NCBI RefSeq assembly: GCF_009498735.1 | Contig: NZ_ML762425.1 | Span: 150,011-214,010 of the forward strand | DNA: 64,000 nucleotides | From: Gracilibacillus oryzae | GTDB lineage: Bacteria > Bacillota > Bacilli > Bacillales > Amphibacillaceae | Direction: 5' to 3' | In this document: positions 1-64,000 of the stretch, in pieces | How the letters are laid out: every line of letters begins with the position of its first letter | Position numbering within the stretch: position 1 is the first letter of the stretch | Notes under the pieces: model-generated | What the model saw: the letters and a program-made list of their open reading frames with translations, nothing else | Databases searched by the model: none | What the model was told of the DNA's origin: nothing | Translations under genes and position numbers: made by a program

Positions 1-1101
1 AATACTGATAAAACGATGGTACATACAAACAATGCGGAAGATAATGCGGAAACAGATAAGAATGATAAGAAGAAAAGAAGCAAGAAAAAGATTATCATAT
101 GGACAACAACGATCTTTTTTGCTTTATTTGGGGCATTTTTACTTGCATTATTTGTTTTTCCTTCTCTTTTTCAGCCAGAGGATGTCCAAATACCGGATGT
201 GAGCGGGAAGAGTTATGACGAAGCGGTACAAATGTTAGAGGAAAGAAATTTAGTTCCTGTAAAAGAAGAGCAGTCTGATGAAGAAGTAGAAGAAGGTATT
301 GTAATCGAAACTTCCCCAAAAGCTGATGAAACAGTAAAAGAAAACAGAGATGTGACAGTGATCGTCAGCTCAGGACCTCAAACGCTTGAAATGGAAGATT
401 ATATTGGCGAAAACTATGAGCGAACAAAATCATTATTAGAAGAGCAAGGCTTTAAAGTCATTGAATATAGTGTATTCTCAGAACGACCGGCAGGTGAGAT
501 AGTTTCACAGCATCAGCCGGAAGCTGGCGCAGAGGTGGTTCCAGCCAGAACAACTGTAATTTTTGAAGTAAGTGAAGGCTTGCAAAGCTTCCCGTTAAAT
601 CGTTTAGTTGGAATGACCCAAAGTGAAGCAACCAACTATTTAAGTAACAATGAATTATCTCCTGTAATTGAGGAGGTCTATCATGATGAAGTAGCGGAAG
701 GATTAGTCATCGAACAAAGTCCCCAACCAAGTACAGATATGGTGAGCGGGGATGAGGTGACACTGGTAATATCAAAAGGACCTGATGAACCAGAACAGGT
801 TACCCATACAGAAACGTTCACAGTGCCATACACAAACAAAAGTCCGTCTCCTGATGAGGAGGAACAAGCTAATACCGAAACAGCAAATGAGCCAACCCCT
901 CAATCTGTTAGTATATATGTAGAAGATGTTAATCATAATATCGAGGAATTGTATGAAGAAGTACAATTAATTACAGAAAATACAACATTTGACATACATC
1001 TGACAATAGCCAGAGATGATAATGCCACATACAGGGTGTTGCGGGATGACCAATTGTTAATTGAGAAAACGATCAAATATGAAGATGTAAAGGGTGAGTA
1101 A
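1..1101 (+). CDS. prkC: Serine/threonine protein kinase PrkC, C-terminal part (PASTA kinase), 5' end outside window
   Basis: The reading frame is open from base 1, so this is the 3' part of a longer gene; the kinase domain lies upstream of the window. The visible part has a Lys-rich juxtamembrane stretch, one membrane helix (about residues 31-53 of the visible frame) and three extracellular PASTA repeats, each starting around a P-D-V or similar motif and ending in V-S-x-G or S-K-G-P. An acidic Thr/Pro-rich linker and a small C-terminal domain follow. PrkC-type kinases sense muropeptides and phosphorylate targets including translation GTPases. The stop codon directly abuts the rsgA start, the same kinase-RsgA coupling seen in B. 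subtilis. Identification rests on the PASTA array plus the neighbours. Confidence 0.95.
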   Translation, partial: NTDKTMVHTNNAEDNAETDKNDKKKRSKKKIIIWTTTIFFALFGAFLLALFVFPSLFQPEDVQIPDVSGKSYDEAVQMLEERNLVPVKEEQSDEEVEEGIVIETSPKADETVKENRDVTVIVSSGPQTLEMEDYIGENYERTKSLLEEQGFKVIEYSVFSERPAGEIVSQHQPEAGAEVVPARTTVIFEVSEGLQSFPLNRLVGMTQSEATNYLSNNELSPVIEEVYHDEVAEGLVIEQSPQPSTDMVSGDEVTLVISKGPDEPEQVTHTETFTVPYTNKSPSPDEEEQANTETANEPTPQSVSIYVEDVNHNIEELYEEVQLITENTTFDIHLTIARDDNATYRVLRDDQLLIEKTIKYEDVKGE

Positions 1102-1983
1102 ATGCCAAAGGGTAGAATCATTAAAGCATTGAGTGGGTTTTACTATATAATATATGATGGACAACTGATTCAATGTCGCGGCAGAGGTGTATTCAGACAA
1201 AGGAAGGTGTCACCATTAGTAGGTGATTTTGTCGAATTCGAATTCAGTGGAGAGAATGAAGGATATATTTTATCTATTGATGAACGTATGAATGAATTGG
1301 TTCGTCCACCGATTGCGAACGTTGATCAGGCGATTATCATCGCTTCACTAAAAGAACCAGATTTGAGTTTAAACTTATTAGATAAGTTTCTCGTAATGGT
1401 CGAAGCGAAGTCTATCCGCCCTTTATTATTTTTCACAAAAAAAGACTTACTAAATGAGGATGAATTGGAGCAGCTGCAGCAAAAATTGAATTATTATCGG
1501 GATATTGGCTATTCCATTCGATTTCTTTCAACGAAAACGGATGACGTTGAAAAGCAGATCTCTACATTTGTCGATGGCAAAGTTTCGGTATTTGCCGGCC
1601 AGTCAGGTGTAGGGAAGTCTTCCTTATTAAATGCATTAATACCCGATTTAGAGTTGGAAACGAACCAGATCTCGGAATCTTTGGGTCGTGGCAAACATAC
1701 GACAAGACATGTTGAATTGATCCCATTTAATGATGGTCTTATTGCTGATACACCTGGTTTTAGTGCATTAGACTTTGCAGAAATAGATCTGGATATATTA
1801 CCTGATTGTTTTCCTGAATTTGCTGAACGCAAATCAGACTGTAAATTTAGAGGCTGTATGCATTTAAAAGAGCCAAAATGTGCAGTAAAAGAAGCTGTAG
1901 CTAATCAAGACATTCTAGAAGAAAGATATAACAATTATTTACAATTTGTTGAGGAAATTAAACAGAGAAAGCCGAGGTATTAG
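1102..1983 (+). CDS. rsgA: Ribosome small-subunit biogenesis GTPase RsgA (CpgA/YloQ)
   Basis: 293 residues, close to the 298 of B. subtilis CpgA. An N-terminal OB-fold is followed by a circularly permuted GTPase domain in which the G4 motif (T-K-K-D) precedes the P-loop GQSGVGKSS and the G3 motif DTPG. The C-terminal zinc knuckle reads C-K-F-R-G-C-M-H with a later Cys (K-C-A-V). RsgA binds the 30S subunit and acts late in its maturation. The ATG follows the prkC stop with no gap, and its Shine-Dalgarno (AAGGGTGAG) lies in the end of prkC, so the two are translationally coupled. Confidence 0.97.
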   Translation: MPKGRIIKALSGFYYIIYDGQLIQCRGRGVFRQRKVSPLVGDFVEFEFSGENEGYILSIDERMNELVRPPIANVDQAIIIASLKEPDLSLNLLDKFLVMVEAKSIRPLLFFTKKDLLNEDELEQLQQKLNYYRDIGYSIRFLSTKTDDVEKQISTFVDGKVSVFAGQSGVGKSSLLNALIPDLELETNQISESLGRGKHTTRHVELIPFNDGLIADTPGFSALDFAEIDLDILPDCFPEFAERKSDCKFRGCMHLKEPKCAVKEAVANQDILEERYNNYLQFVEEIKQRKPRY

Positions 1984-1985
1984 AC

Positions 1986-2636
1986 ATGACAACAAAAATC
2001 GCACCATCGATCCTATCAGCTGATTTTAGTATATTGAAAGAGGAGATCCAGGAAGTAGTAGAAGCAGGGGCAGATTACTTGCACATCGATGTAATGGACG
2101 GTCATTATGTGCCGAACATCACCATTGGCCCTTTAGTAATAAAATCAATCAGACCAGTGACTTCAATTACCTTTGATGTTCATTTAATGATAGAAAATGC
2201 TGACATGTATATTAAAGAATTTGCAGAAGCAGGTGCAGATATTATCACAGTACATTATGAAGCAAGCCCGCATTTGCACCGTACGCTTCATTTAATTAAA
2301 CAATTAGGCAAAAAAGCAGGAATTGTCATTAATCCTGCAACACCTGTTGAATTTATTAAACCTGTTCTGCATCATGTTGACTTAATTCTATTTATGACTG
2401 TCAATCCAGGGTTTGGCGGTCAGGAGTTTATCCCTGAAGTGCTTGATAAAGTGAAGCAAGCTGCAAGCTGGAGACAAGAATTGGGGTTATCTTTTGAAAT
2501 TGAAGTAGATGGCGGAGTGAATCAGGCTACAGCAAAACTATGCAAAGAAGCTGGTGTAGATGTATTAGTAGCCGGCAGTGCCATTTTTAATGATGAAAAT
2601 CGAATGGAAGCAATTGAGAAGATAAGAAATGCATAA
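1986..2636 (+). CDS. rpe: Ribulose-phosphate 3-epimerase
   Basis: A 216-residue TIM-barrel enzyme that interconverts ribulose 5-phosphate and xylulose 5-phosphate in the pentose phosphate pathway. The start APSILSADF, the metal-site motif HIDVMDGHYVPN, the V-H-L-M strand, the glycine-rich NPGFGG phosphate loop and EVDGGVN are all family hallmarks. It starts 2 nt after rsgA and belongs to the same transcription unit. Length is normal and nothing looks disrupted. Confidence 0.97.
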   Translation: MTTKIAPSILSADFSILKEEIQEVVEAGADYLHIDVMDGHYVPNITIGPLVIKSIRPVTSITFDVHLMIENADMYIKEFAEAGADIITVHYEASPHLHRTLHLIKQLGKKAGIVINPATPVEFIKPVLHHVDLILFMTVNPGFGGQEFIPEVLDKVKQAASWRQELGLSFEIEVDGGVNQATAKLCKEAGVDVLVAGSAIFNDENRMEAIEKIRNA

Positions 2637-2664
2637 TTAATTTTTTACCGAAAGGGCAGGTCTT

Positions 2665-3318
2665 ATGAGAATTGGCATTGTAGCAGGAGGCCCGCCAGAG
2701 TCTTTAGCTAATCTGATCCATTACGATGAGTTAATTGACATATGGATTGGGGCGGATAAAGGTTCTGCCTATATTATTAATCATCAGCTCAAACTGGATA
2801 TTGCAGTCGGGGATTTTGATTCTGTAACAGAAAAGGAAATGAAAGAAATATATGATCGTGCGGGCCAAATGGAGAAGCATCCTGTGGAGAAAGATGAAAC
2901 AGATCTGGAGTTGGCTGTGCGTGTAGCAATGAAGAATAATCCTGACAAAATCTATCTTTTCGGAGTTACCGGGGGAAGGCTGGATCATGAGTTAGTTAAT
3001 ATCCAGCTTCTGTATCAATTTATTAACAAAGATATTCACGCAGTAATAGTGGATAATTCAAATCAATTATCATTATATTTGCCTGGTGAACATAAAGTAA
3101 TAAAAGATAGTGATGAGCACTATATTTCATTTTTACCCTTTACTCAAAGTGTGACAGGACTTACCTTAAAAGGTTTTTATTATCCGTTAGAGCAAAAGAC
3201 AATAGAATGGGGAACAACTCTCTGTGTCTCTAATCAAATTTTTGATAACTATGGTACTTTTTCTTTTGATGACGGCATATTAATAATGATAAAGAGTATC
3301 GAACCATTCAAGAAATAA
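2665..3318 (+). CDS. thiN: Thiamine pyrophosphokinase
   Basis: 217 residues. It transfers pyrophosphate from ATP to thiamine to make thiamine diphosphate. Recognisable motifs are an N-terminal G-G-P-P, W-I-G-A-D-K-G, the metal-binding G-D-F-D-S, E-K-D-E-T-D-L-E and G-V-T-G-G-R-L-D-H. The ATG follows a purine-rich site (AAAGGGCAGG). It lies 28 nt after rpe, as in B. subtilis, and is the last ordinary gene of this unit before spoVM. Confidence 0.95.
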   Translation: MRIGIVAGGPPESLANLIHYDELIDIWIGADKGSAYIINHQLKLDIAVGDFDSVTEKEMKEIYDRAGQMEKHPVEKDETDLELAVRVAMKNNPDKIYLFGVTGGRLDHELVNIQLLYQFINKDIHAVIVDNSNQLSLYLPGEHKVIKDSDEHYISFLPFTQSVTGLTLKGFYYPLEQKTIEWGTTLCVSNQIFDNYGTFSFDDGILIMIKSIEPFKK

Positions 3319-3414
3319 ATGTTGCTATTTGTCTAGCATATGTAGTGATAATATACCCGTTTTTTATTCGTTAGTTTTAAGAATATGTTTCTTTACATGT
3401 TTAGGAGGGGTATG

Positions 3415-3489
3415 ATGAAATTTTATACGATTAAACTTCCGAAATTTATTGGTGGATTTATTCGGGCATTACTCGGTAACAAGAAGTAG
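3415..3489 (+). CDS. spoVM: Stage V sporulation protein M (SpoVM)
   Basis: A 24-codon gene. The peptide begins MKFYTIKLPKFIGG and ends in G-N-K-K, nearly the same as the 26-residue B. subtilis SpoVM. SpoVM is an amphipathic helix that recognises the positive curvature of the forespore membrane and anchors SpoIVA for spore-coat assembly. A strong site (AGGAGGGG at 3403-3410) favours ATG 3415 over the in-frame ATG at 3412. It sits between thiN and rpmB, as in B. subtilis. An upstream AATAAAT/CATATG pair (about 3313-3343) might be a weak sigma-E-like promoter, but I would not rely on it. Its presence is good evidence that the lineage sporulates. Confidence 0.93.
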   Translation: MKFYTIKLPKFIGGFIRALLGNKK

Positions 3490-3526
3490 CTAGTTCCATG
3501 TGTCTAATCAGTAAAAGGAAATATAG

Positions 3527-3562
3527 AAAAAAAGCTCCTAAGATAAACTAGGAGCTTTTTTT
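3527..3562. terminator. Bidirectional intrinsic terminator between spoVM and rpmB
   Basis: The inverted repeat AAAGCTCCTA / TAGGAGCTTT encloses an 8-nt loop, with an A run on the left and a T run on the right. It can end transcription of spoVM on the + strand and of rpmB on the - strand, since the two genes converge here. Confidence 0.9.
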
Positions 3563-3572
3563 CTAACTATTA

Positions 3573-3761
3573 TTATACGCGTTCTACTTTACCTGATTTT
3601 AGCGCACGAGCTGAAACATACACGCGTTTTGGTTTACCATCAACCATAATTCTAACTTTCTGTACGTTAGCTTTCCATTTACGCTTGCTTGAATTCATAG
3701 CGTGTGAACGACTATTTCCTGCAGTCGTTTTACGTCCTGTTACTACACACTTACGTCCCAT
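3573..3761 (-). CDS. rpmB: 50S ribosomal protein L28
   Basis: 62 residues, the standard length. It starts [16 protein letters not shown] and ends [12 protein letters not shown], which is the L28 signature. It is transcribed against all its neighbours, as in B. subtilis. An AGGAGGG ribosome-binding site lies just upstream on the - strand (near 3768-3774). Of the four Cys that bind zinc in some L28 proteins only one is present, so this is probably a zinc-independent form. Confidence 0.97.
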
Positions 3762-4069
3762 GTTTTTATTCCCTCCTACCTTGCACTTACTCTATACATA
3801 CTTATATAATTTATCATAATACGTGTATTATTGCAATTTTTTTTGATATTTTTTCGCTATTATCATAAAATTGTTATAATGAAACTTGTAATATTAACGC
3901 AAAAAGAGGTAAATAGTAGTAGCTTGACAGAAATCAATTTTTCATACATTCTATAATGGATAAGATACTTTTCATTCAGCATGTTTGACAGAATGCTCGT
4001 ATAATTTCCGAATACTTATGTATAAAAACTTTGTTGACATAATCCAAACTAAATTTAGGAGGTTTATCT
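3762..4069. other. Divergent intergenic region between rpmB and yloU
   Basis: 308 nt without a gene. It must hold the rpmB promoter (- strand) and the yloU promoter (+ strand). On the + strand, TTGACA occurs at 3924-3929, 3985-3990 and 4034-4039, and TATAAT at 3875-3880, 3952-3957 and 4000-4005. No pair has the standard 16-18 nt spacing (22 nt and 9 nt for the nearest), so I do not assign a start site. The yloU ribosome-binding site TTAGGAGG is at 4056-4063. No coding potential or repeat family is evident. Confidence 0.5.
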
Positions 4070-4432
4070 ATGTCGATTGAATTAATAACAAGTGATGGTC
4101 ATGTCACAATAACAAATGAAGTGATTGCAACGGTCGCTGGAGGCGCTGCAATAGAATGTTACGGGATTGTAGGAATGGCATCTAAAAAGCAGTTGCGAGA
4201 TGGAATTGCAGAAATTCTTCGCAAAGAAAATTTCTCTAAGGGAATTGTAGTCAGACAAGACGATGAAGATATACATATCGATATGTATATTATTGTAAGT
4301 TACGGTACAAAAATATCTGAAATAGCACATAATGTTCAATCACAAGTGAAATACATTTTGGAAAAGACATTAGGCCTTCAGATAAGATCAATTAATATAT
4401 ATATTCAAGGTGTACGAGTAAGTCAAGATTAG
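4070..4432 (+). CDS. yloU: Asp23/Gls24 family protein YloU
   Basis: 120 residues with the Asp23 family pattern: an early I-A-x-V-A-G-G-A-A-x-E-C-Y-G-I-V-G-M stretch, a middle D-I-H-I-D-M-Y-I-I-V-S-Y-G strand, and a C-terminal V-N-I-Y-I-x-G-V-R-V type ending. Members are small soluble proteins associated with envelope and fatty-acid functions; the exact role of YloU is not established. It is followed 16 nt later by fakA, a conserved pair in Firmicutes. It has a strong ribosome-binding site. Confidence 0.9.
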   Translation: MSIELITSDGHVTITNEVIATVAGGAAIECYGIVGMASKKQLRDGIAEILRKENFSKGIVVRQDDEDIHIDMYIIVSYGTKISEIAHNVQSQVKYILEKTLGLQIRSINIYIQGVRVSQD

Positions 4433-4448
4433 AGGGAGGAAGTCGGAA

Positions 4449-6104
4449 GTGACATTAAAAAAGATTGATGGGGCAACTTTTGCCAGAATGGTGCTTGCTG
4501 GTGCTCACCATTTGTCAAATAATGCAGATAAAATTGATTCACTAAATGTATTCCCGGTTCCAGATGGGGACACAGGGACGAATATGAATTTATCCATTAC
4601 TTCAGGGGCTAATGAAGTAAAAAATGTTTTAAATGAATCTGTTACGGTTGTGGCTAATGCTTTCGCTAAGGGTTTGTTAATGGGTGCGAGAGGTAATTCT
4701 GGTGTGATACTGTCCCAATTATTCCGAGGATTTGCAAAAGGGATGGAAGGGAAAGAACAATTAGATATTGATGGTTTTGTAACAGCTTTGGACAGCGGAG
4801 TAAAAACAGCATATAAAGCTGTAATGAAACCGGTAGAAGGTACCATATTAACTGTAGCAAAAGATACAGCAGCAGAGGCTGCTAAGCTGGCAGAAACAGA
4901 AACAGATCTGGAGTCCTTTTTAGAAAAAGTTATACAGGCTTCAAAACAATCTCTTAAAAGAACACCAGAGCTATTGCCAGTATTAAAGGAAGTTGGCGTA
5001 GTTGACAGTGGAGGGCAGGGACTTGTTGTCATTTATGAAGGATTTCTTGCTGGATTAAAAGGAGAAGAACTTCCTGCTGGTGTATCCGATACAATGGATT
5101 TAGAGGATCTTGTCCATGCTGAACATCATAAACAGGCGCAGGATTTTATGAATACAGATGATATTGAGTTTGGCTATTGTACAGAATTCATGGTTCGGTT
5201 TGAAGAAGATAAATTAAAAGATCATCCGTATGATGAAGCAGCTTTTCGTGAAGAACTTAGCCAACATGGTGATTCTTTATTAGTTGTATCTGATGATGAA
5301 ATTGTTAAAGTTCATATTCATGCTGAATATCCAGGCGATGTCTTTAATTTAGGTCAAAGATTTGGCAGCTTTATTAGTTTAAAGGCAGAAAACATGCGGG
5401 AACAGCATTCCAATATAATAGGCAAAGAAAAAAATAAAAAGAAACAAGCCTTCGGAATTGTCACAGTTGCTATGGGTGATGGCATTACAGAGCTTTTTAA
5501 AAGTCTTGGTGCCACTGTCGTGATTCAGGGAGGACAAACCATGAATCCGAGTACTCAAGATTTGGCTGACGCAATCGAGCAAACAAATGCTGAAAATGTA
5601 ATTATATTGCCAAATAATAAAAATATTGTAATGGCTGCAGAGCAAGCGGCATCATTATCGGAAATTAATGTTGCTGTTGTTCCATCTAAGACGATTCCTC
5701 AAGGTATGGCGGCTTTACTGGCATATAACCCAGACACATCATTAGACGATAATAAGGAACAGATGGAAGTTTCGATTAAAGCTGTCAAAACAGGACAAGT
5801 CACTTATGCGGTAAGAGATACACAAATTGATGGCCTCACTATCCAGAATGGTCATTATATGGGACTTGCAGATGGGAAAATAAAGACAACAGATCCAAAG
5901 CAGATAGAAGTGGTAAAAGCATTGCTGGCTGAGATGATAGAGGAAGATGAGGATGAAATTGTTACAATACTGCGCGGTGAAGAATCAACAGAAAAAGAAG
6001 AAAAAGAAATTATTACATTTATAGAAGAACAATACCCGGATATTGAAGTAGAGGTTCATCACGGCAATCAACCAATCTATTCTTATATATTTTCAATCGA
6101 ATAA
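4449..6104 (+). CDS. fakA: Fatty acid kinase subunit FakA (YloV, DhaL/DegV-type)
   Basis: 551 residues with a GTG start preceded by GGAGGAAG. An N-terminal DhaL-type ATP-binding domain contains the Mg-binding motif P-D-G-D-T-G-T-N-M (about residues 38-46) and GARGNSGVILSQ. A middle domain and a C-terminal domain with the ILPNNKN motif follow. FakA phosphorylates fatty acids held by a DegV-family FakB protein, feeding exogenous fatty acids to PlsX/PlsY phospholipid synthesis, which fits with plsX a few kilobases downstream. In B. subtilis the next genes are sdaAB and sdaAA; here a terminator and then recG follow. Confidence 0.93.
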   Translation: MTLKKIDGATFARMVLAGAHHLSNNADKIDSLNVFPVPDGDTGTNMNLSITSGANEVKNVLNESVTVVANAFAKGLLMGARGNSGVILSQLFRGFAKGMEGKEQLDIDGFVTALDSGVKTAYKAVMKPVEGTILTVAKDTAAEAAKLAETETDLESFLEKVIQASKQSLKRTPELLPVLKEVGVVDSGGQGLVVIYEGFLAGLKGEELPAGVSDTMDLEDLVHAEHHKQAQDFMNTDDIEFGYCTEFMVRFEEDKLKDHPYDEAAFREELSQHGDSLLVVSDDEIVKVHIHAEYPGDVFNLGQRFGSFISLKAENMREQHSNIIGKEKNKKKQAFGIVTVAMGDGITELFKSLGATVVIQGGQTMNPSTQDLADAIEQTNAENVIILPNNKNIVMAAEQAASLSEINVAVVPSKTIPQGMAALLAYNPDTSLDDNKEQMEVSIKAVKTGQVTYAVRDTQIDGLTIQNGHYMGLADGKIKTTDPKQIEVVKALLAEMIEEDEDEIVTILRGEESTEKEEKEIITFIEEQYPDIEVEVHHGNQPIYSYIFSIE

Positions 6105-6180
6105 TCCCAAGAGAGTGGGATCAAAAAACCGAACGAAATCGAATTGCAAGCGGAAATTCGACTCATCGTTCGGCTTTTTG
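6104..6180 (+). terminator. Tandem hairpins and terminator after fakA
   Basis: A small hairpin (ATCCCA / TGGGAT, 6104-6121, 6-nt loop) overlaps the fakA stop codon. A large stem follows: CCGAACGA (6129-6136) pairs with TCGTTCGG (6166-6173), with an inner stem TCGAATT (6139-6145) / AATTCGA (6155-6161). It ends in CTTTTTG and is preceded by a matching A run. The second hairpin looks like the intrinsic terminator. Confidence 0.8.
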
Positions 6181-6317
6181 CCTAATGAAGACTTTTGACC
6201 AAGTTGCTTCTCATAAACAATTAAATTAATGAAACAATATAGGAAATTCTGCTTTCTAACCTGCTAAACATAGAAATCCAGTTAAAACTTACAATTTAAT
6301 AAGGGAGGGAGAGAATA

Positions 6318-8351
6318 GTGGTTGATCATTCTATCCAGCAATTAAAAGGAATTGGGCCGAAAATGTATGAAAAGCTAAGTGATATGGGGATAACAACATT
6401 AGAAGATTTACTGTACTATTTTCCTAATCGTTACGACCACTATGAACAGAAACCCCTTCATGAATTAGTCCATGAAGAAAAAGTGACAATCGTTGGCCAA
6501 GTCATACAGGAACCAATTGTACAATATTATAATAGAAAGAGATCCAGGCTTACTGTCTCTCTAAGAGCAGATGGTGCGGTGGTAAAAGGAATTATGTTCA
6601 ATCGTGCATTTGCCAAGAATCATTTTATACCAGGCGAATTGGTAACAGTAAGTGGAAAATGGGATCAACATCGATTACAAATAACTATCGATCAATATCA
6701 AAAAGGGACAATGGAATCAAATAGTCCAATAACTCCTATTTATCCATTGAAAGGAGACTTGAAGAATAGTCAGTTAATTAAAGTCATCACCCAAGCGATT
6801 GGTAACAAATTGCATACAGTAGATGATTTCTTGCCAGAACAATATATCGAAAATTACCGATTGCCAATAAGACAAGAGGCTATTAAGCAAATCCACTTTC
6901 CTGACAGCTTTACTGAATTGAAACATGCGAAACGTCGCTTCATTTATGAAGAGTTATTAATTTTTCAGTTAAAAATGCAATTATTCCGCAAGAGAAACAA
7001 AGAAGCAACTACAGGAAATGCCCAACAATTTGATCAGGAAAAAGTGAATAACTTAATGAAGCAGTTACCATTTGTTTTAACAAATGCTCAGTTAAAAAGT
7101 TTGAAAGAAATCCTTGATGACTTGCAATCACCTTATCGTATGAACCGTTTATTACAAGGGGATGTTGGATCAGGGAAAACAGCTGTTGCCACTATCAGTT
7201 TATATGCATCAGTAACAGCCGGAAAGCAGGCAGCTTTTATGGTGCCGACAGAAATTCTGGCAGAACAGCATGAACACTCATTACGGGCAATGTTGCCTGA
7301 GGATGTATCTATTGCTCGATTAACAGGATCCGTGAAAGGAAAGAAACGAAAAGAAATATTGCAAAGGCTGGAAGCGGGAGAAATCGATGTCCTGATAGGT
7401 ACTCATGCCCTGATTCAAGATGACGTGCATTTTACTAACCTGGGTTACTGCATTATTGATGAACAGCATCGTTTTGGTGTCAATCAGCGAAATACTTTGA
7501 AGGAGAAGGGAATATTAGCAGATATTCTCTTTATGACAGCTACTCCGATTCCTCGAACATTATCGATCACAGCTTTTGGGGATATGGATGTCTCAAAGAT
7601 TGACGAAATGCCAAAAGGCAGAAAACCAATAGAAACATACTGGGTCAAGCACAATATGCTGAACCGGATTCTCTCATTCATATACAAAGAAATGAAGAAT
7701 GGTTCCCAAGCATATGTTGTCTGTCCACTGATAGAGGAATCAGACAAATTAGATATCCAGAATGCCGTTGATTTATATATGCAATTACAAGCGGCATTAG
7801 ATGGGAAAGTTAAAGTCGGTCTCATGCATGGCCGTTTGTCAAATGAAGAGAAAGAGCAAGTGATGGAAGATTTTACATCCAATCGTATTCAATTACTAGT
7901 TTCTACAACTGTCGTGGAAGTTGGAGTAAATGTGCCGAATGCAACAATTATGATGATACAGGATGCCGATCGGTTTGGCTTGTCACAACTGCATCAACTC
8001 CGAGGCAGAGTAGGCAGGGGGGAAAAACAAAGCTACTGTATATTAGTAGCTGATCCTAAAGGTGATACAGGGAAAGAAAGAATGAGGATTATGACAGAAA
8101 CAACGGACGGTTTTGTATTGGCAGAAAAAGACTTGGAATTAAGGGGACCTGGTGATGTATTTGGTGTAAAACAAAGCGGGGTTCCGGAATTTAAAGTGGC
8201 TGATCTTGTTCATGATTACAGAGCGTTAGAAACAGCGCGCAATGATGCAATTGATATCATTGTAAACAAAAGATGGAGAGAAAAAGAATTCACTAAATTA
8301 TTTGATTATATAAAAGAAGAATTTACATTGTTTCATGATTTATTAAATTAG
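6318..8351 (+). CDS. recG: ATP-dependent DNA helicase RecG
   Basis: 677 residues with a GTG start after GGGAGGGAGAG. The N-terminal wedge/OB domain starts GIGPKMYEKL. Helicase lobe 1 contains the Walker A G-D-V-G-S-G-K-T and the DEQH box (I-I-D-E-Q-H-R-F-G). Lobe 2 contains the TATPIPRTL and QLRGRVGRG motifs. RecG remodels stalled forks and branched recombination intermediates. It sits directly downstream of fakA, whereas in B. subtilis the L-serine dehydratase genes intervene. Nothing is disrupted. Confidence 0.97.
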   Translation: MVDHSIQQLKGIGPKMYEKLSDMGITTLEDLLYYFPNRYDHYEQKPLHELVHEEKVTIVGQVIQEPIVQYYNRKRSRLTVSLRADGAVVKGIMFNRAFAKNHFIPGELVTVSGKWDQHRLQITIDQYQKGTMESNSPITPIYPLKGDLKNSQLIKVITQAIGNKLHTVDDFLPEQYIENYRLPIRQEAIKQIHFPDSFTELKHAKRRFIYEELLIFQLKMQLFRKRNKEATTGNAQQFDQEKVNNLMKQLPFVLTNAQLKSLKEILDDLQSPYRMNRLLQGDVGSGKTAVATISLYASVTAGKQAAFMVPTEILAEQHEHSLRAMLPEDVSIARLTGSVKGKKRKEILQRLEAGEIDVLIGTHALIQDDVHFTNLGYCIIDEQHRFGVNQRNTLKEKGILADILFMTATPIPRTLSITAFGDMDVSKIDEMPKGRKPIETYWVKHNMLNRILSFIYKEMKNGSQAYVVCPLIEESDKLDIQNAVDLYMQLQAALDGKVKVGLMHGRLSNEEKEQVMEDFTSNRIQLLVSTTVVEVGVNVPNATIMMIQDADRFGLSQLHQLRGRVGRGEKQSYCILVADPKGDTGKERMRIMTETTDGFVLAEKDLELRGPGDVFGVKQSGVPEFKVADLVHDYRALETARNDAIDIIVNKRWREKEFTKLFDYIKEEFTLFHDLLN

Positions 8352-8357
8352 ATTTAC

Positions 8358-8386
8358 TTGCATAATTACTGGTGGTATTATATATT
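8358..8386 (+). promoter_or_regulatory. Sigma-A promoter of the fapR operon
   Basis: A -35 element TTGCAT (8358-8363), a 17-nt spacer and a -10 element TATATT (8381-8386) lie just upstream of the FapR operator. The spacing is ideal, and the expected start site falls in or beside the operator, as in the autoregulated fapR promoter of B. subtilis. Confidence 0.75.
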
Positions 8387-8390
8387 ACTA

Positions 8391-8407
8391 TTAGTACCTA
8401 GTCATAA
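8391..8407 (+). promoter_or_regulatory. FapR operator
   Basis: TTAGTACCTAGTCATAA matches the known 17-bp FapR-binding consensus, an inverted repeat with a TTAGTACC half-site. It begins 4 nt after the -10 element, so bound FapR would block transcription. Malonyl-CoA releases FapR. This predicts feedback control of fapR, plsX, fabD, fabG and probably acpP in this organism. Confidence 0.88.
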
Positions 8408-8443
8408 ATTCAGATAGCCGCAATTAATTGGATGGTGTTTTTC

Positions 8444-9022
8444 GTGAGAAGATCAAAAAAAGAAAGACAAAATTTATTAATAGAAACAATTAAAGAACAA
8501 CCCTTTATTACAGATGAAAAGCTTGCTCAAACGTTTCAGGTTAGTATACAGACTATTCGATTAGATCGGATGGAGCTTGGAATTCCTGAATTACGAGAAA
8601 GAATTAAATCTGTTGCAACATCCAACTGGAATGAGACAGTTAAGGCGTTGCCAATTGATGAAGTAATTGGTGAAATTATTGATTTAGAATTAGACCATCG
8701 AGCTATATCGATTTTAGACATTACGGCAGAGCATGTTTTTTCAAGAAATAAGATTGCCAGGGGGCACCATTTATTTGCTCAAGCTAATTCATTAGCGGTG
8801 GCCGTCATTAATGATGAGCTTGCTCTGACTGCCAATGCAGTAATAAAATTTACAAGACAGGTTATAGAAGGCGAACGGGTAATTGCGAAAGCAACTGTAA
8901 AAAATGTGGAAGCAAAAAATCGGACAGTAGTGGAAGTAATTAGTAACGTTGATAATGAAATCGTCTTTAAAGGTGATTTTGAAATGTACAGATCCAACGA
9001 AAAGGAAGGGACCCTAGAATGA
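8444..9022 (+). CDS. fapR: Transcriptional repressor of lipid synthesis FapR
   Basis: 192 residues from GTG 8444. An in-frame ATG lies at 8432, but the GTG gives the canonical start R-R-S-K-K-E-R-Q and has GGATGGTG at a good distance. The N-terminal helix-turn-helix contains [20 protein letters not shown]. The C-terminal hot-dog domain binds malonyl-CoA and carries [12 protein letters not shown]. FapR is the global repressor of fatty-acid and phospholipid genes in Bacillus. It overlaps plsX by 4 nt (ATGA). Confidence 0.96.
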
Positions 9023-10023
9023 AAATAGCAATTGATGCAATGGGTGGCGATCATGCACCTAAAGAAATCGTCCTTGGGGCACTTAAAGCAGTAGAGACCT
9101 TTGACAGTCTTGAAATAACGCTTGTAGGTGATGAGGCGAAAATTCGCGAGTTTTTGCCTAATGAGAACAATGCTATTACTATTTTGCATACAGATGAAAA
9201 GATTACAAGTGATGATGAACCAGTGAAGGCAGTAAGAAGAAAAAAGAAAGCATCTCTTGTACTTATGGCAAATGAAGTCAAAGAAGGCAATGCCGATGCT
9301 TGTATTTCTGCTGGAAATACTGGTGCCTTAATGAGTGCGGGCTTGTTTGTAATCGGTAGGATGAAAGGTATAGATCGACCTGCTCTAAGTCCAACTCTTC
9401 CCACAACAAATGGTGATGGATTTCTGCTGTTGGATGTCGGGGCGAATGTTGATGCAAAGGCGCAGCATCTGATGCAATACGGTATTATGGGTTCAATTTA
9501 TATGGAGAAAGTCCGTCAAATCGATAAACCTCGGGTAGGTTTACTGAATGTTGGTACAGAAAATGGCAAAGGAAATGACTTAACGAAAAAAGCATTCGAT
9601 TTGCTGGCAACTGCACCGGTTAATTTTATAGGCAATGTTGAGGCGCGAGATCTGCTTGAAGGAGCGGCAGACGTCGTTGTAACTGATGGATTTAGCGGGA
9701 ATGTAGCTTTAAAGACAATTGAAGGAACTGCTTTAACTTTATTCTCCATGTTAAAAGAGAAATTTATGTCCAATACAAAAACAAAGATAGCTGCAGCATT
9801 AGCGAAGAATGAACTCAGAGGATTAAAAGATCAGCTGGACTATTCAGAATATGGCGGAGCAGCATTGTTTGGGTTAAAAGCCCCTGTAATTAAAGCTCAT
9901 GGTTCATCAAACAGCAGGGCAATATATAGTGCAATCCAGCAAACCATTCACATTGTCGATAAAGAAGTTATTTCAAAAATAGAAGCGGAAGTTAAACATC
10001 TGCCTAAACAAGGGGAGGAATAA
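9019..10023 (+). CDS. plsX: Phosphate acyltransferase PlsX
   Basis: 334 residues. It converts acyl-ACP to acyl-phosphate, the substrate of PlsY, at the cytoplasmic face of the membrane. The N-terminus [14 protein letters not shown] and the AGNTGALM and [11 protein letters not shown] stretches are family hallmarks. The start overlaps the fapR stop, so translation is coupled and expression is under the FapR operator. Acyl-phosphate produced by FakAB enters at the same step. Confidence 0.97.
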
Positions 10024-10027
10024 GAAT

Positions 10028-10981
10028 TTGAAGAAATTAGCATTTGTATTTCCAGGCCAGGGCTCTCAAGCTGTTGGTATGGGTAAAGATCTTTATCATC
10101 ATTATGATCTGGTAAAACAGATGTTTGAACAAGCTAATACGGCTTTGGGCTATGACTTGACTTCGATAATGTTTGAAGGACCAAGTGAAGAGTTGACCAA
10201 AACGGAAAATACCCAACCTGCCTTGTTATTATTAAGTGCAGCAATTACAGAACTGTTAAAACAGGAGCAGATTTCTGCACATATAACGGCTGGCCACAGT
10301 TTAGGCGAGTATAGTGCATTAGTAGCTTCTGAAGCAATTTCATATATCGATGCAGTACAGTTAGTACATAAACGCGGAAAATTGATGGACAATGCCTATC
10401 CAGAAGGTAAAGGTTCTATGGCAGCAGTTTTAGGATTAAAGCAAGAAGAATTAGAGACTGCATTAGAAGAAATTCGAAAAGAGTATAACCAGGTTATCGA
10501 GATAGCAAATTTAAACTGTCCAGGCCAAATCGTTATTTCGGGAACGAAGGAAGCGATCGATATTGCGCTAAAATCCTTGAAGGAGGCCGGTGCGAAACGG
10601 GTACTCCCTCTTTCTGTAAGCGGTCCTTTTCATTCAAGTTTAATGAAGCCGGCAGCAGAAGAATTTCAAAAAGAAGTGGATAAAGTAGAGTGGAATGATG
10701 CCATAATACCTTTGTATGCAAATGTGACGGCAAAAACAGTATCCAGCAAAGAGGAAATTAAGTCACTGTTAGTTGAACAATTATACTCGCCAGTAAGATT
10801 TGAAGAAATTACTGAACAAATTCTGGCAGAAAAAGTAGATGCGATTGTTGAAATCGGGAATGGGAAAGTATTGTCAGGTCTTGTTAAAAAAGTAGATCGT
10901 CGTGCGCCTGTCTTTAATATTCAGGATACAGATTCCTTAAAAGTTTTTACAGACTGGGTAAAGGAGGAAGCAATATGTTAG
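10028..10981 (+). CDS. fabD: Malonyl-CoA:ACP transacylase FabD
   Basis: 317 residues with a TTG start preceded by AGGGGAGGA. The [12 protein letters not shown] start, the nucleophile motif G-H-S-L-G (Ser91) and the catalytic-His region G-P-F-H-S-S-L-M are present. It loads malonate onto ACP for chain elongation. Its end overlaps the fabG start by 7 nt, so the two are translationally coupled. Confidence 0.97.
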
Positions 10982-11715
10982 ATGGAAAAGTAGCACTTAT
11001 TACTGGTGCTTCTCGCGGAATTGGCCGTTCCATTGCATTAAACTATGCCAGAAACGGAGCCAAAGTTGCTGTGAATTATGCAGGGAATGAAGCAAAAGCC
11101 CAAGCGGTCGTTGATGAAATTACCAGCCTCGGCGGTGATGCGATCAAGATTCAGGCAAACATAAGTAAAGAAGATGAAGTAAAAGCAATGGTAAAAGAAG
11201 TAATCCAAACATTTGGCAAATTAGACATTCTAGTAAACAATGCCGGGATTACTCGTGATAATTTAATTATGCGTATGAGTGAAGCTGATTTTGATGAAGT
11301 TATTAATATCAATTTAAAAGGTGTATTCCTCTGTACAAAAGCAGTTACTCGTCAAATGATGAAACAGAAAAGTGGCCGGATTATTAATGTTTCTTCTGTA
11401 GTTGGAGTAAGTGGAAATCCTGGCCAAGCAAATTATGTATCAGCAAAAGCAGGCGTTATCGGCTTGACTAAGACAACTGCAAAGGAGCTTGCAATGAGGA
11501 GTATTCTGGTTAATGCAATTGCTCCTGGATTTATTGAAACCGATATGACTGATCAGTTGACAGAGGAACAAAAAGAACAAATGCTTGCACTAATCCCGCT
11601 GCAAAAGCTAGGTAAAGCGGAAGATGTCGCAAATGTCGCATTGTTCTTAGCTTCTGAACAATCAAATTATGTAACAGGACAAACCATACAAGTTGATGGT
11701 GGAATGGTGATGTAA
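10975..11715 (+). CDS. fabG: 3-oxoacyl-ACP reductase FabG
   Basis: A 246-residue short-chain dehydrogenase. The cofactor-binding loop is [12 protein letters not shown] is present, and the catalytic triad is Ser141, Tyr154 and Lys158 in the usual S-x12-Y-x3-K arrangement. The C-terminus V-D-G-G-M is typical. It performs the first reduction of the fatty-acid elongation cycle using NADPH. It overlaps fabD and precedes acpP by 44 nt. Confidence 0.97.
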
Positions 11716-11759
11716 TTTTACCGAATAACTGCTATACTTTGAAAGGGGGTGACGGGAAA

Positions 11760-11993
11760 ATGTCAGATACTTTTGAAAAAGTAAAACAAATCGTTGTGGA
11801 TCATTTAGATGTGGATGAGGATAAAGTAACACTTGAAGCATCATTTAAAGATGATCTTGAAGCAGATTCTTTAGATGTAGTTGAACTTGTTATGGAACTG
11901 GAAGATGAGTTCGATATGGAAATTGCGGATGAAGATGCTGAGAAAATTGCTACAGTAGGTGATGCTGTAAATTACATAGACAGCAACAGCTAA
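11760..11993 (+). CDS. acpP: Acyl carrier protein
   Basis: 77 residues and very acidic. Ser37 in D-S-L-D-V-V-E-L is the 4'-phosphopantetheine attachment site. The start is ATG 11760, preceded by AAAGGGGGTGA; an upstream in-frame TTG at 11739 is rejected because it would place the ribosome-binding site inside the gene. It carries growing acyl chains for FabD, FabG and PlsX encoded just upstream. A long hairpin separates it from rnc. Confidence 0.98.
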
Positions 11994-11999
11994 TAAATG

Positions 12000-12038
12000 T
12001 ACAAGAGGAGCCTTACAGTCTGTAAGGCTTCTCTTGTA
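12000..12038 (+). other. 18-bp hairpin in the acpP-rnc intergenic region
   Basis: The arm 12001-12017 (starting ACAAGAGGAGCC) pairs with 12021-12037 (ending TTCTCTTGT) with a single G-U wobble and a 3-nt loop; a T-A pair adds an 18th base pair. No T tract follows, so it is not a standard terminator. It lies 46 nt upstream of the RNase III gene and is long enough to be an RNase III substrate. It might instead attenuate or stabilise the acpP transcript. Confidence 0.75.
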
Positions 12039-12084
12039 AGTAATGACTTGCAATCGTTTTATTTTATATTGGTAGGTGAGAGAA

Positions 12085-12774
12085 ATGAATGGTTTTACTT
12101 TATTACAGCAAGAGCTGAATATTTATTTTCATGATGAGAGTTTATTGCGCCAAGCCTTTACCCATTCATCATATGTGAATGAGCACCGGAAAAAAAAGTT
12201 ATCGGATAATGAACGATTAGAATTTTTAGGTGATGCTGTTTTAGAGTTAGGAGTATCACAATATCTATTTCGTGAATTTAAAGAGATGGCAGAAGGTGAG
12301 TTAACGAAATTACGTGCATCGATTGTCTGTGAGCCAGCACTCGTTAAGTTTGCTGAAGATCTTAAGTTTAATCAATATGTGCTGCTTGGAAAAGGGGAAG
12401 AAATGACTGGAGGCAGAAATCGCCCAGCTTTGCTTGCAGATGTTTTCGAAGCATTTATAGGTGCATTATATTTAGACCAAGGGTATGATCAAGTGATTAC
12501 CTTTTTGAAAAAACATGTTTATCCGAAGATTACTACCGGTGCTTTTTCGCATACGATGGATTACAAAAGTCAATTGCAGGAAATGGTTCAGCAATATAAG
12601 AACAGAGCCGTGGAATATGAGATCACGGATGAGAAAGGTCCTGCACATGATCGAGAGTTTTATGCAATTGTTACAATTAATGGCCGAATTGAAGGTAAAG
12701 GTTTAGGAAGAACAAAAAAAGAAGCAGAACAGCGTGCTGCTAAACAAGCATTAGATGAGATGAAAGTAAAGTAA
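12085..12774 (+). CDS. rnc: Ribonuclease III
   Basis: 229 residues from ATG 12085, which has AGGTGAG at good spacing. An in-frame GTG at 12076 would lack a site. The RNase III signature [13 protein letters not shown] and the second metal-site region ([18 protein letters not shown]) are complete. A C-terminal dsRNA-binding domain starts near D-Y-K-S-Q-L-Q-E and ends [12 protein letters not shown]. It processes rRNA, scRNA and double-stranded transcripts. Confidence 0.97.
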
Positions 12775-12779
12775 TGCAG

Positions 12780-12830
12780 ATAAGAAGCAAGAGATGACAG
12801 TTTCTGTGTCTATATCTCTTGCTTTCTTAT
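12780..12830 (+). terminator. Hairpin after rnc, probable terminator
   Basis: A 16-bp stem with one bulged base: ATAAGAAGCAAGAGAT (12780-12795) pairs with 12814-12830 (ATCTCTTGC TTTCTTAT). The stem's own 3' arm is T-rich, but no separate U tract follows. It lies between the convergent genes rnc and the - strand DUF1128 gene and may serve both. Confidence 0.6.
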
Positions 12831-12894
12831 TGCAATAGAGTGAAATCTCGCAAACCAATCTCATGGAAGACTGTCTACTAATGTACAGATATAA

Positions 12895-13116
12895 TTACTT
12901 TCTATATTTCTTTAATTCGTCAATAAAGGCATTTGTTTCAGCAACTGTAAGTCTGCCTTTCTGTTTTAAAAGATCATAAAGTTCTTCTACCTCATCATAT
13001 TTTTCATAATCATAATCTTTGGGATCCATAATGGAGCTGTTTACAACTTGCAGCATTATTCCCATTTCATCAATCATCTGATTAAAACTTTCACGTGTTT
13101 TTTTTTCTGAAGTCAA
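12895..13116 (-). CDS. DUF1128 / UPF0435 family protein (YfkK-like)
   Basis: A 73-residue acidic protein on the - strand with a TTG start, preceded by AGGAGAGG at good spacing. The pattern M-I-D-E-M-x-x-M-L-Q-V-V-N, then D-x-x-D-Y-D-Y-E-K-Y-D-E-V-E-E-L-Y-D-L and ending F-I-D-E-L-K-K-Y-R-K, resembles the uncharacterised DUF1128 family of Bacilli (B. subtilis YfkK). I recognised this from memory of the family pattern, so it is moderately sure. No function is known. It interrupts the rnc-smc-ftsY order of B. subtilis and is transcribed in the opposite direction. Confidence 0.7.
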   Translation of the reverse strand: MTSEKKTRESFNQMIDEMGIMLQVVNSSIMDPKDYDYEKYDEVEELYDLLKQKGRLTVAETNAFIDELKKYRK

Positions 13117-13322
13117 AGATATCCTCTCCTATTCCTTGTTTTATTATGACAGGTGTATTGTTTTCGCGGAGTATACAATTAGACGTCTCACTTTATTCAT
13201 TCTTCTCACACCCTTCTCTTTATGATAAAATAAATAAGTTGAAAAGCAAACAATTATAAAAATTTTTCAAATACAATAAACTGATTGAAAATAATGCAAT
13301 GCTATATATAGGGGTTTTTATC

Positions 13323-16300
13323 ATGTTTTTAAAACAATTAGATACATTAGGCTTTAAATCATTTGCGGAACGGATACGTGTTGATTTTGTTCCAGGAGTA
13401 ACAGCAGTTGTTGGTCCTAATGGAAGTGGAAAAAGCAACATAACTGATGCAATCAGATGGGTGCTTGGAGAACAATCTGCAAAATCATTACGCGGTTCCA
13501 AAATGGAGGATATCATATTTCAAGGTAGTGACTCAAGAAAACCTTTAAATATGGCAGAAGTAACATTAACATTGGACAATACTGATCATAAACTGCCAGT
13601 AGATTATCATGAGGTCAGTGTAACTAGACGAGTTTACCGTTCTGGCGAAAGCGAGTTTCTTCTAAATAAACAGCAGTGCCGGTTAAAAGACATTACAGAT
13701 CTATTTATCGATTCCGGGTTAGGAAGAGAAGCGTTTTCTATTATTAGTCAAGGAAAAGTAGAAGAAATTCTAAGCTCCAAATCGGATGATCGCCGTATCA
13801 TTTTCGAAGAAGCAGCAGGTGTTTTAAAATATAAAAACCGAAAGAAACAGGCGGAATATAAACTTGCTGAAACACAGGAGAACCTCAACCGTGTGGAAGA
13901 TATTATTTATGAAATTTCAAGCCAGTTAAGCCCTTTAGAAGAACAAGCTGCTGTTGCTAAAGAATATTTAACACATAAGGAAAGACTGACAGAACATGAA
14001 GTAGGCTTGCTGGTGAAAGAAATCGAGTTGCTTAATGAACAATATGAAAAAACAATGGAAAATTTAGCAGCAAACCAAGTTGGTCAAGAACAAAAACAGC
14101 AGGAGATTGATGAAAAAAACAATGTCTTGCAGAATAAGAAATTAAGCATGCAGGAAGTTGACCAGAAAATCCAGTCATTACAAGATGTTTTATTAGAATT
14201 GACTCAATCTGTTGAAAGTTTGGAAGGTAACAAAAAAATATTTCATGAAAGATTGCATCACTATGAAGAAAACAAGCGTAACCTTCAATTACAAATAGAC
14301 AAGTTAAGTACAAAAATTCAAGTTTCTGAACAAACAGCCGTTGAGGAAAAAGATAAACTTCAATTTATCCAGAAATCCAAAAAACAGAATGGAAAAGAAA
14401 TAGCGGACATTCATAATCTGTTAGAGGATGGGAAAATGACGATAGAAGAAGACCTCGATTCATTAAAAAGTGATTACATAGAACTTTTAAACGAACAGGC
14501 AGCAAAACGCAATGAACAGAATTCCATCAAGCAGCAATTAGAACGAATTACAGGGAAGAGAAGCTTACAGGCAAATAAATGGCAAGATTCTTTAGAAGAG
14601 CGAGATAAGCTGACAAAAGTAGTGAAACAGAGTGAGCAAAATTATCAGCTAATGAAAGAGAAGTTGGAAGAATCCCAGAAATCTGCTTCCGAACTGGATC
14701 GTAAAGTCATTGTGGAAACAAACCTTTATCAAGATATGGAGCAAAAATATTATAAAGGGCTCCAAGTGCTCGAAAACCTTCGTTCGAAAAAAGAATTGCT
14801 GGAAGAGTTGAAGGAAGATTTTCAGGGGTTTTATGCAGGAGTAAAAGAAATATTAAAAGCACGGGAGAATAAGCAGTTAACTGGTATTCATGGTGCGATT
14901 CCAGAACTGGTTACAATTGACGACAGTCTTGTTGATGCAATGGAAACAGCTCTGGGTGCTCAGGCACAGCACATTGTAGTCGATGATGAGAATATTGCCC
15001 GGAAGTCGATTGAATGGTTAAAAAGAATGAATAAAGGCAGGGCGACATTTTTACCAATTACTGCAATGCAGTCCAGATCCATCCCGCAGCATCTTATACA
15101 GCAGATCAGTGATGAGAAAGGTTATGTTGGGATTGGATCTGATTTGATTGATTATGATAAAAAATATGAAAATGTCATAAAAGCACTTTTAGGTAATGTG
15201 ATTATTGCTGAAACGTTACTAGATGCCAATAAGTTTGCAGCAAAAACCAGCCGACGCTATCGCATTGTAACATTGGAAGGGGATATTGTTAATCCTGGTG
15301 GTTCGATGTCAGGAGGAGCAAAAAAGAAAACCAACCAATCACTTTTCACAAGGGAAAGAGAGTTGAAAAGTATCAATGAAAAGTGTCAAGCATATCAGAT
15401 AAGAATTAGTGATTTTGAAACAAAACTGAAAGAACAAAAAGTTATTATCGATCAAGCTAATGAATTACAAAAACAAAAGAATATAGAAGTAGAGAGTTTA
15501 TCGACTAACTATCAAAAAGAATCCATTCAATTAAAAGAGGCCCGTTTATCATTAGAACACTTGAACCAGCGATTATCCATTTACGATCAGGATAAGGTGC
15601 AGCAAGAAAAGGATGAAACAGAATTACAAATACAAGCTAGTACTAATGATAAACTCTTGAAGGAACTGCAACAACAACTAACTGTAATTGATAAAAAAAT
15701 CAGCCATCTAACAAAAGAGCATGCTAGTTTTGAAGAAAAGGAAGAACAATTAAAGAATAAACTGCAAACATTGCAGGTGAAAGATGCCGAACTGAATGCA
15801 AAGCTTACAAATCAAAGAGAGAAAGTTACAAGCTTGAATGATGAATTATCTAACTTAAGGACAGAGCATGATGATGCTGCTCATCAGCTGAATCAGTTAG
15901 AGAAGCTGAAACGTTCCCAGCAAACAGAAACAGAAATCGATGAACAAATTGTCGTTACAAAACAGCAGAAAAGTAATATACAAGAACAATTGCAAACAGA
16001 GCGGGAACAACGATCTAATTTGAGTCAAGCAATCGAATCACTCGATATAGAAGTAAAGAAATTAACAGAAGAATACCATCAGCTTGCAAAACAAATACAG
16101 GGATTGGAAATTAACCAGAACCGTTTTGGTGCAGATCTTGATCAAAGATTGGAAATACTGGAAAGTGAATATCAAATGACATTTGAGAAGGCACAAGCTA
16201 ATTTCACAAAACCTGAGGATTTAGAAGAAGCCAAAAAGAAAGTGAAATTAATTAAACGCAGCATAGAAGATCTTGGCACAATTAATCTTGGTGCGATAGA

Positions 16301-16889
16301 TGAGTATGATAGAATTAAAGAGAGATATGATTTCTTAACACAACAACAAGCAGATTTAGTTGAAGCTAAAAGAACACTGTATGATATTATTGCAGAGATG
16401 GATGAAGAAATGACAAAGCGGTTTTCCTCTACATTCTCTCAAATTAAAGAAGAATTTCAACAAGTATTCAAAAGGCTTTTTGGTGGTGGGCAAGCAGAAC
16501 TTCGCTTAACAGATCCATCCCAATTATTAACAACAGGTGTTGATATTATCGCACAGCCACCTGGGAAGAAATTGCAGCAGCTTGGCCTTCTGTCGGGAGG
16601 GGAACGAGCACTGACAGCCATTGCCTTATTATTCGCAATTTTACGTGTAAGGCCTGTTCCGTTTTGTGTGCTGGATGAGGTGGAAGCCGCGTTAGATGAA
16701 GCAAATGTCACAAGATTTGCCCAATATTTAAAGCACTATAGCTCCGATACACAGTTTATTGTTATTACACACCGAAAAGGAACAATGGAAGAGGCAGATG
16801 TCCTTTATGGTGTTACTATGCAGGAATCCGGTGTATCCAGACTGGTTTCCGTTAAATTAGAAGAAACACCAGAATTATTAGAAGCATAA
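13323..16889 (+). CDS. smc: Chromosome partition/condensin protein Smc
   Basis: 1188 residues, matching B. subtilis Smc (1186). The start MFLKQLDTLGFKSFAERI is canonical; an upstream in-frame ATG at 13299 is rejected because AGGGG at about 13311-13315 serves ATG 13323. Walker A is G-P-N-G-S-G-K-S-N. Long coiled coils flank a hinge around residues 510-670. The C-terminal head has the ABC signature L-L-S-G-G-E-R-A-L-T and Walker B C-V-L-D-E-V-E-A-A-L-D. Smc with ScpAB loads at parS sites and drives chromosome arm alignment. The upstream - strand gene means smc needs its own promoter. Confidence 0.98.
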   Translation: MFLKQLDTLGFKSFAERIRVDFVPGVTAVVGPNGSGKSNITDAIRWVLGEQSAKSLRGSKMEDIIFQGSDSRKPLNMAEVTLTLDNTDHKLPVDYHEVSVTRRVYRSGESEFLLNKQQCRLKDITDLFIDSGLGREAFSIISQGKVEEILSSKSDDRRIIFEEAAGVLKYKNRKKQAEYKLAETQENLNRVEDIIYEISSQLSPLEEQAAVAKEYLTHKERLTEHEVGLLVKEIELLNEQYEKTMENLAANQVGQEQKQQEIDEKNNVLQNKKLSMQEVDQKIQSLQDVLLELTQSVESLEGNKKIFHERLHHYEENKRNLQLQIDKLSTKIQVSEQTAVEEKDKLQFIQKSKKQNGKEIADIHNLLEDGKMTIEEDLDSLKSDYIELLNEQAAKRNEQNSIKQQLERITGKRSLQANKWQDSLEERDKLTKVVKQSEQNYQLMKEKLEESQKSASELDRKVIVETNLYQDMEQKYYKGLQVLENLRSKKELLEELKEDFQGFYAGVKEILKARENKQLTGIHGAIPELVTIDDSLVDAMETALGAQAQHIVVDDENIARKSIEWLKRMNKGRATFLPITAMQSRSIPQHLIQQISDEKGYVGIGSDLIDYDKKYENVIKALLGNVIIAETLLDANKFAAKTSRRYRIVTLEGDIVNPGGSMSGGAKKKTNQSLFTRERELKSINEKCQAYQIRISDFETKLKEQKVIIDQANELQKQKNIEVESLSTNYQKESIQLKEARLSLEHLNQRLSIYDQDKVQQEKDETELQIQASTNDKLLKELQQQLTVIDKKISHLTKEHASFEEKEEQLKNKLQTLQVKDAELNAKLTNQREKVTSLNDELSNLRTEHDDAAHQLNQLEKLKRSQQTETEIDEQIVVTKQQKSNIQEQLQTEREQRSNLSQAIESLDIEVKKLTEEYHQLAKQIQGLEINQNRFGADLDQRLEILESEYQMTFEKAQANFTKPEDLEEAKKKVKLIKRSIEDLGTINLGAIDEYDRIKERYDFLTQQQADLVEAKRTLYDIIAEMDEEMTKRFSSTFSQIKEEFQQVFKRLFGGGQAELRLTDPSQLLTTGVDIIAQPPGKKLQQLGLLSGGERALTAIALLFAILRVRPVPFCVLDEVEAALDEANVTRFAQYLKHYSSDTQFIVITHRKGTMEEADVLYGVTMQESGVSRLVSVKLEETPELLEA

Positions 16890-16907
16890 AACAATGGAGG
16901 TCGAATC

Positions 16908-17900
16908 ATGAGTTTCTTTAAAAAATTAAAAGATAAATTTCAATCAAATCAAAGCAATGAAGAGGTGTCATATAAATATAAAGAAGGTCTGAGCAAAACA
17001 AGAAAATCATTTTCAGAAAAAATAAACGACCTTGTCGCAAGATACCGAAAAGTTGATGAAGATTTCTTCGAAGATTTGGAAGAAGTACTGATTGCTGCGG
17101 ATGTCGGTGTTTCAACAGTTATGGATCTTATTGATGAATTAAAAATGGAAGTGAAACGCCGTAATATTAGTGATTCTCAAGAAGTAAAGTCTGTTATCTC
17201 CGAAAAATTAGTTGACATTTATTATGGAGAAGACGAAGAAGATGCAGCTGTTGGTCTGAATATGCAGGAAAATGATCTTACAGTCATCCTTTTTGTCGGT
17301 GTCAATGGGGTTGGGAAAACAACAACAATTGGTAAATTAGCTCACCAATTAAAATCAGAAGGAAAGAAAGTTATGTTAACGGCAGGCGATACTTTCCGTG
17401 CAGGTGCGATTGAGCAGTTAAGCGAATGGGGAAAAAGGGTCGACGTCGAAGTGATCAAACATAGTGAAGGAAGTGACCCTGCCGCAGTTATTTATGATGG
17501 TATTCGGGCTGCCAAATCCCGCCAGGCAGATGTATTATTGTGTGATACTGCAGGTCGATTACAAAACAAAGTTAACTTGATGAATGAGCTTTCTAAAGTG
17601 AAAAGAGTAATTGAGCGTGAAATTCCTAATGCTCCGCACGAAGTCTTACTGGTGCTTGATGCAACGACAGGGCAGAATGCTTTAAGTCAAGCAAAGACTT
17701 TCTCAGAGGCAACGAATGTGTCAGGCATTGTTTTGACTAAATTAGACGGAACAGCTAAAGGCGGGATCGTACTTGCGATTCGCAATGAACTAGGAATTCC
17801 AGTTAAACTTGTTGGATTAGGTGAGAAGGTTACAGACTTGCAGAATTTTGACCCGCAAGCATTTGTATATGGGTTGTTTGCAGATATGCTTGATGATTAA
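16908..17900 (+). CDS. ftsY: Signal recognition particle receptor FtsY
   Basis: 330 residues, the short Gram-positive form without the large acidic A domain. The NG domain contains G-V-N-G-V-G-K-T-T-T, the I-box D-T-F-R-A-G-A, D-T-A-G-R-L and T-K-L-D-G-T-A-K-G-G. It is the membrane-associated partner GTPase of Ffh in co-translational targeting. It starts 18 nt after smc with GGAGG, forming the smc-ftsY unit. The next genes, ylxM and ffh, belong to the same pathway. Confidence 0.98.
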   Translation: MSFFKKLKDKFQSNQSNEEVSYKYKEGLSKTRKSFSEKINDLVARYRKVDEDFFEDLEEVLIAADVGVSTVMDLIDELKMEVKRRNISDSQEVKSVISEKLVDIYYGEDEEDAAVGLNMQENDLTVILFVGVNGVGKTTTIGKLAHQLKSEGKKVMLTAGDTFRAGAIEQLSEWGKRVDVEVIKHSEGSDPAAVIYDGIRAAKSRQADVLLCDTAGRLQNKVNLMNELSKVKRVIEREIPNAPHEVLLVLDATTGQNALSQAKTFSEATNVSGIVLTKLDGTAKGGIVLAIRNELGIPVKLVGLGEKVTDLQNFDPQAFVYGLFADMLDD

Positions 17901-17991
17901 GGATAAATACTTGACAGTGTTTAAATGAAAGGCTTAGACTTTAGTATACTATTGTATTATGAAGGAAAATCACTAATTGAGGAGTCCTTTT

Positions 17992-18318
17992 ATGTTAGAG
18001 AAAACGACACGAATAAATTTTCTATATGATTTTTATCAGGCTCTATTAACGGAAAAACAGCGAAACTATATGGAAATGTATTATTTAGAGGACCTTTCTC
18101 TTGGAGAAATCTCAGAAACATTTGAGGTGTCCAGGCAAGCAATTTATGATAATATCCGTCGAACGGAACAGATGTTAGAAGATTACGAAAAGAAATTAGG
18201 TCTATATCACAGATTCGAAAAAAGACAAAAACTTTTAAAGCAGACAAAGCAATTATTAACAGAACAGAATTATGATCAAGCTACTGACGTTATTGATCAA
18301 ATTATGGAAATGGAATAG
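17992..18318 (+). CDS. ylxM: YlxM family SRP-associated helix-turn-helix protein
   Basis: 108 residues. The start ATG 17992 has GAGGAG about 8 nt upstream and gives the canonical M-L-E-K-T-T-R-I-N. The sigma-like helix-turn-helix [20 protein letters not shown] (about residues 37-56) is the YlxM/p13 signature. The family is nearly always encoded next to ffh and has been linked to SRP regulation in streptococci; its function in Bacilli is unsettled. It ends 12 nt before ffh. Confidence 0.93.
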
Positions 18319-18330
18319 GGGGCGTATCAT

Positions 18331-19695
18331 ATGGCATTCGAAGGTTTAGCCGACCGCCTGCAGAATACGATACAGAAGATTAAGGGAAAAGGTAAAGTTA
18401 CAGAACAAGATGTGAAAGAAATGACTAGAGAAGTAAGACTGGCTCTCTTAGAAGCAGATGTTAACTTCAAAGTTGTGAAAGATTTTATTAAGAAAGTAAA
18501 AGAACGTGCTGTTGGTGAAGAAGTAATGGAAAGTTTAACACCAGGCCAGCAAGTTATTAAAATTGTAAAAGAAGAGCTTTCCGCATTAATGGGCGGGGAT
18601 GAGAGCAGAATTGCAGTTGCTGACAGACCTCCAACTGTTATTATGATGGTCGGACTTCAAGGTGCTGGTAAAACAACGACAACAGGCAAGCTCGCAAACT
18701 TACTAAGAAAAAAATATAATCGAAAGCCATTGCTGGTTGCTGCAGATATTTATCGACCAGCAGCAATTGACCAGCTGGAAACATTAGGGAAGCAATTGGA
18801 TATGCCTGTATACTCAGCAGGAACTGATATAAGCCCTGTTGAGATCGTGAACCAGGCAATGGCCAAGGCCAAAGAAGAGCATTTAGATTATGTTCTGATT
18901 GATACGGCGGGTCGACTGCATATTGATGGTGATTTGATGGATGAACTAATTCAAATCAAAAGCAATGTCAAACCAAATGAAATTTTCTTAGTTGTTGATG
19001 CTATGACAGGACAAGATGCCGTTAATGTTGCGGAAAGTTTTAATGAACAATTAGATGTTTCTGGTGTGATTTTGACAAAATTAGATGGTGATACACGCGG
19101 TGGTGCTGCTTTATCTATTAAAGCCGTAACAGAAAAGCCGATTAAGTTTGCTGGTATGGGAGAAAAGCTTGATCAATTAGAAGTATTTCATCCAGAACGG
19201 ATGGCATCAAGAATTTTAGGTATGGGCGATGTTTTATCACTAATTGAGAAGGCACAAGAAAATGTTGATGAAAAGCGTGCAAAAGAGTTAGAAGAGAAAA
19301 TGCGCTCTGCTTCTTTCACATTTGACGATTTCCTTGAGCAGATGGGTCAGGTGCGTAAAATGGGTCCGCTTGACGAGCTTCTGGATATGATTCCCGGCTC
19401 AAATAAAATGAAGGGACTCAAAAATGTAGAAATTGATGAAAAACAAATTTCCCATGTGGAAGCTGTCATTCAATCCATGACAGCAGAAGAACGTCAAGAT
19501 CCTAGTATAATGAATGCCGGCAGGAAAAAAAGGATTGCAAAAGGTTCCGGCCGCTCTGTATCAGAAGTCAACAGATTATTAAAACAATTCGATGAAATGA
19601 AAAAAATGATGAAGCAAATGACCAACATGCAACAAGGAGGCAAGAAAGGCAAGAAAGGGAAAAAAGGCAAAGGATTCAACTTCCCGTTCATGTAA
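18331..19695 (+). CDS. ffh: Signal recognition particle protein Ffh
   Basis: 454 residues. An N-terminal four-helix bundle is followed by the G domain with G-L-Q-G-A-G-K-T-T-T-T, D-T-A-G-R-L-H-I-D and T-K-L-D-G-D-T-R-G-G. The Met-rich M domain ends with MKKMMKQMTNMQQ and a Lys/Gly-rich basic tail. Ffh binds SRP RNA and signal sequences and docks on FtsY. The RBS is GGGGGCG, with the gene 12 nt after ylxM. Intact. Confidence 0.98.
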   Translation: MAFEGLADRLQNTIQKIKGKGKVTEQDVKEMTREVRLALLEADVNFKVVKDFIKKVKERAVGEEVMESLTPGQQVIKIVKEELSALMGGDESRIAVADRPPTVIMMVGLQGAGKTTTTGKLANLLRKKYNRKPLLVAADIYRPAAIDQLETLGKQLDMPVYSAGTDISPVEIVNQAMAKAKEEHLDYVLIDTAGRLHIDGDLMDELIQIKSNVKPNEIFLVVDAMTGQDAVNVAESFNEQLDVSGVILTKLDGDTRGGAALSIKAVTEKPIKFAGMGEKLDQLEVFHPERMASRILGMGDVLSLIEKAQENVDEKRAKELEEKMRSASFTFDDFLEQMGQVRKMGPLDELLDMIPGSNKMKGLKNVEIDEKQISHVEAVIQSMTAEERQDPSIMNAGRKKRIAKGSGRSVSEVNRLLKQFDEMKKMMKQMTNMQQGGKKGKKGKKGKGFNFPFM

Positions 19696-19743
19696 TAGTC
19701 TGCTTCTCTTTAACAAATAAAGAGAAAAAATAGGAATGAAATA

Positions 19744-19786
19744 AAAAAGGAAGGTGATTTCCAACTAAATGGATCACCTCCTTTTT
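19744..19786 (+). terminator. Intrinsic terminator after ffh
   Basis: AAAAAGG (19744-19750) and AGGTGAT (19752-19758) pair with ATCACCT (19773-19779) and CCTTTTT (19780-19786). A small inner CC/GG pair and single-sided bulges are present. The 3' arm ends in a T run. It separates the SRP genes from the rpsP unit. Confidence 0.8.
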
Positions 19787-20027
19787 GCGCATATTTCTTG
19801 GATTCTCTTCCATTACCTTCTCTTAATGGAGATACGCTGAATAATCCTAGACTAATATATCAGCACTTTAAAGATAAAGAGCTGATATTTACCCGAACGG
19901 CTTCTGGCACTCTCAAAATTAGTCAATTTTTGGTAATATGAATGTTTATAAAAGATCTTATTATGGATTTGGAACGGTGATTTGCTCGGTTTTTCAAAAG
20001 AAATTTTTATATGTAATGTAAAAACAC

Positions 20028-20056
20028 TTTACACACAGAAATAAATCTGATACAAT
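20028..20056 (+). promoter_or_regulatory. Sigma-A promoter of rpsP
   Basis: TTTACA (20028-20033), a 17-nt spacer and TACAAT (20051-20056) lie about 40 nt upstream of the rpsP start. Position and spacing are ideal for a ribosomal protein promoter reading into rpsP-khpA. Confidence 0.75.
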
Positions 20057-20094
20057 TCTATCTTGTGTGAAACATTAATTTGGAGGTGGAAACA

Positions 20095-20364
20095 ATGGCA
20101 GTAAAAATTCGCCTAAAACGTATGGGTTCTAAAAGAAATCCTTTCTATCGTATCGTTGTTGCGGATTCTCGTTCACCACGTGATGGACGTATTATCGAAC
20201 AAGTTGGAACATATAATCCGGTAGCTAGCCCGGTTGAAGTGAAAATTGATACAGAAAAAGCACTTGATTGGATGACAAAAGGTGCGAAACCAAGCGATAC
20301 GGTACGTAACTTATTCTCAAAAGAAGGCATCATGAAACAATTTCACGACTCAAAAAACCAATAA
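20095..20364 (+). CDS. rpsP: 30S ribosomal protein S16
   Basis: 89 residues from ATG 20095, preceded by GGAGGTGG; the upstream in-frame ATG at 20080 is rejected. The start [20 protein letters not shown] and D-S-R-S-P-R-D-G-R are diagnostic of S16. It is the first gene of a small unit with khpA, ended by a strong terminator. Confidence 0.98.
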
Positions 20365-20378
20365 AGTAGTGTGATTCC

Positions 20379-20606
20379 ATGAAGGCCCTAATTCAAACAA
20401 TTATTGAACCATTAGTCGATCACCCTGATTCAATTGCTGTTACGGAAAGGGAGGAACCAAACAAGATTGTTTATCATCTTGAAGTTCATCCAGACGATGT
20501 CGGCAAAGTGATCGGCAAAAATGGCCGAATTGCAAAATCAATTCGAACAGTTGTTTATGCTGCGGGAATGAAAACAAATAAAAAAATTTATTTGGATATT
20601 ATGTAG
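20379..20606 (+). CDS. khpA: KH-domain RNA-binding protein KhpA (YlqC)
   Basis: 75 residues forming a single KH domain with the GxxG loop in V-I-G-K-N-G-R-I-A-K-S-I-R. In streptococci KhpA works with KhpB in control of cell elongation and small-RNA binding; its role in this organism is inferred. It lies 14 nt after rpsP, and its stop abuts a terminator. Confidence 0.95.
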   Translation: MKALIQTIIEPLVDHPDSIAVTEREEPNKIVYHLEVHPDDVGKVIGKNGRIAKSIRTVVYAAGMKTNKKIYLDIM

Positions 20607-20636
20607 AAAAAAGAGAAGGGAAACCTTCTCTTTTTT
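20607..20636 (+). terminator. Intrinsic terminator after khpA
   Basis: A 13-bp stem, AAAAAAGAGAAGG / CCTTCTCTTTTTT, with a GAAA tetraloop begins directly after the TAG stop. It is the cleanest terminator in the window. Confidence 0.95.
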
Positions 20637-20788
20637 CTGCATATCAGCACATACGTATCAGCCTCTTCAACTGGAGTACGGCCTTTACAGCAACATATTA
20701 TATATAATTTTGAATTCTGTCTTTATCTTTTGGCAAACTTTTGCTATTCTTTTAGTGACTTGCTATTAATATGGAAAGGCTGTATGAT

Positions 20789-21175
20789 ATGAAAATCATC
20801 CGTAAAGTTGCAGTAAAACAAGTTGTGACAGATCAGACAAAAATGAACCTAAAAGAAGAATATGAATTAAAAATATTTAAATTAGAGCAAGAATGTCAGC
20901 AATTAATATTCGAACAAAAAAAACTGGAACAACGCTCCTCAAAGAATAAGGCAGATATCGCTTTGAAATTTCAAAAGGAAATGTCTAATCGGAAAGATCA
21001 CATAAAATGGTATAAATATAAATTAGAACAACTGGAAATCTTACCAATTGGCAGTGAAATAAGTGATGGAGAAGTAGATGCAATGATCGAGATAGAAGAA
21101 GGAATGGATTGGAATGAAATCATAGATCAAAAATCTATTCTCATAAAAGATGGAATTATTACAAAAATTACATAG
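20789..21175 (+). CDS. ylqD: YlqD family protein
   Basis: 128 residues from ATG 20789, served by GGAAAGG; an upstream ATG at 20771 would place that site inside the gene. The N-terminus K-I-I-R-K-V-A-V-K-Q-V-V-T and the motif L-P-I-G-S-E-I-S-D-G-E-V followed by V-K-D-G-I-I-type residues match B. subtilis YlqD in sequence and length. A central coiled coil spans about residues 20-85. The function is unknown. It lies between khpA and rimM, as in relatives. Confidence 0.9.
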   Translation: MKIIRKVAVKQVVTDQTKMNLKEEYELKIFKLEQECQQLIFEQKKLEQRSSKNKADIALKFQKEMSNRKDHIKWYKYKLEQLEILPIGSEISDGEVDAMIEIEEGMDWNEIIDQKSILIKDGIITKIT

Positions 21176-21191
21176 ATTCAGGTGATACTAG

Positions 21192-21710
21192 ATGGAAAAT
21201 CAATATTTAAAAGTTGGTAAAATTGTCAATACTCATGGTATAAAAGGTGAAATTAAAGTTGTCCGGATTACAGATTTTGAAAATCGTTTCGAAATAGGCA
21301 CAACGCTGTATATTAAGCAAAACGGAACAAATAAATTAATGGAAGTAGAGGTTGATGGTCATAGACAGCATAAACAATTTGACCTTTTACATCTGAAAGG
21401 ATTCAATAATATTAATGATGTCGAAAAGTATAAAGGATCTCTGCTAGTGATCGCGAAAGACCAGTTAGAGGAATTAGAAGAAAATGAATTTTATTACTTT
21501 GAAATTATTGGTTGTGATGTATACACTATGGAGGAAGAATATGTTGGCAGTGTGAAAGAAATTTTATCACCAGCTGCCAATGACGTATGGGTTATCAAAC
21601 CGGAAAATGGAAAAGATATTCTGATTCCGTATATCGAATCTATTGTGAAAGAAGTAAATATATCGGAAAAGAAAATTATTATTGAACCAATGGAAGGGTT
21701 ATTAGAGTAA
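21192..21710 (+). CDS. rimM: 16S rRNA processing protein RimM
   Basis: 172 residues. The N-terminal domain starts [19 protein letters not shown], the RimM signature. The C-terminal PRC-barrel contains the aromatic F-Y-Y-F-E-I-I-G-C and the [11 protein letters not shown] motif. It assists 30S head assembly by binding S19. Its stop overlaps the trmD start by 1 nt, so the two are coupled. Confidence 0.97.
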
Positions 21711-22453
21711 TGAGAATTGATATTTTATCATTGTTTCCCGAAATGTTTGAAGGGGTTTTTCAATCCTCTATTTTAAAAAAAGCGAATGAGAATAACTATT
21801 TTTCCTATAATTTTATTAATTTCCGTGACTTTGCCGACAATAAACATAATAAAGTGGACGATTATCCATACGGTGGCGGAGCAGGAATGGTTTTAAAGCC
21901 TCAACCCATTTTTGATGCAGTAGATACTATTGAAACAAAAGAAAATAAAAAGCCGAGAATTATTTTAATGTGTCCACAAGGAGAAACATTAACCCAGCAG
22001 AAGGCGGAGGAATTATCACGTGAGGAACATTTGATTTTTATTTGCGGACATTATGAAGGTTATGATGAAAGAATACGTACAAACCTGGTAACAGACGAAA
22101 TATCAATTGGTGATTATGTTCTCACTGGTGGCGAATTAGGAGCAATGGTAGTTATCGATAGTGTAGTAAGACTAATTCCCGGTGTTCTTGGGAATGATGA
22201 TTCAGCCATTCAGGACTCTTTCTCAACAGGATTACTGGAACACCCGCATTATACAAGGCCAGCAGAGTTTCGCGGTTTAAAAGTTCCTGATGTATTATTA
22301 TCAGGCAATCATGCGCATATTGATCAATGGCGTAAGAAAGAATCTTTAAAAAGAACGTTCTCACGAAGACCTGATTTAATAGATAATCTCGAACTTTCAA
22401 ACGAAGAAGAAGAATGGTTAAAAGAATGGGGAAATAATGAAAGTTCTAGTTGA
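21710..22453 (+). CDS. trmD: tRNA (guanine37-N1)-methyltransferase TrmD
   Basis: 247 residues. The SPOUT-fold trefoil knot motifs [15 protein letters not shown] and the loop [15 protein letters not shown] are present. It methylates G37 of tRNAs next to the anticodon and prevents +1 frameshifting. It is coupled to rimM. The -35 element of the rplS promoter overlaps the trmD stop codon. Confidence 0.98.
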
Positions 22454-22478
22454 AATATGTTAAAGTATATGGTATATT
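22450..22478 (+). promoter_or_regulatory. Sigma-A promoter of rplS
   Basis: TTGAAA (22450-22455), a 17-nt spacer and TATATT (22473-22478) start at the trmD stop codon and would initiate a leader of about 85-90 nt before rplS. The spacing is ideal. Confidence 0.7.
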
Positions 22479-22484
22479 GATAGT

Positions 22485-22556
22485 TGTGCTTAAGTGTATA
22501 CTTAAGGTTATTAACGGTGTTCCGCTGTCGGTTTTTCGTTAAGAACATTGGTTTGG
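22485..22556 (+). promoter_or_regulatory. Probable L19 ribosomal-protein leader (autoregulatory RNA)
   Basis: Between promoter and ribosome-binding site lie two hairpins: CTTAAGT / ACTTAAG (22489-22506, 4-nt loop) and TTAACG (22511-22516) / CGTTAA (22537-22542), the latter enclosing GGTGTTCCGCTGTCGG. A structured leader in front of rplS is known from Firmicutes (the L19 leader family) and is thought to bind L19 for feedback control. Assignment is by position and structure; I could not run a covariance search. Confidence 0.6.
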
Positions 22557-22572
22557 AAGGAGTGCATTAAGA

Positions 22573-22917
22573 ATGCAAAAATTAATCGAAGAAATTACAA
22601 AAGAACAATTGCGTACAGATCTTCCTGAATTCCGTCCTGGTGATACTGTAAAAGTACACGTGAAGGTTGTCGAAGGTAACCGTGAACGTATCCAGGTATT
22701 CGAAGGCGTTGTTATTAAACGTCAAAATGGTGGAATCAGTGAAACATTTACTGTTCGTAAAATTTCTTACGGTGTAGGGGTTGAACGTACATTCCCTGTG
22801 CATTCACCACGTCTTGATAAGATCGAAGTAGCTCGTCGTGGTAAAGTTCGTCGTGCGAAGCTTTATTACCTACGTAACTTACGTGGTAAAGCTGCTCGTA
22901 TTAAAGAAATTCGCTAA
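22573..22917 (+). CDS. rplS: 50S ribosomal protein L19
   Basis: 114 residues. [24 protein letters not shown] and the basic C-terminus ([14 protein letters not shown]) are diagnostic. L19 sits at the 30S-50S interface. It has its own promoter and a structured leader, and a terminator follows immediately. The ribosome-binding site is GGAAGGAG. Confidence 0.98.
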
Positions 22918-22927
22918 TGAGTACTGT

Positions 22928-22957
22928 AAAAGGAGCTTGCATTGTCAGGCTCCTTTT
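22928..22957 (+). terminator. Intrinsic terminator after rplS
   Basis: AAAAGGAGC (22928-22936) pairs with GCTCCTTTT (22949-22957); a T run follows. It lies 10 nt after the rplS stop. Confidence 0.9.
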
Positions 22958-23029
22958 TCTGCTATATAATTAATGATAATTTGAATGATGAATAAAGCAA
23001 TTTGTTAGCAGAAGGAAGGAATTCTCGAT

Positions 23030-23587
23030 ATGTCAGCAAAGAAAAGCGATTGGATCGACTGGCTGAAAACCATTATTATAACAGTAATTGTAATTGTTCT
23101 AATAAGAATGTTTATTGCAGTACCAATTGTTGTAGAAGGACCATCTATGTTACCAACATTAGAAAATAATGATCGTTTAATTGTTGATAAAATAAGTTTA
23201 GTTTTTAAAGACCCGGAAAGATTTGATGTAGTTACTTTTCATGCAACAGAGAAAAAAGACTACATAAAACGTGTAATCGGACTCCCAGGTGATAATATCG
23301 AATATCGGGATGATCAATTATATGTTAATGGAGAGCTGGTTGAGGAGCCCTATCTTCAAGAAGCAAAACAAAAGCTTGATCCTAATGCAACATACACAAC
23401 CGATTTTACGCTTGAAGATATCCCGGGTGGCTCTATAACAGTTCCGGATGGACATGTTTTTGTACTTGGTGATAATCGAAAAAATTCTACTGACAGCAGA
23501 CATTTGGGATTTATCCCATTGGAGCAGATTGTTGGTATTGCTAGATTATCTTATTGGCCTGTTACAAATATAGGCATCGTAGATTAA
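23030..23587 (+). CDS. lepB: Type I signal peptidase
   Basis: 185 residues, the short Sip-type. One N-terminal membrane helix (about residues 13-31) is followed by the nucleophile Ser39 in G-P-S-M-L-P-T and the general base Lys80 in D-Y-I-K-R-V-I-G-L-P-G-D. The C-terminal box G-D-N-R-K-N-S-x-D-S-R is present. It removes signal peptides from exported preproteins on the outer face of the membrane. It lies between rplS and rbgA, 18 nt upstream of rbgA, near the SRP genes. It could equally be called sipS or sipT. Confidence 0.95.
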   Translation: MSAKKSDWIDWLKTIIITVIVIVLIRMFIAVPIVVEGPSMLPTLENNDRLIVDKISLVFKDPERFDVVTFHATEKKDYIKRVIGLPGDNIEYRDDQLYVNGELVEEPYLQEAKQKLDPNATYTTDFTLEDIPGGSITVPDGHVFVLGDNRKNSTDSRHLGFIPLEQIVGIARLSYWPVTNIGIVD

Positions 23588-23605
23588 AACAGGAGGTGAA
23601 GTATT

Positions 23606-24460
23606 TTGGTAATTCAATGGTTTCCTGGCCATATGGCAAAGGCGAAACGAGAAGTACAAGAGAAGTTGAAATTAGTTGATTTTGTAATCGAACTGGTTGA
23701 CGCCAGAGCACCTTACTCATCACAAAATCCATTACTTCAGCAGTTATTAAATAATAAATCAAAAATGATTATCTTAATGAAAGATGATTTAGCTGATAAG
23801 AAAATAACGGATGAATGGTTGGCATTCTTCGAAGATCAGAATACTATATCTATAGCGATTGATGTAAACAATCGTAAAGATATCCAAAAAGTTATTCAAA
23901 CTGCGAAAGATTTAGCAGAAGAAAAAATGGAGCGCCTAAAAAGAAAAGGTATTAGACCAAGACCTGCAAGAGCAATGATTGTAGGAATTCCGAATGTAGG
24001 TAAATCAACACTGATCAATCGGCTGGCAAACAAAAAGATCGCAAAAACAGGTGACAGACCTGGTGTAACAAAAAGTCAGCAATGGATTAAAGTTAAAAAA
24101 GACTTTGAGCTTTTAGATACCCCAGGAATACTGTGGCCGAAGTTTGAAGAAGAAATCACTGGTCTGCGTTTAGCGGCGATTGGAACAATAAAAGATCAAT
24201 TGTTGGCAATGGACGATATTGCAGCATTTATTATCAATTATCTAAAAGAACACTATCCATCCTTATTAATGGAACGTTACCAAATAGATGACGATATGGA
24301 GGATATGACAGAAATTTTTGAAACGATTGGCCGGAAGAGAGGCTGCCTGGAATCGGGCGGGAAAGTAAACTATGACAAAACAGCTGAGATTATTGTACAA
24401 GACCTGAGAAACAGTAAGCTTGGACCAATATCCTTAGAGCAGCCGAATATGATCGAATAA
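23606..24460 (+). CDS. rbgA: Ribosome biogenesis GTPase RbgA (YlqF)
   Basis: 284 residues with a TTG start preceded by AGGAGGTGA. It is a circularly permuted GTPase: Q-W-F-P-G-H-M-A-K-A at the N-terminus, then the G4 region, the P-loop G-I-P-N-V-G-K-S-T, K-T-G-D-R-P-G-V-T, D-T-P-G-I-L-W-P and an ANTAR-like C-terminal domain. It is needed for late 50S assembly in B. subtilis. An oddity: where the family has N-K-x-D, this protein reads M-K-D-D (Met58-Asp61), so the guanine-contacting Asn is replaced by Met. All other motifs are intact, and the reading frame is sound. Confidence 0.96.
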   Translation: MVIQWFPGHMAKAKREVQEKLKLVDFVIELVDARAPYSSQNPLLQQLLNNKSKMIILMKDDLADKKITDEWLAFFEDQNTISIAIDVNNRKDIQKVIQTAKDLAEEKMERLKRKGIRPRPARAMIVGIPNVGKSTLINRLANKKIAKTGDRPGVTKSQQWIKVKKDFELLDTPGILWPKFEEEITGLRLAAIGTIKDQLLAMDDIAAFIINYLKEHYPSLLMERYQIDDDMEDMTEIFETIGRKRGCLESGGKVNYDKTAEIIVQDLRNSKLGPISLEQPNMIE

Positions 24461-24494
24461 AGACATTCCGATTTAAAGAATGTCTTTATTTTTA
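24459..24494 (+). terminator. Intrinsic terminator after rbgA
   Basis: AAAGACATTC (24459-24468) pairs with GAATGTCTTT (24478-24487), then ATTTTTAT. It begins at the rbgA stop codon. Confidence 0.88.
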
Positions 24495-24533
24495 TTAAAA
24501 GTGGACGATATAGTAAGAAATGAGGTATAAAAG

Positions 24534-25298
24534 ATGGATTCAACATGGACAATTAAACAAATACAAAGTTATATTGAATCATCTGAATGGACTGATGAAA
24601 TAAAAATAGTACTTCAGAATGATAAAAGAAAAGGTGTACAAAAGCTAATTCAATATTATGATAAACAAGCCAAATTAAAACAGGAGCTAAATCAACAATT
24701 TATTACTATGTCCAGATTTGAGAGGGAAAATTGGGAGAGTGGAAAACAGTTTATTGCCGGTGTAGACGAAGTAGGGAGAGGCCCTCTTGCCGGACCAGTA
24801 GTTGCTGCAGCAGTAGTGCTTCCTGCTGATTTTTATCTGTTAGGTATAGATGATTCAAAAAAATTAACTAAGCAAACACGTGAGAGGTATTATCATTATA
24901 TTACAGAGAATGCTTTAGCCTATCAAACAGGAATAATAGAACCAGTGGAAATCGATCAATTAAATATTTACCAGGCAACAAAGAAAGCGATGAAAATGGC
25001 ACTGGAAAAATTACCGCTAAATATTGATCATGCATTAATTGATGCAATGGAATTAGAAAACTTGCCATTTACAACTGATTCTATCATTAAAGGTGATCAG
25101 AAGAGTATTTCCATTGCAGCAGCTAGTATTATTGCGAAAGTAACAAGAGATAGAATGATGGTCCAGTATCACGAACAGTACCCACACTTTCATTTTGAGA
25201 AAAATAGTGGATATGGAACAAAAGATCATCTTGAAGCCATTAATCGATTTGGCATAACAGATATACATAGAAAGAGTTTTTTAAAGAACATCATTTAA
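24534..25298 (+). CDS. rnhB: Ribonuclease HII
   Basis: 254 residues. An N-terminal extension of about 70 residues is typical of Bacillus RNase HII. The catalytic domain starts A-G-V-D-E-V-G-R-G-P-L-A-G-P-V-V, with further acidic residues in L-I-D-A-M and the K-V-T-R-D-R-M motif. It cleaves RNA in RNA-DNA hybrids and removes single ribonucleotides. It is followed 13 nt later by ylqG, the order of B. subtilis. Confidence 0.97.
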   Translation: MDSTWTIKQIQSYIESSEWTDEIKIVLQNDKRKGVQKLIQYYDKQAKLKQELNQQFITMSRFERENWESGKQFIAGVDEVGRGPLAGPVVAAAVVLPADFYLLGIDDSKKLTKQTRERYYHYITENALAYQTGIIEPVEIDQLNIYQATKKAMKMALEKLPLNIDHALIDAMELENLPFTTDSIIKGDQKSISIAAASIIAKVTRDRMMVQYHEQYPHFHFEKNSGYGTKDHLEAINRFGITDIHRKSFLKNII

Positions 25299-25311
25299 TG
25301 GAGGTAAAACG

Positions 25312-27378
25312 ATGAATATGCATACCATCTCAAATAATGCCAAGGCAGCTGTATCTGCAAAGACTTCCTCCAATATGAATTTGCGAAGTGGTCAAATGAT
25401 AGCTGGCAAAGTGATCGAGTTATATCCAAATCAAAAAGCAAAAATTCAGATAGGTGGTATGCAAGTGGTGGCACAGCTGGAAACAGCTTTATCAGCCAAG
25501 CAGGGTTATATCTTCCGGGTTGTTTCCAATACAAATACTCTTCATCTAAAAAAGGTCAGTAATGCTGCTATAGAGTCAAGTCAGTCACTAGACAGGCTGC
25601 TGGAACAGTTAGGCATTTCTTCAACGAAGAATAATCAGCAGTTGTTTTCAGAGCTGATATCTAAAAATATTCCATTTTCAAGAAATGATGCCAAGTTAAT
25701 TACTCAATTATTAGAAAAGTTCGGCAGTAATCCATTGAATCGGGAACTGTTAGTGGCAATGGCAGAGAAAAAGTTCCCGCTTACTGAACAAGTTTTCCAG
25801 GCATTACAAGGTATAGCAAAGCAAAATGTCGGCAATGACATGAAAAATTTGATGAGCCAACTGCTTACTTTCATTAATCAGTCATCAAATAGTACGAAAA
25901 CACCAATTTCGCAAATGCTGATTAGTCATCTCAATCAATTTCTTGGTGTTTCGGCAAATAATGGACCTGTTCCTTTATTAACTAGTGAAAACAGCAGAAT
26001 TCTTTTTCAAATGCTGCAACGGACAGGAAATATACATTCAGAAATGCCGCTATCCAAATTCCAGACATTAGTCCAGCAAATGACACACAGTCAAACTGCA
26101 AATATGCAGCTAAATACAGCAATTGAGACGAATAATCAACAACTATTACAAAACCAAATTATCCAGCAAGCGAGACCAGTTATCCAGCAATTATTGCCAC
26201 TCTTTTCACAAAATGATGCTGAATTACTGCAAAATTCTATGCAGAATTCACAAACATTAAAGAATAACAGTCGCCAGGTTGCGAACATTTTAATGAAAAC
26301 AAATTGGGAATCTGCTAATCTTTTGACACCTGTAAACAAAGCATATATTCAGCAATTTACGAGTCAAGTATTACAGTCCCATTTACAGACAAATGTGAAA
26401 GAAATGTTGCAAAAACAAATAACGTTTAACCAAAATGAAATCAAGAATTTAGACATGATGATTAGAAAGCTGAATAATCCCGCTCCTTTGAATCAAGGAA
26501 TGCAGGAAATAAAGAATATATTAGCCCATAGTGAGATAGTAACAAAATCAGTAAACAGTATGACAAAAGCGGATCTGGAGGTTCTTCAAAGATGGATCCA
26601 AAATTCTGATTCGACTTCTTCACAAAATCAGCAAATTGGAGAAATCCTAAAAAAGATTAAATTAAACATATTGTCACCGTCTGAATTAAATATTGCAAGA
26701 GAATTTATATTAAAAACAGATCAGATAATACCAGATCAGCCACAATCTGTGAGAGATCACTTCTTAACATTAATCAAACAATTCATCAATACGAGCGGCA
26801 TACAAGATGAAGTGCAATTATTGCAAGGGTCAGCCGAACAAGACTCTTTTTCGTTAAAACAACTGCTGCTTTTATCTTCTCAAAGTCAGGCTCCGGAATT
26901 GGCAGGAGATAGAATGATGCGGCTGCTTCAGACTCTGACAGGCATGCAGCTGCAAATGCTGAATCAAGATCAGTCCTTAACCCAGATCAATTTGCAGGTC
27001 CCTGGTCATAAATTTAATTTAGCCGAAGATATCCGAATTCAGTTTGAAGGGAAAAAAAAGGAAGGCGCTAAGGAAATAGACCCAGATTTCTGTCGAGTAC
27101 TCTTTCATCTGAACTTAAATAATATTGGTGAAACAATAATTGCCATGTCGATTCAAAAGAGAGTTGTCCACCTTGCAGTATATAACGATCAAGAAGAAGT
27201 AAAGCCTGTTTTATCATTATTTAAACCACTGTTTAAAGAAAAGCTAGCAGAAGTGAATTACCAGTTAACCTCTATCTCGTGGAAAAAACTAAAAGATATA
27301 AATGGAGGAAAATCAAACGCAATCCAAACAAATCCTTATGAGAAGCGAACGGCAGAAGGGATAGATTTCCGCATATGA
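25312..27378 (+). CDS. ylqG: YlqG: FliK-like hook-length control domain protein outside the flagellar operon
   Basis: 688 residues, Gln/Asn-rich. The long middle region has low complexity and no membrane helix or signal peptide. The last 110 residues or so (from L-Q-M-L-N-Q-D-Q-S, through the I-N-L-Q-V-P-G, F-H-L-N-L-N-N-I-G-E and L-K-D-I regions) look like the C-terminal domain of FliK, the export-specificity switch ruler. It overlaps ylqH, an FlhB C-terminal-domain homologue, by 4 nt, so the pair mirrors FliK-FlhB. A true fliK and flhB are also present downstream (44238, 53277). Function is not known. Confidence 0.8.
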   Translation: MNMHTISNNAKAAVSAKTSSNMNLRSGQMIAGKVIELYPNQKAKIQIGGMQVVAQLETALSAKQGYIFRVVSNTNTLHLKKVSNAAIESSQSLDRLLEQLGISSTKNNQQLFSELISKNIPFSRNDAKLITQLLEKFGSNPLNRELLVAMAEKKFPLTEQVFQALQGIAKQNVGNDMKNLMSQLLTFINQSSNSTKTPISQMLISHLNQFLGVSANNGPVPLLTSENSRILFQMLQRTGNIHSEMPLSKFQTLVQQMTHSQTANMQLNTAIETNNQQLLQNQIIQQARPVIQQLLPLFSQNDAELLQNSMQNSQTLKNNSRQVANILMKTNWESANLLTPVNKAYIQQFTSQVLQSHLQTNVKEMLQKQITFNQNEIKNLDMMIRKLNNPAPLNQGMQEIKNILAHSEIVTKSVNSMTKADLEVLQRWIQNSDSTSSQNQQIGEILKKIKLNILSPSELNIAREFILKTDQIIPDQPQSVRDHFLTLIKQFINTSGIQDEVQLLQGSAEQDSFSLKQLLLLSSQSQAPELAGDRMMRLLQTLTGMQLQMLNQDQSLTQINLQVPGHKFNLAEDIRIQFEGKKKEGAKEIDPDFCRVLFHLNLNNIGETIIAMSIQKRVVHLAVYNDQEEVKPVLSLFKPLFKEKLAEVNYQLTSISWKKLKDINGGKSNAIQTNPYEKRTAEGIDFRI

Positions 27379-27647
27379 AAAATGAAGAATCTTATCGAAA
27401 AAAGGCAGTTGCTTTAAAATATGAACAAGACAGTGAAGCGCCGAAAGTAACTGCTATTGGAAAAGGGAATGTAGCAGAAAATATAGTAAAAAAAGCTATG
27501 GAAAGTAATGTTCCAATCCAATCAGACCCGTCTTTAGTCACATTATTATCTGAATTAGAAATTAATCAGACAATTCCTGAAGAACTATACCAGGTAGTTG
27601 CAGAAGTATTTGCCTATATTTATCAGATAGATAAAAAAATTAAATAA
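27375..27647 (+). CDS. ylqH: YlqH: stand-alone FlhB C-terminal domain homologue
   Basis: 90 residues. K-K-A-V-A-L-K-Y-E-Q-D-S-E-A-P-K-V-T-A-I-G aligns with the segment of FlhB just after its N-P-T-H cleavage site (A-I-A-L-K-Y-D-E in the flhB of this window). It ends V-A-E-V-F-A-Y-I-Y-Q-I-D-K-K-I-K, close to the FlhB end A-E-I-L-A-Y-V-Y-R-V-Q-K-K-I-K. It lacks the membrane part and the cleavage motif. Such free FlhB-C proteins (FhlX type) can partly substitute for the cleaved FlhB tail in some bacteria; whether this one does is inference. Confidence 0.88.
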   Translation: MKNEESYRKKAVALKYEQDSEAPKVTAIGKGNVAENIVKKAMESNVPIQSDPSLVTLLSELEINQTIPEELYQVVAEVFAYIYQIDKKIK

Positions 27648-27663
27648 TATTCTTTGTGATCAG

Positions 27664-27693
27664 AGCTTTCCTTATAAAAAGGAGAGCTTTTTT
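27664..27693 (+). terminator. Intrinsic terminator after ylqH
   Basis: AGCTTTCCTT pairs with AAGGAGAGCT (one G-U pair), followed by TTTTTT. It separates ylqGH from sucCD. Confidence 0.85.
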
Positions 27694-27790
27694 AAAATTT
27701 TGGTCTATAATAATTCCTGTATCTAATGACAATAAAAGGAAAGAAGGATGTGTTGGATAGAAAAATGTCTGATTAATGAAATTATTTTTG

Positions 27791-27820
27791 TGGACAATGA
27801 CTCCCCTTTTTTTATACAAT
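27791..27820 (+). promoter_or_regulatory. Candidate sigma-A promoter of sucCD
   Basis: TGGACA (27791-27796) and TACAAT (27815-27820) are separated by 18 nt (or TATACA at 16 nt). The start codon of sucC is 36 nt downstream of the -10 element. The match is reasonable but not decisive. Confidence 0.45.
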
Positions 27821-27855
27821 GAGATTGCAGTAATTAATTGATGGGAGGATGAAAG

Positions 27856-29022
27856 ATGAATATTCACGAGTATCAAGGCAAAGAGATTTTGCGCAAGTAC
27901 GGTGTTGCTGTTCCGAATGGTAAAGTTGCTTTTACAGTCGAAGAAGCTGTTAAAGCATCAGAGGAACTCGGCACAGATATTTCTGTCGTAAAAGCTCAGA
28001 TTCACGCTGGGGGAAGAGGTAAAGCAGGCGGTGTGAAAATAGCTAAAAATATCGAGGAAGTCCGTACATATGCAGATGAGATTCTAGGTAAAACGCTTGT
28101 AACACATCAAACAGGTCCAGAGGGGAAAGAAGTAAAGCGTTTACTAATTGAAGAAGGCTGTGACATTAAACAGGAATATTATATTGGTCTGGTATTGGAC
28201 CGCGCTACTTCCCGAGTGACAATGATGGCTTCAGAAGAAGGCGGCACAGAAATAGAAGAAGTTGCTGCTGAAACACCAGAAAAGATTTTTAAAGAAGTAA
28301 TAGACCCTATTACAGGGTTACTGCCATATCAAGCAAGAAGACTGGCTTTTAACATTAATATTCCAGAAGAATATTTGTCGAAAGCGGTTAAATTCATGAT
28401 GGGGTTATACCAGGTTTTTGTCGAAAAAGATTGCTCTATCGCAGAAATTAATCCATTAGTAACAACTGGAGATGGTGAAGTGTTAGCACTTGATGCCAAG
28501 CTTAACTTTGATGATAACGCATTATTCCGTCAAAAAGATATTGTAGAATATCGCGATCTGGAAGAAGAAGATGAAAAAGAAATTGAAGCATCGAAATATG
28601 ATTTAAGCTATATTGCACTTGATGGAAACATCGGCTGTATGGTAAATGGTGCAGGTCTGGCCATGGCAACAATGGATATTATTAAACATTATAATGGTGA
28701 TCCTGCTAACTTCCTGGATGTAGGGGGCGGTGCGACAGCTGAGAAGGTCACGGAAGCCTTCAAAATTATTCTGTCAGATAAGAATGTCAAAGGTATTTTT
28801 GTCAACATTTTTGGTGGAATTATGAAATGTGATGTTATTGCAGAAGGTGTTGTTCAAGCAACGAAAGAGGTTGGCTTAACTATACCATTAGTAGTACGCC
28901 TTGAAGGTACAAATGTTGATGCAGGGAAGAAGATTCTAGCTGACTCTGGATTGAATATTACACCAGCTGAGTCTATGGCAGATGGTGCTGAACAGATTGT
29001 CGCACTAGTAAATGAAGCATAA
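27856..29022 (+). CDS. sucC: Succinyl-CoA synthetase beta subunit (ADP-forming)
   Basis: 388 residues. The ATP-grasp N-terminus starts [22 protein letters not shown] with the basic loop [13 protein letters not shown]. The ligase domain has [11 protein letters not shown] and D-V-G-G-G-A. With SucD it interconverts succinyl-CoA and succinate with substrate-level phosphorylation, so the organism has at least this part of the TCA cycle. Strong site GGGAGGATG; sucD follows after 44 nt. Confidence 0.98.
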
Positions 29023-29066
29023 TTAAGCTGAATTTACCTAAATCAGGAAAAGGGAGGATCCGTTAC

Positions 29067-29969
29067 ATGAGTGTATTTATTAACCAAGATACGAAGGTGC
29101 TTGTCCAAGGAATAACAGGTTCTACAGCACTATTTCATACAAAACAAATGGTAGAGTATGGTACGAAAATTGTTGGTGGTGTTACCCCTAAAAAGGGTGG
29201 TACCGAAGTTGAAGGTATACCTGTATTCAATACAGTACAGGAAGCAGTAGAAAATACTGGTGCTAACGCTTCTGTTATTTACGTACCAGCTCCATTCGCA
29301 GCTGATGCGATTATAGAAGCGGTAGATGCAGAGCTTGATCTGGTAATTTGCATTACAGAACATATCCCGGTAATGGATATGGTAAAAGTAAAACGTTATA
29401 TGGAAGGTAAGAATACTAGATTAGTAGGACCAAATTGTCCTGGAGTAATCACACCTGAGGAATGTAAAATAGGTATTATGCCAGGGTATATTCATAAAAA
29501 AGGTCACATTGGTGTTGTTTCACGTTCCGGTACACTTACTTATGAAGCGGTACATCAATTATCGGAAGCAGGTTTCGGGCAATCTACTGCTGTAGGTATA
29601 GGCGGGGACCCTGTTAATGGCACTGATTTTATCGATGTGTTAAAAGCATTCAATGAAGACCCTGAAACCGAAGCAGTCATGATGATCGGTGAAATAGGTG
29701 GTACAGCAGAAGAAGAAGCTGCAGAATGGGTAAAAGCTAATATGACAAAACCGGTTATTGGCTTTATCGGTGGTCGTACAGCGCCTCCAGGGAAGCGTAT
29801 GGGTCATGCTGGTGCCATTATTTCTGGTGGGAAAGGTACAGCAGAAGAAAAGATAAAAGTCATGAATAATTGCGGAATAAAAGTTGCAGAAACCCCATCT
29901 GTAATGGGCGAAACAGTCATTAGTGTCTTAGAAGAAAAAGGCCTTATTGAAAAGTGTAAAACACATTAA
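29067..29969 (+). CDS. sucD: Succinyl-CoA synthetase alpha subunit
   Basis: 300 residues. The N-terminal CoA-binding Rossmann domain has [13 protein letters not shown] and the C-terminal domain carries the phosphohistidine site in [11 protein letters not shown]. The ribosome-binding site is AGGGAGGA. It forms the catalytic heterodimer with SucC. A GNRA-capped hairpin follows the gene. Confidence 0.98.
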
Positions 29970-29976
29970 ACTAATT

Positions 29977-30006
29977 GGAAGAGGTAAGCGAAAGCTTATC
30001 TCTTCC
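29977..30006 (+). terminator. GAAA-capped hairpin after sucD
   Basis: GGAAGAGGTAAGC (29977-29989) pairs with GCTTATCTCTTCC (29994-30006), with one G-U pair and a GAAA tetraloop. No U tract follows (ATATAAAAAGG), so it may protect the sucCD mRNA 3' end rather than terminate, with read-through to dprA. Confidence 0.6.
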
Positions 30007-30027
30007 ATATAAAAAGGATGGGAAGCG

Positions 30028-30906
30028 GTGGAACAAATAAGTTGGAGATTAGTCCATTTGCAGCAAATTGACAGTATCTCAAGAAAGCTATTATGGAAAG
30101 TGTTACACAAAGATCCCGAATTAAACTCTGTTTATCAATGGACAAATGATGATTGGATGTTATCATTTGATATCAAGTTAGAACGTGCACAGATGATTAA
30201 AAGCATGTTAGCAGATAAAGAATTACAGCGTAAAATTGTCAAGCAAGCAAGTAAATATAAGATTGTCACTATCTTTGATCCGGAGTATCCAGAGCAACTC
30301 AGAAATATTCCAGATCCACCTTTCGTGTTATATATGGTAGGAAATAGTTCTCTATTATCCCACACACCCAATATAAGTGTAGTAGGGACAAGGTATCCCT
30401 CTGAACATGCAAAAACCGTCATGAACCGTCTTTTAAGTCCCATATTAAAAGATAACTGGCTTATAGTCAGTGGTATGGCAGTTGGTGTAGATGGATTTGC
30501 ACACGAATTAGCTTTGGCCAATAATGCTCCAACTATAGCAGTTTTAGGAAGTGGATTTGAGCATATTTATCCCAGAAGACATCTTCCATTGTTCAAGGAA
30601 ATTATTCGTCATGGTTTAGTGATCTCCGAATATCCTCCACATATTACCCCTCAAAAATTCCACTTTCCTGAAAGAAATCGAATTATTAGTGGTTTAACAT
30701 TTGGAACACTTGTGGTTGAAGCGAAAACCAAAAGCGGCTCGTTAATTACTGTAGATCAGGCCTTAGAGCAAGGGAAAGAAGTATTTGCTGTACCAGGATC
30801 AATCTTGAGTAAAACCAGTGAAGGTTGTCATCAGCTGATACAAGATGGTGCAAGATTAGTCCAGACAAGTGAAGACATCACAAAAGAATGGCATGACAGA
30901 GGATAA
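30028..30906 (+). CDS. dprA: DNA-processing protein DprA (Smf)
   Basis: 292 residues with a GTG start after AAGGATGGGAAG. The Rossmann-like DprA domain has S-V-V-G-T-R-Y-P, S-G-M-A-V-G-V-D-G-F-A-H, V-L-G-S-G-F-E-H-I-Y-P and F-P-E-R-N-R-I-I-S-G-L. It loads RecA onto incoming single-stranded DNA in transformation. In this family the second position of the first motif is more often S-x-R; here it is G-T-R. Full length, so competence may be possible. The order sucD-dprA-topA is that of B. subtilis. Confidence 0.96.
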   Translation: MEQISWRLVHLQQIDSISRKLLWKVLHKDPELNSVYQWTNDDWMLSFDIKLERAQMIKSMLADKELQRKIVKQASKYKIVTIFDPEYPEQLRNIPDPPFVLYMVGNSSLLSHTPNISVVGTRYPSEHAKTVMNRLLSPILKDNWLIVSGMAVGVDGFAHELALANNAPTIAVLGSGFEHIYPRRHLPLFKEIIRHGLVISEYPPHITPQKFHFPERNRIISGLTFGTLVVEAKTKSGSLITVDQALEQGKEVFAVPGSILSKTSEGCHQLIQDGARLVQTSEDITKEWHDRG

Positions 30907-30953
30907 ATCATTATTAGAAAATAGAAATATTTGGTGACTATCTATTAATTTGT

Positions 30954-30983
30954 TTGACAAATAATATAAAAGTATTTCATAAT
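30954..30983 (+). promoter_or_regulatory. Candidate sigma-A promoter of topA
   Basis: TTGACA (30954-30959), an 18-nt spacer and CATAAT (30978-30983), about 110 nt upstream of topA in an otherwise gene-free 189-nt gap. It is a good match except for the first base of the -10 element. Confidence 0.5.
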
Positions 30984-31095
30984 AGGGAAGATTTATCAAT
31001 AGAATTATGGAATACAGTATAAATGATTAGCAGTTCAAATATTTTAGGTATATATCAATTTATAGAAGAGAGCGGCCTCTTGGGAGGGTTTTATT

Positions 31096-33174
31096 ATGGC
31101 ACAATATCTAGTTATCGTCGAATCACCTGCTAAAGCAAAAACAATTGAAAGATATTTAGGGAAAAAATTTAAAGTTAGAGCATCTATGGGACATGTTCGT
31201 GATTTGCCAAAAAGTCAAATGGGTGTCGATGTTACCAATCACTTCGAGCCAAAATATATTACGATTCGTGGAAAAGGACCTGTATTAAAAGATTTGAAGA
31301 CAGCAGCTAAAAAAGCCGATAAAATATATCTTGCAGCCGATCCCGATCGTGAAGGAGAAGCAATAGCATGGCATTTAGCGCATAGCTTAAACATAGATTT
31401 AGATTCAGAATGTCGAGTGGTATTTAATGAAATCACAAAAGATGCCGTTAAGGATTCATTCAAACACCCTCGCAAAATTAATATGGATTTAGTTGATGCC
31501 CAACAAGCCAGAAGGATCCTGGACAGACTTGTCGGCTACAATATAAGCCCATTACTATGGCAAAAAGTGAAAAAAGGGTTAAGCGCAGGCCGGGTTCAAT
31601 CAGTCGCTGTGAAAATGATCATGGACAGGGAGAATGAGATTAAAAACTTCAAACCTGAAGAATATTGGAGTATTACTTCTAACTTTACAAAAGACAGTCA
31701 AACTTTTGAAGGTAATTTTTATGGTGTGGATGGCAAAAAAAGAGCGCTCAAATCAAAAGAAGATGTGGATCAGATATTATCCAAACTGAAAGGCAATCAG
31801 TTTAACATTGAAAAAGTGAATAAAAAAGAACGCAAACGAAATCCTTCTCCGCCTTTCACGACTTCTTCACTTCAACAGGAAGCTGCAAGGAAGCTGAATT
31901 TCAGAGCAAGAAAAACCATGATGGTAGCCCAGCAATTATATGAAGGAATTGATCTGGGAAAAAGAGAAGGTGGAATTACTGGTTTAATAACATATATGCG
32001 TACAGACTCAACCAGAGTTTCTGCAACAGCTCAAGGTCAGGCAAAAGAGTATATCGAACAGAATTTCGGGAAAGAGTATCTTGGTATAAACAAACAAGCA
32101 AAGAAAAGTGAAGGTGCTCAAGATGCTCACGAGGCAATCCGTCCTACAAATGCAGTAAGAGACCCACAATCCTTGAAGTCTGTACTATCACGAGATCAGT
32201 TAAGACTTTATAAGCTTATTTGGGACCGTTTTATTGCAAGTCAGATGGCATCTGCAGTAATGGACACAATGACTGTTCATTTAATGAATCAAGGAGTCGA
32301 ATTCAGAGCAAACGGATCAAAAATTAAATTTAAAGGATTTATGCGAGTTTATACAGAAGGCAGTGACGACCAAGAGAAAAAAGAAGATAAATGGCTGCCG
32401 GAATTAACAGAAGGAGAAATAGCGAAAGCAGAAAAAATTCAGCCAAACCAGCACTTTACACAACCGCCTCCTCGCTACACGGAAGCACGATTAGTAAAGA
32501 CGATGGAAGAACAAGGTATCGGCAGACCATCAACATATGCGCCTACTTTGGATACAATACAGCGGCGCGGCTATGTTGCATTAGATAACAGACGGTTCGT
32601 ACCAACTGAATTAGGGGAAATTGTGATTAAATTAATTGAAGAGTTTTTCCCTGAAATAATTGATTTAGCCTTTACTGTTAAAATGGAAGGCGATTTAGAT
32701 GCAATTGAAGATGGCAAAACAGAGTGGGTTTCTATTATAGACCAGTTTTATCAAGGGTTTGATAAAAGATTAGAAATTGCGGAAAAAGAAATGGAAAAAG
32801 TAGAGATAAAAGATGAACCAGCAGGTATTGATTGTGAAAAATGCGGACATGAGATGGTATACAAGATGGGGCGGTATGGAAAGTTCCTTGCATGCTCCAA
32901 TTTCCCTGACTGCAGAAACACAAAACCTATTCTGAAGGAAATCGGCGTAAAATGTCCTGAATGTAAAGATGGAAACATTGTGGAACGAAAGACAAAAAGA
33001 AAACGTGTTTTTTATGGTTGCGATAATTATCCTGAATGTGAATTTATTTCCTGGGATAAACCTGTCGGCAGGAACTGTCCAAAATGTGATACCATGTTAG
33101 TTGAGAAAAAAACAAAGAAAACAGTACAAGTACAATGCCCTTCCTGTGATTACAAAGAAAAAGAGCAAAGCTGA
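31096..33174 (+). CDS. topA: DNA topoisomerase I
   Basis: 692 residues, as in B. subtilis. The N-terminal Toprim domain starts [13 protein letters not shown] and has [14 protein letters not shown]. The active-site Tyr is in [12 protein letters not shown]. Three C-terminal zinc-finger segments follow: C-x2-C...C-S-N-F-P-D-C, C-P-E-C...C-D-N-Y-P-E-C and C-P-K-C...C-P-S-C. It relaxes negative supercoils. In B. subtilis trmFO (gid) is next; it is absent here. Confidence 0.98.
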
Positions 33175-33187
33175 TCCAAATCATCAT

Positions 33188-33223
33188 GAGCTTGTTATCC
33201 AACACGGTTAACAAGCTCTTTAT
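33188..33223 (+). terminator. Intrinsic terminator after topA
   Basis: GAGCTTGTTA (33188-33197) pairs with TAACAAGCTC (33209-33218), then TTTAT. It closes the topA transcript 13 nt after the stop. Confidence 0.8.
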
Positions 33224-33319
33224 CATCATGCAGAGAAGCGTGGGTTTATAATAGGAAGAAGATGGGTATCAATAAGTAATGTGATAATTATGAAAATTCC
33301 GACAAATCAATGAAATAAT

Positions 33320-33348
33320 TTGATCTTAAAGAGTTAATGTGATAGTAT
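33320..33348 (+). promoter_or_regulatory. Candidate sigma-A promoter of the xerC-hslVU-codY operon
   Basis: TTGATC (33320-33325), a 17-nt spacer and TAGTAT (33343-33348), 26 nt upstream of the xerC start. Spacing is ideal and the hexamers are moderate matches. Confidence 0.5.
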
Positions 33349-33374
33349 TTTTAAGCATTTAGAGGTGCGTAGCA

Positions 33375-34283
33375 ATGCAACAATTTAACAAGGAATGGCT
33401 TCTGTTTTTAGATTATTTAAAAATTGAACGAAATGCTGCTATTAAAACAATCGAGATTTATCAAAAAGATATCGAGCACTTTTTATTATATGTAAACAAT
33501 GAGAATATTAATAAGCTGAATAATGTGAATTATATTACTGTTAGAAATTATCTAACAATATTATATGCTCAAGGATTGACAAAACGGTCTGTAAGCAGAC
33601 ATATTTCAGCATTAAGAAGTTTTTATAAAATATTAGTCCGAGAAGCGGTAGTAACCAGCAACCCTTTTACGCAGATCTCATTGCCAAAGCAAAGTTATCC
33701 GATCCCGCAGTTCCTTTTTGATGAAGAAATGGAAAAATTGTTAGCGGCCAATGAATTAGAAACACCTTTAGGGAAAAGGAATCTGGCGATACTAGAGTTA
33801 CTGTATGCAACAGGCATAAGAGTCAGTGAATGTGTACAATTAAAGATAGAAGATGTTGATCTGGATCTGCATACAGTATTAGTTCTTGGCAAGGGGAGCA
33901 AGGAAAGATACGTCCCATTTGGAACATTTGCTAAAGATTCGCTAAATGATTACATAACATATGGGAGAACCCAGTTGATAGGGAGACATAGCAATCCTCA
34001 AAATTATTTGTTTCTCAATGCAAAAGGAAACCCGCTAACAGCAAGAGGAATACGAGTGGTTTTAAATAAATTAGTTCAGAATGCAGGGTTAACAATTGAT
34101 TTACATCCTCACAAATTAAGGCACACATTTGCAACACACCTTTTGAATAATGGGGCAGACTTAAGAGCAGTTCAGGAATTGCTCGGCCACTCCCAATTAT
34201 CATCGACACAAATATATACACATGTGACAAAAGACCGGCTTAGTCATGTTTATAAAAATGCTCATCCACGAGCAAATAAATGA
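33375..34283 (+). CDS. xerC: Tyrosine recombinase XerC (CodV)
   Basis: 302 residues. The N-terminal SAM-like core-binding domain is followed by the catalytic domain with Arg in Y-A-T-G-I-R-V-S-E, Lys in L-G-K-G-S-K-E-R, the H-K-L-R-H-T-F-A-T-H motif, L-G-H-S and the Tyr nucleophile in Q-I-Y-T-H-V. With XerD/RipX it resolves chromosome dimers at dif. It is the first gene of the codV-hslV-hslU-codY operon, so it is a housekeeping recombinase, not a mobile-element integrase. Confidence 0.96.
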   Translation: MQQFNKEWLLFLDYLKIERNAAIKTIEIYQKDIEHFLLYVNNENINKLNNVNYITVRNYLTILYAQGLTKRSVSRHISALRSFYKILVREAVVTSNPFTQISLPKQSYPIPQFLFDEEMEKLLAANELETPLGKRNLAILELLYATGIRVSECVQLKIEDVDLDLHTVLVLGKGSKERYVPFGTFAKDSLNDYITYGRTQLIGRHSNPQNYLFLNAKGNPLTARGIRVVLNKLVQNAGLTIDLHPHKLRHTFATHLLNNGADLRAVQELLGHSQLSSTQIYTHVTKDRLSHVYKNAHPRANK

Positions 34284-34296
34284 GGAGGAATGAAGA

Positions 34297-34836
34297 ATGG
34301 GACAATTCCATGCAACAACAATATTTGCTATCCAGCATAATGGTCAATCAGCAATGTGCGGGGATGGTCAAGTAACATTAGGAAATCAAGTGATCATGAA
34401 ACATTCAGCGAAAAAAGTAAGAAGAATATATAAAGATCAAGTATTAGCTGGGTTTGCCGGATCTGTTGCTGATGCATTCACATTGTTTGAAAGCTTTGAG
34501 GCAAAATTAGAGAGTTATGACGGGAAACTGTCTCGTGCTGCAGTTGAATTAGCGAAAGATTGGCGAAACGATAAATATTTGAGGAAGCTAGAAGCGATGT
34601 TAATTGTGATGAATAAAGAAGAATTACTTCTAGTGTCAGGAACAGGTGAGGTAATTGAACCAGATGACGGCATTTTAGCAATTGGTTCAGGTGGTAACTT
34701 TGCGTTAAGTGCTGGAAGGGCTTTAAAGAGAAATGCAGCTAATTTATCTGCTAAAGAAATTGCAAAAGCATCACTGGAAATAGCTGGCGAAATTTGTGTA
34801 TTTACAAACAACCAGTTGATTTTAGAAGAGTTATAA
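34297..34836 (+). CDS. hslV: HslV (ClpQ/CodW) peptidase subunit of the HslUV protease
   Basis: 179 residues, proteasome beta-type fold. [15 protein letters not shown] and A-I-G-S-G-G-N-F-A match the family. The N-terminus reads [10 protein letters not shown]: it carries the short extension of Bacillus ClpQ, but residue 2 is Gly where B. subtilis has Ser. Thr7 aligns with the N-terminal catalytic Thr of E. coli HslV. It partners with HslU encoded 18 nt downstream. Confidence 0.96.
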
Positions 34837-34854
34837 GAAAGTGGAGGGATTTTT

Positions 34855-36252
34855 ATGTCGATCAATCTAACACCCAGACAAATTGTTGAGAAGTTAGATC
34901 AATACATAATCGGTCAACAACAAGCAAAAAAAGCTGTAGCTGTTGCCTTAAGAAATAGATTCAGAAGAATGCAATTGGACGAAAGTTTAAGGGAGGAAAT
35001 AGTACCAAAGAATATTTTAATGATCGGCCCGACAGGTGTGGGGAAAACGGAAATTGCCAGAAGACTTGCGAAGCTGGTTGGTGCTCCATTTATAAAGGTA
35101 GAAGCAACCAAATATACAGAAGTCGGCTATGTGGGAAGAGATGTAGAATCAATGGTTCGGGATCTGGTTGAGACAGCTGTACGTTTAATGAAAGAAGAAG
35201 AGATGGAAAAAGTGAAGGAAAAGGCAGAGGAAGCTGCTAATAAACGGTTGGTTCAACTTCTAGTACCAACAAAGAAAAAACAGTCACAAACCAAAAATCC
35301 ATTTGAGATGTTCTTAAATACCAATCAGCAAAACACTTCTGATGAAGAAACGGAGGAAGACGATTCAGAAGATATCAAAATGAGACGATCTCAAAAGAAG
35401 AAATTATTAGACATGGGGGAACTTGAAGATAATATAGTTACCATCGAAGTAGAGGAAAAAAGTTCTTCCATGTTCGATATGCTGCAAGGTTCCGGTATGG
35501 AACAAATGGGAATGAATATGCAAGATGCACTGGGCAATATGTTTCCTAAGAAAAAGAAAAAAAGAAAAATGAAAGTTTCAGAAGCGAGAAAAATATTAAC
35601 ACAGCAGGAAGCACAAAAACTAATAGATATGGATTTTGTAACACAAAAAGCTGTGGAGAGGGCAGAACAAACAGGTATAATTTTCATTGATGAAATCGAC
35701 AAGGTTGCCGTAAAACAGGAAAATGGGGCAGCGGTTTCTCGTGAAGGAGTACAACGCGATATTCTGCCAATTGTGGAGGGCTCCTCTATTGTAACGAAAT
35801 ATGGACCAGTGAAAACAGATCATATGTTATTTATAGCAGCCGGGGCCTTTCATATGGCAAAGCCTTCGGACCTTATTCCGGAGTTACAGGGAAGATTTCC
35901 AATTCGAGTAGAGTTTGAAAAGCTGAGTGTTTCCGATTTTGAACGGATACTAGCAGAACCGTCAAATGCTTTGTTAAAACAGTACAAAGCTTTAATAGAA
36001 ACAGAAGGAATTACCATTGAATTTGATCAGAAAGCAATCAGAAGAATTGCCGAGATAGCATTTGAAGTAAATCAGGACACTGATAATATAGGTGCAAGAA
36101 GGCTTCATACCATATTAGAAAAATTGTTAGAAGAATTATCATTCGAAGCATCAGAAATTGGGGTTGGAAACATCCCGATTACCGAAAATTATGTGAATGA
36201 AAAGCTAAAATCCATTGCGAAAAATAAAGATTTAAGTCAGTTTATTTTATAA
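34855..36252 (+). CDS. hslU: HslU (ClpY/CodX) ATPase subunit of the HslUV protease
   Basis: 465 residues. The AAA+ N domain has Y-I-I-G-Q and Walker [11 protein letters not shown] long charged I domain with M-rich and K-rich stretches spans about residues 110-240. Walker B is I-F-I-D-E-I-D-K and the arginine-finger region is [11 protein letters not shown]. The C-terminus ends in F-I-L, the part that docks in HslV. It unfolds substrates and feeds the HslV dodecamer. Confidence 0.97.
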
Positions 36253-36267
36253 AGGTTGGTGATTAAT

Positions 36268-37044
36268 ATGAGACTCCTTGAAAAAACGAGGGAGATTAAT
36301 GCAATGCTGCAGAAAGCAAAAGGAAAGTCTGTGAATTTTACCGATATGTCAAAAACGTTACGGGACGTTATCGAAGCAAATGTTTTCATTGTAAGCAGAA
36401 AAGGCAAGCTGCTTGGATTTGCTATTAACCAGCAAATTGAAAATGACAGGATGAAAAAGATGTTAGAAGAAAGGCGCTTTCCGGCTGAATATACCGAGAA
36501 TTTGTTTAATATTACAATGACAACTACAAACCTTGATATTAACAGTGAATATACTGCTTTTCCTGTTGAAAATAAGGAATTATTTCAATCAGGTTTAACA
36601 ACAATAGTCCCAATCATCGGTGGTGGTCAACGGTTAGGAACACTAATCTTAAGCAGATTCTCAGAAAGTTTTGAAGATGATGATTTAGTGCTGGGAGAGT
36701 ACGGGGCAACAGTAGTTGGAATGGAAATTCTTCATGAGAAAACAGGTGAAATTGAGTTAGAAGCAAGACGAAAAGCGGTTGTTCAGATGGCTATCAATTC
36801 ATTATCCTACAGTGAATTGGAAGCAATTGCTCATATTTTTAAAGAGCTTGGCGGAAAAGAAGGTTTACTTGTAGCAAGCAAGGTTGCTGACCGAGTCGGT
36901 ATTACCCGCTCAGTCATTGTGAATGCACTTCGCAAATTAGAAAGCGCCGGTGTAATTGAATCACGATCAGTGGGAATGAAAGGAACATATATTAAAATCC
37001 TCCATGATAAATTTTTAAAAGAATTAAATCAAATACAGGGATAA
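36268..37044 (+). CDS. codY: GTP- and branched-chain amino-acid-sensing global repressor CodY
   Basis: 258 residues (259 in B. subtilis). The start is ATG 36268 with AAAGGTTGGTGA upstream; an in-frame TTG at 36256 is rejected. The N-terminal GAF domain binds isoleucine/valine. The C-terminal winged helix-turn-helix has [24 protein letters not shown]. CodY represses stationary-phase genes and, in B. subtilis, the adjacent fla/che operon. It is followed by a terminator that ends this operon. Confidence 0.98.
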
Positions 37045-37049
37045 GTAAT

Positions 37050-37085
37050 AAGAAGCATGCTAATTTTCAGCATGTTTCTTTTATT
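37050..37085 (+). terminator. Intrinsic terminator after codY, loop overlapping a CodY-box-like sequence
   Basis: A 12-bp stem runs from 37050 (AAGAAGCATGCT) to 37080 (AGCATGTTTCTT) with a 7-nt AATTTTC loop and a following TTATTTTG. The loop plus right arm (37062-37076) matches the CodY consensus at 12 of 15 positions. Confidence 0.85.
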
Positions 37086-37201
37086 TTGCCTAAATAGAAC
37101 TTTCGACTCACTTTTTACATAAAAATACATTTATGGGTATAGGCTAAAAGAATCAATCGACATTTTTTTGTGTAATTTTGTTGAAATATGACAAATAGTC
37201 A

Positions 37202-37230
37202 TAGACACAAATTAGTAATTGATTTACAAT
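37202..37230 (+). promoter_or_regulatory. Candidate sigma-A promoter of the fla/che operon
   Basis: TAGACA (37202-37207), a 17-nt spacer and TACAAT (37225-37230), 56 nt before the flgB start. In B. subtilis the operon is read mainly from a sigma-A promoter in the same place. I did not find a convincing sigma-D promoter (TAAA-N15-GCCGATAT) in the 240-nt codY-flgB gap. Confidence 0.6.
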
Positions 37231-37285
37231 ATTCGATGTGAGTATGAATTTTATGACGGTTTTTGTAAAAATGGAGGTAAAAAGT

Positions 37286-37678
37286 ATGTTTTTTAGTAAT
37301 ACTATCCAGGCGTTGGAACAATCTATTCATTATTCTTCTACTAAAAATCAAACGATCGCCAATAACATAGCAAACGTGGACACACCCAATTATAAAGCGA
37401 AAAATGTTGTGTTTAAGGAGATATTAAATGAAGAACTGGGTCACAACTTTCAGGCGAAAAGAACAAATGAACGGCACATTGTATTTGGAAATGATAACAC
37501 TAAAAATTACAATATTGTTACAAACAACTCTACTACATATAATCACAATGGGAATAATGTCGATATTGATAAAGAAATGTCTGAACTTGCCAAAAACCAA
37601 ATCTATTATCAAGCAGTTGTTGATAGGTTAAATGGCAAGTTTAATAGTTTAAAAACCGTAATTAGAGGAGGAAATTAA
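37286..37678 (+). CDS. flgB: Flagellar basal-body rod protein FlgB
   Basis: 130 residues from ATG 37286, preceded by GGAGGT; upstream in-frame ATGs are rejected. The flagellar rod signature A-N-N-I-A-N-V-D-T-P-N-Y-K-A lies at about residues 27-40. FlgB is the proximal rod subunit. It is the first gene of the operon that runs to sigD. Confidence 0.97.
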   Translation: MFFSNTIQALEQSIHYSSTKNQTIANNIANVDTPNYKAKNVVFKEILNEELGHNFQAKRTNERHIVFGNDNTKNYNIVTNNSTTYNHNGNNVDIDKEMSELAKNQIYYQAVVDRLNGKFNSLKTVIRGGN

Positions 37679-37680
37679 TT

Positions 37681-38139
37681 ATGTCTATTTTTAACTCAAT
37701 GAACATCAGCTCAAGTGGATTAACTGCTCAAAGATTACGCATGGACACAATCTCTTCTAATATTGCAAATGTAGATACAACTCGTGCAACGATTAATGAA
37801 AATGGGGAGTATGAACCATATCGAAGAAAAATGACGGTATTCCAGGCAAAGGACGAAAGGTTTTCTTCCATTCTGCAAAGAACAGCTTCACAAAATGGTA
37901 CAACAGGCAGTGGAGTTAGAGTAACGAGAATTGAGGAAGATGAAACGGAGCCGTTCAAATTAGTTTTTAATCCAAACCATCCAGATGCCACTGAAGCTGG
38001 ATATGTCGAAATGCCTAATGTTGATCCTTTAAAGGAAATGGTTGATCTGATGAGTGCCACAAGATCTTATGAAGCGAATGTTACAGCAATCAATGCATCA
38101 AAGTCGATGCTGATGAAAGCATTAGAGATTGGTAAATAA
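37681..38139 (+). CDS. flgC: Flagellar basal-body rod protein FlgC
   Basis: 152 residues. The rod motif S-S-N-I-A-N-V-D-T-T is near the N-terminus and the conserved tail has M-V-D-L-M-S-A-T-R-S-Y-E-A-N-V-T-A. FlgC forms part of the proximal rod with FlgB. It starts 2 nt after flgB, using AGAGGAGG. Confidence 0.97.
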   Translation: MSIFNSMNISSSGLTAQRLRMDTISSNIANVDTTRATINENGEYEPYRRKMTVFQAKDERFSSILQRTASQNGTTGSGVRVTRIEEDETEPFKLVFNPNHPDATEAGYVEMPNVDPLKEMVDLMSATRSYEANVTAINASKSMLMKALEIGK

Positions 38140-38165
38140 ATTTTTATGTATTGGAGGAACAGGAA

Positions 38166-38471
38166 GTGATAGTAAACAATTTTCTGAACACTGCACATAT
38201 AACAAGAACAAATCAATTACAGGAAAGTAATCATACAGTTGGACAGGCACAGCAGCAATTCGCAACAAACTTAAAAAACGCTATTGAGCAATTAAACAAT
38301 GCCCAGCAGGCTTCTGATCAAAAAACGAAAGCTTTAGCAAGCGGGCAAATAGACGATTTACATGATGTAATGATAACCGCTCAAAAATCTAGTATCATGT
38401 TGCAAACAGGTGTAGAAGTGCAGAAGAAAGTTATTGATGCATACAACGAAGTCATGCGAATGCAGGTATAA
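38166..38471 (+). CDS. fliE: Flagellar hook-basal body complex protein FliE
   Basis: 101 residues from GTG 38166, served by GGAGGAA. The C-terminal V-M-I-T-A-Q-K-S-S-I-M-L-Q-T-G-V-E-V-Q-K-K-V-I-D-A-Y motif region is typical of FliE (quoted as separate residues of the conserved tail). It joins the MS ring to the rod. Confidence 0.95.
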   Translation: MIVNNFLNTAHITRTNQLQESNHTVGQAQQQFATNLKNAIEQLNNAQQASDQKTKALASGQIDDLHDVMITAQKSSIMLQTGVEVQKKVIDAYNEVMRMQV

Positions 38472-38510
38472 AAATAAGGTGACAGAAGTAACTAGTTTTG
38501 GGGGCAAAAA

Positions 38511-40103
38511 ATGAACGACAAATTCAAACAATACATTAGTAAAGTAAAAGAAAAATATAACTCCATGTCAAAATGGCAAAAGGGTTCATTGTTTGGTGGT
38601 TTAGCTGTCATCTTTATCGCTGTTATAGTAACAGGTTTATTTGCTGGAAACAAGAATATGACGCCACTTTACAGTGATTTATCACTGCAGGAAGTGGGGC
38701 AAATTAAAGAGGAGTTAGACGCTAGAGCGGTACCTTATGAAATATCAAATGCAGGGACAACGATTGAAGTCCCAGAAGCAGAGGCACAAACATTATTGGT
38801 AGATTTAGCAGCCCAGGGAATACCTGATAGTGGAAGTATCGATTATTCCTTTTTCGCCGAGAACAGTTCATGGGGTGTTACAGATAATGAATTCAATGTA
38901 ATGAAGCTTGATGCTATGCAGACAGAGCTTGCCTCATTAATTTCACAAGTTGATGGGATTGAATCAGCTGAAGTAAGCTTAAACATTCCAAAGGATCCTG
39001 TCTTCGTAAGTGAACAAACTCAGGAATCGACAGCATCGATTATTATGCAAACACAACCTGGATACCAATTCGATCCAGGTCAGATTAATGCACTATATCA
39101 TCTTGTATCAAAATCTGTGCCAAATCTACCTACTGATAATATCGTCTTAATGAATCAAAATCTTGAATATTTTGATCTAAATAATGAAAATAATCTTTCG
39201 ACAGGAAACACATATGTCGATCAGCAGCAAATTAAGAGTGATATAGAACAGGACATTGAACGTAGAGTTCAAAGAATGTTAGGTATGATGATCGGAATGA
39301 ACAAAGTTGCCATTTCAGCAACTGCAGATATTGATTTTACTCAGGAAACAAGAGTAGAGCAAATCGTAGAACCCGTTAATGAAGATACAGATACTTTACC
39401 TGTTAGTATTGAAACAATTACAGAGTCATTTACAGGTGCGCAACCTGAAGATGGAGCAGTTGGAACAGAAGAAGGTGAAGTAACAAATTATCCGGCCGGC
39501 TTGGATGGAAATGTCGGTGATTATGAAATGGTCAAAGAATCAGTCAATAATGAATTTAATCGAATTCAAAAGGATATTGTTGAAAGTCCATATAAAATAA
39601 GAGACTTAGGTATCCAAGTAGCGATTGATAATAACAGGACTGGTCAAAATGGTGAAATAGAACAGCTTACAGCAGCAGAGCAGGCAGCTGTTGAGGAAAG
39701 TGTGGCATCAATCCTGGATTCCATTATTACAACTTCTGTTGATGAATCCTATGGTGAAGTGGCGGTAGAAGAGAATGTATCCATTGTCTTCCAGCCTTTC
39801 AATGGTGCAGATCTTGGTACGGACGATCAAACAGTTCCAACTATTCCTATGTATGCTTATATTGTTGGCGGAATTTTACTTGCAATTATTATTTTATTAA
39901 TTTTCCTGTTAATAAGAAGACGGTCGAAAGAAGAGGAAATAGAAGAAATTGTAGAAGAACAGATAATTCAAGAAGAGGTACCTCCTTTAGCAATGAATGA
40001 AGAGACAGATTCAACTAAACGAAGAAAACAGTTAGAAAAATATGCGCAAGAAAAACCGGAAGATTTTGCGAAACTTTTACGTACATGGATTTCAGAAGAT
40101 TAA
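38511..40103 (+). CDS. fliF: Flagellar MS-ring protein FliF
   Basis: 530 residues. One membrane helix is near residues 28-46 and a second near 445-465, with the ring-building domains between them. N-I-P-K-D-P-V-F and the second-domain stretch A-L-Y-H-L-V-S-K-S-V-P are conserved features. The acidic C-terminal tail binds FliG. It forms the ring in the cytoplasmic membrane on which the motor and export gate assemble. Confidence 0.97.
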   Translation: MNDKFKQYISKVKEKYNSMSKWQKGSLFGGLAVIFIAVIVTGLFAGNKNMTPLYSDLSLQEVGQIKEELDARAVPYEISNAGTTIEVPEAEAQTLLVDLAAQGIPDSGSIDYSFFAENSSWGVTDNEFNVMKLDAMQTELASLISQVDGIESAEVSLNIPKDPVFVSEQTQESTASIIMQTQPGYQFDPGQINALYHLVSKSVPNLPTDNIVLMNQNLEYFDLNNENNLSTGNTYVDQQQIKSDIEQDIERRVQRMLGMMIGMNKVAISATADIDFTQETRVEQIVEPVNEDTDTLPVSIETITESFTGAQPEDGAVGTEEGEVTNYPAGLDGNVGDYEMVKESVNNEFNRIQKDIVESPYKIRDLGIQVAIDNNRTGQNGEIEQLTAAEQAAVEESVASILDSIITTSVDESYGEVAVEENVSIVFQPFNGADLGTDDQTVPTIPMYAYIVGGILLAIIILLIFLLIRRRSKEEEIEEIVEEQIIQEEVPPLAMNEETDSTKRRKQLEKYAQEKPEDFAKLLRTWISED

Positions 40104-40118
40104 AGGAGGTTAATGGAT

Positions 40119-41132
40119 ATGGCAAGACAAAAACAAACATTAACAGGAAGACAGAAAGCAGCTATTTTATTAATCTCTTTAGGGCCAGATGTATCCGCAC
40201 AAGTTTATAAACATTTAACTCCAGAAGAAATTGAGAAATTAACATTGGAGATCTCTTCTGTGAAAAAAATAGATTCGGATCAAAAAGATTCCATACTAGG
40301 TGAATTTCAAGAGATAGCGATGGCGCAGGATTATATAACACAGGGTGGAATCGGCTATGCAAAAACGGTACTGGAGAAAGCACTTGGTGCTGACAAAGCC
40401 AATGATATTTTAGGAAGATTAACTTCTTCTCTACAAGTAAAGCCTTTCGATTTTGCTCGGAAAGCCGACCCGTCACAGATTATAAATTTTATTCAGAACG
40501 AACACCCGCAAACGATCGCGCTTGTTCTCTCTTATTTAGATTCAGAACAGGCAGCACAGATTCTCTCAGAGTTACCACAGGAACTGCAAGCGGATATTGC
40601 TAAACGTATTGCGGTTATGGATTCCACTTCACCAGAGATTATTGCAGAAGTAGAACAGATTCTCGAACGGAAATTATCAACAACTGTAACACAGGATTAT
40701 ACCCAGACTGGTGGTATACAGGCAGTTGTTGATGTATTAAATGGTGTTGACAGAAGCACGGAGAGAACAATTCTGGATGCATTAGAAATTGATGATCCTG
40801 AGCTTGCGGAAGAGATTAGAAAAAGAATGTTTGTGTTCGAAGATATTGTTACATTGGATAACCGTGCAATTCAACGCGTTATTCGTGAAGTAGAAAATGA
40901 TGACCTTCGCCTTGCATTAAAAGTGGCAAGTGATGAAGTTCAGGAAATCATATTTAATAATATGTCTCAAAGAATGGCAGAAACGTTTAAAGAAGAGATG
41001 GAATTCATGGGTCCTGTAAGATTGCGTGATGTAGAGGAAGCACAATCCAGAATTGTGTCTGTTGTAAGAAGATTGGAAGAAATTGGTGAAATCGTCCTTG
41101 CAAGAGGTGGAGGGGATGATATTATTGTCTAA
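40119..41132 (+). CDS. fliG: Flagellar motor switch protein FliG
   Basis: 337 residues from ATG 40119 (M-A-R-Q-K), at a better distance from AAAGGAGG than ATG 40113. The N-terminal L-T-G-R-Q-K-A-A-I-L-L-I-S-L-G, the middle E-H-P-Q-T-I-A-L-V-L-S-Y-L and the C-terminal torque helix region (M-F-V-F-E-D-I-V-T-L-D) are intact. It transmits stator force to the MS ring. Confidence 0.98.
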   Translation: MARQKQTLTGRQKAAILLISLGPDVSAQVYKHLTPEEIEKLTLEISSVKKIDSDQKDSILGEFQEIAMAQDYITQGGIGYAKTVLEKALGADKANDILGRLTSSLQVKPFDFARKADPSQIINFIQNEHPQTIALVLSYLDSEQAAQILSELPQELQADIAKRIAVMDSTSPEIIAEVEQILERKLSTTVTQDYTQTGGIQAVVDVLNGVDRSTERTILDALEIDDPELAEEIRKRMFVFEDIVTLDNRAIQRVIREVENDDLRLALKVASDEVQEIIFNNMSQRMAETFKEEMEFMGPVRLRDVEEAQSRIVSVVRRLEEIGEIVLARGGGDDIIV

Positions 41133-41880
41133 TCAAGACAAACTCTCATTACCTAGAAAGAAAATACAGATCAAACCGATTATATACAGTAACAATACTG
41201 AAGCTAACAACGAATCTGTACAAGAGCAGAATGAACTGCAACGCAAGAGAGAAGAAATTGCAGCATTAGAAAAAGAAGCACAAGACAAACTGGAACAAAC
41301 ACGAAGAGAAATAGCAAAACAAAAAGAAGATTGGGAGAGAGAAAGAGCCCAATACGTCCAACAGGCACAGCAAGAAGGTTATCAGCAAGGATTTCAGCAA
41401 GGTGAACAAGATAGTCTGAATCAATATCAGTCATTAATTGATAAGGCAAATGGACTAATAGAACTTGCAAATCAAGATTATTATCAGACATTGGCCCAAA
41501 TGGATGAACAGATTATTCAAATCGCAATGGCTGTTGCTGAAAAAGTCGTAAACATTACGTTAGATGAGAATAAGGAAAGTTTCTATCATCTTGTGAAGAA
41601 AGCAATTGAACAAGTAAAAGAGCAACCGAAAATCAAAGTCTACGTACATCCAGATCATTATCAGCTCCTGCTTGATAATAAAGATGAGTTACAAACGATT
41701 ACTTATAATCAGGCAGATTTACTGATTTTTAATGACAGTGGATTAGCGCAGGGACAAGCATTTATTGAAACACCTTATGGGAAAATCGATGCATCTGTTG
41801 AAACCCAATTAGAAGAAGTTCGAAACAGACTATTTGAGTTAGTGGAGGAGATCAGTCGTGGAAATTCAAACAATACTTGA
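41116..41880 (+). CDS. fliH: Flagellar export ATPase regulator FliH
   Basis: About 254 residues. The start is uncertain: ATG 41116 overlapping the end of fliG, or TTG 41125 with GGAGGGG at better spacing. A Gln/Glu-rich coiled coil (about residues 30-100) includes Q-Q-E-G-Y-Q-Q-G-F-Q-Q-G, a GxxxG-like stretch of FliH. The C-terminal domain resembles the F-type ATPase delta/b subunits. FliH binds and restrains FliI. It overlaps fliI by 23 nt. Confidence 0.92.
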   Translation: MILLSNQDKLSLPRKKIQIKPIIYSNNTEANNESVQEQNELQRKREEIAALEKEAQDKLEQTRREIAKQKEDWERERAQYVQQAQQEGYQQGFQQGEQDSLNQYQSLIDKANGLIELANQDYYQTLAQMDEQIIQIAMAVAEKVVNITLDENKESFYHLVKKAIEQVKEQPKIKVYVHPDHYQLLLDNKDELQTITYNQADLLIFNDSGLAQGQAFIETPYGKIDASVETQLEEVRNRLFELVEEISRGNSNNT

Positions 41881-43174
41881 TCATGTTACAAAAACTGACT
41901 CTTATAAAAGGTACGGCAAAGTAGAACGTGTTGTTGGTCTGTTAATTGAAGCAAGAGGTCCAGAAGCAAGAATTGGTGAAGTCTGCTATATTCATACAAA
42001 ACTTCAAAATCAGAAGATTACGGCTGAAGTTATTGGGTTTTATGAAGAAAAGGTCCTGTTAATGCCATATTCTGCTGTTAGTAATATTGGATCAGGATGT
42101 TTAGTTGAGGCAACCAAAAAGTCACTCTCCATTAAGGTTGGCCGGTCGTTGATTGGTAAAGTAATAGATTCAACCGGTGAGTTGCTTGATGGATCCAAAT
42201 TACCTAAAGGATTAAAAGAATATCCAACAGAACAACAGCCGCCAAATCCGCTGGAAAGACCAAGAATTAATTCTGTAATCCCGGTTGGTGTGAAAGCAAT
42301 TGATACACTGCTCACAGTAGGAAGAGGACAGAGAATTGGGATATTTGCAGGAAGTGGTGTCGGCAAAAGTACTTTAATGGGAATGATTGCCCGTAATAGT
42401 GAAGCTGATCTGAATGTAATTGCCTTAATTGGAGAACGTGGCCGAGAGGTAAAAGAATTTGTTGAGAAGGATCTCGGACCAGAAGGTTTAAAAAAGTCGA
42501 TTGTTGTTGTTGCAACATCTGATCAGTCAGCACTTATGCGAATAAAAGGGGCCTACACCGCAACAGCTATCAGTGAGTATTTTCGTGATTTAGGCTATCA
42601 AGTTAACTTGATGATGGACTCTGTAACAAGGGTGGCGATGGCACAAAGAGAAATTGGTTTAGCAATTGGCGAGCCTCCGACAACAAAAGGCTATACACCG
42701 TCAGTATTTGCCTTATTACCATCTTTATTAGAGCGGACTGGGACAAGCAATAAAGGCTCTATTACAGCTTTTTATACCGTTTTAGTTGATGGAGATGATT
42801 TTAATGAGCCTATTGCAGATACAACAAGAGGTATTTTAGATGGGCACTTTATACTAGATCGGAAATTAGCAGAAAAAGGCCAGTTTCCGGCCATCAATGT
42901 ATTACAATCGGTTAGTCGTGTAATGCCTGGAATTGTTGATTCTTCTATCATGAGCGTTATCCAAAAAGCAAGAACCATTCTGGCGACATATCAGGAAAAT
43001 GAAGAATTAATACAGATCGGTGCCTACAAAAAAGGTACTAACCCGAATATTGACAATGATATCCAATTACAACCGAAGATTCTTGGATTCCTAAGGCAAG
43101 GAATGAATGAGAATGTAGACAGGCAGGCGGCTTTAGACGCTTTACAAGGATTACTTAATGGGAGCTTGAGATGA
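41858..43174 (+). CDS. fliI: Flagellum-specific ATPase FliI
   Basis: 438 residues with a GTG start preceded by GGAGGAG inside fliH. Related to F1-ATPase beta: Walker A G-S-G-V-G-K-S-T, A-L-I-G-E-R-G-R-E-V, Walker B region V-N-L-M-M-D-S-V-T-R and the P-S-V-F-A-L-L-P-S-L-L-E-R motif. It powers or regulates type III export of rod, hook and filament proteins. Confidence 0.98.
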   Translation: MEIQTILDHVTKTDSYKRYGKVERVVGLLIEARGPEARIGEVCYIHTKLQNQKITAEVIGFYEEKVLLMPYSAVSNIGSGCLVEATKKSLSIKVGRSLIGKVIDSTGELLDGSKLPKGLKEYPTEQQPPNPLERPRINSVIPVGVKAIDTLLTVGRGQRIGIFAGSGVGKSTLMGMIARNSEADLNVIALIGERGREVKEFVEKDLGPEGLKKSIVVVATSDQSALMRIKGAYTATAISEYFRDLGYQVNLMMDSVTRVAMAQREIGLAIGEPPTTKGYTPSVFALLPSLLERTGTSNKGSITAFYTVLVDGDDFNEPIADTTRGILDGHFILDRKLAEKGQFPAINVLQSVSRVMPGIVDSSIMSVIQKARTILATYQENEELIQIGAYKKGTNPNIDNDIQLQPKILGFLRQGMNENVDRQAALDALQGLLNGSLR

Positions 43175-43608
43175 TGAAACAATGGCACGGCTTCGAGAAG
43201 ATAAGAACATTAAGAGAAAATGAAAAAAATGAAGTGAGAATGGAATATGAAGATGCTCAGACGATATTCGAACATGAGGCAACAGAGTTGTATAAACTTC
43301 TGAAAAAGAAAGAGGCAATGGAGAACAAGTATCAGGAATGTTTACAAAACGGTGACATTGAAACAGTAAAAGGGTATTACAATTATTTAACTTACTTAAC
43401 ACCAAACATTGTTGATGTGCAAAAACGGGTCAATAGTGCCAGAGACAAAATGGATCATGTTCAGCAAAAATTAACGGATAAATATATCGAAGTGAAGAAA
43501 ATGGAAAAAATAATTGATCGCAAAAAGCAAACTCATTTGGAGTGGATCAATAAACAAGAAATGATGCAAATGGATGAAATATCCATTCGTAAGTTTACAG
43601 AAAGATAA
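43171..43608 (+). CDS. fliJ: Flagellar export chaperone FliJ
   Basis: 145 residues, nearly all alpha-helical coiled coil, highly charged, with the start overlapping the fliI stop. FliJ is the central stalk of the FliI hexamer. Sequence is weakly conserved in the family, so position and predicted fold carry the call. Confidence 0.9.
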   Translation: MMKQWHGFEKIRTLRENEKNEVRMEYEDAQTIFEHEATELYKLLKKKEAMENKYQECLQNGDIETVKGYYNYLTYLTPNIVDVQKRVNSARDKMDHVQQKLTDKYIEVKKMEKIIDRKKQTHLEWINKQEMMQMDEISIRKFTER

Positions 43609-43622
43609 GGATAGGTGAAGAA

Positions 43623-44207
43623 ATGAAAACCAATCCCAAAGAAAATAAGGAAAAAAAGCCTGGTATCCTGCAATGGTTGATTGTTATTATCGTCCCGCTT
43701 ATTTTTGCAGCAATTGTTACACTAATCATCTTAAATATAATGGGTGTGGATGTTGCAGGTTATTCAAAAGAAGCATTAAATAAAGTGCCGTTTCTTTCCG
43801 AAACAGTAATGACAGATGAAGAGGAAGTATTTGATCAGCAATTAGCAGAAAAAGATGAAACAATTTTGACAAGGGATGAAGAAATTAGTTCACTTCAAAC
43901 CCAATTGCAAGAAAAAGATCAGCAAATTGGCGACTTACAAGAAGAAATTGCTTCACTTTCCGAACAAATGGCAGAACAACAAAATGATATCGAGGCAACT
44001 GCTGTTGCTGAAGAATCCGATCAGGAAATCACGGCTTCTTTTGAAGAAATGAAACCAAAAACAGCAGCACCGATTATTGAAAATCTTGATAACCAATTAG
44101 CCATCTCTATTTTGAATCAACTTGATTCGAAAGTAAGAGGAGAAATTCTTGCAGAGATGGAACCAGAAACAGCGGCTAACTATACTGAAATGCTCGCAAA
44201 CCAATAA
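43623..44207 (+). CDS. ylxF: YlxF, MotE-like MgtE-N domain protein
   Basis: 194 residues. One membrane helix lies near residues 17-40, then a coiled coil, then a C-terminal MgtE-N-type repeat region with M-K-P-K-T-A-A-P-I-I-E and M-E-P-E-T-A-A-N-Y. Such proteins lie between fliJ and fliK in Bacilli and resemble the MotE chaperone family. The role in Bacilli is not settled. Confidence 0.85.
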   Translation: MKTNPKENKEKKPGILQWLIVIIVPLIFAAIVTLIILNIMGVDVAGYSKEALNKVPFLSETVMTDEEEVFDQQLAEKDETILTRDEEISSLQTQLQEKDQQIGDLQEEIASLSEQMAEQQNDIEATAVAEESDQEITASFEEMKPKTAAPIIENLDNQLAISILNQLDSKVRGEILAEMEPETAANYTEMLANQ

Positions 44208-44237
44208 GTTAAGCTACTTAGAAAGGGGGTGAAAAAG

Positions 44238-45674
44238 ATGTTCGTTGGAGCAAATTTTATAGCAAATATGACTGCAAATCAAACGTTACATCATGCAGGG
44301 AATACAACTTCATCTAATAATGATTTTCAACAATTGCTAGAAGGTGTAACAGAACATCAAGGCGATGGGACAATTCGCTCACTAGTTTCTAACCAAACAG
44401 AATCAAATTTGACAGCAGGCCTGGAGAGTATAATACCTAATGCATCAGAGGAGACAATGGAGTTGTTAAGGTCGCTAATTTCCGGAGAAGAATTATCGGA
44501 AGAATCGGTTCAGCAGCTTGCTGATTTATTAGGTACAGAGGAAGACGGAGCAAATGAGGAATTACTAGACATCATTCAGCAACTGTTAAATGTACCGGAC
44601 CAATCTGAATTTACAGAATCATTAAAGGGATTGGAGAAGTTATTGACTGATAAGGAATTAACCAGTGAGGAACTAATCGCACAGTTACAAGATCTTTTTA
44701 GCAATAAAGCAGCTGAAGAATCAGTCATTCCGATATTTAGTGGTATTTCCACAGCGAGACTCCAAGTCAATGCATTAAATCCAGAGATCTCAAAAGTTGA
44801 TCAACAAGAATTTGCTGCTCTTTGGCAAAAGGTTGACAGATTGATTAATAAGCTTGAGAACCTGCCATTGACTGCAAAAGACTATAAGCAGTTAACAAAT
44901 TTAATCCAGCAATGGTCCCAGTTAAGTCAGCAGGACAGTGCAACATTAAGTAGCTTTTTAACAAATATTGATGATTCTAAAACAAAAAATATCTGGACAA
45001 AGCTTGTTGAAAATTACCAAAACAGACTATCTGCAGAAAAGTTATACGGGCAAACTCAACAAGTGACAAAACAGGATATTGCGAAGTGGATTCAATCTGC
45101 ATTGGAAAATTACGAAACAATCGTAAAACCTGAAAATGGCCTAGCAAGGGCAGAATTACTTCAATTAAGCAATCAGTCTGCTCAACATAAGGTGCAACAA
45201 TTTGTTATTCATGTGCAACAAACAAACACAGAAGGACAAGTAGCTCAAAAACAATTACTGGAACAATTCCAACTAGCAATACAAAAAAGCAGCTTCTTAA
45301 AATCGCCAAACGGTACCAATCAGCTTATGCTGCGTTTACAACCGGGAAATTTAGGTGATGTAATGGTAAAGCTGACACAAGTAAATGGTGAAATGATAGT
45401 GAAAATGGTTGTTCAATCACAAGCAGCAAAAGATTTGTTAGAAGGAAACATAAATCAATTACGCCATATGTTTTCACCACAGCAGGTTGTGATAGAGAAG
45501 CAAGAGTCCATTCTGACACAAACAAGCCAGGACAGATTATGGAAAGATGAATCTGATGCATCGAATAACCAAGAGAAACAAAACAGTGATGATCAAGCTG
45601 GCCAACATTCGGACTCTGAACAAGAGAGAGAAACAAGTACTTTTCATGACTTATTAATGGATATGAAAGTGTAG
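44238..45674 (+). CDS. fliK: Flagellar hook-length control protein FliK
   Basis: 478 residues from ATG 44238 with AAAGGGGGTGA; a GTG at 44229 is rejected. The long, poorly conserved N-terminal part is followed by the Flg_hook domain around L-M-L-R-L-Q-P-G-N-L-G-D-V-M-V-K-L (about 358-374). The acidic tail ends in F-H-D-L-L-M-D-M-K-V. It acts as ruler and switches FlhB from hook to filament export. Confidence 0.95.
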   Translation: MFVGANFIANMTANQTLHHAGNTTSSNNDFQQLLEGVTEHQGDGTIRSLVSNQTESNLTAGLESIIPNASEETMELLRSLISGEELSEESVQQLADLLGTEEDGANEELLDIIQQLLNVPDQSEFTESLKGLEKLLTDKELTSEELIAQLQDLFSNKAAEESVIPIFSGISTARLQVNALNPEISKVDQQEFAALWQKVDRLINKLENLPLTAKDYKQLTNLIQQWSQLSQQDSATLSSFLTNIDDSKTKNIWTKLVENYQNRLSAEKLYGQTQQVTKQDIAKWIQSALENYETIVKPENGLARAELLQLSNQSAQHKVQQFVIHVQQTNTEGQVAQKQLLEQFQLAIQKSSFLKSPNGTNQLMLRLQPGNLGDVMVKLTQVNGEMIVKMVVQSQAAKDLLEGNINQLRHMFSPQQVVIEKQESILTQTSQDRLWKDESDASNNQEKQNSDDQAGQHSDSEQERETSTFHDLLMDMKV

Positions 45675-45683
45675 GTGAAAAAA

Positions 45684-46241
45684 ATGACATCAATAGATCC
45701 ATCTTATTATCTGAAAAATAACCAGTCAGCAGTGAAAGAACATAGTGAAACGTTGGGGAAAGATGATTTCTTAAGAGTTTTAATGACCCAATTGCAAAAT
45801 CAAGATCCTTTGAATCCAATGGATGATAAACAATTCATCTCACAAATGGCAACATTTTCTTCATTGGAACAAATGATGCAGATGAACCAGGCTATTACAA
45901 ATCTAGTTCACAATCAAACAGTCTCTCCTGTTATTCAGTATAGCCATTTAATTGGACAGCAAGTGAGCTATTACAAGATTGATGAGGAAACTGGTGTAAT
46001 TGCTGAACCAAAAGAAATTCTAACAAGTAAGGTATCAGCAATCTCCCAAACAGAAGGTTATGCTGTAATTGAATTAGAAGATGGTTCGAAAATATTTACA
46101 GATGAAATATTAAAAATTGAACAAAATGAAAATATTTCTGACGACAATAAACCAGAGACAGATGAATCAACTGAAGGAAATGCAACTCAAGATGAATCAG
46201 TAGCTGAGAACAATACTGAACCTGAAACACCGTCAGTATAA
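45684..46241 (+). CDS. flgD: Flagellar hook assembly scaffold FlgD
   Basis: 185 residues from ATG 45684; the GTG at 45675 overlaps the site TAGGTGA. The N-terminal L-G-K-D-D-F-L-R-V-L-M-T-Q-L-Q-N-Q-D-P-L region and F-I-S-Q-M-A-T-F-S-S-L-E-Q are diagnostic (quoted as separate conserved residues). An acidic Glu/Asn/Thr tail follows. It caps the growing hook. Confidence 0.96.
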   Translation: MTSIDPSYYLKNNQSAVKEHSETLGKDDFLRVLMTQLQNQDPLNPMDDKQFISQMATFSSLEQMMQMNQAITNLVHNQTVSPVIQYSHLIGQQVSYYKIDEETGVIAEPKEILTSKVSAISQTEGYAVIELEDGSKIFTDEILKIEQNENISDDNKPETDESTEGNATQDESVAENNTEPETPSV

Positions 46242-46252
46242 AGGGGGATTAT

Positions 46253-46615
46253 ATGAATAGTAAAATTCATGCACTCCACCATCCCGTTATTTTAAATAAC
46301 AGAAGCACCAAACATGTGAAAGCAACTAATCATTTTTCTGAACTCCTGCAACAGCAAAGTAAACTGACTATAAGCAAACATGCACAGCAACGAATGACCA
46401 CAAGGAATATTCAAGTTACGGATGCGAAGTGGTCAGAATTGGAAACTAAGATACTCGAAGCAAAGCAAAAAGGAATAAAAGAGTCGTTAGTGTTAATGGA
46501 TAATGCAGCCTTTATTGTGAATGTGAAGAACAATACAGTAGTCACAGCAATGGAACGTACAGAAACAAAAAGTAAAATATTCACAAATATCAATGGAACT
46601 ATTTTAATCGATTAA
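46253..46615 (+). CDS. Flagellar operon protein of the TIGR02530 type
   Basis: 120 residues. H-A-Q-Q-R-M-T-T-R-N-I, K-G-I-K-E-S-L-V-L-M-D-N-A-A-F-I-V-N-V and a final I-F-T-N-I-N-G-T-I fit the small flagellar operon protein family found between flgD and flgE in many Firmicutes. The biochemical role is unknown. No membrane segment. A GC-rich, structured gap separates it from flgE. Confidence 0.85.
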   Translation: MNSKIHALHHPVILNNRSTKHVKATNHFSELLQQQSKLTISKHAQQRMTTRNIQVTDAKWSELETKILEAKQKGIKESLVLMDNAAFIVNVKNNTVVTAMERTETKSKIFTNINGTILID

Positions 46616-46675
46616 GCTGGACCCGATAAGGGAGGCTTCCAAGCTGCCGACTGACTGACGCAGCTACATAAAAAG
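46616..46675 (+). other. GC-rich two-hairpin element between the TIGR02530 gene and flgE
   Basis: About 31 of 50 bases (46617-46666) are G or C, roughly 62%, in a clearly AT-rich genome. The sequence can fold as CCC-GATAA-GGG inside a TGGA / TCCA stem, followed by AGCTGC / GCAGCT around a 12-nt loop with the tandem GACTGACTGAC. It lies inside the operon upstream of the hook gene's ribosome-binding site (GAAGGGAAG). I recognise no known RNA family. It may be a regulatory or mRNA-stabilising element. Confidence 0.55.
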
Positions 46676-46692
46676 TGAAGGGAAGATTGTAA

Positions 46693-47643
46693 ATGTTAAG
46701 ATCAATGTATGCAGGTATTTCGGGGATGAAAAGTTTTCAAACAAAATTGGATGTTGTAGGGAATAATATTGCCAATGTAAATACAATAGGTTTCAAAAAA
46801 GGAAGAACAACATTTCAGGATATGATGAGTCAGCCTGTTAACGGCGCAAGTGCGCCAACGAATATCCGTGGTGGTATTAATCCATCTCAAGTAGGGACAG
46901 GTGTGCAACTCGGAACAATTGATAATATTCATACACAAGGGAACAGACAAACAACAAATAGGCCATTAGATCTTCAATTAGAAGGGGATGGAATGTTTGT
47001 TTTCGGATCTGGTTTTGACGCACTAGATACTGCAGCTGAAACACCGACAGTAACAACATTTACAACTGCGGGTATTCAAGAAAATCCAGATGTTTCATTA
47101 GCCTATTCTCGAGCAGGTAACCTGTATTTGGATGATGAAGGTTTCATAGTTAATGCAAATGGTCAATATTTAATGGGTTTTCAACCAACTGAAAATAATG
47201 ATGGCATAGATGGTGAGAATGCCGGCCCTATAAGCATTCCTGCTGGAGCTGAGAGTTTCAGCATTCAAGGTGACGGGGTTGTCAACTATATAGAGGGCGG
47301 CGTCACGAAAATAGCAGGTCAAATAACTTTGTCAAAATTTTCTAATCCTGGTGGTTTGCAAAAGATAGGTTCTAATATGTTCCAAACCTCACCGAATGAT
47401 GGACAGATATACTCAGATTTAGATAATAATAACCAGTATACTGCCGAAGCTGACTCAATTTTATTTGCACCTGAATCGGCTGGTACTGCCTCAATTGTTG
47501 CCGGTGCTTTAGAAATGTCCAACGTCGATCTTTCTGAAGAATTCACTGAAATGATCACTGCTCAGCGTGGTTTCCAGGCAAATACAAGAATTATTACAAC
47601 ATCTGATGAAATTTTACAAGAACTCGTTAACTTAAAACGATAA
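46693..47643 (+). CDS. flgE: Flagellar hook protein FlgE (annotated FlgG in older Bacillus maps)
   Basis: 316 residues. The N-terminal M-L-R-S-M-Y-A-G-I-S-G-M-K and G-N-N-I-A-N-V-N-T-I-G-F-K motifs and the C-terminal I-T-A-Q-R-G-F-Q-A-N-T-R-I-I-T region are typical of hook and distal-rod proteins. Its position between flgD and swrD identifies it as the hook protein. It is somewhat longer than the 264-residue B. subtilis protein, in the variable middle. Confidence 0.93.
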   Translation: MLRSMYAGISGMKSFQTKLDVVGNNIANVNTIGFKKGRTTFQDMMSQPVNGASAPTNIRGGINPSQVGTGVQLGTIDNIHTQGNRQTTNRPLDLQLEGDGMFVFGSGFDALDTAAETPTVTTFTTAGIQENPDVSLAYSRAGNLYLDDEGFIVNANGQYLMGFQPTENNDGIDGENAGPISIPAGAESFSIQGDGVVNYIEGGVTKIAGQITLSKFSNPGGLQKIGSNMFQTSPNDGQIYSDLDNNNQYTAEADSILFAPESAGTASIVAGALEMSNVDLSEEFTEMITAQRGFQANTRIITTSDEILQELVNLKR

Positions 47644-47650
47644 AAGGAGG

Positions 47651-47682
47651 AAGAGGGTTAGGATCACCTTCCTAGCCTTCTT
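47651..47682 (+). other. 12-bp hairpin between the Shine-Dalgarno and the start codon of swrD
   Basis: AAGAGGGTTAGG (47651-47662) pairs with CCTAGCCTTCTT (47671-47682) with two G-U pairs and an 8-nt loop. AGGAGG (47645-47650) directly precedes it, and the swrD ATG lies 9 nt after it. Without folding, the Shine-Dalgarno to start distance would be 41 nt; with folding it is 9. It could also be a partial terminator, since T residues follow. Confidence 0.7.
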
Positions 47683-47691
47683 TATTACAAG

Positions 47692-47913
47692 ATGATTAAA
47701 TTAACGAAACTAAACAATCAGAAGATAACTCTTAATGCCATGTTTATTGAAAGAATTGAGTCATTTCCAGATACGACGATTACATTAACCAATCAGAAGA
47801 AGTTATTTGTTAAAGAATCCGAACAGGAAGTCAGTCAAATAGCAACACAGTTTTATCAATCAATTGGATTGATGCCATTTCTAAGAGAAACAGGTGATCA
47901 GAATGAATCCTAA
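47692..47913 (+). CDS. swrD: SwrD (YlzI), FlbD family flagellar power protein
   Basis: 73 residues. [16 protein letters not shown]-x-F-I-E-R-I-E and P-D-T-T-I-T-L match FlbD/SwrD. In B. subtilis SwrD is needed for full flagellar power and swarming. There is no Shine-Dalgarno in the 30 nt upstream; the nearest is across a hairpin. No other in-frame start exists before an upstream stop at 47659. It overlaps fliL. Confidence 0.93.
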
Positions 47914-48319
47914 ATTGTTAAGAATTTTAGTAATATCCTTAGTTGTGATTATTATTGGTGGTGGAACAACATTATATTTCCTAATAAACTCAGAAGTGAA
48001 AGCCGATGAAGAGTTAACTATTGATGAAATGGTCAAATACTCCTACACAACGGAGGAAATGAAAACAGATTTAAAGGATGGAAGTTTTGTTCTTATACAA
48101 TTTCAGTTTATTACAGATGGAAAAAAGTCAGTAGAAGAAATTGCAAAGCGTGAATTTCAAGTGAAAAATGAGTTTATTAAGGAATCCATGGAGTTGACAG
48201 AAGCTGATTTTCGCGAGAACTTACCCGAAATAGAAAAGAATATTAAAGATGTGATGAATCAGAAAATGACAGAAGGAAAAATTGTCGAAGTACTTATTAT
48301 TAATAAAGTAATTCAGTAA
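47903..48319 (+). CDS. fliL: Flagellar basal body-associated protein FliL
   Basis: 138 residues from ATG 47903 with AGGTGAT; a GTG at 47894 is rejected. A membrane helix at about residues 6-26, then the periplasmic-type FliL domain with S-F-V-L-I-Q-F-Q-F. FliL stabilises stators and rotor contacts. Start lies inside the end of swrD. Confidence 0.95.
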
Positions 48320-48346
48320 GAATTTCTCCTGAATGGAGGTGAGGAT

Positions 48347-49348
48347 ATGCCAGATGAAGTTCTTTCCCAAAGTGAAATAGATGCTCTATTATCAGCATTA
48401 TCATCAGGTGAAATGGATGCCAATCAATTAAAAGAAGAAGAAAAAGACAAAAAAGTCAAAGTCTATGACTTTAAGCGTGCATTAAGATTCTCGAAAGATC
48501 AGATTCGAAGTATTTCCAGAATCCACGATAATTTTGCCCGGTTATTATCAACTTACTTTTCAGCACAATTACGTACATATGTTGATATTGATGTTGCATC
48601 AGTTGATCAAATACCATATGAGGAATTCATTCGTTCTATTCCAACGATGACTATTCTGAATGTATATAGTGTAGCTCCACTTGATGGAAGAATTATCTTT
48701 GAGTTTAACCCAAATATCGCATATGCCATGCTTGATCGTATTCTTGGTGGAAAAGGAAATAGTGTGAACAAAATCGACACACTGACTGAGATTGAAACAA
48801 CCCTGATGTCCCAGTTGTTTGAGAAGGCACTTGATAATTTACAAGAAGCATGGGGGACAGTTGCAGAGATTGATCCAATTTTAGAAGATTTCGAAGTAAA
48901 TCCGCAATTCCTTCAACTGGTATCACCAAATGAGACCGTAGTTGTTGTTTCATTAAATACGACAATTGGAGAGAGCAGCGGCATGATTAATATTTGTATA
49001 CCGCATGTTGTATTAGAACCGATTATTCCAAAGTTATCTGTCCACTATTGGATGCAAAATGAAAATCCGAAAGAAAGAAAACCAGAAGAATATGAATCAA
49101 TTTCCAGAAATATTAAAAAAGCACCAATGAATCTGTCCGTTGTTTTAGGAAAAAGTTCTATTACAGTGGAAGAACTGTTATTCCTTGATAAGGAAGATAC
49201 TATTCTATTAGACCAGGCAATAGAAGATCCACTTTTATTAGAAGTAGATCAAGTACCGAAATTCTTTGTGCAGCCAGGAAAGAAGAAAAGCAAAATAGCT
49301 GTACAAGTTTTAAATGAAATTAAGGGAGGGGATTATGATGATGAATGA
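48347..49348 (+). CDS. fliM: Flagellar motor switch protein FliM
   Basis: 333 residues. The N-terminal L-S-Q-S-E-I-D-A-L-L-S-A-L is the CheY-P binding motif. The middle domain is of the CheC/FliM type, and the C-terminal SpoA domain has N-L-S-V-V-L-G-K-S-S-I-T-V-E-E. It links CheY-P signal to rotation direction. Strong GGAGGTGAGG site. The end overlaps fliY. Confidence 0.98.
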   Translation: MPDEVLSQSEIDALLSALSSGEMDANQLKEEEKDKKVKVYDFKRALRFSKDQIRSISRIHDNFARLLSTYFSAQLRTYVDIDVASVDQIPYEEFIRSIPTMTILNVYSVAPLDGRIIFEFNPNIAYAMLDRILGGKGNSVNKIDTLTEIETTLMSQLFEKALDNLQEAWGTVAEIDPILEDFEVNPQFLQLVSPNETVVVVSLNTTIGESSGMINICIPHVVLEPIIPKLSVHYWMQNENPKERKPEEYESISRNIKKAPMNLSVVLGKSSITVEELLFLDKEDTILLDQAIEDPLLLEVDQVPKFFVQPGKKKSKIAVQVLNEIKGGDYDDE

Positions 49349-50519
49349 TGGAATGTTGTCACAAGAAGAAATTGATGCACTATTAGGCGGCAATGATAAT
49401 ACAGCTGGTGATGATAACAATTCTGACAGCACTTCTCTTTCCGCAGACCAATACCTTTCTTCATTAGAAGAAGATGCATTAGGCGAGATCGGGAATATTT
49501 CGTTCGGAAGTTCGGCAACAACATTATCAACCCTGTTAAATCAAAAAGTAGAAATCACAACACCGACTATTTCTGTAATTGATAAAGGATTATTAGAAAA
49601 TGAGTTTCCTGTTCCATATGTAGGAGTAGAAGTACAATATACTGAAGGCTTTACTGGAGCGAATTTATTCATATTAGAGTCAAAGGATGCTGCTGTAATT
49701 GCTGATTTAATGCTGGGTGGCAGCGGTGATCCCGATAATACAGATTTATCTGATATCCATTTGAGTGCAGTGCAGGAAGCGATGAACCAGATGATGGGGA
49801 CGTCTGCGACTAGTATGTCGACAATCTTTAATAAGAGAGTAGATATATCACCACCATCGATATCGATAATGGATGTTACGGAAGAGGAAGCAAATGAAAA
49901 ATTGGAGGCAAATGACAATGTATTAATTAAAGTGTCTTTCCAATTAAAAATAGGAACATTAATTGACTCAAAAATTATGCAATTATTGCCTGTTCCCTTC
50001 GCGAAGGAACTAGTAAATAATCTGTTAAACTCATCAGTTGAAGAAGAAGAAGCAATGCTTGACCAATCAATTGAGGATACAACAATTCAGGAAGACTATC
50101 ATGAAACGTCGCAGCCAGCAGTAGAGCAAATTCAGCAGCCAGAAAGCCATCAGCCAAGAGAACCGCGTCAATTAGGTCAGCAAACTGCCAGCAATACGGA
50201 AGTGCATGCAGCATCTTTCACTGATTTTGAGGAAATACCATTACAAAAAGAAGAAAAGCGAAATTTAGATCTGTTAATGGATATCCCATTACAGGTGACC
50301 GTGGAATTAGGCAGAACTAAGCGTACGGTGAAAGATATCCTGGAATTAACCTCTGGCTCTATTGTTGAATTAGATAAACTTGCCGGAGAACCTGTAGACA
50401 TTTTAGTTAATCAGAAATTAGTTGCCAAAGGGGAAGTTGTCGTTATAGATGAAAACTTTGGTGTACGTGTAACTGATATTGTAAGTAGAGAAATGAGATT
50501 AAAACAACTAAACAAATAG
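49338..50519 (+). CDS. fliY: Flagellar motor switch phosphatase FliY
   Basis: About 393 residues; ATG 49335, 49338 and 49341 are all possible after AAGGGAGGGG. The N-terminal L-S-Q-E-E-I-D-A-L-L-G-G can bind CheY-P. CheC-like phosphatase motifs are in G-E-I-G-N-I-S-F-G-S-S and A-V-Q-E-A-M-N-Q-M-M-G. The C-terminal FliN/SpoA domain has T-V-E-L-G-R-T-K-R-T-V-K-D-I-L. It combines CheY-P dephosphorylation with the FliN role in the C ring, a Bacillus-type arrangement. Confidence 0.97.
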   Translation: MMNDGMLSQEEIDALLGGNDNTAGDDNNSDSTSLSADQYLSSLEEDALGEIGNISFGSSATTLSTLLNQKVEITTPTISVIDKGLLENEFPVPYVGVEVQYTEGFTGANLFILESKDAAVIADLMLGGSGDPDNTDLSDIHLSAVQEAMNQMMGTSATSMSTIFNKRVDISPPSISIMDVTEEEANEKLEANDNVLIKVSFQLKIGTLIDSKIMQLLPVPFAKELVNNLLNSSVEEEEAMLDQSIEDTTIQEDYHETSQPAVEQIQQPESHQPREPRQLGQQTASNTEVHAASFTDFEEIPLQKEEKRNLDLLMDIPLQVTVELGRTKRTVKDILELTSGSIVELDKLAGEPVDILVNQKLVAKGEVVVIDENFGVRVTDIVSREMRLKQLNK

Positions 50520-50538
50520 TAAGAGAGGAATGAATTTT

Positions 50539-50901
50539 ATGTCAAAACGTGTATTAATTGTAGATGATGCAGCATTTATGAGAATGATGATTAAAGATAT
50601 ATTAACAAAGAATGGGTACGAAGTAGTTGGTGAAGCACAAGATGGAGCGGAAGCTGTTGAGAAATATAAAGAATTATCACCAGATTTGGTTACAATGGAT
50701 ATTACAATGCCAGAAAAAGATGGTATCGCAGCATTGAAGGATATTAAAGCATTAAATAATAATGCCAACATTATTATGTGTTCAGCTATGGGACAACAGG
50801 CGATGGTAATTGATGCAATTCAAGCAGGTGCAAGAGATTTTATCGTTAAGCCATTCCAGGCGGATCGTGTAATAGAGGCTATTTCCAAAGTAATAGGATA
50901 A
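50539..50901 (+). CDS. cheY: Chemotaxis response regulator CheY
   Basis: 120 residues from ATG 50539, with AGAGAGGAA upstream; ATG 50530 is too close to the site. A single receiver domain with D9-D10, phospho-acceptor D54 in T-M-D-I-T-M-P and the K in F-I-V-K-P-F. CheY-P binds FliM/FliY; in B. subtilis it promotes counterclockwise rotation (smooth swimming). Confidence 0.98.
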   Translation: MSKRVLIVDDAAFMRMMIKDILTKNGYEVVGEAQDGAEAVEKYKELSPDLVTMDITMPEKDGIAALKDIKALNNNANIIMCSAMGQQAMVIDAIQAGARDFIVKPFQADRVIEAISKVIG

Positions 50902-50905
50902 TAAA

Positions 50906-51574
50906 ATGAAAATTTCTAGACACGTAATTGGCACCATAGCGGTATTTTTATTCTTCATTATATTCTGTAATCAGCCATTATTAGCTTCTCAATCTGTCGA
51001 AGAATACTTTAATAATGGGAAAAATGAAGAAGCAGAAAAAACAGAAGAAACAGAAGCAGTCGAGGAAGAGCCGGTCACAGAAAGTGGAGAACAAGCCATA
51101 TCTTCCATTCAGTCACCAAACTTATTAGGTACTCTATTTCAATTAATTGTGGCACTAGTTGTGGTTGTTGGGTTAATCTATTTTATTGCCAATTTTGTAA
51201 AAAAACGAAACAGATACTTAGGCAGAAATCAAGTAGTGAAAAGCTATGGAGGGATCACACTTGGCACGAACAGATCCCTCCAGATTGTTCGCATTGGGGA
51301 ACGGTATTTTGCTGTAGGATTAGCAGAAAACATTGAATTATTGTTAGAGATAACAGATAATGAAACGATTGATCAGATCAAACAATCGGATGAATACCAA
51401 ACACAGCCAATAGACTTTTTTAAAGCGAAAATAAAGAAGAGAGACAATGACGATAAAACAGAAACAAAAAAAGAATTTGGGCATTTATTTAACAAGGAGC
51501 TGCAAGAAATGAAAGAGGGACGAAAGAAAATGCTGCAAAAGATGAAGGAAATGGAGAAAGATCATGATCATTAA
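50906..51574 (+). CDS. fliO: Flagellar biosynthetic protein FliO (FliZ)
   Basis: 222 residues. An N-terminal signal-like hydrophobic stretch (about residues 8-28), an acidic Glu-rich segment, a membrane helix at about residues 72-95 and a FliO domain with G-G-I-T-L-G-T-N-R-S-L-Q-I-V-R-I. The tail is Lys-rich. It helps assemble the FliP ring. Its end overlaps the start of fliP by 11 nt. Confidence 0.93.
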   Translation: MKISRHVIGTIAVFLFFIIFCNQPLLASQSVEEYFNNGKNEEAEKTEETEAVEEEPVTESGEQAISSIQSPNLLGTLFQLIVALVVVVGLIYFIANFVKKRNRYLGRNQVVKSYGGITLGTNRSLQIVRIGERYFAVGLAENIELLLEITDNETIDQIKQSDEYQTQPIDFFKAKIKKRDNDDKTETKKEFGHLFNKELQEMKEGRKKMLQKMKEMEKDHDH

Positions 51575-52204
51575 TTTAATTGATGTTTTTTCCGGTACAG
51601 ATCCAGCTAATCTTTCAACCTCTGTCAGACTAATATTATTGCTGACAATATTATCACCAGAATTATCATTGTTTTATCGTTTGTCCGAACTTCTCTTGCA
51701 ACACAGCAAATGCCGCCAAATCAAGTATTAATTGGCTTAGCATTATTTATGACATTTTTTATTATGGCACCAACTTTTCAAGAGGTAAATGAACAAGCAT
51801 TACAGCCATTATTCAATGAAGAAATTACGTTAGAAGAAGCGTATGATAGTGCCAGCTTGCCAATTAAAGAGTTTATGGCAAAACACACCAGACAGAAAGA
51901 TCTAGCATTATTTATGAATTTTGCTTCTATTGAAGAGCCGGAAACTATTGAAGACATTCCATTAACAACTTTAGTGCCGGCATATGCGATCAGCGAATTA
52001 AAAACTGCTTTTCAAATGGGCTTTATGATTTTTGTCCCTTTCCTTGTAATTGATATGGCGGTAGCGAGTGTATTAATGTCAATGGGGATGATGATGTTAC
52101 CACCAGTTATGATATCTTTGCCTTTCAAAATATTATTGTTTGTCTTAGTTGATGGCTGGTATTTAATTACACATTCCTTATTGGATGGTTTCTTACCGTT
52201 ATGA
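51564..52204 (+). pseudogene. fliP: Flagellar export gate protein FliP, disrupted by an apparent 37-nt internal deletion
   Basis: From ATG 51564 the frame encodes the normal FliP N-terminus, ending S-V-R-L-I-L-L-L-T-I-L-S at 51656. Then the frame is lost: the original frame reaches a stop at 51729-51731 after 55 codons. The rest of FliP resumes in another frame at 51656-51658 with T-R-I-I-I-V-L-S-F-V-R-T-S-L-A-T and is normal to 52204. Compared with B. subtilis FliP, about 12 residues (the L-A-P-G-I-L-I-L-M-T-S-F region of the first membrane helix) plus one base are missing, consistent with a 37-nt loss. FliP forms the export gate with FliQ and FliR. As read, it is non-functional. An assembly error is possible, but it is not a homopolymer slip. 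Confidence 0.9.
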
Positions 52205-52230
52205 CGGTTCTCAGAGAGGGGTTATGAACA

Positions 52231-52500
52231 TTGAGTGGTGAATTTGTCGTATCATTAGCAGAACAAGGTATCTATACCATCCTAATGGTTACTGGTCCGA
52301 TACTTATACTGGCACTTGTTGTCGGTCTTCTTGTCAGCATTTTTCAGGCAACAACGCAAATTCAGGAGCAAACACTGGCATTTATTCCAAAGATAGTTGC
52401 CGTATTATTTGGTATCATCATCTTTGGACCATGGATGCTTTCATTAATGGTCGAGTTTGCGGCAAATCTATTTCAAAATATTAATCAGTTTGTAGGCTAA
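52231..52500 (+). CDS. fliQ: Flagellar export gate protein FliQ
   Basis: 89 residues with a TTG start after AGAGGGG; an ATG at 52224 is out of frame and runs into a stop. Two membrane helices (about residues 14-40 and 50-75). L-V-S-I-F-Q-A-T-T-Q-I-Q-E-Q-T-L is the conserved loop region. Intact, unlike fliP upstream. Confidence 0.96.
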   Translation: MSGEFVVSLAEQGIYTILMVTGPILILALVVGLLVSIFQATTQIQEQTLAFIPKIVAVLFGIIIFGPWMLSLMVEFAANLFQNINQFVG

Positions 52501-52503
52501 ATT

Positions 52504-53274
52504 ATGGTGGAATTAATAAATATTAATCTGTTTCCTGCATTTGTCCTTATCTTAGTAAGAGTTTTAGCTTTTTTCGTCACGATTCCTATTTTTTCTTACC
52601 GGACGATTCCAAATCAGCTTAAGATTGGTATAGGCTTTTTTTTGGCATGGATTACGCTCTATACCTTGCCAATTCCAGAAGTATCATTCGATGGTATGTT
52701 TATTTTACTTTTACTTAAAGAGGCAATTATTGGATTATTGTTAGGTTTAATTGCATATATCATTTTGGCTGCTATTCAAATAGCAGGTGGTTTCATTGAT
52801 TTCCAAATGGGTTTTGCGATAGCAAATGTTGTGGACCCGCAGACTGGAGCACAAAGCCCGCTTACCGGGCAATACTTTTATGTTATAGCTATTATTTTTT
52901 TATTGATGGTAGACGGTCATCATCTTTTAATCAATGGGTTATTTTACAGTTTTGAAATTATTCCACTGGATAGTCTTATTTCATTAAATAACATTGATTT
53001 TGTGTTACGAACTTTCAGCCAAATGTTTGTTATTGCCTTCCAACTGTCCATACCAATTGTAGGATGTCTATTTTTAGTTGATGTGGCACTTGGGATTATG
53101 GCAAGGACGGTTCCACAGTTAAATGTGTTTGTTGTAGGTTTACCATTAAAGATATTGGTTTCTTTCGTTGTATTATTTATGTTTGTTCCATTTTATATTG
53201 CTATTGTCCAGAAGTTATTTTCGTTTGCATTAGAAGCGATGCAATCTCTTATTCAAATTTTAGGCGGTGCCTGA
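52504..53274 (+). CDS. fliR: Flagellar export gate protein FliR
   Basis: 256 residues, about six membrane helices. The loop F-Q-M-G-F-A-I-A-N-V-V-D-P and the P-Q-L-N-V-F-V-V-G-L-P-L-K motif are typical. It completes the FliPQR gate with FlhB. It starts 4 nt after fliQ. Confidence 0.96.
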   Translation: MVELININLFPAFVLILVRVLAFFVTIPIFSYRTIPNQLKIGIGFFLAWITLYTLPIPEVSFDGMFILLLLKEAIIGLLLGLIAYIILAAIQIAGGFIDFQMGFAIANVVDPQTGAQSPLTGQYFYVIAIIFLLMVDGHHLLINGLFYSFEIIPLDSLISLNNIDFVLRTFSQMFVIAFQLSIPIVGCLFLVDVALGIMARTVPQLNVFVVGLPLKILVSFVVLFMFVPFYIAIVQKLFSFALEAMQSLIQILGGA

Positions 53275-53276
53275 TC

Positions 53277-54359
53277 ATGTTTTTAAAATTAGATTTACAA
53301 TATTTTGCTGGTGAGAAAACGGAAAAAGCAACACCTAAAAAAAGGCAGGATGCACGTAAAAAGGGTCAAGTTGCCAAAAGCCAGGATGTCAATACGGCAA
53401 TATTACTCTTTTTGGTTTTTATTATTTTATTAGTAATTGGACATTCATTAGGTAATACAATGACAGGGATGTATCGTAAATCTTTTACAGAATACATTCA
53501 TTTGGCTGTAACGGAAGAGCAGATTTTCGAAGTTTTTCTAGATTTTACTATTCAGATTGCTATTGCAATAGCGCCAATTATGTTAATCGCTATTGTGGCG
53601 GGAATTGCTTCTAATTTCCTGCAAATAGGCTTTCTGTTTACAACAGAACCATTAAAGATGAAATTAAACAAGATTGATCCTATTCAGGGAGCGAAGCGGA
53701 TCTTCTCCGCTCGGGCGCTTGTGGAATTAGTCAAATCATTGCTTAAAATCGTTGTTGTTGGGGTGATAACATTTTCGATTATTTGGATGAATAAGGACGA
53801 AATGTTAATGCTCTATGACAAAGATGTAACAGGAGCTTTAGCATTTTTCGGTTCTATGACAATTCAAATGGGAATTGCTTCTGCAATTGCATTATTAATT
53901 ATATCGGTTATTGATTATGCATACCAGCGATATGATTTTGAAAAACAAAACAGAATGTCTAAAAACGATATTAAGGATGAGCATAAGAATATTGAAGGGG
54001 ATCCACTTATTAAATCAAAAATAAAAGAAAGACAACGTCAAATGGCAATGCAGCGAATGATGAGCCAAGTACCAGAGGCAGATGTCATTATAACGAATCC
54101 AACTCACTATGCCATTGCGCTTAAATATGATGAAAATAAGGCAGGTGCCCCTTATGTTGTTGCAAAAGGTGTAGATTTTGTTGCAGTGAAAATAAAGGAG
54201 ATAGCTAAGCATCATAACGTAATGATGGTGGAAAATCGACCTTTAGCAAGAGCATTATACGATCAAACAGAAATCGGTGAGATAATTGGTGAAGAATTCT
54301 TCCAGGCTGTTGCCGAAATATTAGCTTATGTTTATCGTGTACAAAAAAAGATTAAATAG
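53277..54359 (+). CDS. flhB: Flagellar export switch protein FlhB
   Basis: 360 residues. The N-terminal G-E-K-T-E-K-A-T-P-K-K-R motif, four membrane helices, and the autocleavage motif N-P-T-H in I-I-T-N-P-T-H-Y-A-I-A-L-K-Y-D-E (about residue 275). FliK triggers its switch from rod/hook to filament substrates. The start follows fliR with a 2-nt gap. Confidence 0.98.
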   Translation: MFLKLDLQYFAGEKTEKATPKKRQDARKKGQVAKSQDVNTAILLFLVFIILLVIGHSLGNTMTGMYRKSFTEYIHLAVTEEQIFEVFLDFTIQIAIAIAPIMLIAIVAGIASNFLQIGFLFTTEPLKMKLNKIDPIQGAKRIFSARALVELVKSLLKIVVVGVITFSIIWMNKDEMLMLYDKDVTGALAFFGSMTIQMGIASAIALLIISVIDYAYQRYDFEKQNRMSKNDIKDEHKNIEGDPLIKSKIKERQRQMAMQRMMSQVPEADVIITNPTHYAIALKYDENKAGAPYVVAKGVDFVAVKIKEIAKHHNVMMVENRPLARALYDQTEIGEIIGEEFFQAVAEILAYVYRVQKKIK

Positions 54360-54390
54360 TGTTGAAGCAAGTTAAAGGAGTTGTACGTGA

Positions 54391-56424
54391 ATGAAAGCTA
54401 GAGATTTTTCAGTTTTATTCGGTGTTATTTTAATTATCGTTATGTTAGTTATCCCATTACCAGGGTGGTTGTTAAGTTTTCTTATCTTAATCAACATTTC
54501 TCTAGCATTAATCGTTATACTGGTTTCAATGAATTCAACGGATGCCTTGCAATTCTCGGTTTTTCCTTCATTGTTATTACTATTAACCTTATTTCGATTA
54601 GGGTTAAATGTTTCTACAACAAGATCGATTTTATCGGAAGCTGATGCAGGTGGAGTTGTTGAAACATTCGGTACGTTTGTAACCGGAAATAGTCCACTAG
54701 TTGGATTTGTTGTTTTCGTTATTCTTATTATTATCCAATTTCTTGTTATTACCAAAGGTAGTGAGCGTGTATCAGAGGTTGCTGCACGTTTTACTTTAGA
54801 TGCTATGCCAGGGAAACAAATGAGTATTGATGCAGATTTAAATGCAGGAATGATAAATGAACAACAGGCAAAGGAACGTAGGGAAAAAATTGAAAATGAA
54901 GCAGACTTTTACGGGGCGATGGATGGAGCTAGTAAATTTGTAAAAGGTGATGCCATTGCTGGAATTATCATTGTCCTTATCAATATTATTTTCGGTTTAA
55001 TTATTGGTATGACACAACTTGGGTTACCTTTTAATGAAGCGATAGATACATATATGCGCTTGACTGTTGGGGATGGACTTGTAAGTCAGATTCCGGCATT
55101 GTTAATCTCAACAGCAACAGGTATTGTTGTAACAAGGGTTGCTTCTGAAGGAAATTTAAGCTCGGATATTACAAAACAGCTGCTTCGTTTTCCTGCACTC
55201 CTCTATATCGCAGCAGGGACGATATTTTTATTAGGCCTTACACCGATTAACTTTTTTCTTACAAGTTTCATTGCATTATTACTAGCAGGAGGTGCTTTTA
55301 TGCTCTCCCGTCAAGCGAAAGTGGATACAATGCCTACAGAGTCTGAAGTGGATGAATCAGAATCTGAAGAAATGAAAGCACCTGAAAATGTTGTGGGCCT
55401 TATTAATATGGATCCGATCGAGTTTGAATTCGGCTATGGCTTAATTCCGCTTGCTGATTCAAACCAGGGAGGAGACTTATTAGACAGAATTGTAATGATT
55501 AGAAGACAGTTAGCTATTGAGTTAGGACTTGTTATTCCTGTTGTTCGTATTCGTGATAATATTCAGTTGAATCCTAATGAATATAGACTGAAAATTAAAG
55601 GGAATGAAGTAGCCAAGGGTGAGTTGCTGTTAGATCATTTTCTGGCAATGAGTCCAGGCATAGAAGATGATGAATTAGAAGGTATTGACACAACAGAACC
55701 TGCGTTTGGGTTGCCGGCAAAATGGATTACTGACGAAACGAAGGATGATGCGGAATTGTCTGGATATACGGTTGTTGATCCGCCGTCAGTCGTATCCACA
55801 CATATAACAGAAGTGATAAAACGATATGCACATCAATTATTAGGAAGACAGGAAACACAACAATTAATTGATCATCTGAAAGAAAATTATCCAATCTTAG
55901 TCGAGGAAGTGACACCAGAACCATTATCGATTGGTGATGTACAAAAAGTACTCGCTAAATTATTAAGAGAAAATGTATCTGTAAAAAACTTACCGGTGAT
56001 TTTTGAAACGCTGGCAGATTTTGGCAAGATGACCACGGATACTGATTTACTTACAGAGTATGTAAGGCAATCGTTATCAGCACAAATAACCAAGGATATT
56101 ATTCAAAACAGAGATAAACTTAAAGTGATTACAATCTCTGGTGAAGTAGAGAAACTAATTGCTGAACATATTCAGCAAACAGAGCATGGCAGTTATTTAG
56201 CGATGGATCCTGATTCACAGCAGCGAGTGATTCAATCTGTTGCAGAAAATGTCGAAATTATGTCTCTGCAAGAAGAGATACCTATCCTGCTTTGCTCACC
56301 AACAATTAGAATGTATTTAAAACAATTGTTAGATCGATTCTTTCCACACGTTGTTGTTCTTTCATACAATGAGATTGAACCAACAATCGAAATACAGAGC
56401 CTTGGAGTTGTTAAGGTAGCATGA
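54391..56424 (+). CDS. flhA: Flagellar export protein FlhA
   Basis: 677 residues, the same length as in B. subtilis. Eight predicted membrane helices in the N-terminal half, including L-F-R-L-G-L-N-V-S-T-T-R and the FHIPEP region A-A-R-F-T-L-D-A-M-P-G-K-Q. The C-terminal cytoplasmic ring domain docks export substrates and chaperones. The end overlaps flhF by 4 nt. Confidence 0.98.
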   Translation: MKARDFSVLFGVILIIVMLVIPLPGWLLSFLILINISLALIVILVSMNSTDALQFSVFPSLLLLLTLFRLGLNVSTTRSILSEADAGGVVETFGTFVTGNSPLVGFVVFVILIIIQFLVITKGSERVSEVAARFTLDAMPGKQMSIDADLNAGMINEQQAKERREKIENEADFYGAMDGASKFVKGDAIAGIIIVLINIIFGLIIGMTQLGLPFNEAIDTYMRLTVGDGLVSQIPALLISTATGIVVTRVASEGNLSSDITKQLLRFPALLYIAAGTIFLLGLTPINFFLTSFIALLLAGGAFMLSRQAKVDTMPTESEVDESESEEMKAPENVVGLINMDPIEFEFGYGLIPLADSNQGGDLLDRIVMIRRQLAIELGLVIPVVRIRDNIQLNPNEYRLKIKGNEVAKGELLLDHFLAMSPGIEDDELEGIDTTEPAFGLPAKWITDETKDDAELSGYTVVDPPSVVSTHITEVIKRYAHQLLGRQETQQLIDHLKENYPILVEEVTPEPLSIGDVQKVLAKLLRENVSVKNLPVIFETLADFGKMTTDTDLLTEYVRQSLSAQITKDIIQNRDKLKVITISGEVEKLIAEHIQQTEHGSYLAMDPDSQQRVIQSVAENVEIMSLQEEIPILLCSPTIRMYLKQLLDRFFPHVVVLSYNEIEPTIEIQSLGVVKVA

Positions 56425-57521
56425 AAGTAAAAAAGATAAAGGGTACAACAATGCCGGAAGTGATGCAAATCGTCAGACGAGAATTGGGACAAGATGCTGT
56501 TATTTTAAATTCTAAAGAGATCTATGAAGGAGGCTTTTTAGGACTTTTTAAAAAAAAGAAAATTGAAGTACTGGCTGCAATAGATCAACAGCGTACGACT
56601 GTGTCACAGAAACACTCGGTCCCAGCAAAGCCTCTCGCTAAGACAGAGGAGAGTCGTCATAATAATGATGCTGTTCTAAAAGAATTAAAGGAAATGAAAC
56701 GCTGGATGCAAAAAAACACAGGTAATGAATCAGAACTGCCCTACCCGTATCAGCTTATGCTGGATCATTTACTTGATCAGGAAGTAAAGCCAGATGTAGC
56801 AAAGGAATTTATCGGAAATATTCAAAAAAGAAAATCTGCGGACACAGAAATGAATGTCGATAAATTAAAAGTAGAGTTAGCTTTTGAAATGAAACACAGG
56901 CTCGCAAACAAAGGGCAATTTGGCAATAACTTATTCGACAAGCAAATTGTACAGCTTGTCGGACCAACTGGTGTAGGAAAGACAACCACAATAGCTAAAT
57001 TAGCTGCACATTGTGTATTAAATGAACAACAGCGTGTTGCACTTATTACAACTGACACGTATCGGATTGCAGCTATTGAGCAGTTAAAAACCTATTCCAA
57101 AATTCTGGATATACCAATTGAAGTTGCTTACAGTTTAGATGATTATAATCAAGCCAGAGAGAAGTTTAAAGAATATGATGTAATTTTAGTTGATACAGCA
57201 GGAAGAAACTTCAGGGATGAAAAATATGTTAAAGAGTTAAGCAAAGTGATTGATCTTCATAAAGAAGTAGATACTTATCTCGTGTTGTCACTAACATCCA
57301 GAACGAGAGATATGGAAGATATATACCAACAATTTGAGACAGTGCCATTGAAACAGCTCATTTTCACAAAGAAAGATGAGACAGCCGTTTACGGCTCTAT
57401 CCTTAATATGTGTTTGGATCATAACATCGGAATTGCTTTTATTACAAATGGCCAAGACGTTCCAGATGATATTGAAGTTGCCTCAATTGACAACATTGCA
57501 AAATTAGTAGTTGGTGATTAG
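56421..57521 (+). CDS. flhF: Flagellar SRP-like GTPase FlhF
   Basis: 366 residues. The basic N-domain is followed by an SRP-family G domain with [28 protein letters not shown] and T-K-K-D-E. It is a third paralogue of Ffh/FtsY, controlling flagellar placement. It is followed at once by flhG, its regulator. Confidence 0.97.
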   Translation: MKVKKIKGTTMPEVMQIVRRELGQDAVILNSKEIYEGGFLGLFKKKKIEVLAAIDQQRTTVSQKHSVPAKPLAKTEESRHNNDAVLKELKEMKRWMQKNTGNESELPYPYQLMLDHLLDQEVKPDVAKEFIGNIQKRKSADTEMNVDKLKVELAFEMKHRLANKGQFGNNLFDKQIVQLVGPTGVGKTTTIAKLAAHCVLNEQQRVALITTDTYRIAAIEQLKTYSKILDIPIEVAYSLDDYNQAREKFKEYDVILVDTAGRNFRDEKYVKELSKVIDLHKEVDTYLVLSLTSRTRDMEDIYQQFETVPLKQLIFTKKDETAVYGSILNMCLDHNIGIAFITNGQDVPDDIEVASIDNIAKLVVGD

Positions 57522-58376
57522 ATGAAAGATCAAGCGGCAAAATTGCGTTCTAAGATTAAAAGTGTTCATGGCAAATACCATGCCAAAACAATTGCAGTTG
57601 TTAGTGGCAAAGGTGGTGTAGGTAAATCAAATATTGCACTGAACTTTGGCTTAAGTCTGGCTGCAAAAAGGAAGAAAGTACTACTTTTCGATCTTGATGT
57701 TGGAATGGGAAATATTGATATTTTACTAGGCAAAACTTCTAATAGTTCTATAATCCAAATGTTCGAGAAAAATTTGTCAATTTATGATATTATTGAATCA
57801 GGTCCTAATGACATTTCGTATATAGCTGGTGGTACTGCTGGTCATGAAATTTTCTTTCTGGATCAAACGAGATTGGAATACTTTATTGAGCAATTAGAAC
57901 TACTTTTAAGAGATTATGATTATATTATATTTGATATGGGTGCTGGTATAACAAGGGAAAACATTCATTTTATCCTGGCAGCAGATGAGTCTATTGTCAT
58001 TACAACGCCAGAACCAACATCATTAACGGATGCTTATTCAATGGTAAAACATATTTTGAGCCACCAAGAAACATCCATTCACTTAATCATTAATCGGGCA
58101 ATCAAACAAAAACAGGGAGAGGAAACGATCACTCGCTTTAGTGAAGTTGTCAGTCGCTTTTTACATTACAATATTCATCCATTAGGTATAGTGCCGGATG
58201 ACAGAGCAGTAGTTGATGCTGTAATTAATCAGAAGCCTTTCCTGATAGATAATCCTAAGTCAAAAGCTTCTGAAGCTATAGTGAAAATTTCTAATAAATT
58301 TTTAGGGGAGATACCTGGGAAGAAAATGGGGTCTGGCTTTTTAAATAAATTAATGAATTTTTTCGCAGAGGAGTAA
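57522..58376 (+). CDS. flhG: Flagellar number/placement ATPase FlhG (YlxH)
   Basis: 284 residues. A MinD/ParA-type ATPase with the deviant Walker A S-G-K-G-G-V-G-K-S-N, D-L-D-V-G-M-G-N-I-D and I-F-D-M-G-A-G. An N-terminal basic stretch may stimulate FlhF GTPase activity. The C-terminus may form an amphipathic membrane-binding helix (L-N-K-L-M-N-F-F-A). It starts next to the flhF stop. Confidence 0.97.
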   Translation: MKDQAAKLRSKIKSVHGKYHAKTIAVVSGKGGVGKSNIALNFGLSLAAKRKKVLLFDLDVGMGNIDILLGKTSNSSIIQMFEKNLSIYDIIESGPNDISYIAGGTAGHEIFFLDQTRLEYFIEQLELLLRDYDYIIFDMGAGITRENIHFILAADESIVITTPEPTSLTDAYSMVKHILSHQETSIHLIINRAIKQKQGEETITRFSEVVSRFLHYNIHPLGIVPDDRAVVDAVINQKPFLIDNPKSKASEAIVKISNKFLGEIPGKKMGSGFLNKLMNFFAEE

Positions 58377-58381
58377 CAAAC

Positions 58382-59470
58382 ATGGGAAAACATACTGTTC
58401 TAGTAGTTGATGATTCAGCATTTATGCGGAAAATGGTCTCAGATATTATTAATCAATCAGATAAGCTTGAAGTAATTAGTACAGCAAGAAATGGTGAAGA
58501 TGCACTGAAGAAAATTGATCAACTGAAACCTGACATAATTACCTTAGATGTAGAAATGCCAGTAATGGATGGGATTGCGACACTAAAGGAGATAATGGCG
58601 CAATCTCCTTTACCTGTTGTCATGTTATCAAGTTTAACCAAAACTGGCGCAGATAAAACGATTGAAGCAATGGCCCTGGGAGCAGTCGACTTTATTGCAA
58701 AACCTTCAGGATCTATTTCGCTGAATATAAAAGAAATCGAAAAAGAAATTATTGGCAAAGTGGAACAGGCGGTGCAATCGAATGTGAGGCACCATTTATC
58801 TGCTATCAGTAATCAAACAAACACAGTGAAAGAAGAGCAGACAGTTTTTCCTTCACCTGGTAGATTTACAACCACATTTGCTCAAAATGCGATTAACATG
58901 AAGTCTATTGTTGCCATTGGTTCATCTACTGGCGGTCCGCGAGCTTTACAGGAAGTTATTACAAATTTACCTGAAACATTTCAGGCACCTGTTGTTATTG
59001 TTCAGCATATGCCTAAAGGCTTTACTAAATCCTTAGCAGACCGATTAAATAAACTTTCTAAGCTTGAGGTAAAAGAAGTAGAAGATGGTGACATTATCGA
59101 ACAGGGAAAAGTATACATAGCACAGGGTGGAAAGCAGTTCGAAGTGGAACAGAGAGGAAATAAATTATCAGCAAAAGTAAAGGCAGATAAGCCTGTCAAT
59201 GGTCATCAGCCAGCTGTTGATGTGCTTTTTTCATCTGTTGCTAAATTATCAAACTATCAGCCCGTTTCTGTTGTATTAACCGGAATGGGCAGTGATGGCG
59301 CGCGAGGAATAGAATCACTAAAACGCAGTAAACCGAGAACGGTTATTATATCTCAGTCTAAACAGACTTGTGTGGTTTATGGCATGCCCCAAGCTGCTGA
59401 GAAAACCAGTTTGGTAGATTATGTTTTAGATATTCAGGATATAAGTGGAATGCTCCAAAAAAAAATCTGA
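58382..59470 (+). CDS. cheB: Chemotaxis protein-glutamate methylesterase CheB
   Basis: 362 residues. The N-terminal receiver has phospho-acceptor D56 in T-L-D-V-E-M-P-V-M-D-G. The methylesterase domain has the catalytic Ser in I-G-S-S-T-G-G-P-R, His in V-Q-H-M-P-K-G and the G-M-G-S-D-G-A-R-G motif. It removes methyl groups from receptors during adaptation. No cheR is in this window. Confidence 0.98.
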   Translation: MGKHTVLVVDDSAFMRKMVSDIINQSDKLEVISTARNGEDALKKIDQLKPDIITLDVEMPVMDGIATLKEIMAQSPLPVVMLSSLTKTGADKTIEAMALGAVDFIAKPSGSISLNIKEIEKEIIGKVEQAVQSNVRHHLSAISNQTNTVKEEQTVFPSPGRFTTTFAQNAINMKSIVAIGSSTGGPRALQEVITNLPETFQAPVVIVQHMPKGFTKSLADRLNKLSKLEVKEVEDGDIIEQGKVYIAQGGKQFEVEQRGNKLSAKVKADKPVNGHQPAVDVLFSSVAKLSNYQPVSVVLTGMGSDGARGIESLKRSKPRTVIISQSKQTCVVYGMPQAAEKTSLVDYVLDIQDISGMLQKKI

Positions 59471-59488
59471 TAAGTAGAGGTGAGTAGT

Positions 59489-61537
59489 ATGGAGAACAGT
59501 GAATACTTAGAAGTGTTTATTGAAGAAAGCAAGGAAAATATTCAGTCATTAAATGACCAGCTTTTAATTCTGGAAAATGAGCCAGCAAATATGGATACGG
59601 TTGGGGAAATCTTTCGGTCAGCACATACGTTAAAAGGAATGGCTGCGACGATGGGATTTCAAGATTTGGCAGACCTCACACATAAGATGGAGAATGTATT
59701 AGATGCAGTCCGAAATAGTAAACTCTCCATAAACTCTGATATAATCGATGTCATTTTTCAAGCAGTAGATCAATTAGAGGGCATGGTTGTTGATATTGCA
59801 AGTGGTGGAGATGGTTCTTCAGATGTAAAAGAGTTGGTACATAAGCTACAAGCAATTGAAAATAATGAACAAATAGATACCATGACAGTTTCCAATAACA
59901 AAATTGAAGAAAAATCGAATCAACAAAGTCAGCAAAAGTCTAACCATAATTATTTTGCTGATTTGGATGAATTTGAAATGGCTATACTGAATCAATCAAA
60001 TGAAAAAGGGTTTATTAATTATGAATTAATCATACGACTGAATGAAAACTGTCTGTTAAAAGCTGCAAGGGTTTATATGGTCTTTGAAGTGTTAGAACAG
60101 GTAGGAGAAGTAATTAAATCAGCACCAACAGTTCAGGAATTAGAAGAAGAAAATTTTGACTTAGACTTTAATGTTCTTTTAGTGACAAAGCTTAATGATG
60201 AGGAAGTAAAACAAAGAATCTTAAAAATCTCTGAAATTGAAGAAGTAATAATCTCACCTTTTGACATAAATAAAAGAGAAGAAAATGACAATGAAGAGAA
60301 TTTGCCTGAAACTGCAGAGAAACTGGCTGACAGTACAAGCCAGCAGGAAACAAAAAAGACAAGCAACACAAATAATGCGAAAAGTGTTGCTAGTAAAACA
60401 ATTCGAGTGAACATTGAACGATTAGACGGTTTAATGAATTTATTTGAAGAACTGGTCATTGACCGGGGCAGACTAGAGCAGATCTCAGCTAATCTAAAAC
60501 ATGCAGAATTGCAAGAAACAGTAGAAAGAATGACAAGAATCTCCGGAGACTTGCAAAGTATTATATTGAATATGCGGATGGTACCTGTTGAACAAGTATT
60601 CAATCGTTTTCCAAGAATGGTTCGGCAATTGTCCAAAGATCTAGGTAAAAAAGTAAATCTTGAGATTATCGGTGCAGAAACAGAACTTGACCGTACAGTG
60701 ATTGATGAAATTGGTGATCCTTTAGTTCATTTAATACGAAATTCATTAGATCACGGCATTGAAACACCTGATGTTCGTCTGCAACGTGGTAAATCGGAAG
60801 AAGGGGACCTTGTTCTTAAAGCATATCATAGCGGGAATCATGTATTTATTGAAATTTCCGATAATGGTGCAGGAATCAATCGACAGAAAGTAGTTGATAA
60901 GGCAATCTCAAACCAGGTGATTACGTCAGAAGAAGCAAGCACCTTAACGGACGAGCAAGTATTTCAATTAATTATGTCAAGCGGCTTTTCCACAGCTGAT
61001 AAAATATCTGATGTCTCAGGCCGTGGTGTTGGTCTGGATGTTGTTAAGAACACAATTGAGTCTTTAGGCGGCACCATAATGATTGAATCTAAAGAAGGAG
61101 AAGGTTCATTGTTCTCCATTCAATTACCACTAACTTTATCCATCATTTCTGTTCTTTTAGTAGAGGTGGAAAAAGAAAAATATGCTGTCCCATTATCTTC
61201 TATTATTGAAACAGCAATTATTCATAAAAGTGAGATACTGAATGCACATAATAAGAAAGTTATTGACTTCAGAGGTAAGGTTGTCCCCCTAATTTCATTA
61301 AAAGAAGTATTCGAAGTACCTCAGGCAGAGGAAGAAGATGATTATTTTTCTGTTGTGATTATTAGAAAAGGCGATAAGATGGCAGGATTAATTGTTAATA
61401 AATTTGTAGGTCAACAGGAAATCGTCCTCAAATCATTAGGAGACTATTTAGGCGATGTATTTGGAATTTCTGGTGCAACCATACTGGGTGATGGTCAAGT
61501 AGCATTGATTCTTGATACAAACACATTAATTAATTAG
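59489..61537 (+). CDS. cheA: Chemotaxis sensor histidine kinase CheA
   Basis: 682 residues from ATG 59489 with AGAGGTGAG; a GTG at 59480 overlaps that site. P1 carries His46 in R-S-A-H-T-L-K-G-M-A. P2 (about 160-270), the P3 dimer helices with R-M-V-P-V-E-Q-V-F, the P4 kinase domain with H-L-I-R-N-S-L-D-H-G-I-E and G-R-G-V-G-L-D-V-V, and the P5 CheW-like domain are all present. It phosphorylates CheY and CheB. Confidence 0.98.
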   Translation: MENSEYLEVFIEESKENIQSLNDQLLILENEPANMDTVGEIFRSAHTLKGMAATMGFQDLADLTHKMENVLDAVRNSKLSINSDIIDVIFQAVDQLEGMVVDIASGGDGSSDVKELVHKLQAIENNEQIDTMTVSNNKIEEKSNQQSQQKSNHNYFADLDEFEMAILNQSNEKGFINYELIIRLNENCLLKAARVYMVFEVLEQVGEVIKSAPTVQELEEENFDLDFNVLLVTKLNDEEVKQRILKISEIEEVIISPFDINKREENDNEENLPETAEKLADSTSQQETKKTSNTNNAKSVASKTIRVNIERLDGLMNLFEELVIDRGRLEQISANLKHAELQETVERMTRISGDLQSIILNMRMVPVEQVFNRFPRMVRQLSKDLGKKVNLEIIGAETELDRTVIDEIGDPLVHLIRNSLDHGIETPDVRLQRGKSEEGDLVLKAYHSGNHVFIEISDNGAGINRQKVVDKAISNQVITSEEASTLTDEQVFQLIMSSGFSTADKISDVSGRGVGLDVVKNTIESLGGTIMIESKEGEGSLFSIQLPLTLSIISVLLVEVEKEKYAVPLSSIIETAIIHKSEILNAHNKKVIDFRGKVVPLISLKEVFEVPQAEEEDDYFSVVIIRKGDKMAGLIVNKFVGQQEIVLKSLGDYLGDVFGISGATILGDGQVALILDTNTLIN

Positions 61538-61548
61538 GAGGTCCAAAT

Positions 61549-62016
61549 ATGGATGAGGTTAAAAATCAGCAATCCATTATTATCGAGCTAGATAAAGAAG
61601 AATATGCTCTTCCTGTAGAGCGAATTGGCGGAATTGAACGAATGCAGCATATTACAAGAGTTCCCAGAACAGCAGAGTTTGTAAAAGGAGTAATTAATTT
61701 ACGTGGAGTAGTAACACCTATTATCGATCTCAGAGAACGTTTTGGAATGAAGCCAATCGAGTATACAGACAGTACAAGAATCATTATCGTTCACATGGAT
61801 ACGCTAGATGTGGGGTTTATCGTTGATGCCGCATATGATGTACTGGACATACCGCAAGAATTAATAGAACCAGCACCTAAAGTAATCGGAACGGTAGATG
61901 CAGATTACATTGATGGTGTAGCAAAAGTGGATAAGCGATTAATCATGTTGTTGCAACTAGAAAATGTACTGTCAATTGAATCTTACCAGAATGCTAAAGA
62001 AAGGTCTCATTCTTAA
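61549..62016 (+). CDS. cheW: Chemotaxis coupling protein CheW
   Basis: 155 residues. A CheW domain with Y-A-L-P-V-E-R-I-G-G-I-E, G-V-I-N-L-R-G-V-V-T-P-I-I-D-L-R and the F-I-V-D-A-A-Y-D-V region. It joins receptors to CheA. Strong GGAGG site. Immediately followed by cheC. Confidence 0.97.
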   Translation: MDEVKNQQSIIIELDKEEYALPVERIGGIERMQHITRVPRTAEFVKGVINLRGVVTPIIDLRERFGMKPIEYTDSTRIIIVHMDTLDVGFIVDAAYDVLDIPQELIEPAPKVIGTVDADYIDGVAKVDKRLIMLLQLENVLSIESYQNAKERSHS

Positions 62017-62652
62017 ATGGTAAGAATAGACCAGTTAACACAAACTCATTTGGATGTGTTGAAAGAAGTTGGGAATATTGGAGCGGGAAATGCTGCGACA
62101 GCATTATCCAGCCTTCTGAACAAGAAGATTGATATGACTATCCCATCAATTAATATAGTAGATTTTAATGAGTTAATGGACTATGTAGGCGGGCCAGAAA
62201 CATTAATTGTTTCCGTGTTCTTAAGAATCCAAGGCGAAGCACCTGGCAGCATGTTTTTTGTTTTAACACCAGAAGAAACAAATGCGCTTGTTAAAAGGTT
62301 ACTAGGCGACACGGAATTTAAAGCAGAAGAACTGATGGAAAAAGAAATGGCTTATTCCGCAATTTCGGAGATTGGCAATATTCTTTCAGGTTCTTATTTG
62401 TCTGCACTATCAGATTTTACTTCTATTAATATGCAGCCGACTGTACCAACATTAGTATTAGATATGGCGGCAGCGATTTTAATGGAGGGCTTAGTCGAAG
62501 TCTCTCAAGAAAGTGACCATGCAATTATAATTGATACAATGATAGAAGATGGAGAGGGTTCTACGAGCTCGGTAAAAGGCCACTTTTTCTTATTGCCAGA
62601 TCCTGACTCTTTCGACAAAATATTTTCAGCATTAGGAGTTCTGGACAAATGA
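62017..62652 (+). CDS. cheC: CheY-P phosphatase CheC
   Basis: 211 residues. Two phosphatase motifs are visible: E-V-G-N-I-G-A-G-N-A-A and E-I-G-N-I-L-S-G-S-Y, each with the active Glu and Asn. CheC lowers CheY-P and is activated by CheD. It starts directly after cheW and overlaps cheD by 4 nt. Confidence 0.97.
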   Translation: MVRIDQLTQTHLDVLKEVGNIGAGNAATALSSLLNKKIDMTIPSINIVDFNELMDYVGGPETLIVSVFLRIQGEAPGSMFFVLTPEETNALVKRLLGDTEFKAEELMEKEMAYSAISEIGNILSGSYLSALSDFTSINMQPTVPTLVLDMAAAILMEGLVEVSQESDHAIIIDTMIEDGEGSTSSVKGHFFLLPDPDSFDKIFSALGVLDK

Positions 62653-63146
62653 CCATTACAACAACCATGATAAAAGTGGGAATTGCAGATTTGAAGACAG
62701 CGAAAGCACCGAACATGTTAAAAACTTCCGGGCTAGGGTCCTGTGTAGGTGTTGTAGTATACGAAACATCACAAAAAATTGCAGGCCTTGCTCATGTTAT
62801 GCTGCCAGATTCCACTGTCTCTAAACGAGAGACAAATAATGCAATGAAATATGCAGATACTGCATTGGATATATTATTAAAAGAATTACAAGAACATGGT
62901 GCCAAAAAATATGCACTAAGAGCCAAGATGGCTGGTGGTGCCCATATGTTTTCATTCCGATCCGATAATAAGATGCTGCGAATTGGCGACCGAAATGTGG
63001 AAGCTGTTCGTAATATCTTAGCCAGATACAGTATCCCTATCCTAGCGGAGGATGTTGGCGGCAATAAAGGCAGAACAATAGAATTTAATATCGAAACAAG
63101 TATGTTGGAGATAAGAACAGTTAATGCAGGTACGACGATTATTTAG
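62649..63146 (+). CDS. cheD: Chemoreceptor glutamine deamidase CheD
   Basis: 165 residues. The catalytic Cys is in G-L-G-S-C-V-G-V and the His in L-A-H-V-M-L-P. G-G-A-H-M-F follows. It deamidates receptors and binds CheC. It overlaps cheC, which matches their joint action. Confidence 0.97.
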   Translation: MTITTTMIKVGIADLKTAKAPNMLKTSGLGSCVGVVVYETSQKIAGLAHVMLPDSTVSKRETNNAMKYADTALDILLKELQEHGAKKYALRAKMAGGAHMFSFRSDNKMLRIGDRNVEAVRNILARYSIPILAEDVGGNKGRTIEFNIETSMLEIRTVNAGTTII

Positions 63147-63179
63147 TGACATGATATTATGATGGAAAGAGGTGATTCG

Positions 63180-63935
63180 ATGGGAAGAGGTACAACAAGT
63201 GAGCAGTACCTGTGGAATAATTGGGAAAAGAACAAAAATGATGAAAACACAAATCTCTTAATTGAAAACTATATGTATCTAGTCCAATATCATGTCCAGC
63301 GAATCGCATCAAACCTCCCGAAGAGTGTCAATAAAGAAGATATTAAGAGCTTAGGATTATATGGTTTATATGATGCACTGATGAAATTCGATCCATCCAG
63401 AGATTTGAAATTTGATACCTATGCATCCATTAGAATTAAAGGTGCTATCATTGATGGTTTGCGAAAAGAGGACTGGTTACCAAGGACTATTAGAGAAAAA
63501 GTGAAAAAAATAGACCAGGCAACAGAACTGCTTGAGCAGAAATTACAGCGGGTGATAAGCGCTGATGATATTGCAAGTCACCTTGAGATGAAAAAAGACG
63601 AAGTGGAAGAAGTAATTAAAGACAGCTTTTTTTCAAATCTATTATCAATGGAAGAAAAAGGTCAAGGTGATGATTTTAAAGAGGGGATAGGTTACACTAT
63701 TCCCGAAGATAAAGAATTAACACCAGAGGAAAATATTATAAAACAAGAGAATATACAACAAGTATATAAAGCAATGGAACAGCTTAGTGAAAATGAACAA
63801 TATGTGTTAAGTTTATTTTATGATAAGGAATTAACTTTCACAGAAATAGGTAAAGTTTTACAATTAACTACATCACGAATCTCTCAAATCCACAAACAAG
63901 CTATTTTTAAATTGCGGCAAATGATTTCTAATTAA
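63180..63935 (+). CDS. sigD: RNA polymerase sigma factor SigD (FliA family)
   Basis: 251 residues from ATG 63180 (M-G-R-G-T), preceded by AGAGGTGAT; ATGs at 63159 and 63162 would hold that site inside the gene. Region 2 includes Y-D-A-L-M-K-F-D-P-S-R-D-L-K-F-D-T-Y-A and A-I-I-D-G-L-R-K-E-D-W-L-P-R, and region 4 ends with L-T-T-S-R-I-S-Q-I-H-K-Q-A. It drives late flagellar, motility and autolysin genes. Regulator FlgM is not in this window. Confidence 0.98.
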   Translation: MGRGTTSEQYLWNNWEKNKNDENTNLLIENYMYLVQYHVQRIASNLPKSVNKEDIKSLGLYGLYDALMKFDPSRDLKFDTYASIRIKGAIIDGLRKEDWLPRTIREKVKKIDQATELLEQKLQRVISADDIASHLEMKKDEVEEVIKDSFFSNLLSMEEKGQGDDFKEGIGYTIPEDKELTPEENIIKQENIQQVYKAMEQLSENEQYVLSLFYDKELTFTEIGKVLQLTTSRISQIHKQAIFKLRQMISN

Positions 63936-63966
63936 TATTATATTAGGATAAATGGGGATTGGTATT

Positions 63967-64000
63967 ATGGGAAACAAAGCGATTACTGTAAAAGTGGCAA
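63967..64000 (+). CDS. Start of an unidentified gene after sigD, cut by the window end
   Basis: ATG 63967 follows GGGGATTGG and reads M-G-N-K-A-I-T-V-K-V-A before the window ends. Eleven codons are too few to identify a family. In B. subtilis swrB comes here; in related genera a FapA/DUF342 protein is often found, and this start would suit the latter, but that is only a guess. Confidence 0.4.
   Translation, partial: MGNKAITVKVA

Follow-up and report, generated by a model that had tools for sequence, protein, structure and literature searches.

A 37-nt deletion disrupts the only fliP gene in the sequenced genome of Gracilibacillus oryzae within an otherwise in-frame flagellar operon

FliP is needed for the flagellar type III export gate. 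Mature Salmonella FliP is described as comprising four membrane helices (PMC5542437). Disruptions of the export-gate genes are described for Campylobacter jejuni, where a motility-loss study lists frame-disrupting mutations of fliP, which arose in laboratory evolution, and of flhA, mutations of flhB and a spontaneous fliR deletion present in about 70% of the reads of a laboratory culture (PMC7677240). The locus described here resembles these laboratory-culture export-gate mutants in that fliP is disrupted by a frame-breaking change as well. However, the C. jejuni fliP mutations include changes in long homopolymer tracts, and the early ones are described as mainly easily revertible (PMC7677240), whereas the present lesion is the loss of 37 nt at a non-repeat position. 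Furthermore, C. jejuni belongs to a different phylum. The lesion of G. oryzae is most likely an ordinary mutation of the motility-loss type; it points to neither new biology nor a new mechanism.

The stretch of DNA analysed (the window, 64,000 nucleotides) lies within contig 2 (505,040 bases) of a 4.63-Mb draft genome of 53 contigs, which is rated 100% complete and 1.02% contaminated. It was compared with 16 congeners (G001–G016, one genome per species), the closest of which in this set is G010 with 81% DNA identity over positions 77–1401 of a 1401-base query. Of the fliP loci with a name among the best 80, the nearest belongs to Aquibacillus sediminis, with a DNA identity of about 72%. The congener FliP also matches nine solved sequences, which confirms the family only. 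Gene names within the operon, including fliO, fliQ and fliR, are putative assignments from gene order and position, unless a family search is cited. The features relevant to the following are:

37238–51574, plus strand: flagellar genes flgB to fliO, preceding fliP in the operon, with intact frames by comparison with G010
50906–51574, plus strand: fliO, intact (222 aa versus 219 aa in G010), overlapping the fliP start
51564–51731, plus strand: 5' piece of the broken fliP, 31 normal codons followed by 24 out-of-frame codons and a stop
51656–51657, plus strand: deletion junction according to the codon reading, 37 nt of the congener fliP absent
51656–52204, plus strand: 3' piece of fliP, conserved apart from the change of frame (Pfam PF00813)
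51710–52204, plus strand: 164 aa frame, the sole one listed for the 3' piece that opens with ATG, GTG or TTG
52231–53274, plus strand: fliQ and fliR, intact (89/89 and 256/256 aa versus G010)
52231–63935, plus strand: flagellar and chemotaxis genes fliQ to sigD, following fliP in the operon, with intact frames by comparison with G010

The start codon of fliP, an ATG at 51564, is located within the 3' end of fliO. Codons 1–31 encode normal FliP, after which the N-terminal frame runs into a TAA at 51729–51731, giving a product of 55 residues, and the remaining FliP sequence is read in another frame from 51656 until a stop is reached at 52204. From start to stop the gene spans 641 nt as compared to 678 nt (225 codons) in G010 and is thus 37 nt shorter. 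In a pairwise DNA alignment this difference appears as a single gap of 37 columns placed after 51646, about ten bases to the left of the position suggested by the codons; the codon placement is preferred, since it leaves residues 28–31 as in the congener. Read in this way, the missing 37 nt correspond to twelve codons plus one base. Both flanks are plainly FliP, so that chance is no explanation. The 3' piece (51656–52201) matches the Pfam FliP profile PF00813 with an E value of 4.6e-76 over profile positions 19–191 of 191, and its 164 residues from 51710 onwards share 96.3% amino-acid identity with G010; no Pfam match was obtained for the 55-residue 5' product. The broken gene is hence a FliP-family member by its profile match and also by its position between fliO and fliQ, with order and lengths as in G010. 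A FliP search of the genome returned the broken copy as the only match and no second fliP; a backup gene elsewhere was accordingly rejected.

An earlier note, made from the letters of the window, had described this lesion as a 37-nt deletion with a change of frame, with normal FliP up to codon 31, the stop at 51729–51731 and the remainder from 51656, and had placed the loss of about 12 residues plus one base in the first membrane segment; frame reading, alignment with G010 and hydropathy agree with it on each of these points. It had also maintained that ribosomal frameshifting could not restore a normal protein. This holds as well: programmed frameshifting or bypass was rejected, as the DNA itself lacks these codons rather than just carrying them out of frame. 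Overall, its observation is confirmed and its interpretation supported as largely right.

The consequences for the protein were assessed by hydropathy, using means over 19-residue windows and a threshold of 1.6. The first 55 residues of the congener FliP exhibit two strong peaks of 2.46 and 2.18, whereas the 55-residue product of the broken gene contains no 19-residue window of at least 1.6. The first hydrophobic stretch is missing from this product and from the 164-residue product alike. No single frame passes through the first membrane segment, which is interrupted by the stop at 51729–51731 and the frame change, and, with helices assigned by inference from hydropathy, the four membrane helices of a functional FliP are not provided.

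A shortened FliP initiated at the ATG at 51710 might be thought to serve in the gate nonetheless, given its uninterrupted frame of 164 residues and the strong conservation of their sequence. This conservation is, however, accounted for by the recency of the loss discussed below. In addition, the 20 nt preceding this ATG contain no match of at least three bases to the ribosome-binding consensus, while such a match was found at all six other starts tested (fliP's own, with a long spacing of 14, as well as fliQ, fliR, flhB, flhA and fliM). The shortened protein would also lack the first hydrophobic segment, which is kept in frame in 109/109 fliP loci of other genomes. The internal start was therefore rejected, and a working gate subunit of this kind is extremely improbable. 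At the level of the nucleotide sequence, no normal FliP export-gate subunit could be made from the broken gene.

In order to place the lesion in its context, the region from flgB (37238) to sigD (63935) was compared with G010, considering plus-strand congener frames of at least 60 aa with a match; on the congener side this leaves no gap longer than about 160 bases between the two genes. A partner in the window was found for 32 G010 frames, i.e. fliP and 31 others, and these 31 agree along almost their entire length; the two exceptions, which show ordinary variation in size, are the fliK-like gene at 44229 (481 aa versus 532 aa in G010) and the hook/rod gene that lies at 46693 (316 aa versus 345 aa). 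Outside the operon, flagellin, flgL and flgK are open, as are the frames in which the fliD and motA matches lie (712 and 283 aa). The flagellin gene (L118, 6252–8777, minus strand of the genome's contig C1) is long, encoding 841 aa versus 554 aa in G010; Pfam recognises only the two end domains of flagellin, leaving the long middle part unmatched.

The age of the lesion was inferred from the state of the sequence beyond it. Over the 164 residues from 51710, not a single residue is unique to the source genome as compared to 14 of the 16 congeners (G001 was omitted for its truncated fliP, G006 for want of the locus); the same count yields two residues for G010 and five for G003. The dN/dS of the fliP remainder versus G010 is 0.009, the lowest of 22 computable genes, although dS exceeds 1 in 21 of these 22, the fliP remainder included, so that dN/dS is a rough guide. 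These values were derived by the NG86 method from 25 genes, a set without some operon genes such as fliH, fliJ, fliK and flgD (names by position), and dS was not computable for fliE, flhF and cheA. Within this set of 25 genes, conservation is lowest for fliO, with 65% amino-acid identity to G010, and its dN/dS of 0.17 is the highest of the 22. Since the remainder contains no unique residues and has the lowest dN/dS, i.e. shows no decay past the first lesion, the loss of fliP appears recent. The earlier note had likewise regarded any loss as recent on the grounds that all other flagellar and chemotaxis genes looked intact; the matching frames from flgB to sigD agree with this for the operon, and the undecayed remainder of fliP supports the recency.

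Had selection been absent for long, this remainder would look different, but the absence of decay fits an intact gene equally well. It would thus also be expected if the strain carried an intact fliP from which 37 nt had been lost in assembly or polishing, and the genome is a draft assembly of 53 contigs. Against such an artefact, 15 of the 16 congeners carry no direct repeat longer than 9 nt (spacings 20–79) within the homologous 180 nt, and a collapse of the assembly, which needs longer repeats, is therefore unlikely. Neither is there a strong local hairpin: a 121-nt segment around the junction, folded as DNA, is no more stable than its shuffled versions (z 0.23). The 31 other flgB–sigD frames that match G010 furthermore argue against a generally error-prone assembly of the operon, and a clean loss of 37 nt at a non-repeat position would, in our judgement, be an unusual error. 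Taken together, an artefact is improbable. Alternatively, the deletion might be the majority variant of a mixed culture retaining a minority of intact cells, for which the C. jejuni fliR deletion mentioned above, seen in about 70% of the reads, provides a precedent (PMC7677240). Nothing in the assembly favours such a mixture, and it is considered quite improbable. We thus hold, with good confidence, that the deletion is a real, recent and spontaneous 37-nt loss of function in the only fliP of the genome.

As to the origin of the deletion, two local mechanisms were considered and rejected, namely slippage between direct repeats, as the microhomology at the codon-based breakpoints amounts to 0–2 nt in 15/16 congeners, and a hairpin-driven event in view of the z value of 0.23. 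The repeat test refers to congener sequences, not to the strain's own ancestral sequence. Within the window, the junction is spanned by a 7-nt direct repeat with copies 12 nt apart (51650–51668), and an 8-nt direct repeat with copies 15 nt apart is located just before it. Both may be due to chance; the 7-nt repeat may alternatively be a vestige of the deletion event.

If the deletion is real, the following course of events can be proposed. Removal of part of the first membrane segment together with the shift of frame would make a normal FliP impossible, and without FliP the flagellar type III export gate would not form. Components of the rod, hook and filament as well as the anti-sigma factor FlgM would be retained inside the cell, the late flagellar genes would remain off, and the cell would bear no flagella. 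On the known role of FliP, the best reading of the outcome is a non-flagellate strain or majority clone. The loss probably arose in culture or in a niche where swimming is unprofitable. Two alternatives to an accident of culture seem unlikely, namely that the species lost swimming by natural adaptation or that both forms persist in it as a standing polymorphism; if it were so, the otherwise pristine operon would represent flagellar loss caught at its very first step. For the favoured reading of a spontaneous loss of function, the locus provides a clean example of an apparently very recent loss of motility with the remaining operon in frame. The annotation of the genome should mark its single fliP as disrupted, and any motility reported for the species needs to be compared with the sequenced stock.

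The alignment with fliP of relatives that the earlier note had proposed was carried out on 111 loci, two from the genome itself and 109 from other genomes. In all of the latter the stretch that is broken in the window is uninterrupted, and no fewer than 45 open codons precede the residue corresponding to 51710; one of these loci (L019, from G001) is cut short further downstream. At the level of the family, a FliP match is present in 150 of 159 genomes, the source genome counted, and a full-length, stop-free FliP (profile positions 1–190 or 1–191) in 145 of these 150. The five exceptions are the source genome, G001, G177 and the weak matches of G021 and G116. The last two cover 66 and 69 profile positions only, although their open frames measure 387 and 372 aa, and probably do not represent fliP, so that the gene is broken as sequenced in 3 of the 148 family genomes with a recognisable fliP. 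G177 and G001, both from the same family and the latter from the same genus, resemble the source genome in that a species-representative genome carries a broken fliP with a conserved remainder. Their frame changes (L143/L146 in G177, L142 in G001) are found at other points of the gene, namely later than the lesion in the window. G001 is rated 5% contaminated and contains other broken flagellar frames, so that an error is possible in the case of its fliP. Among these frames are a flagellin-like one containing a stop and another that is short and probably flgL-like (L129, L130); they reflect either flagellar decay or an assembly error.
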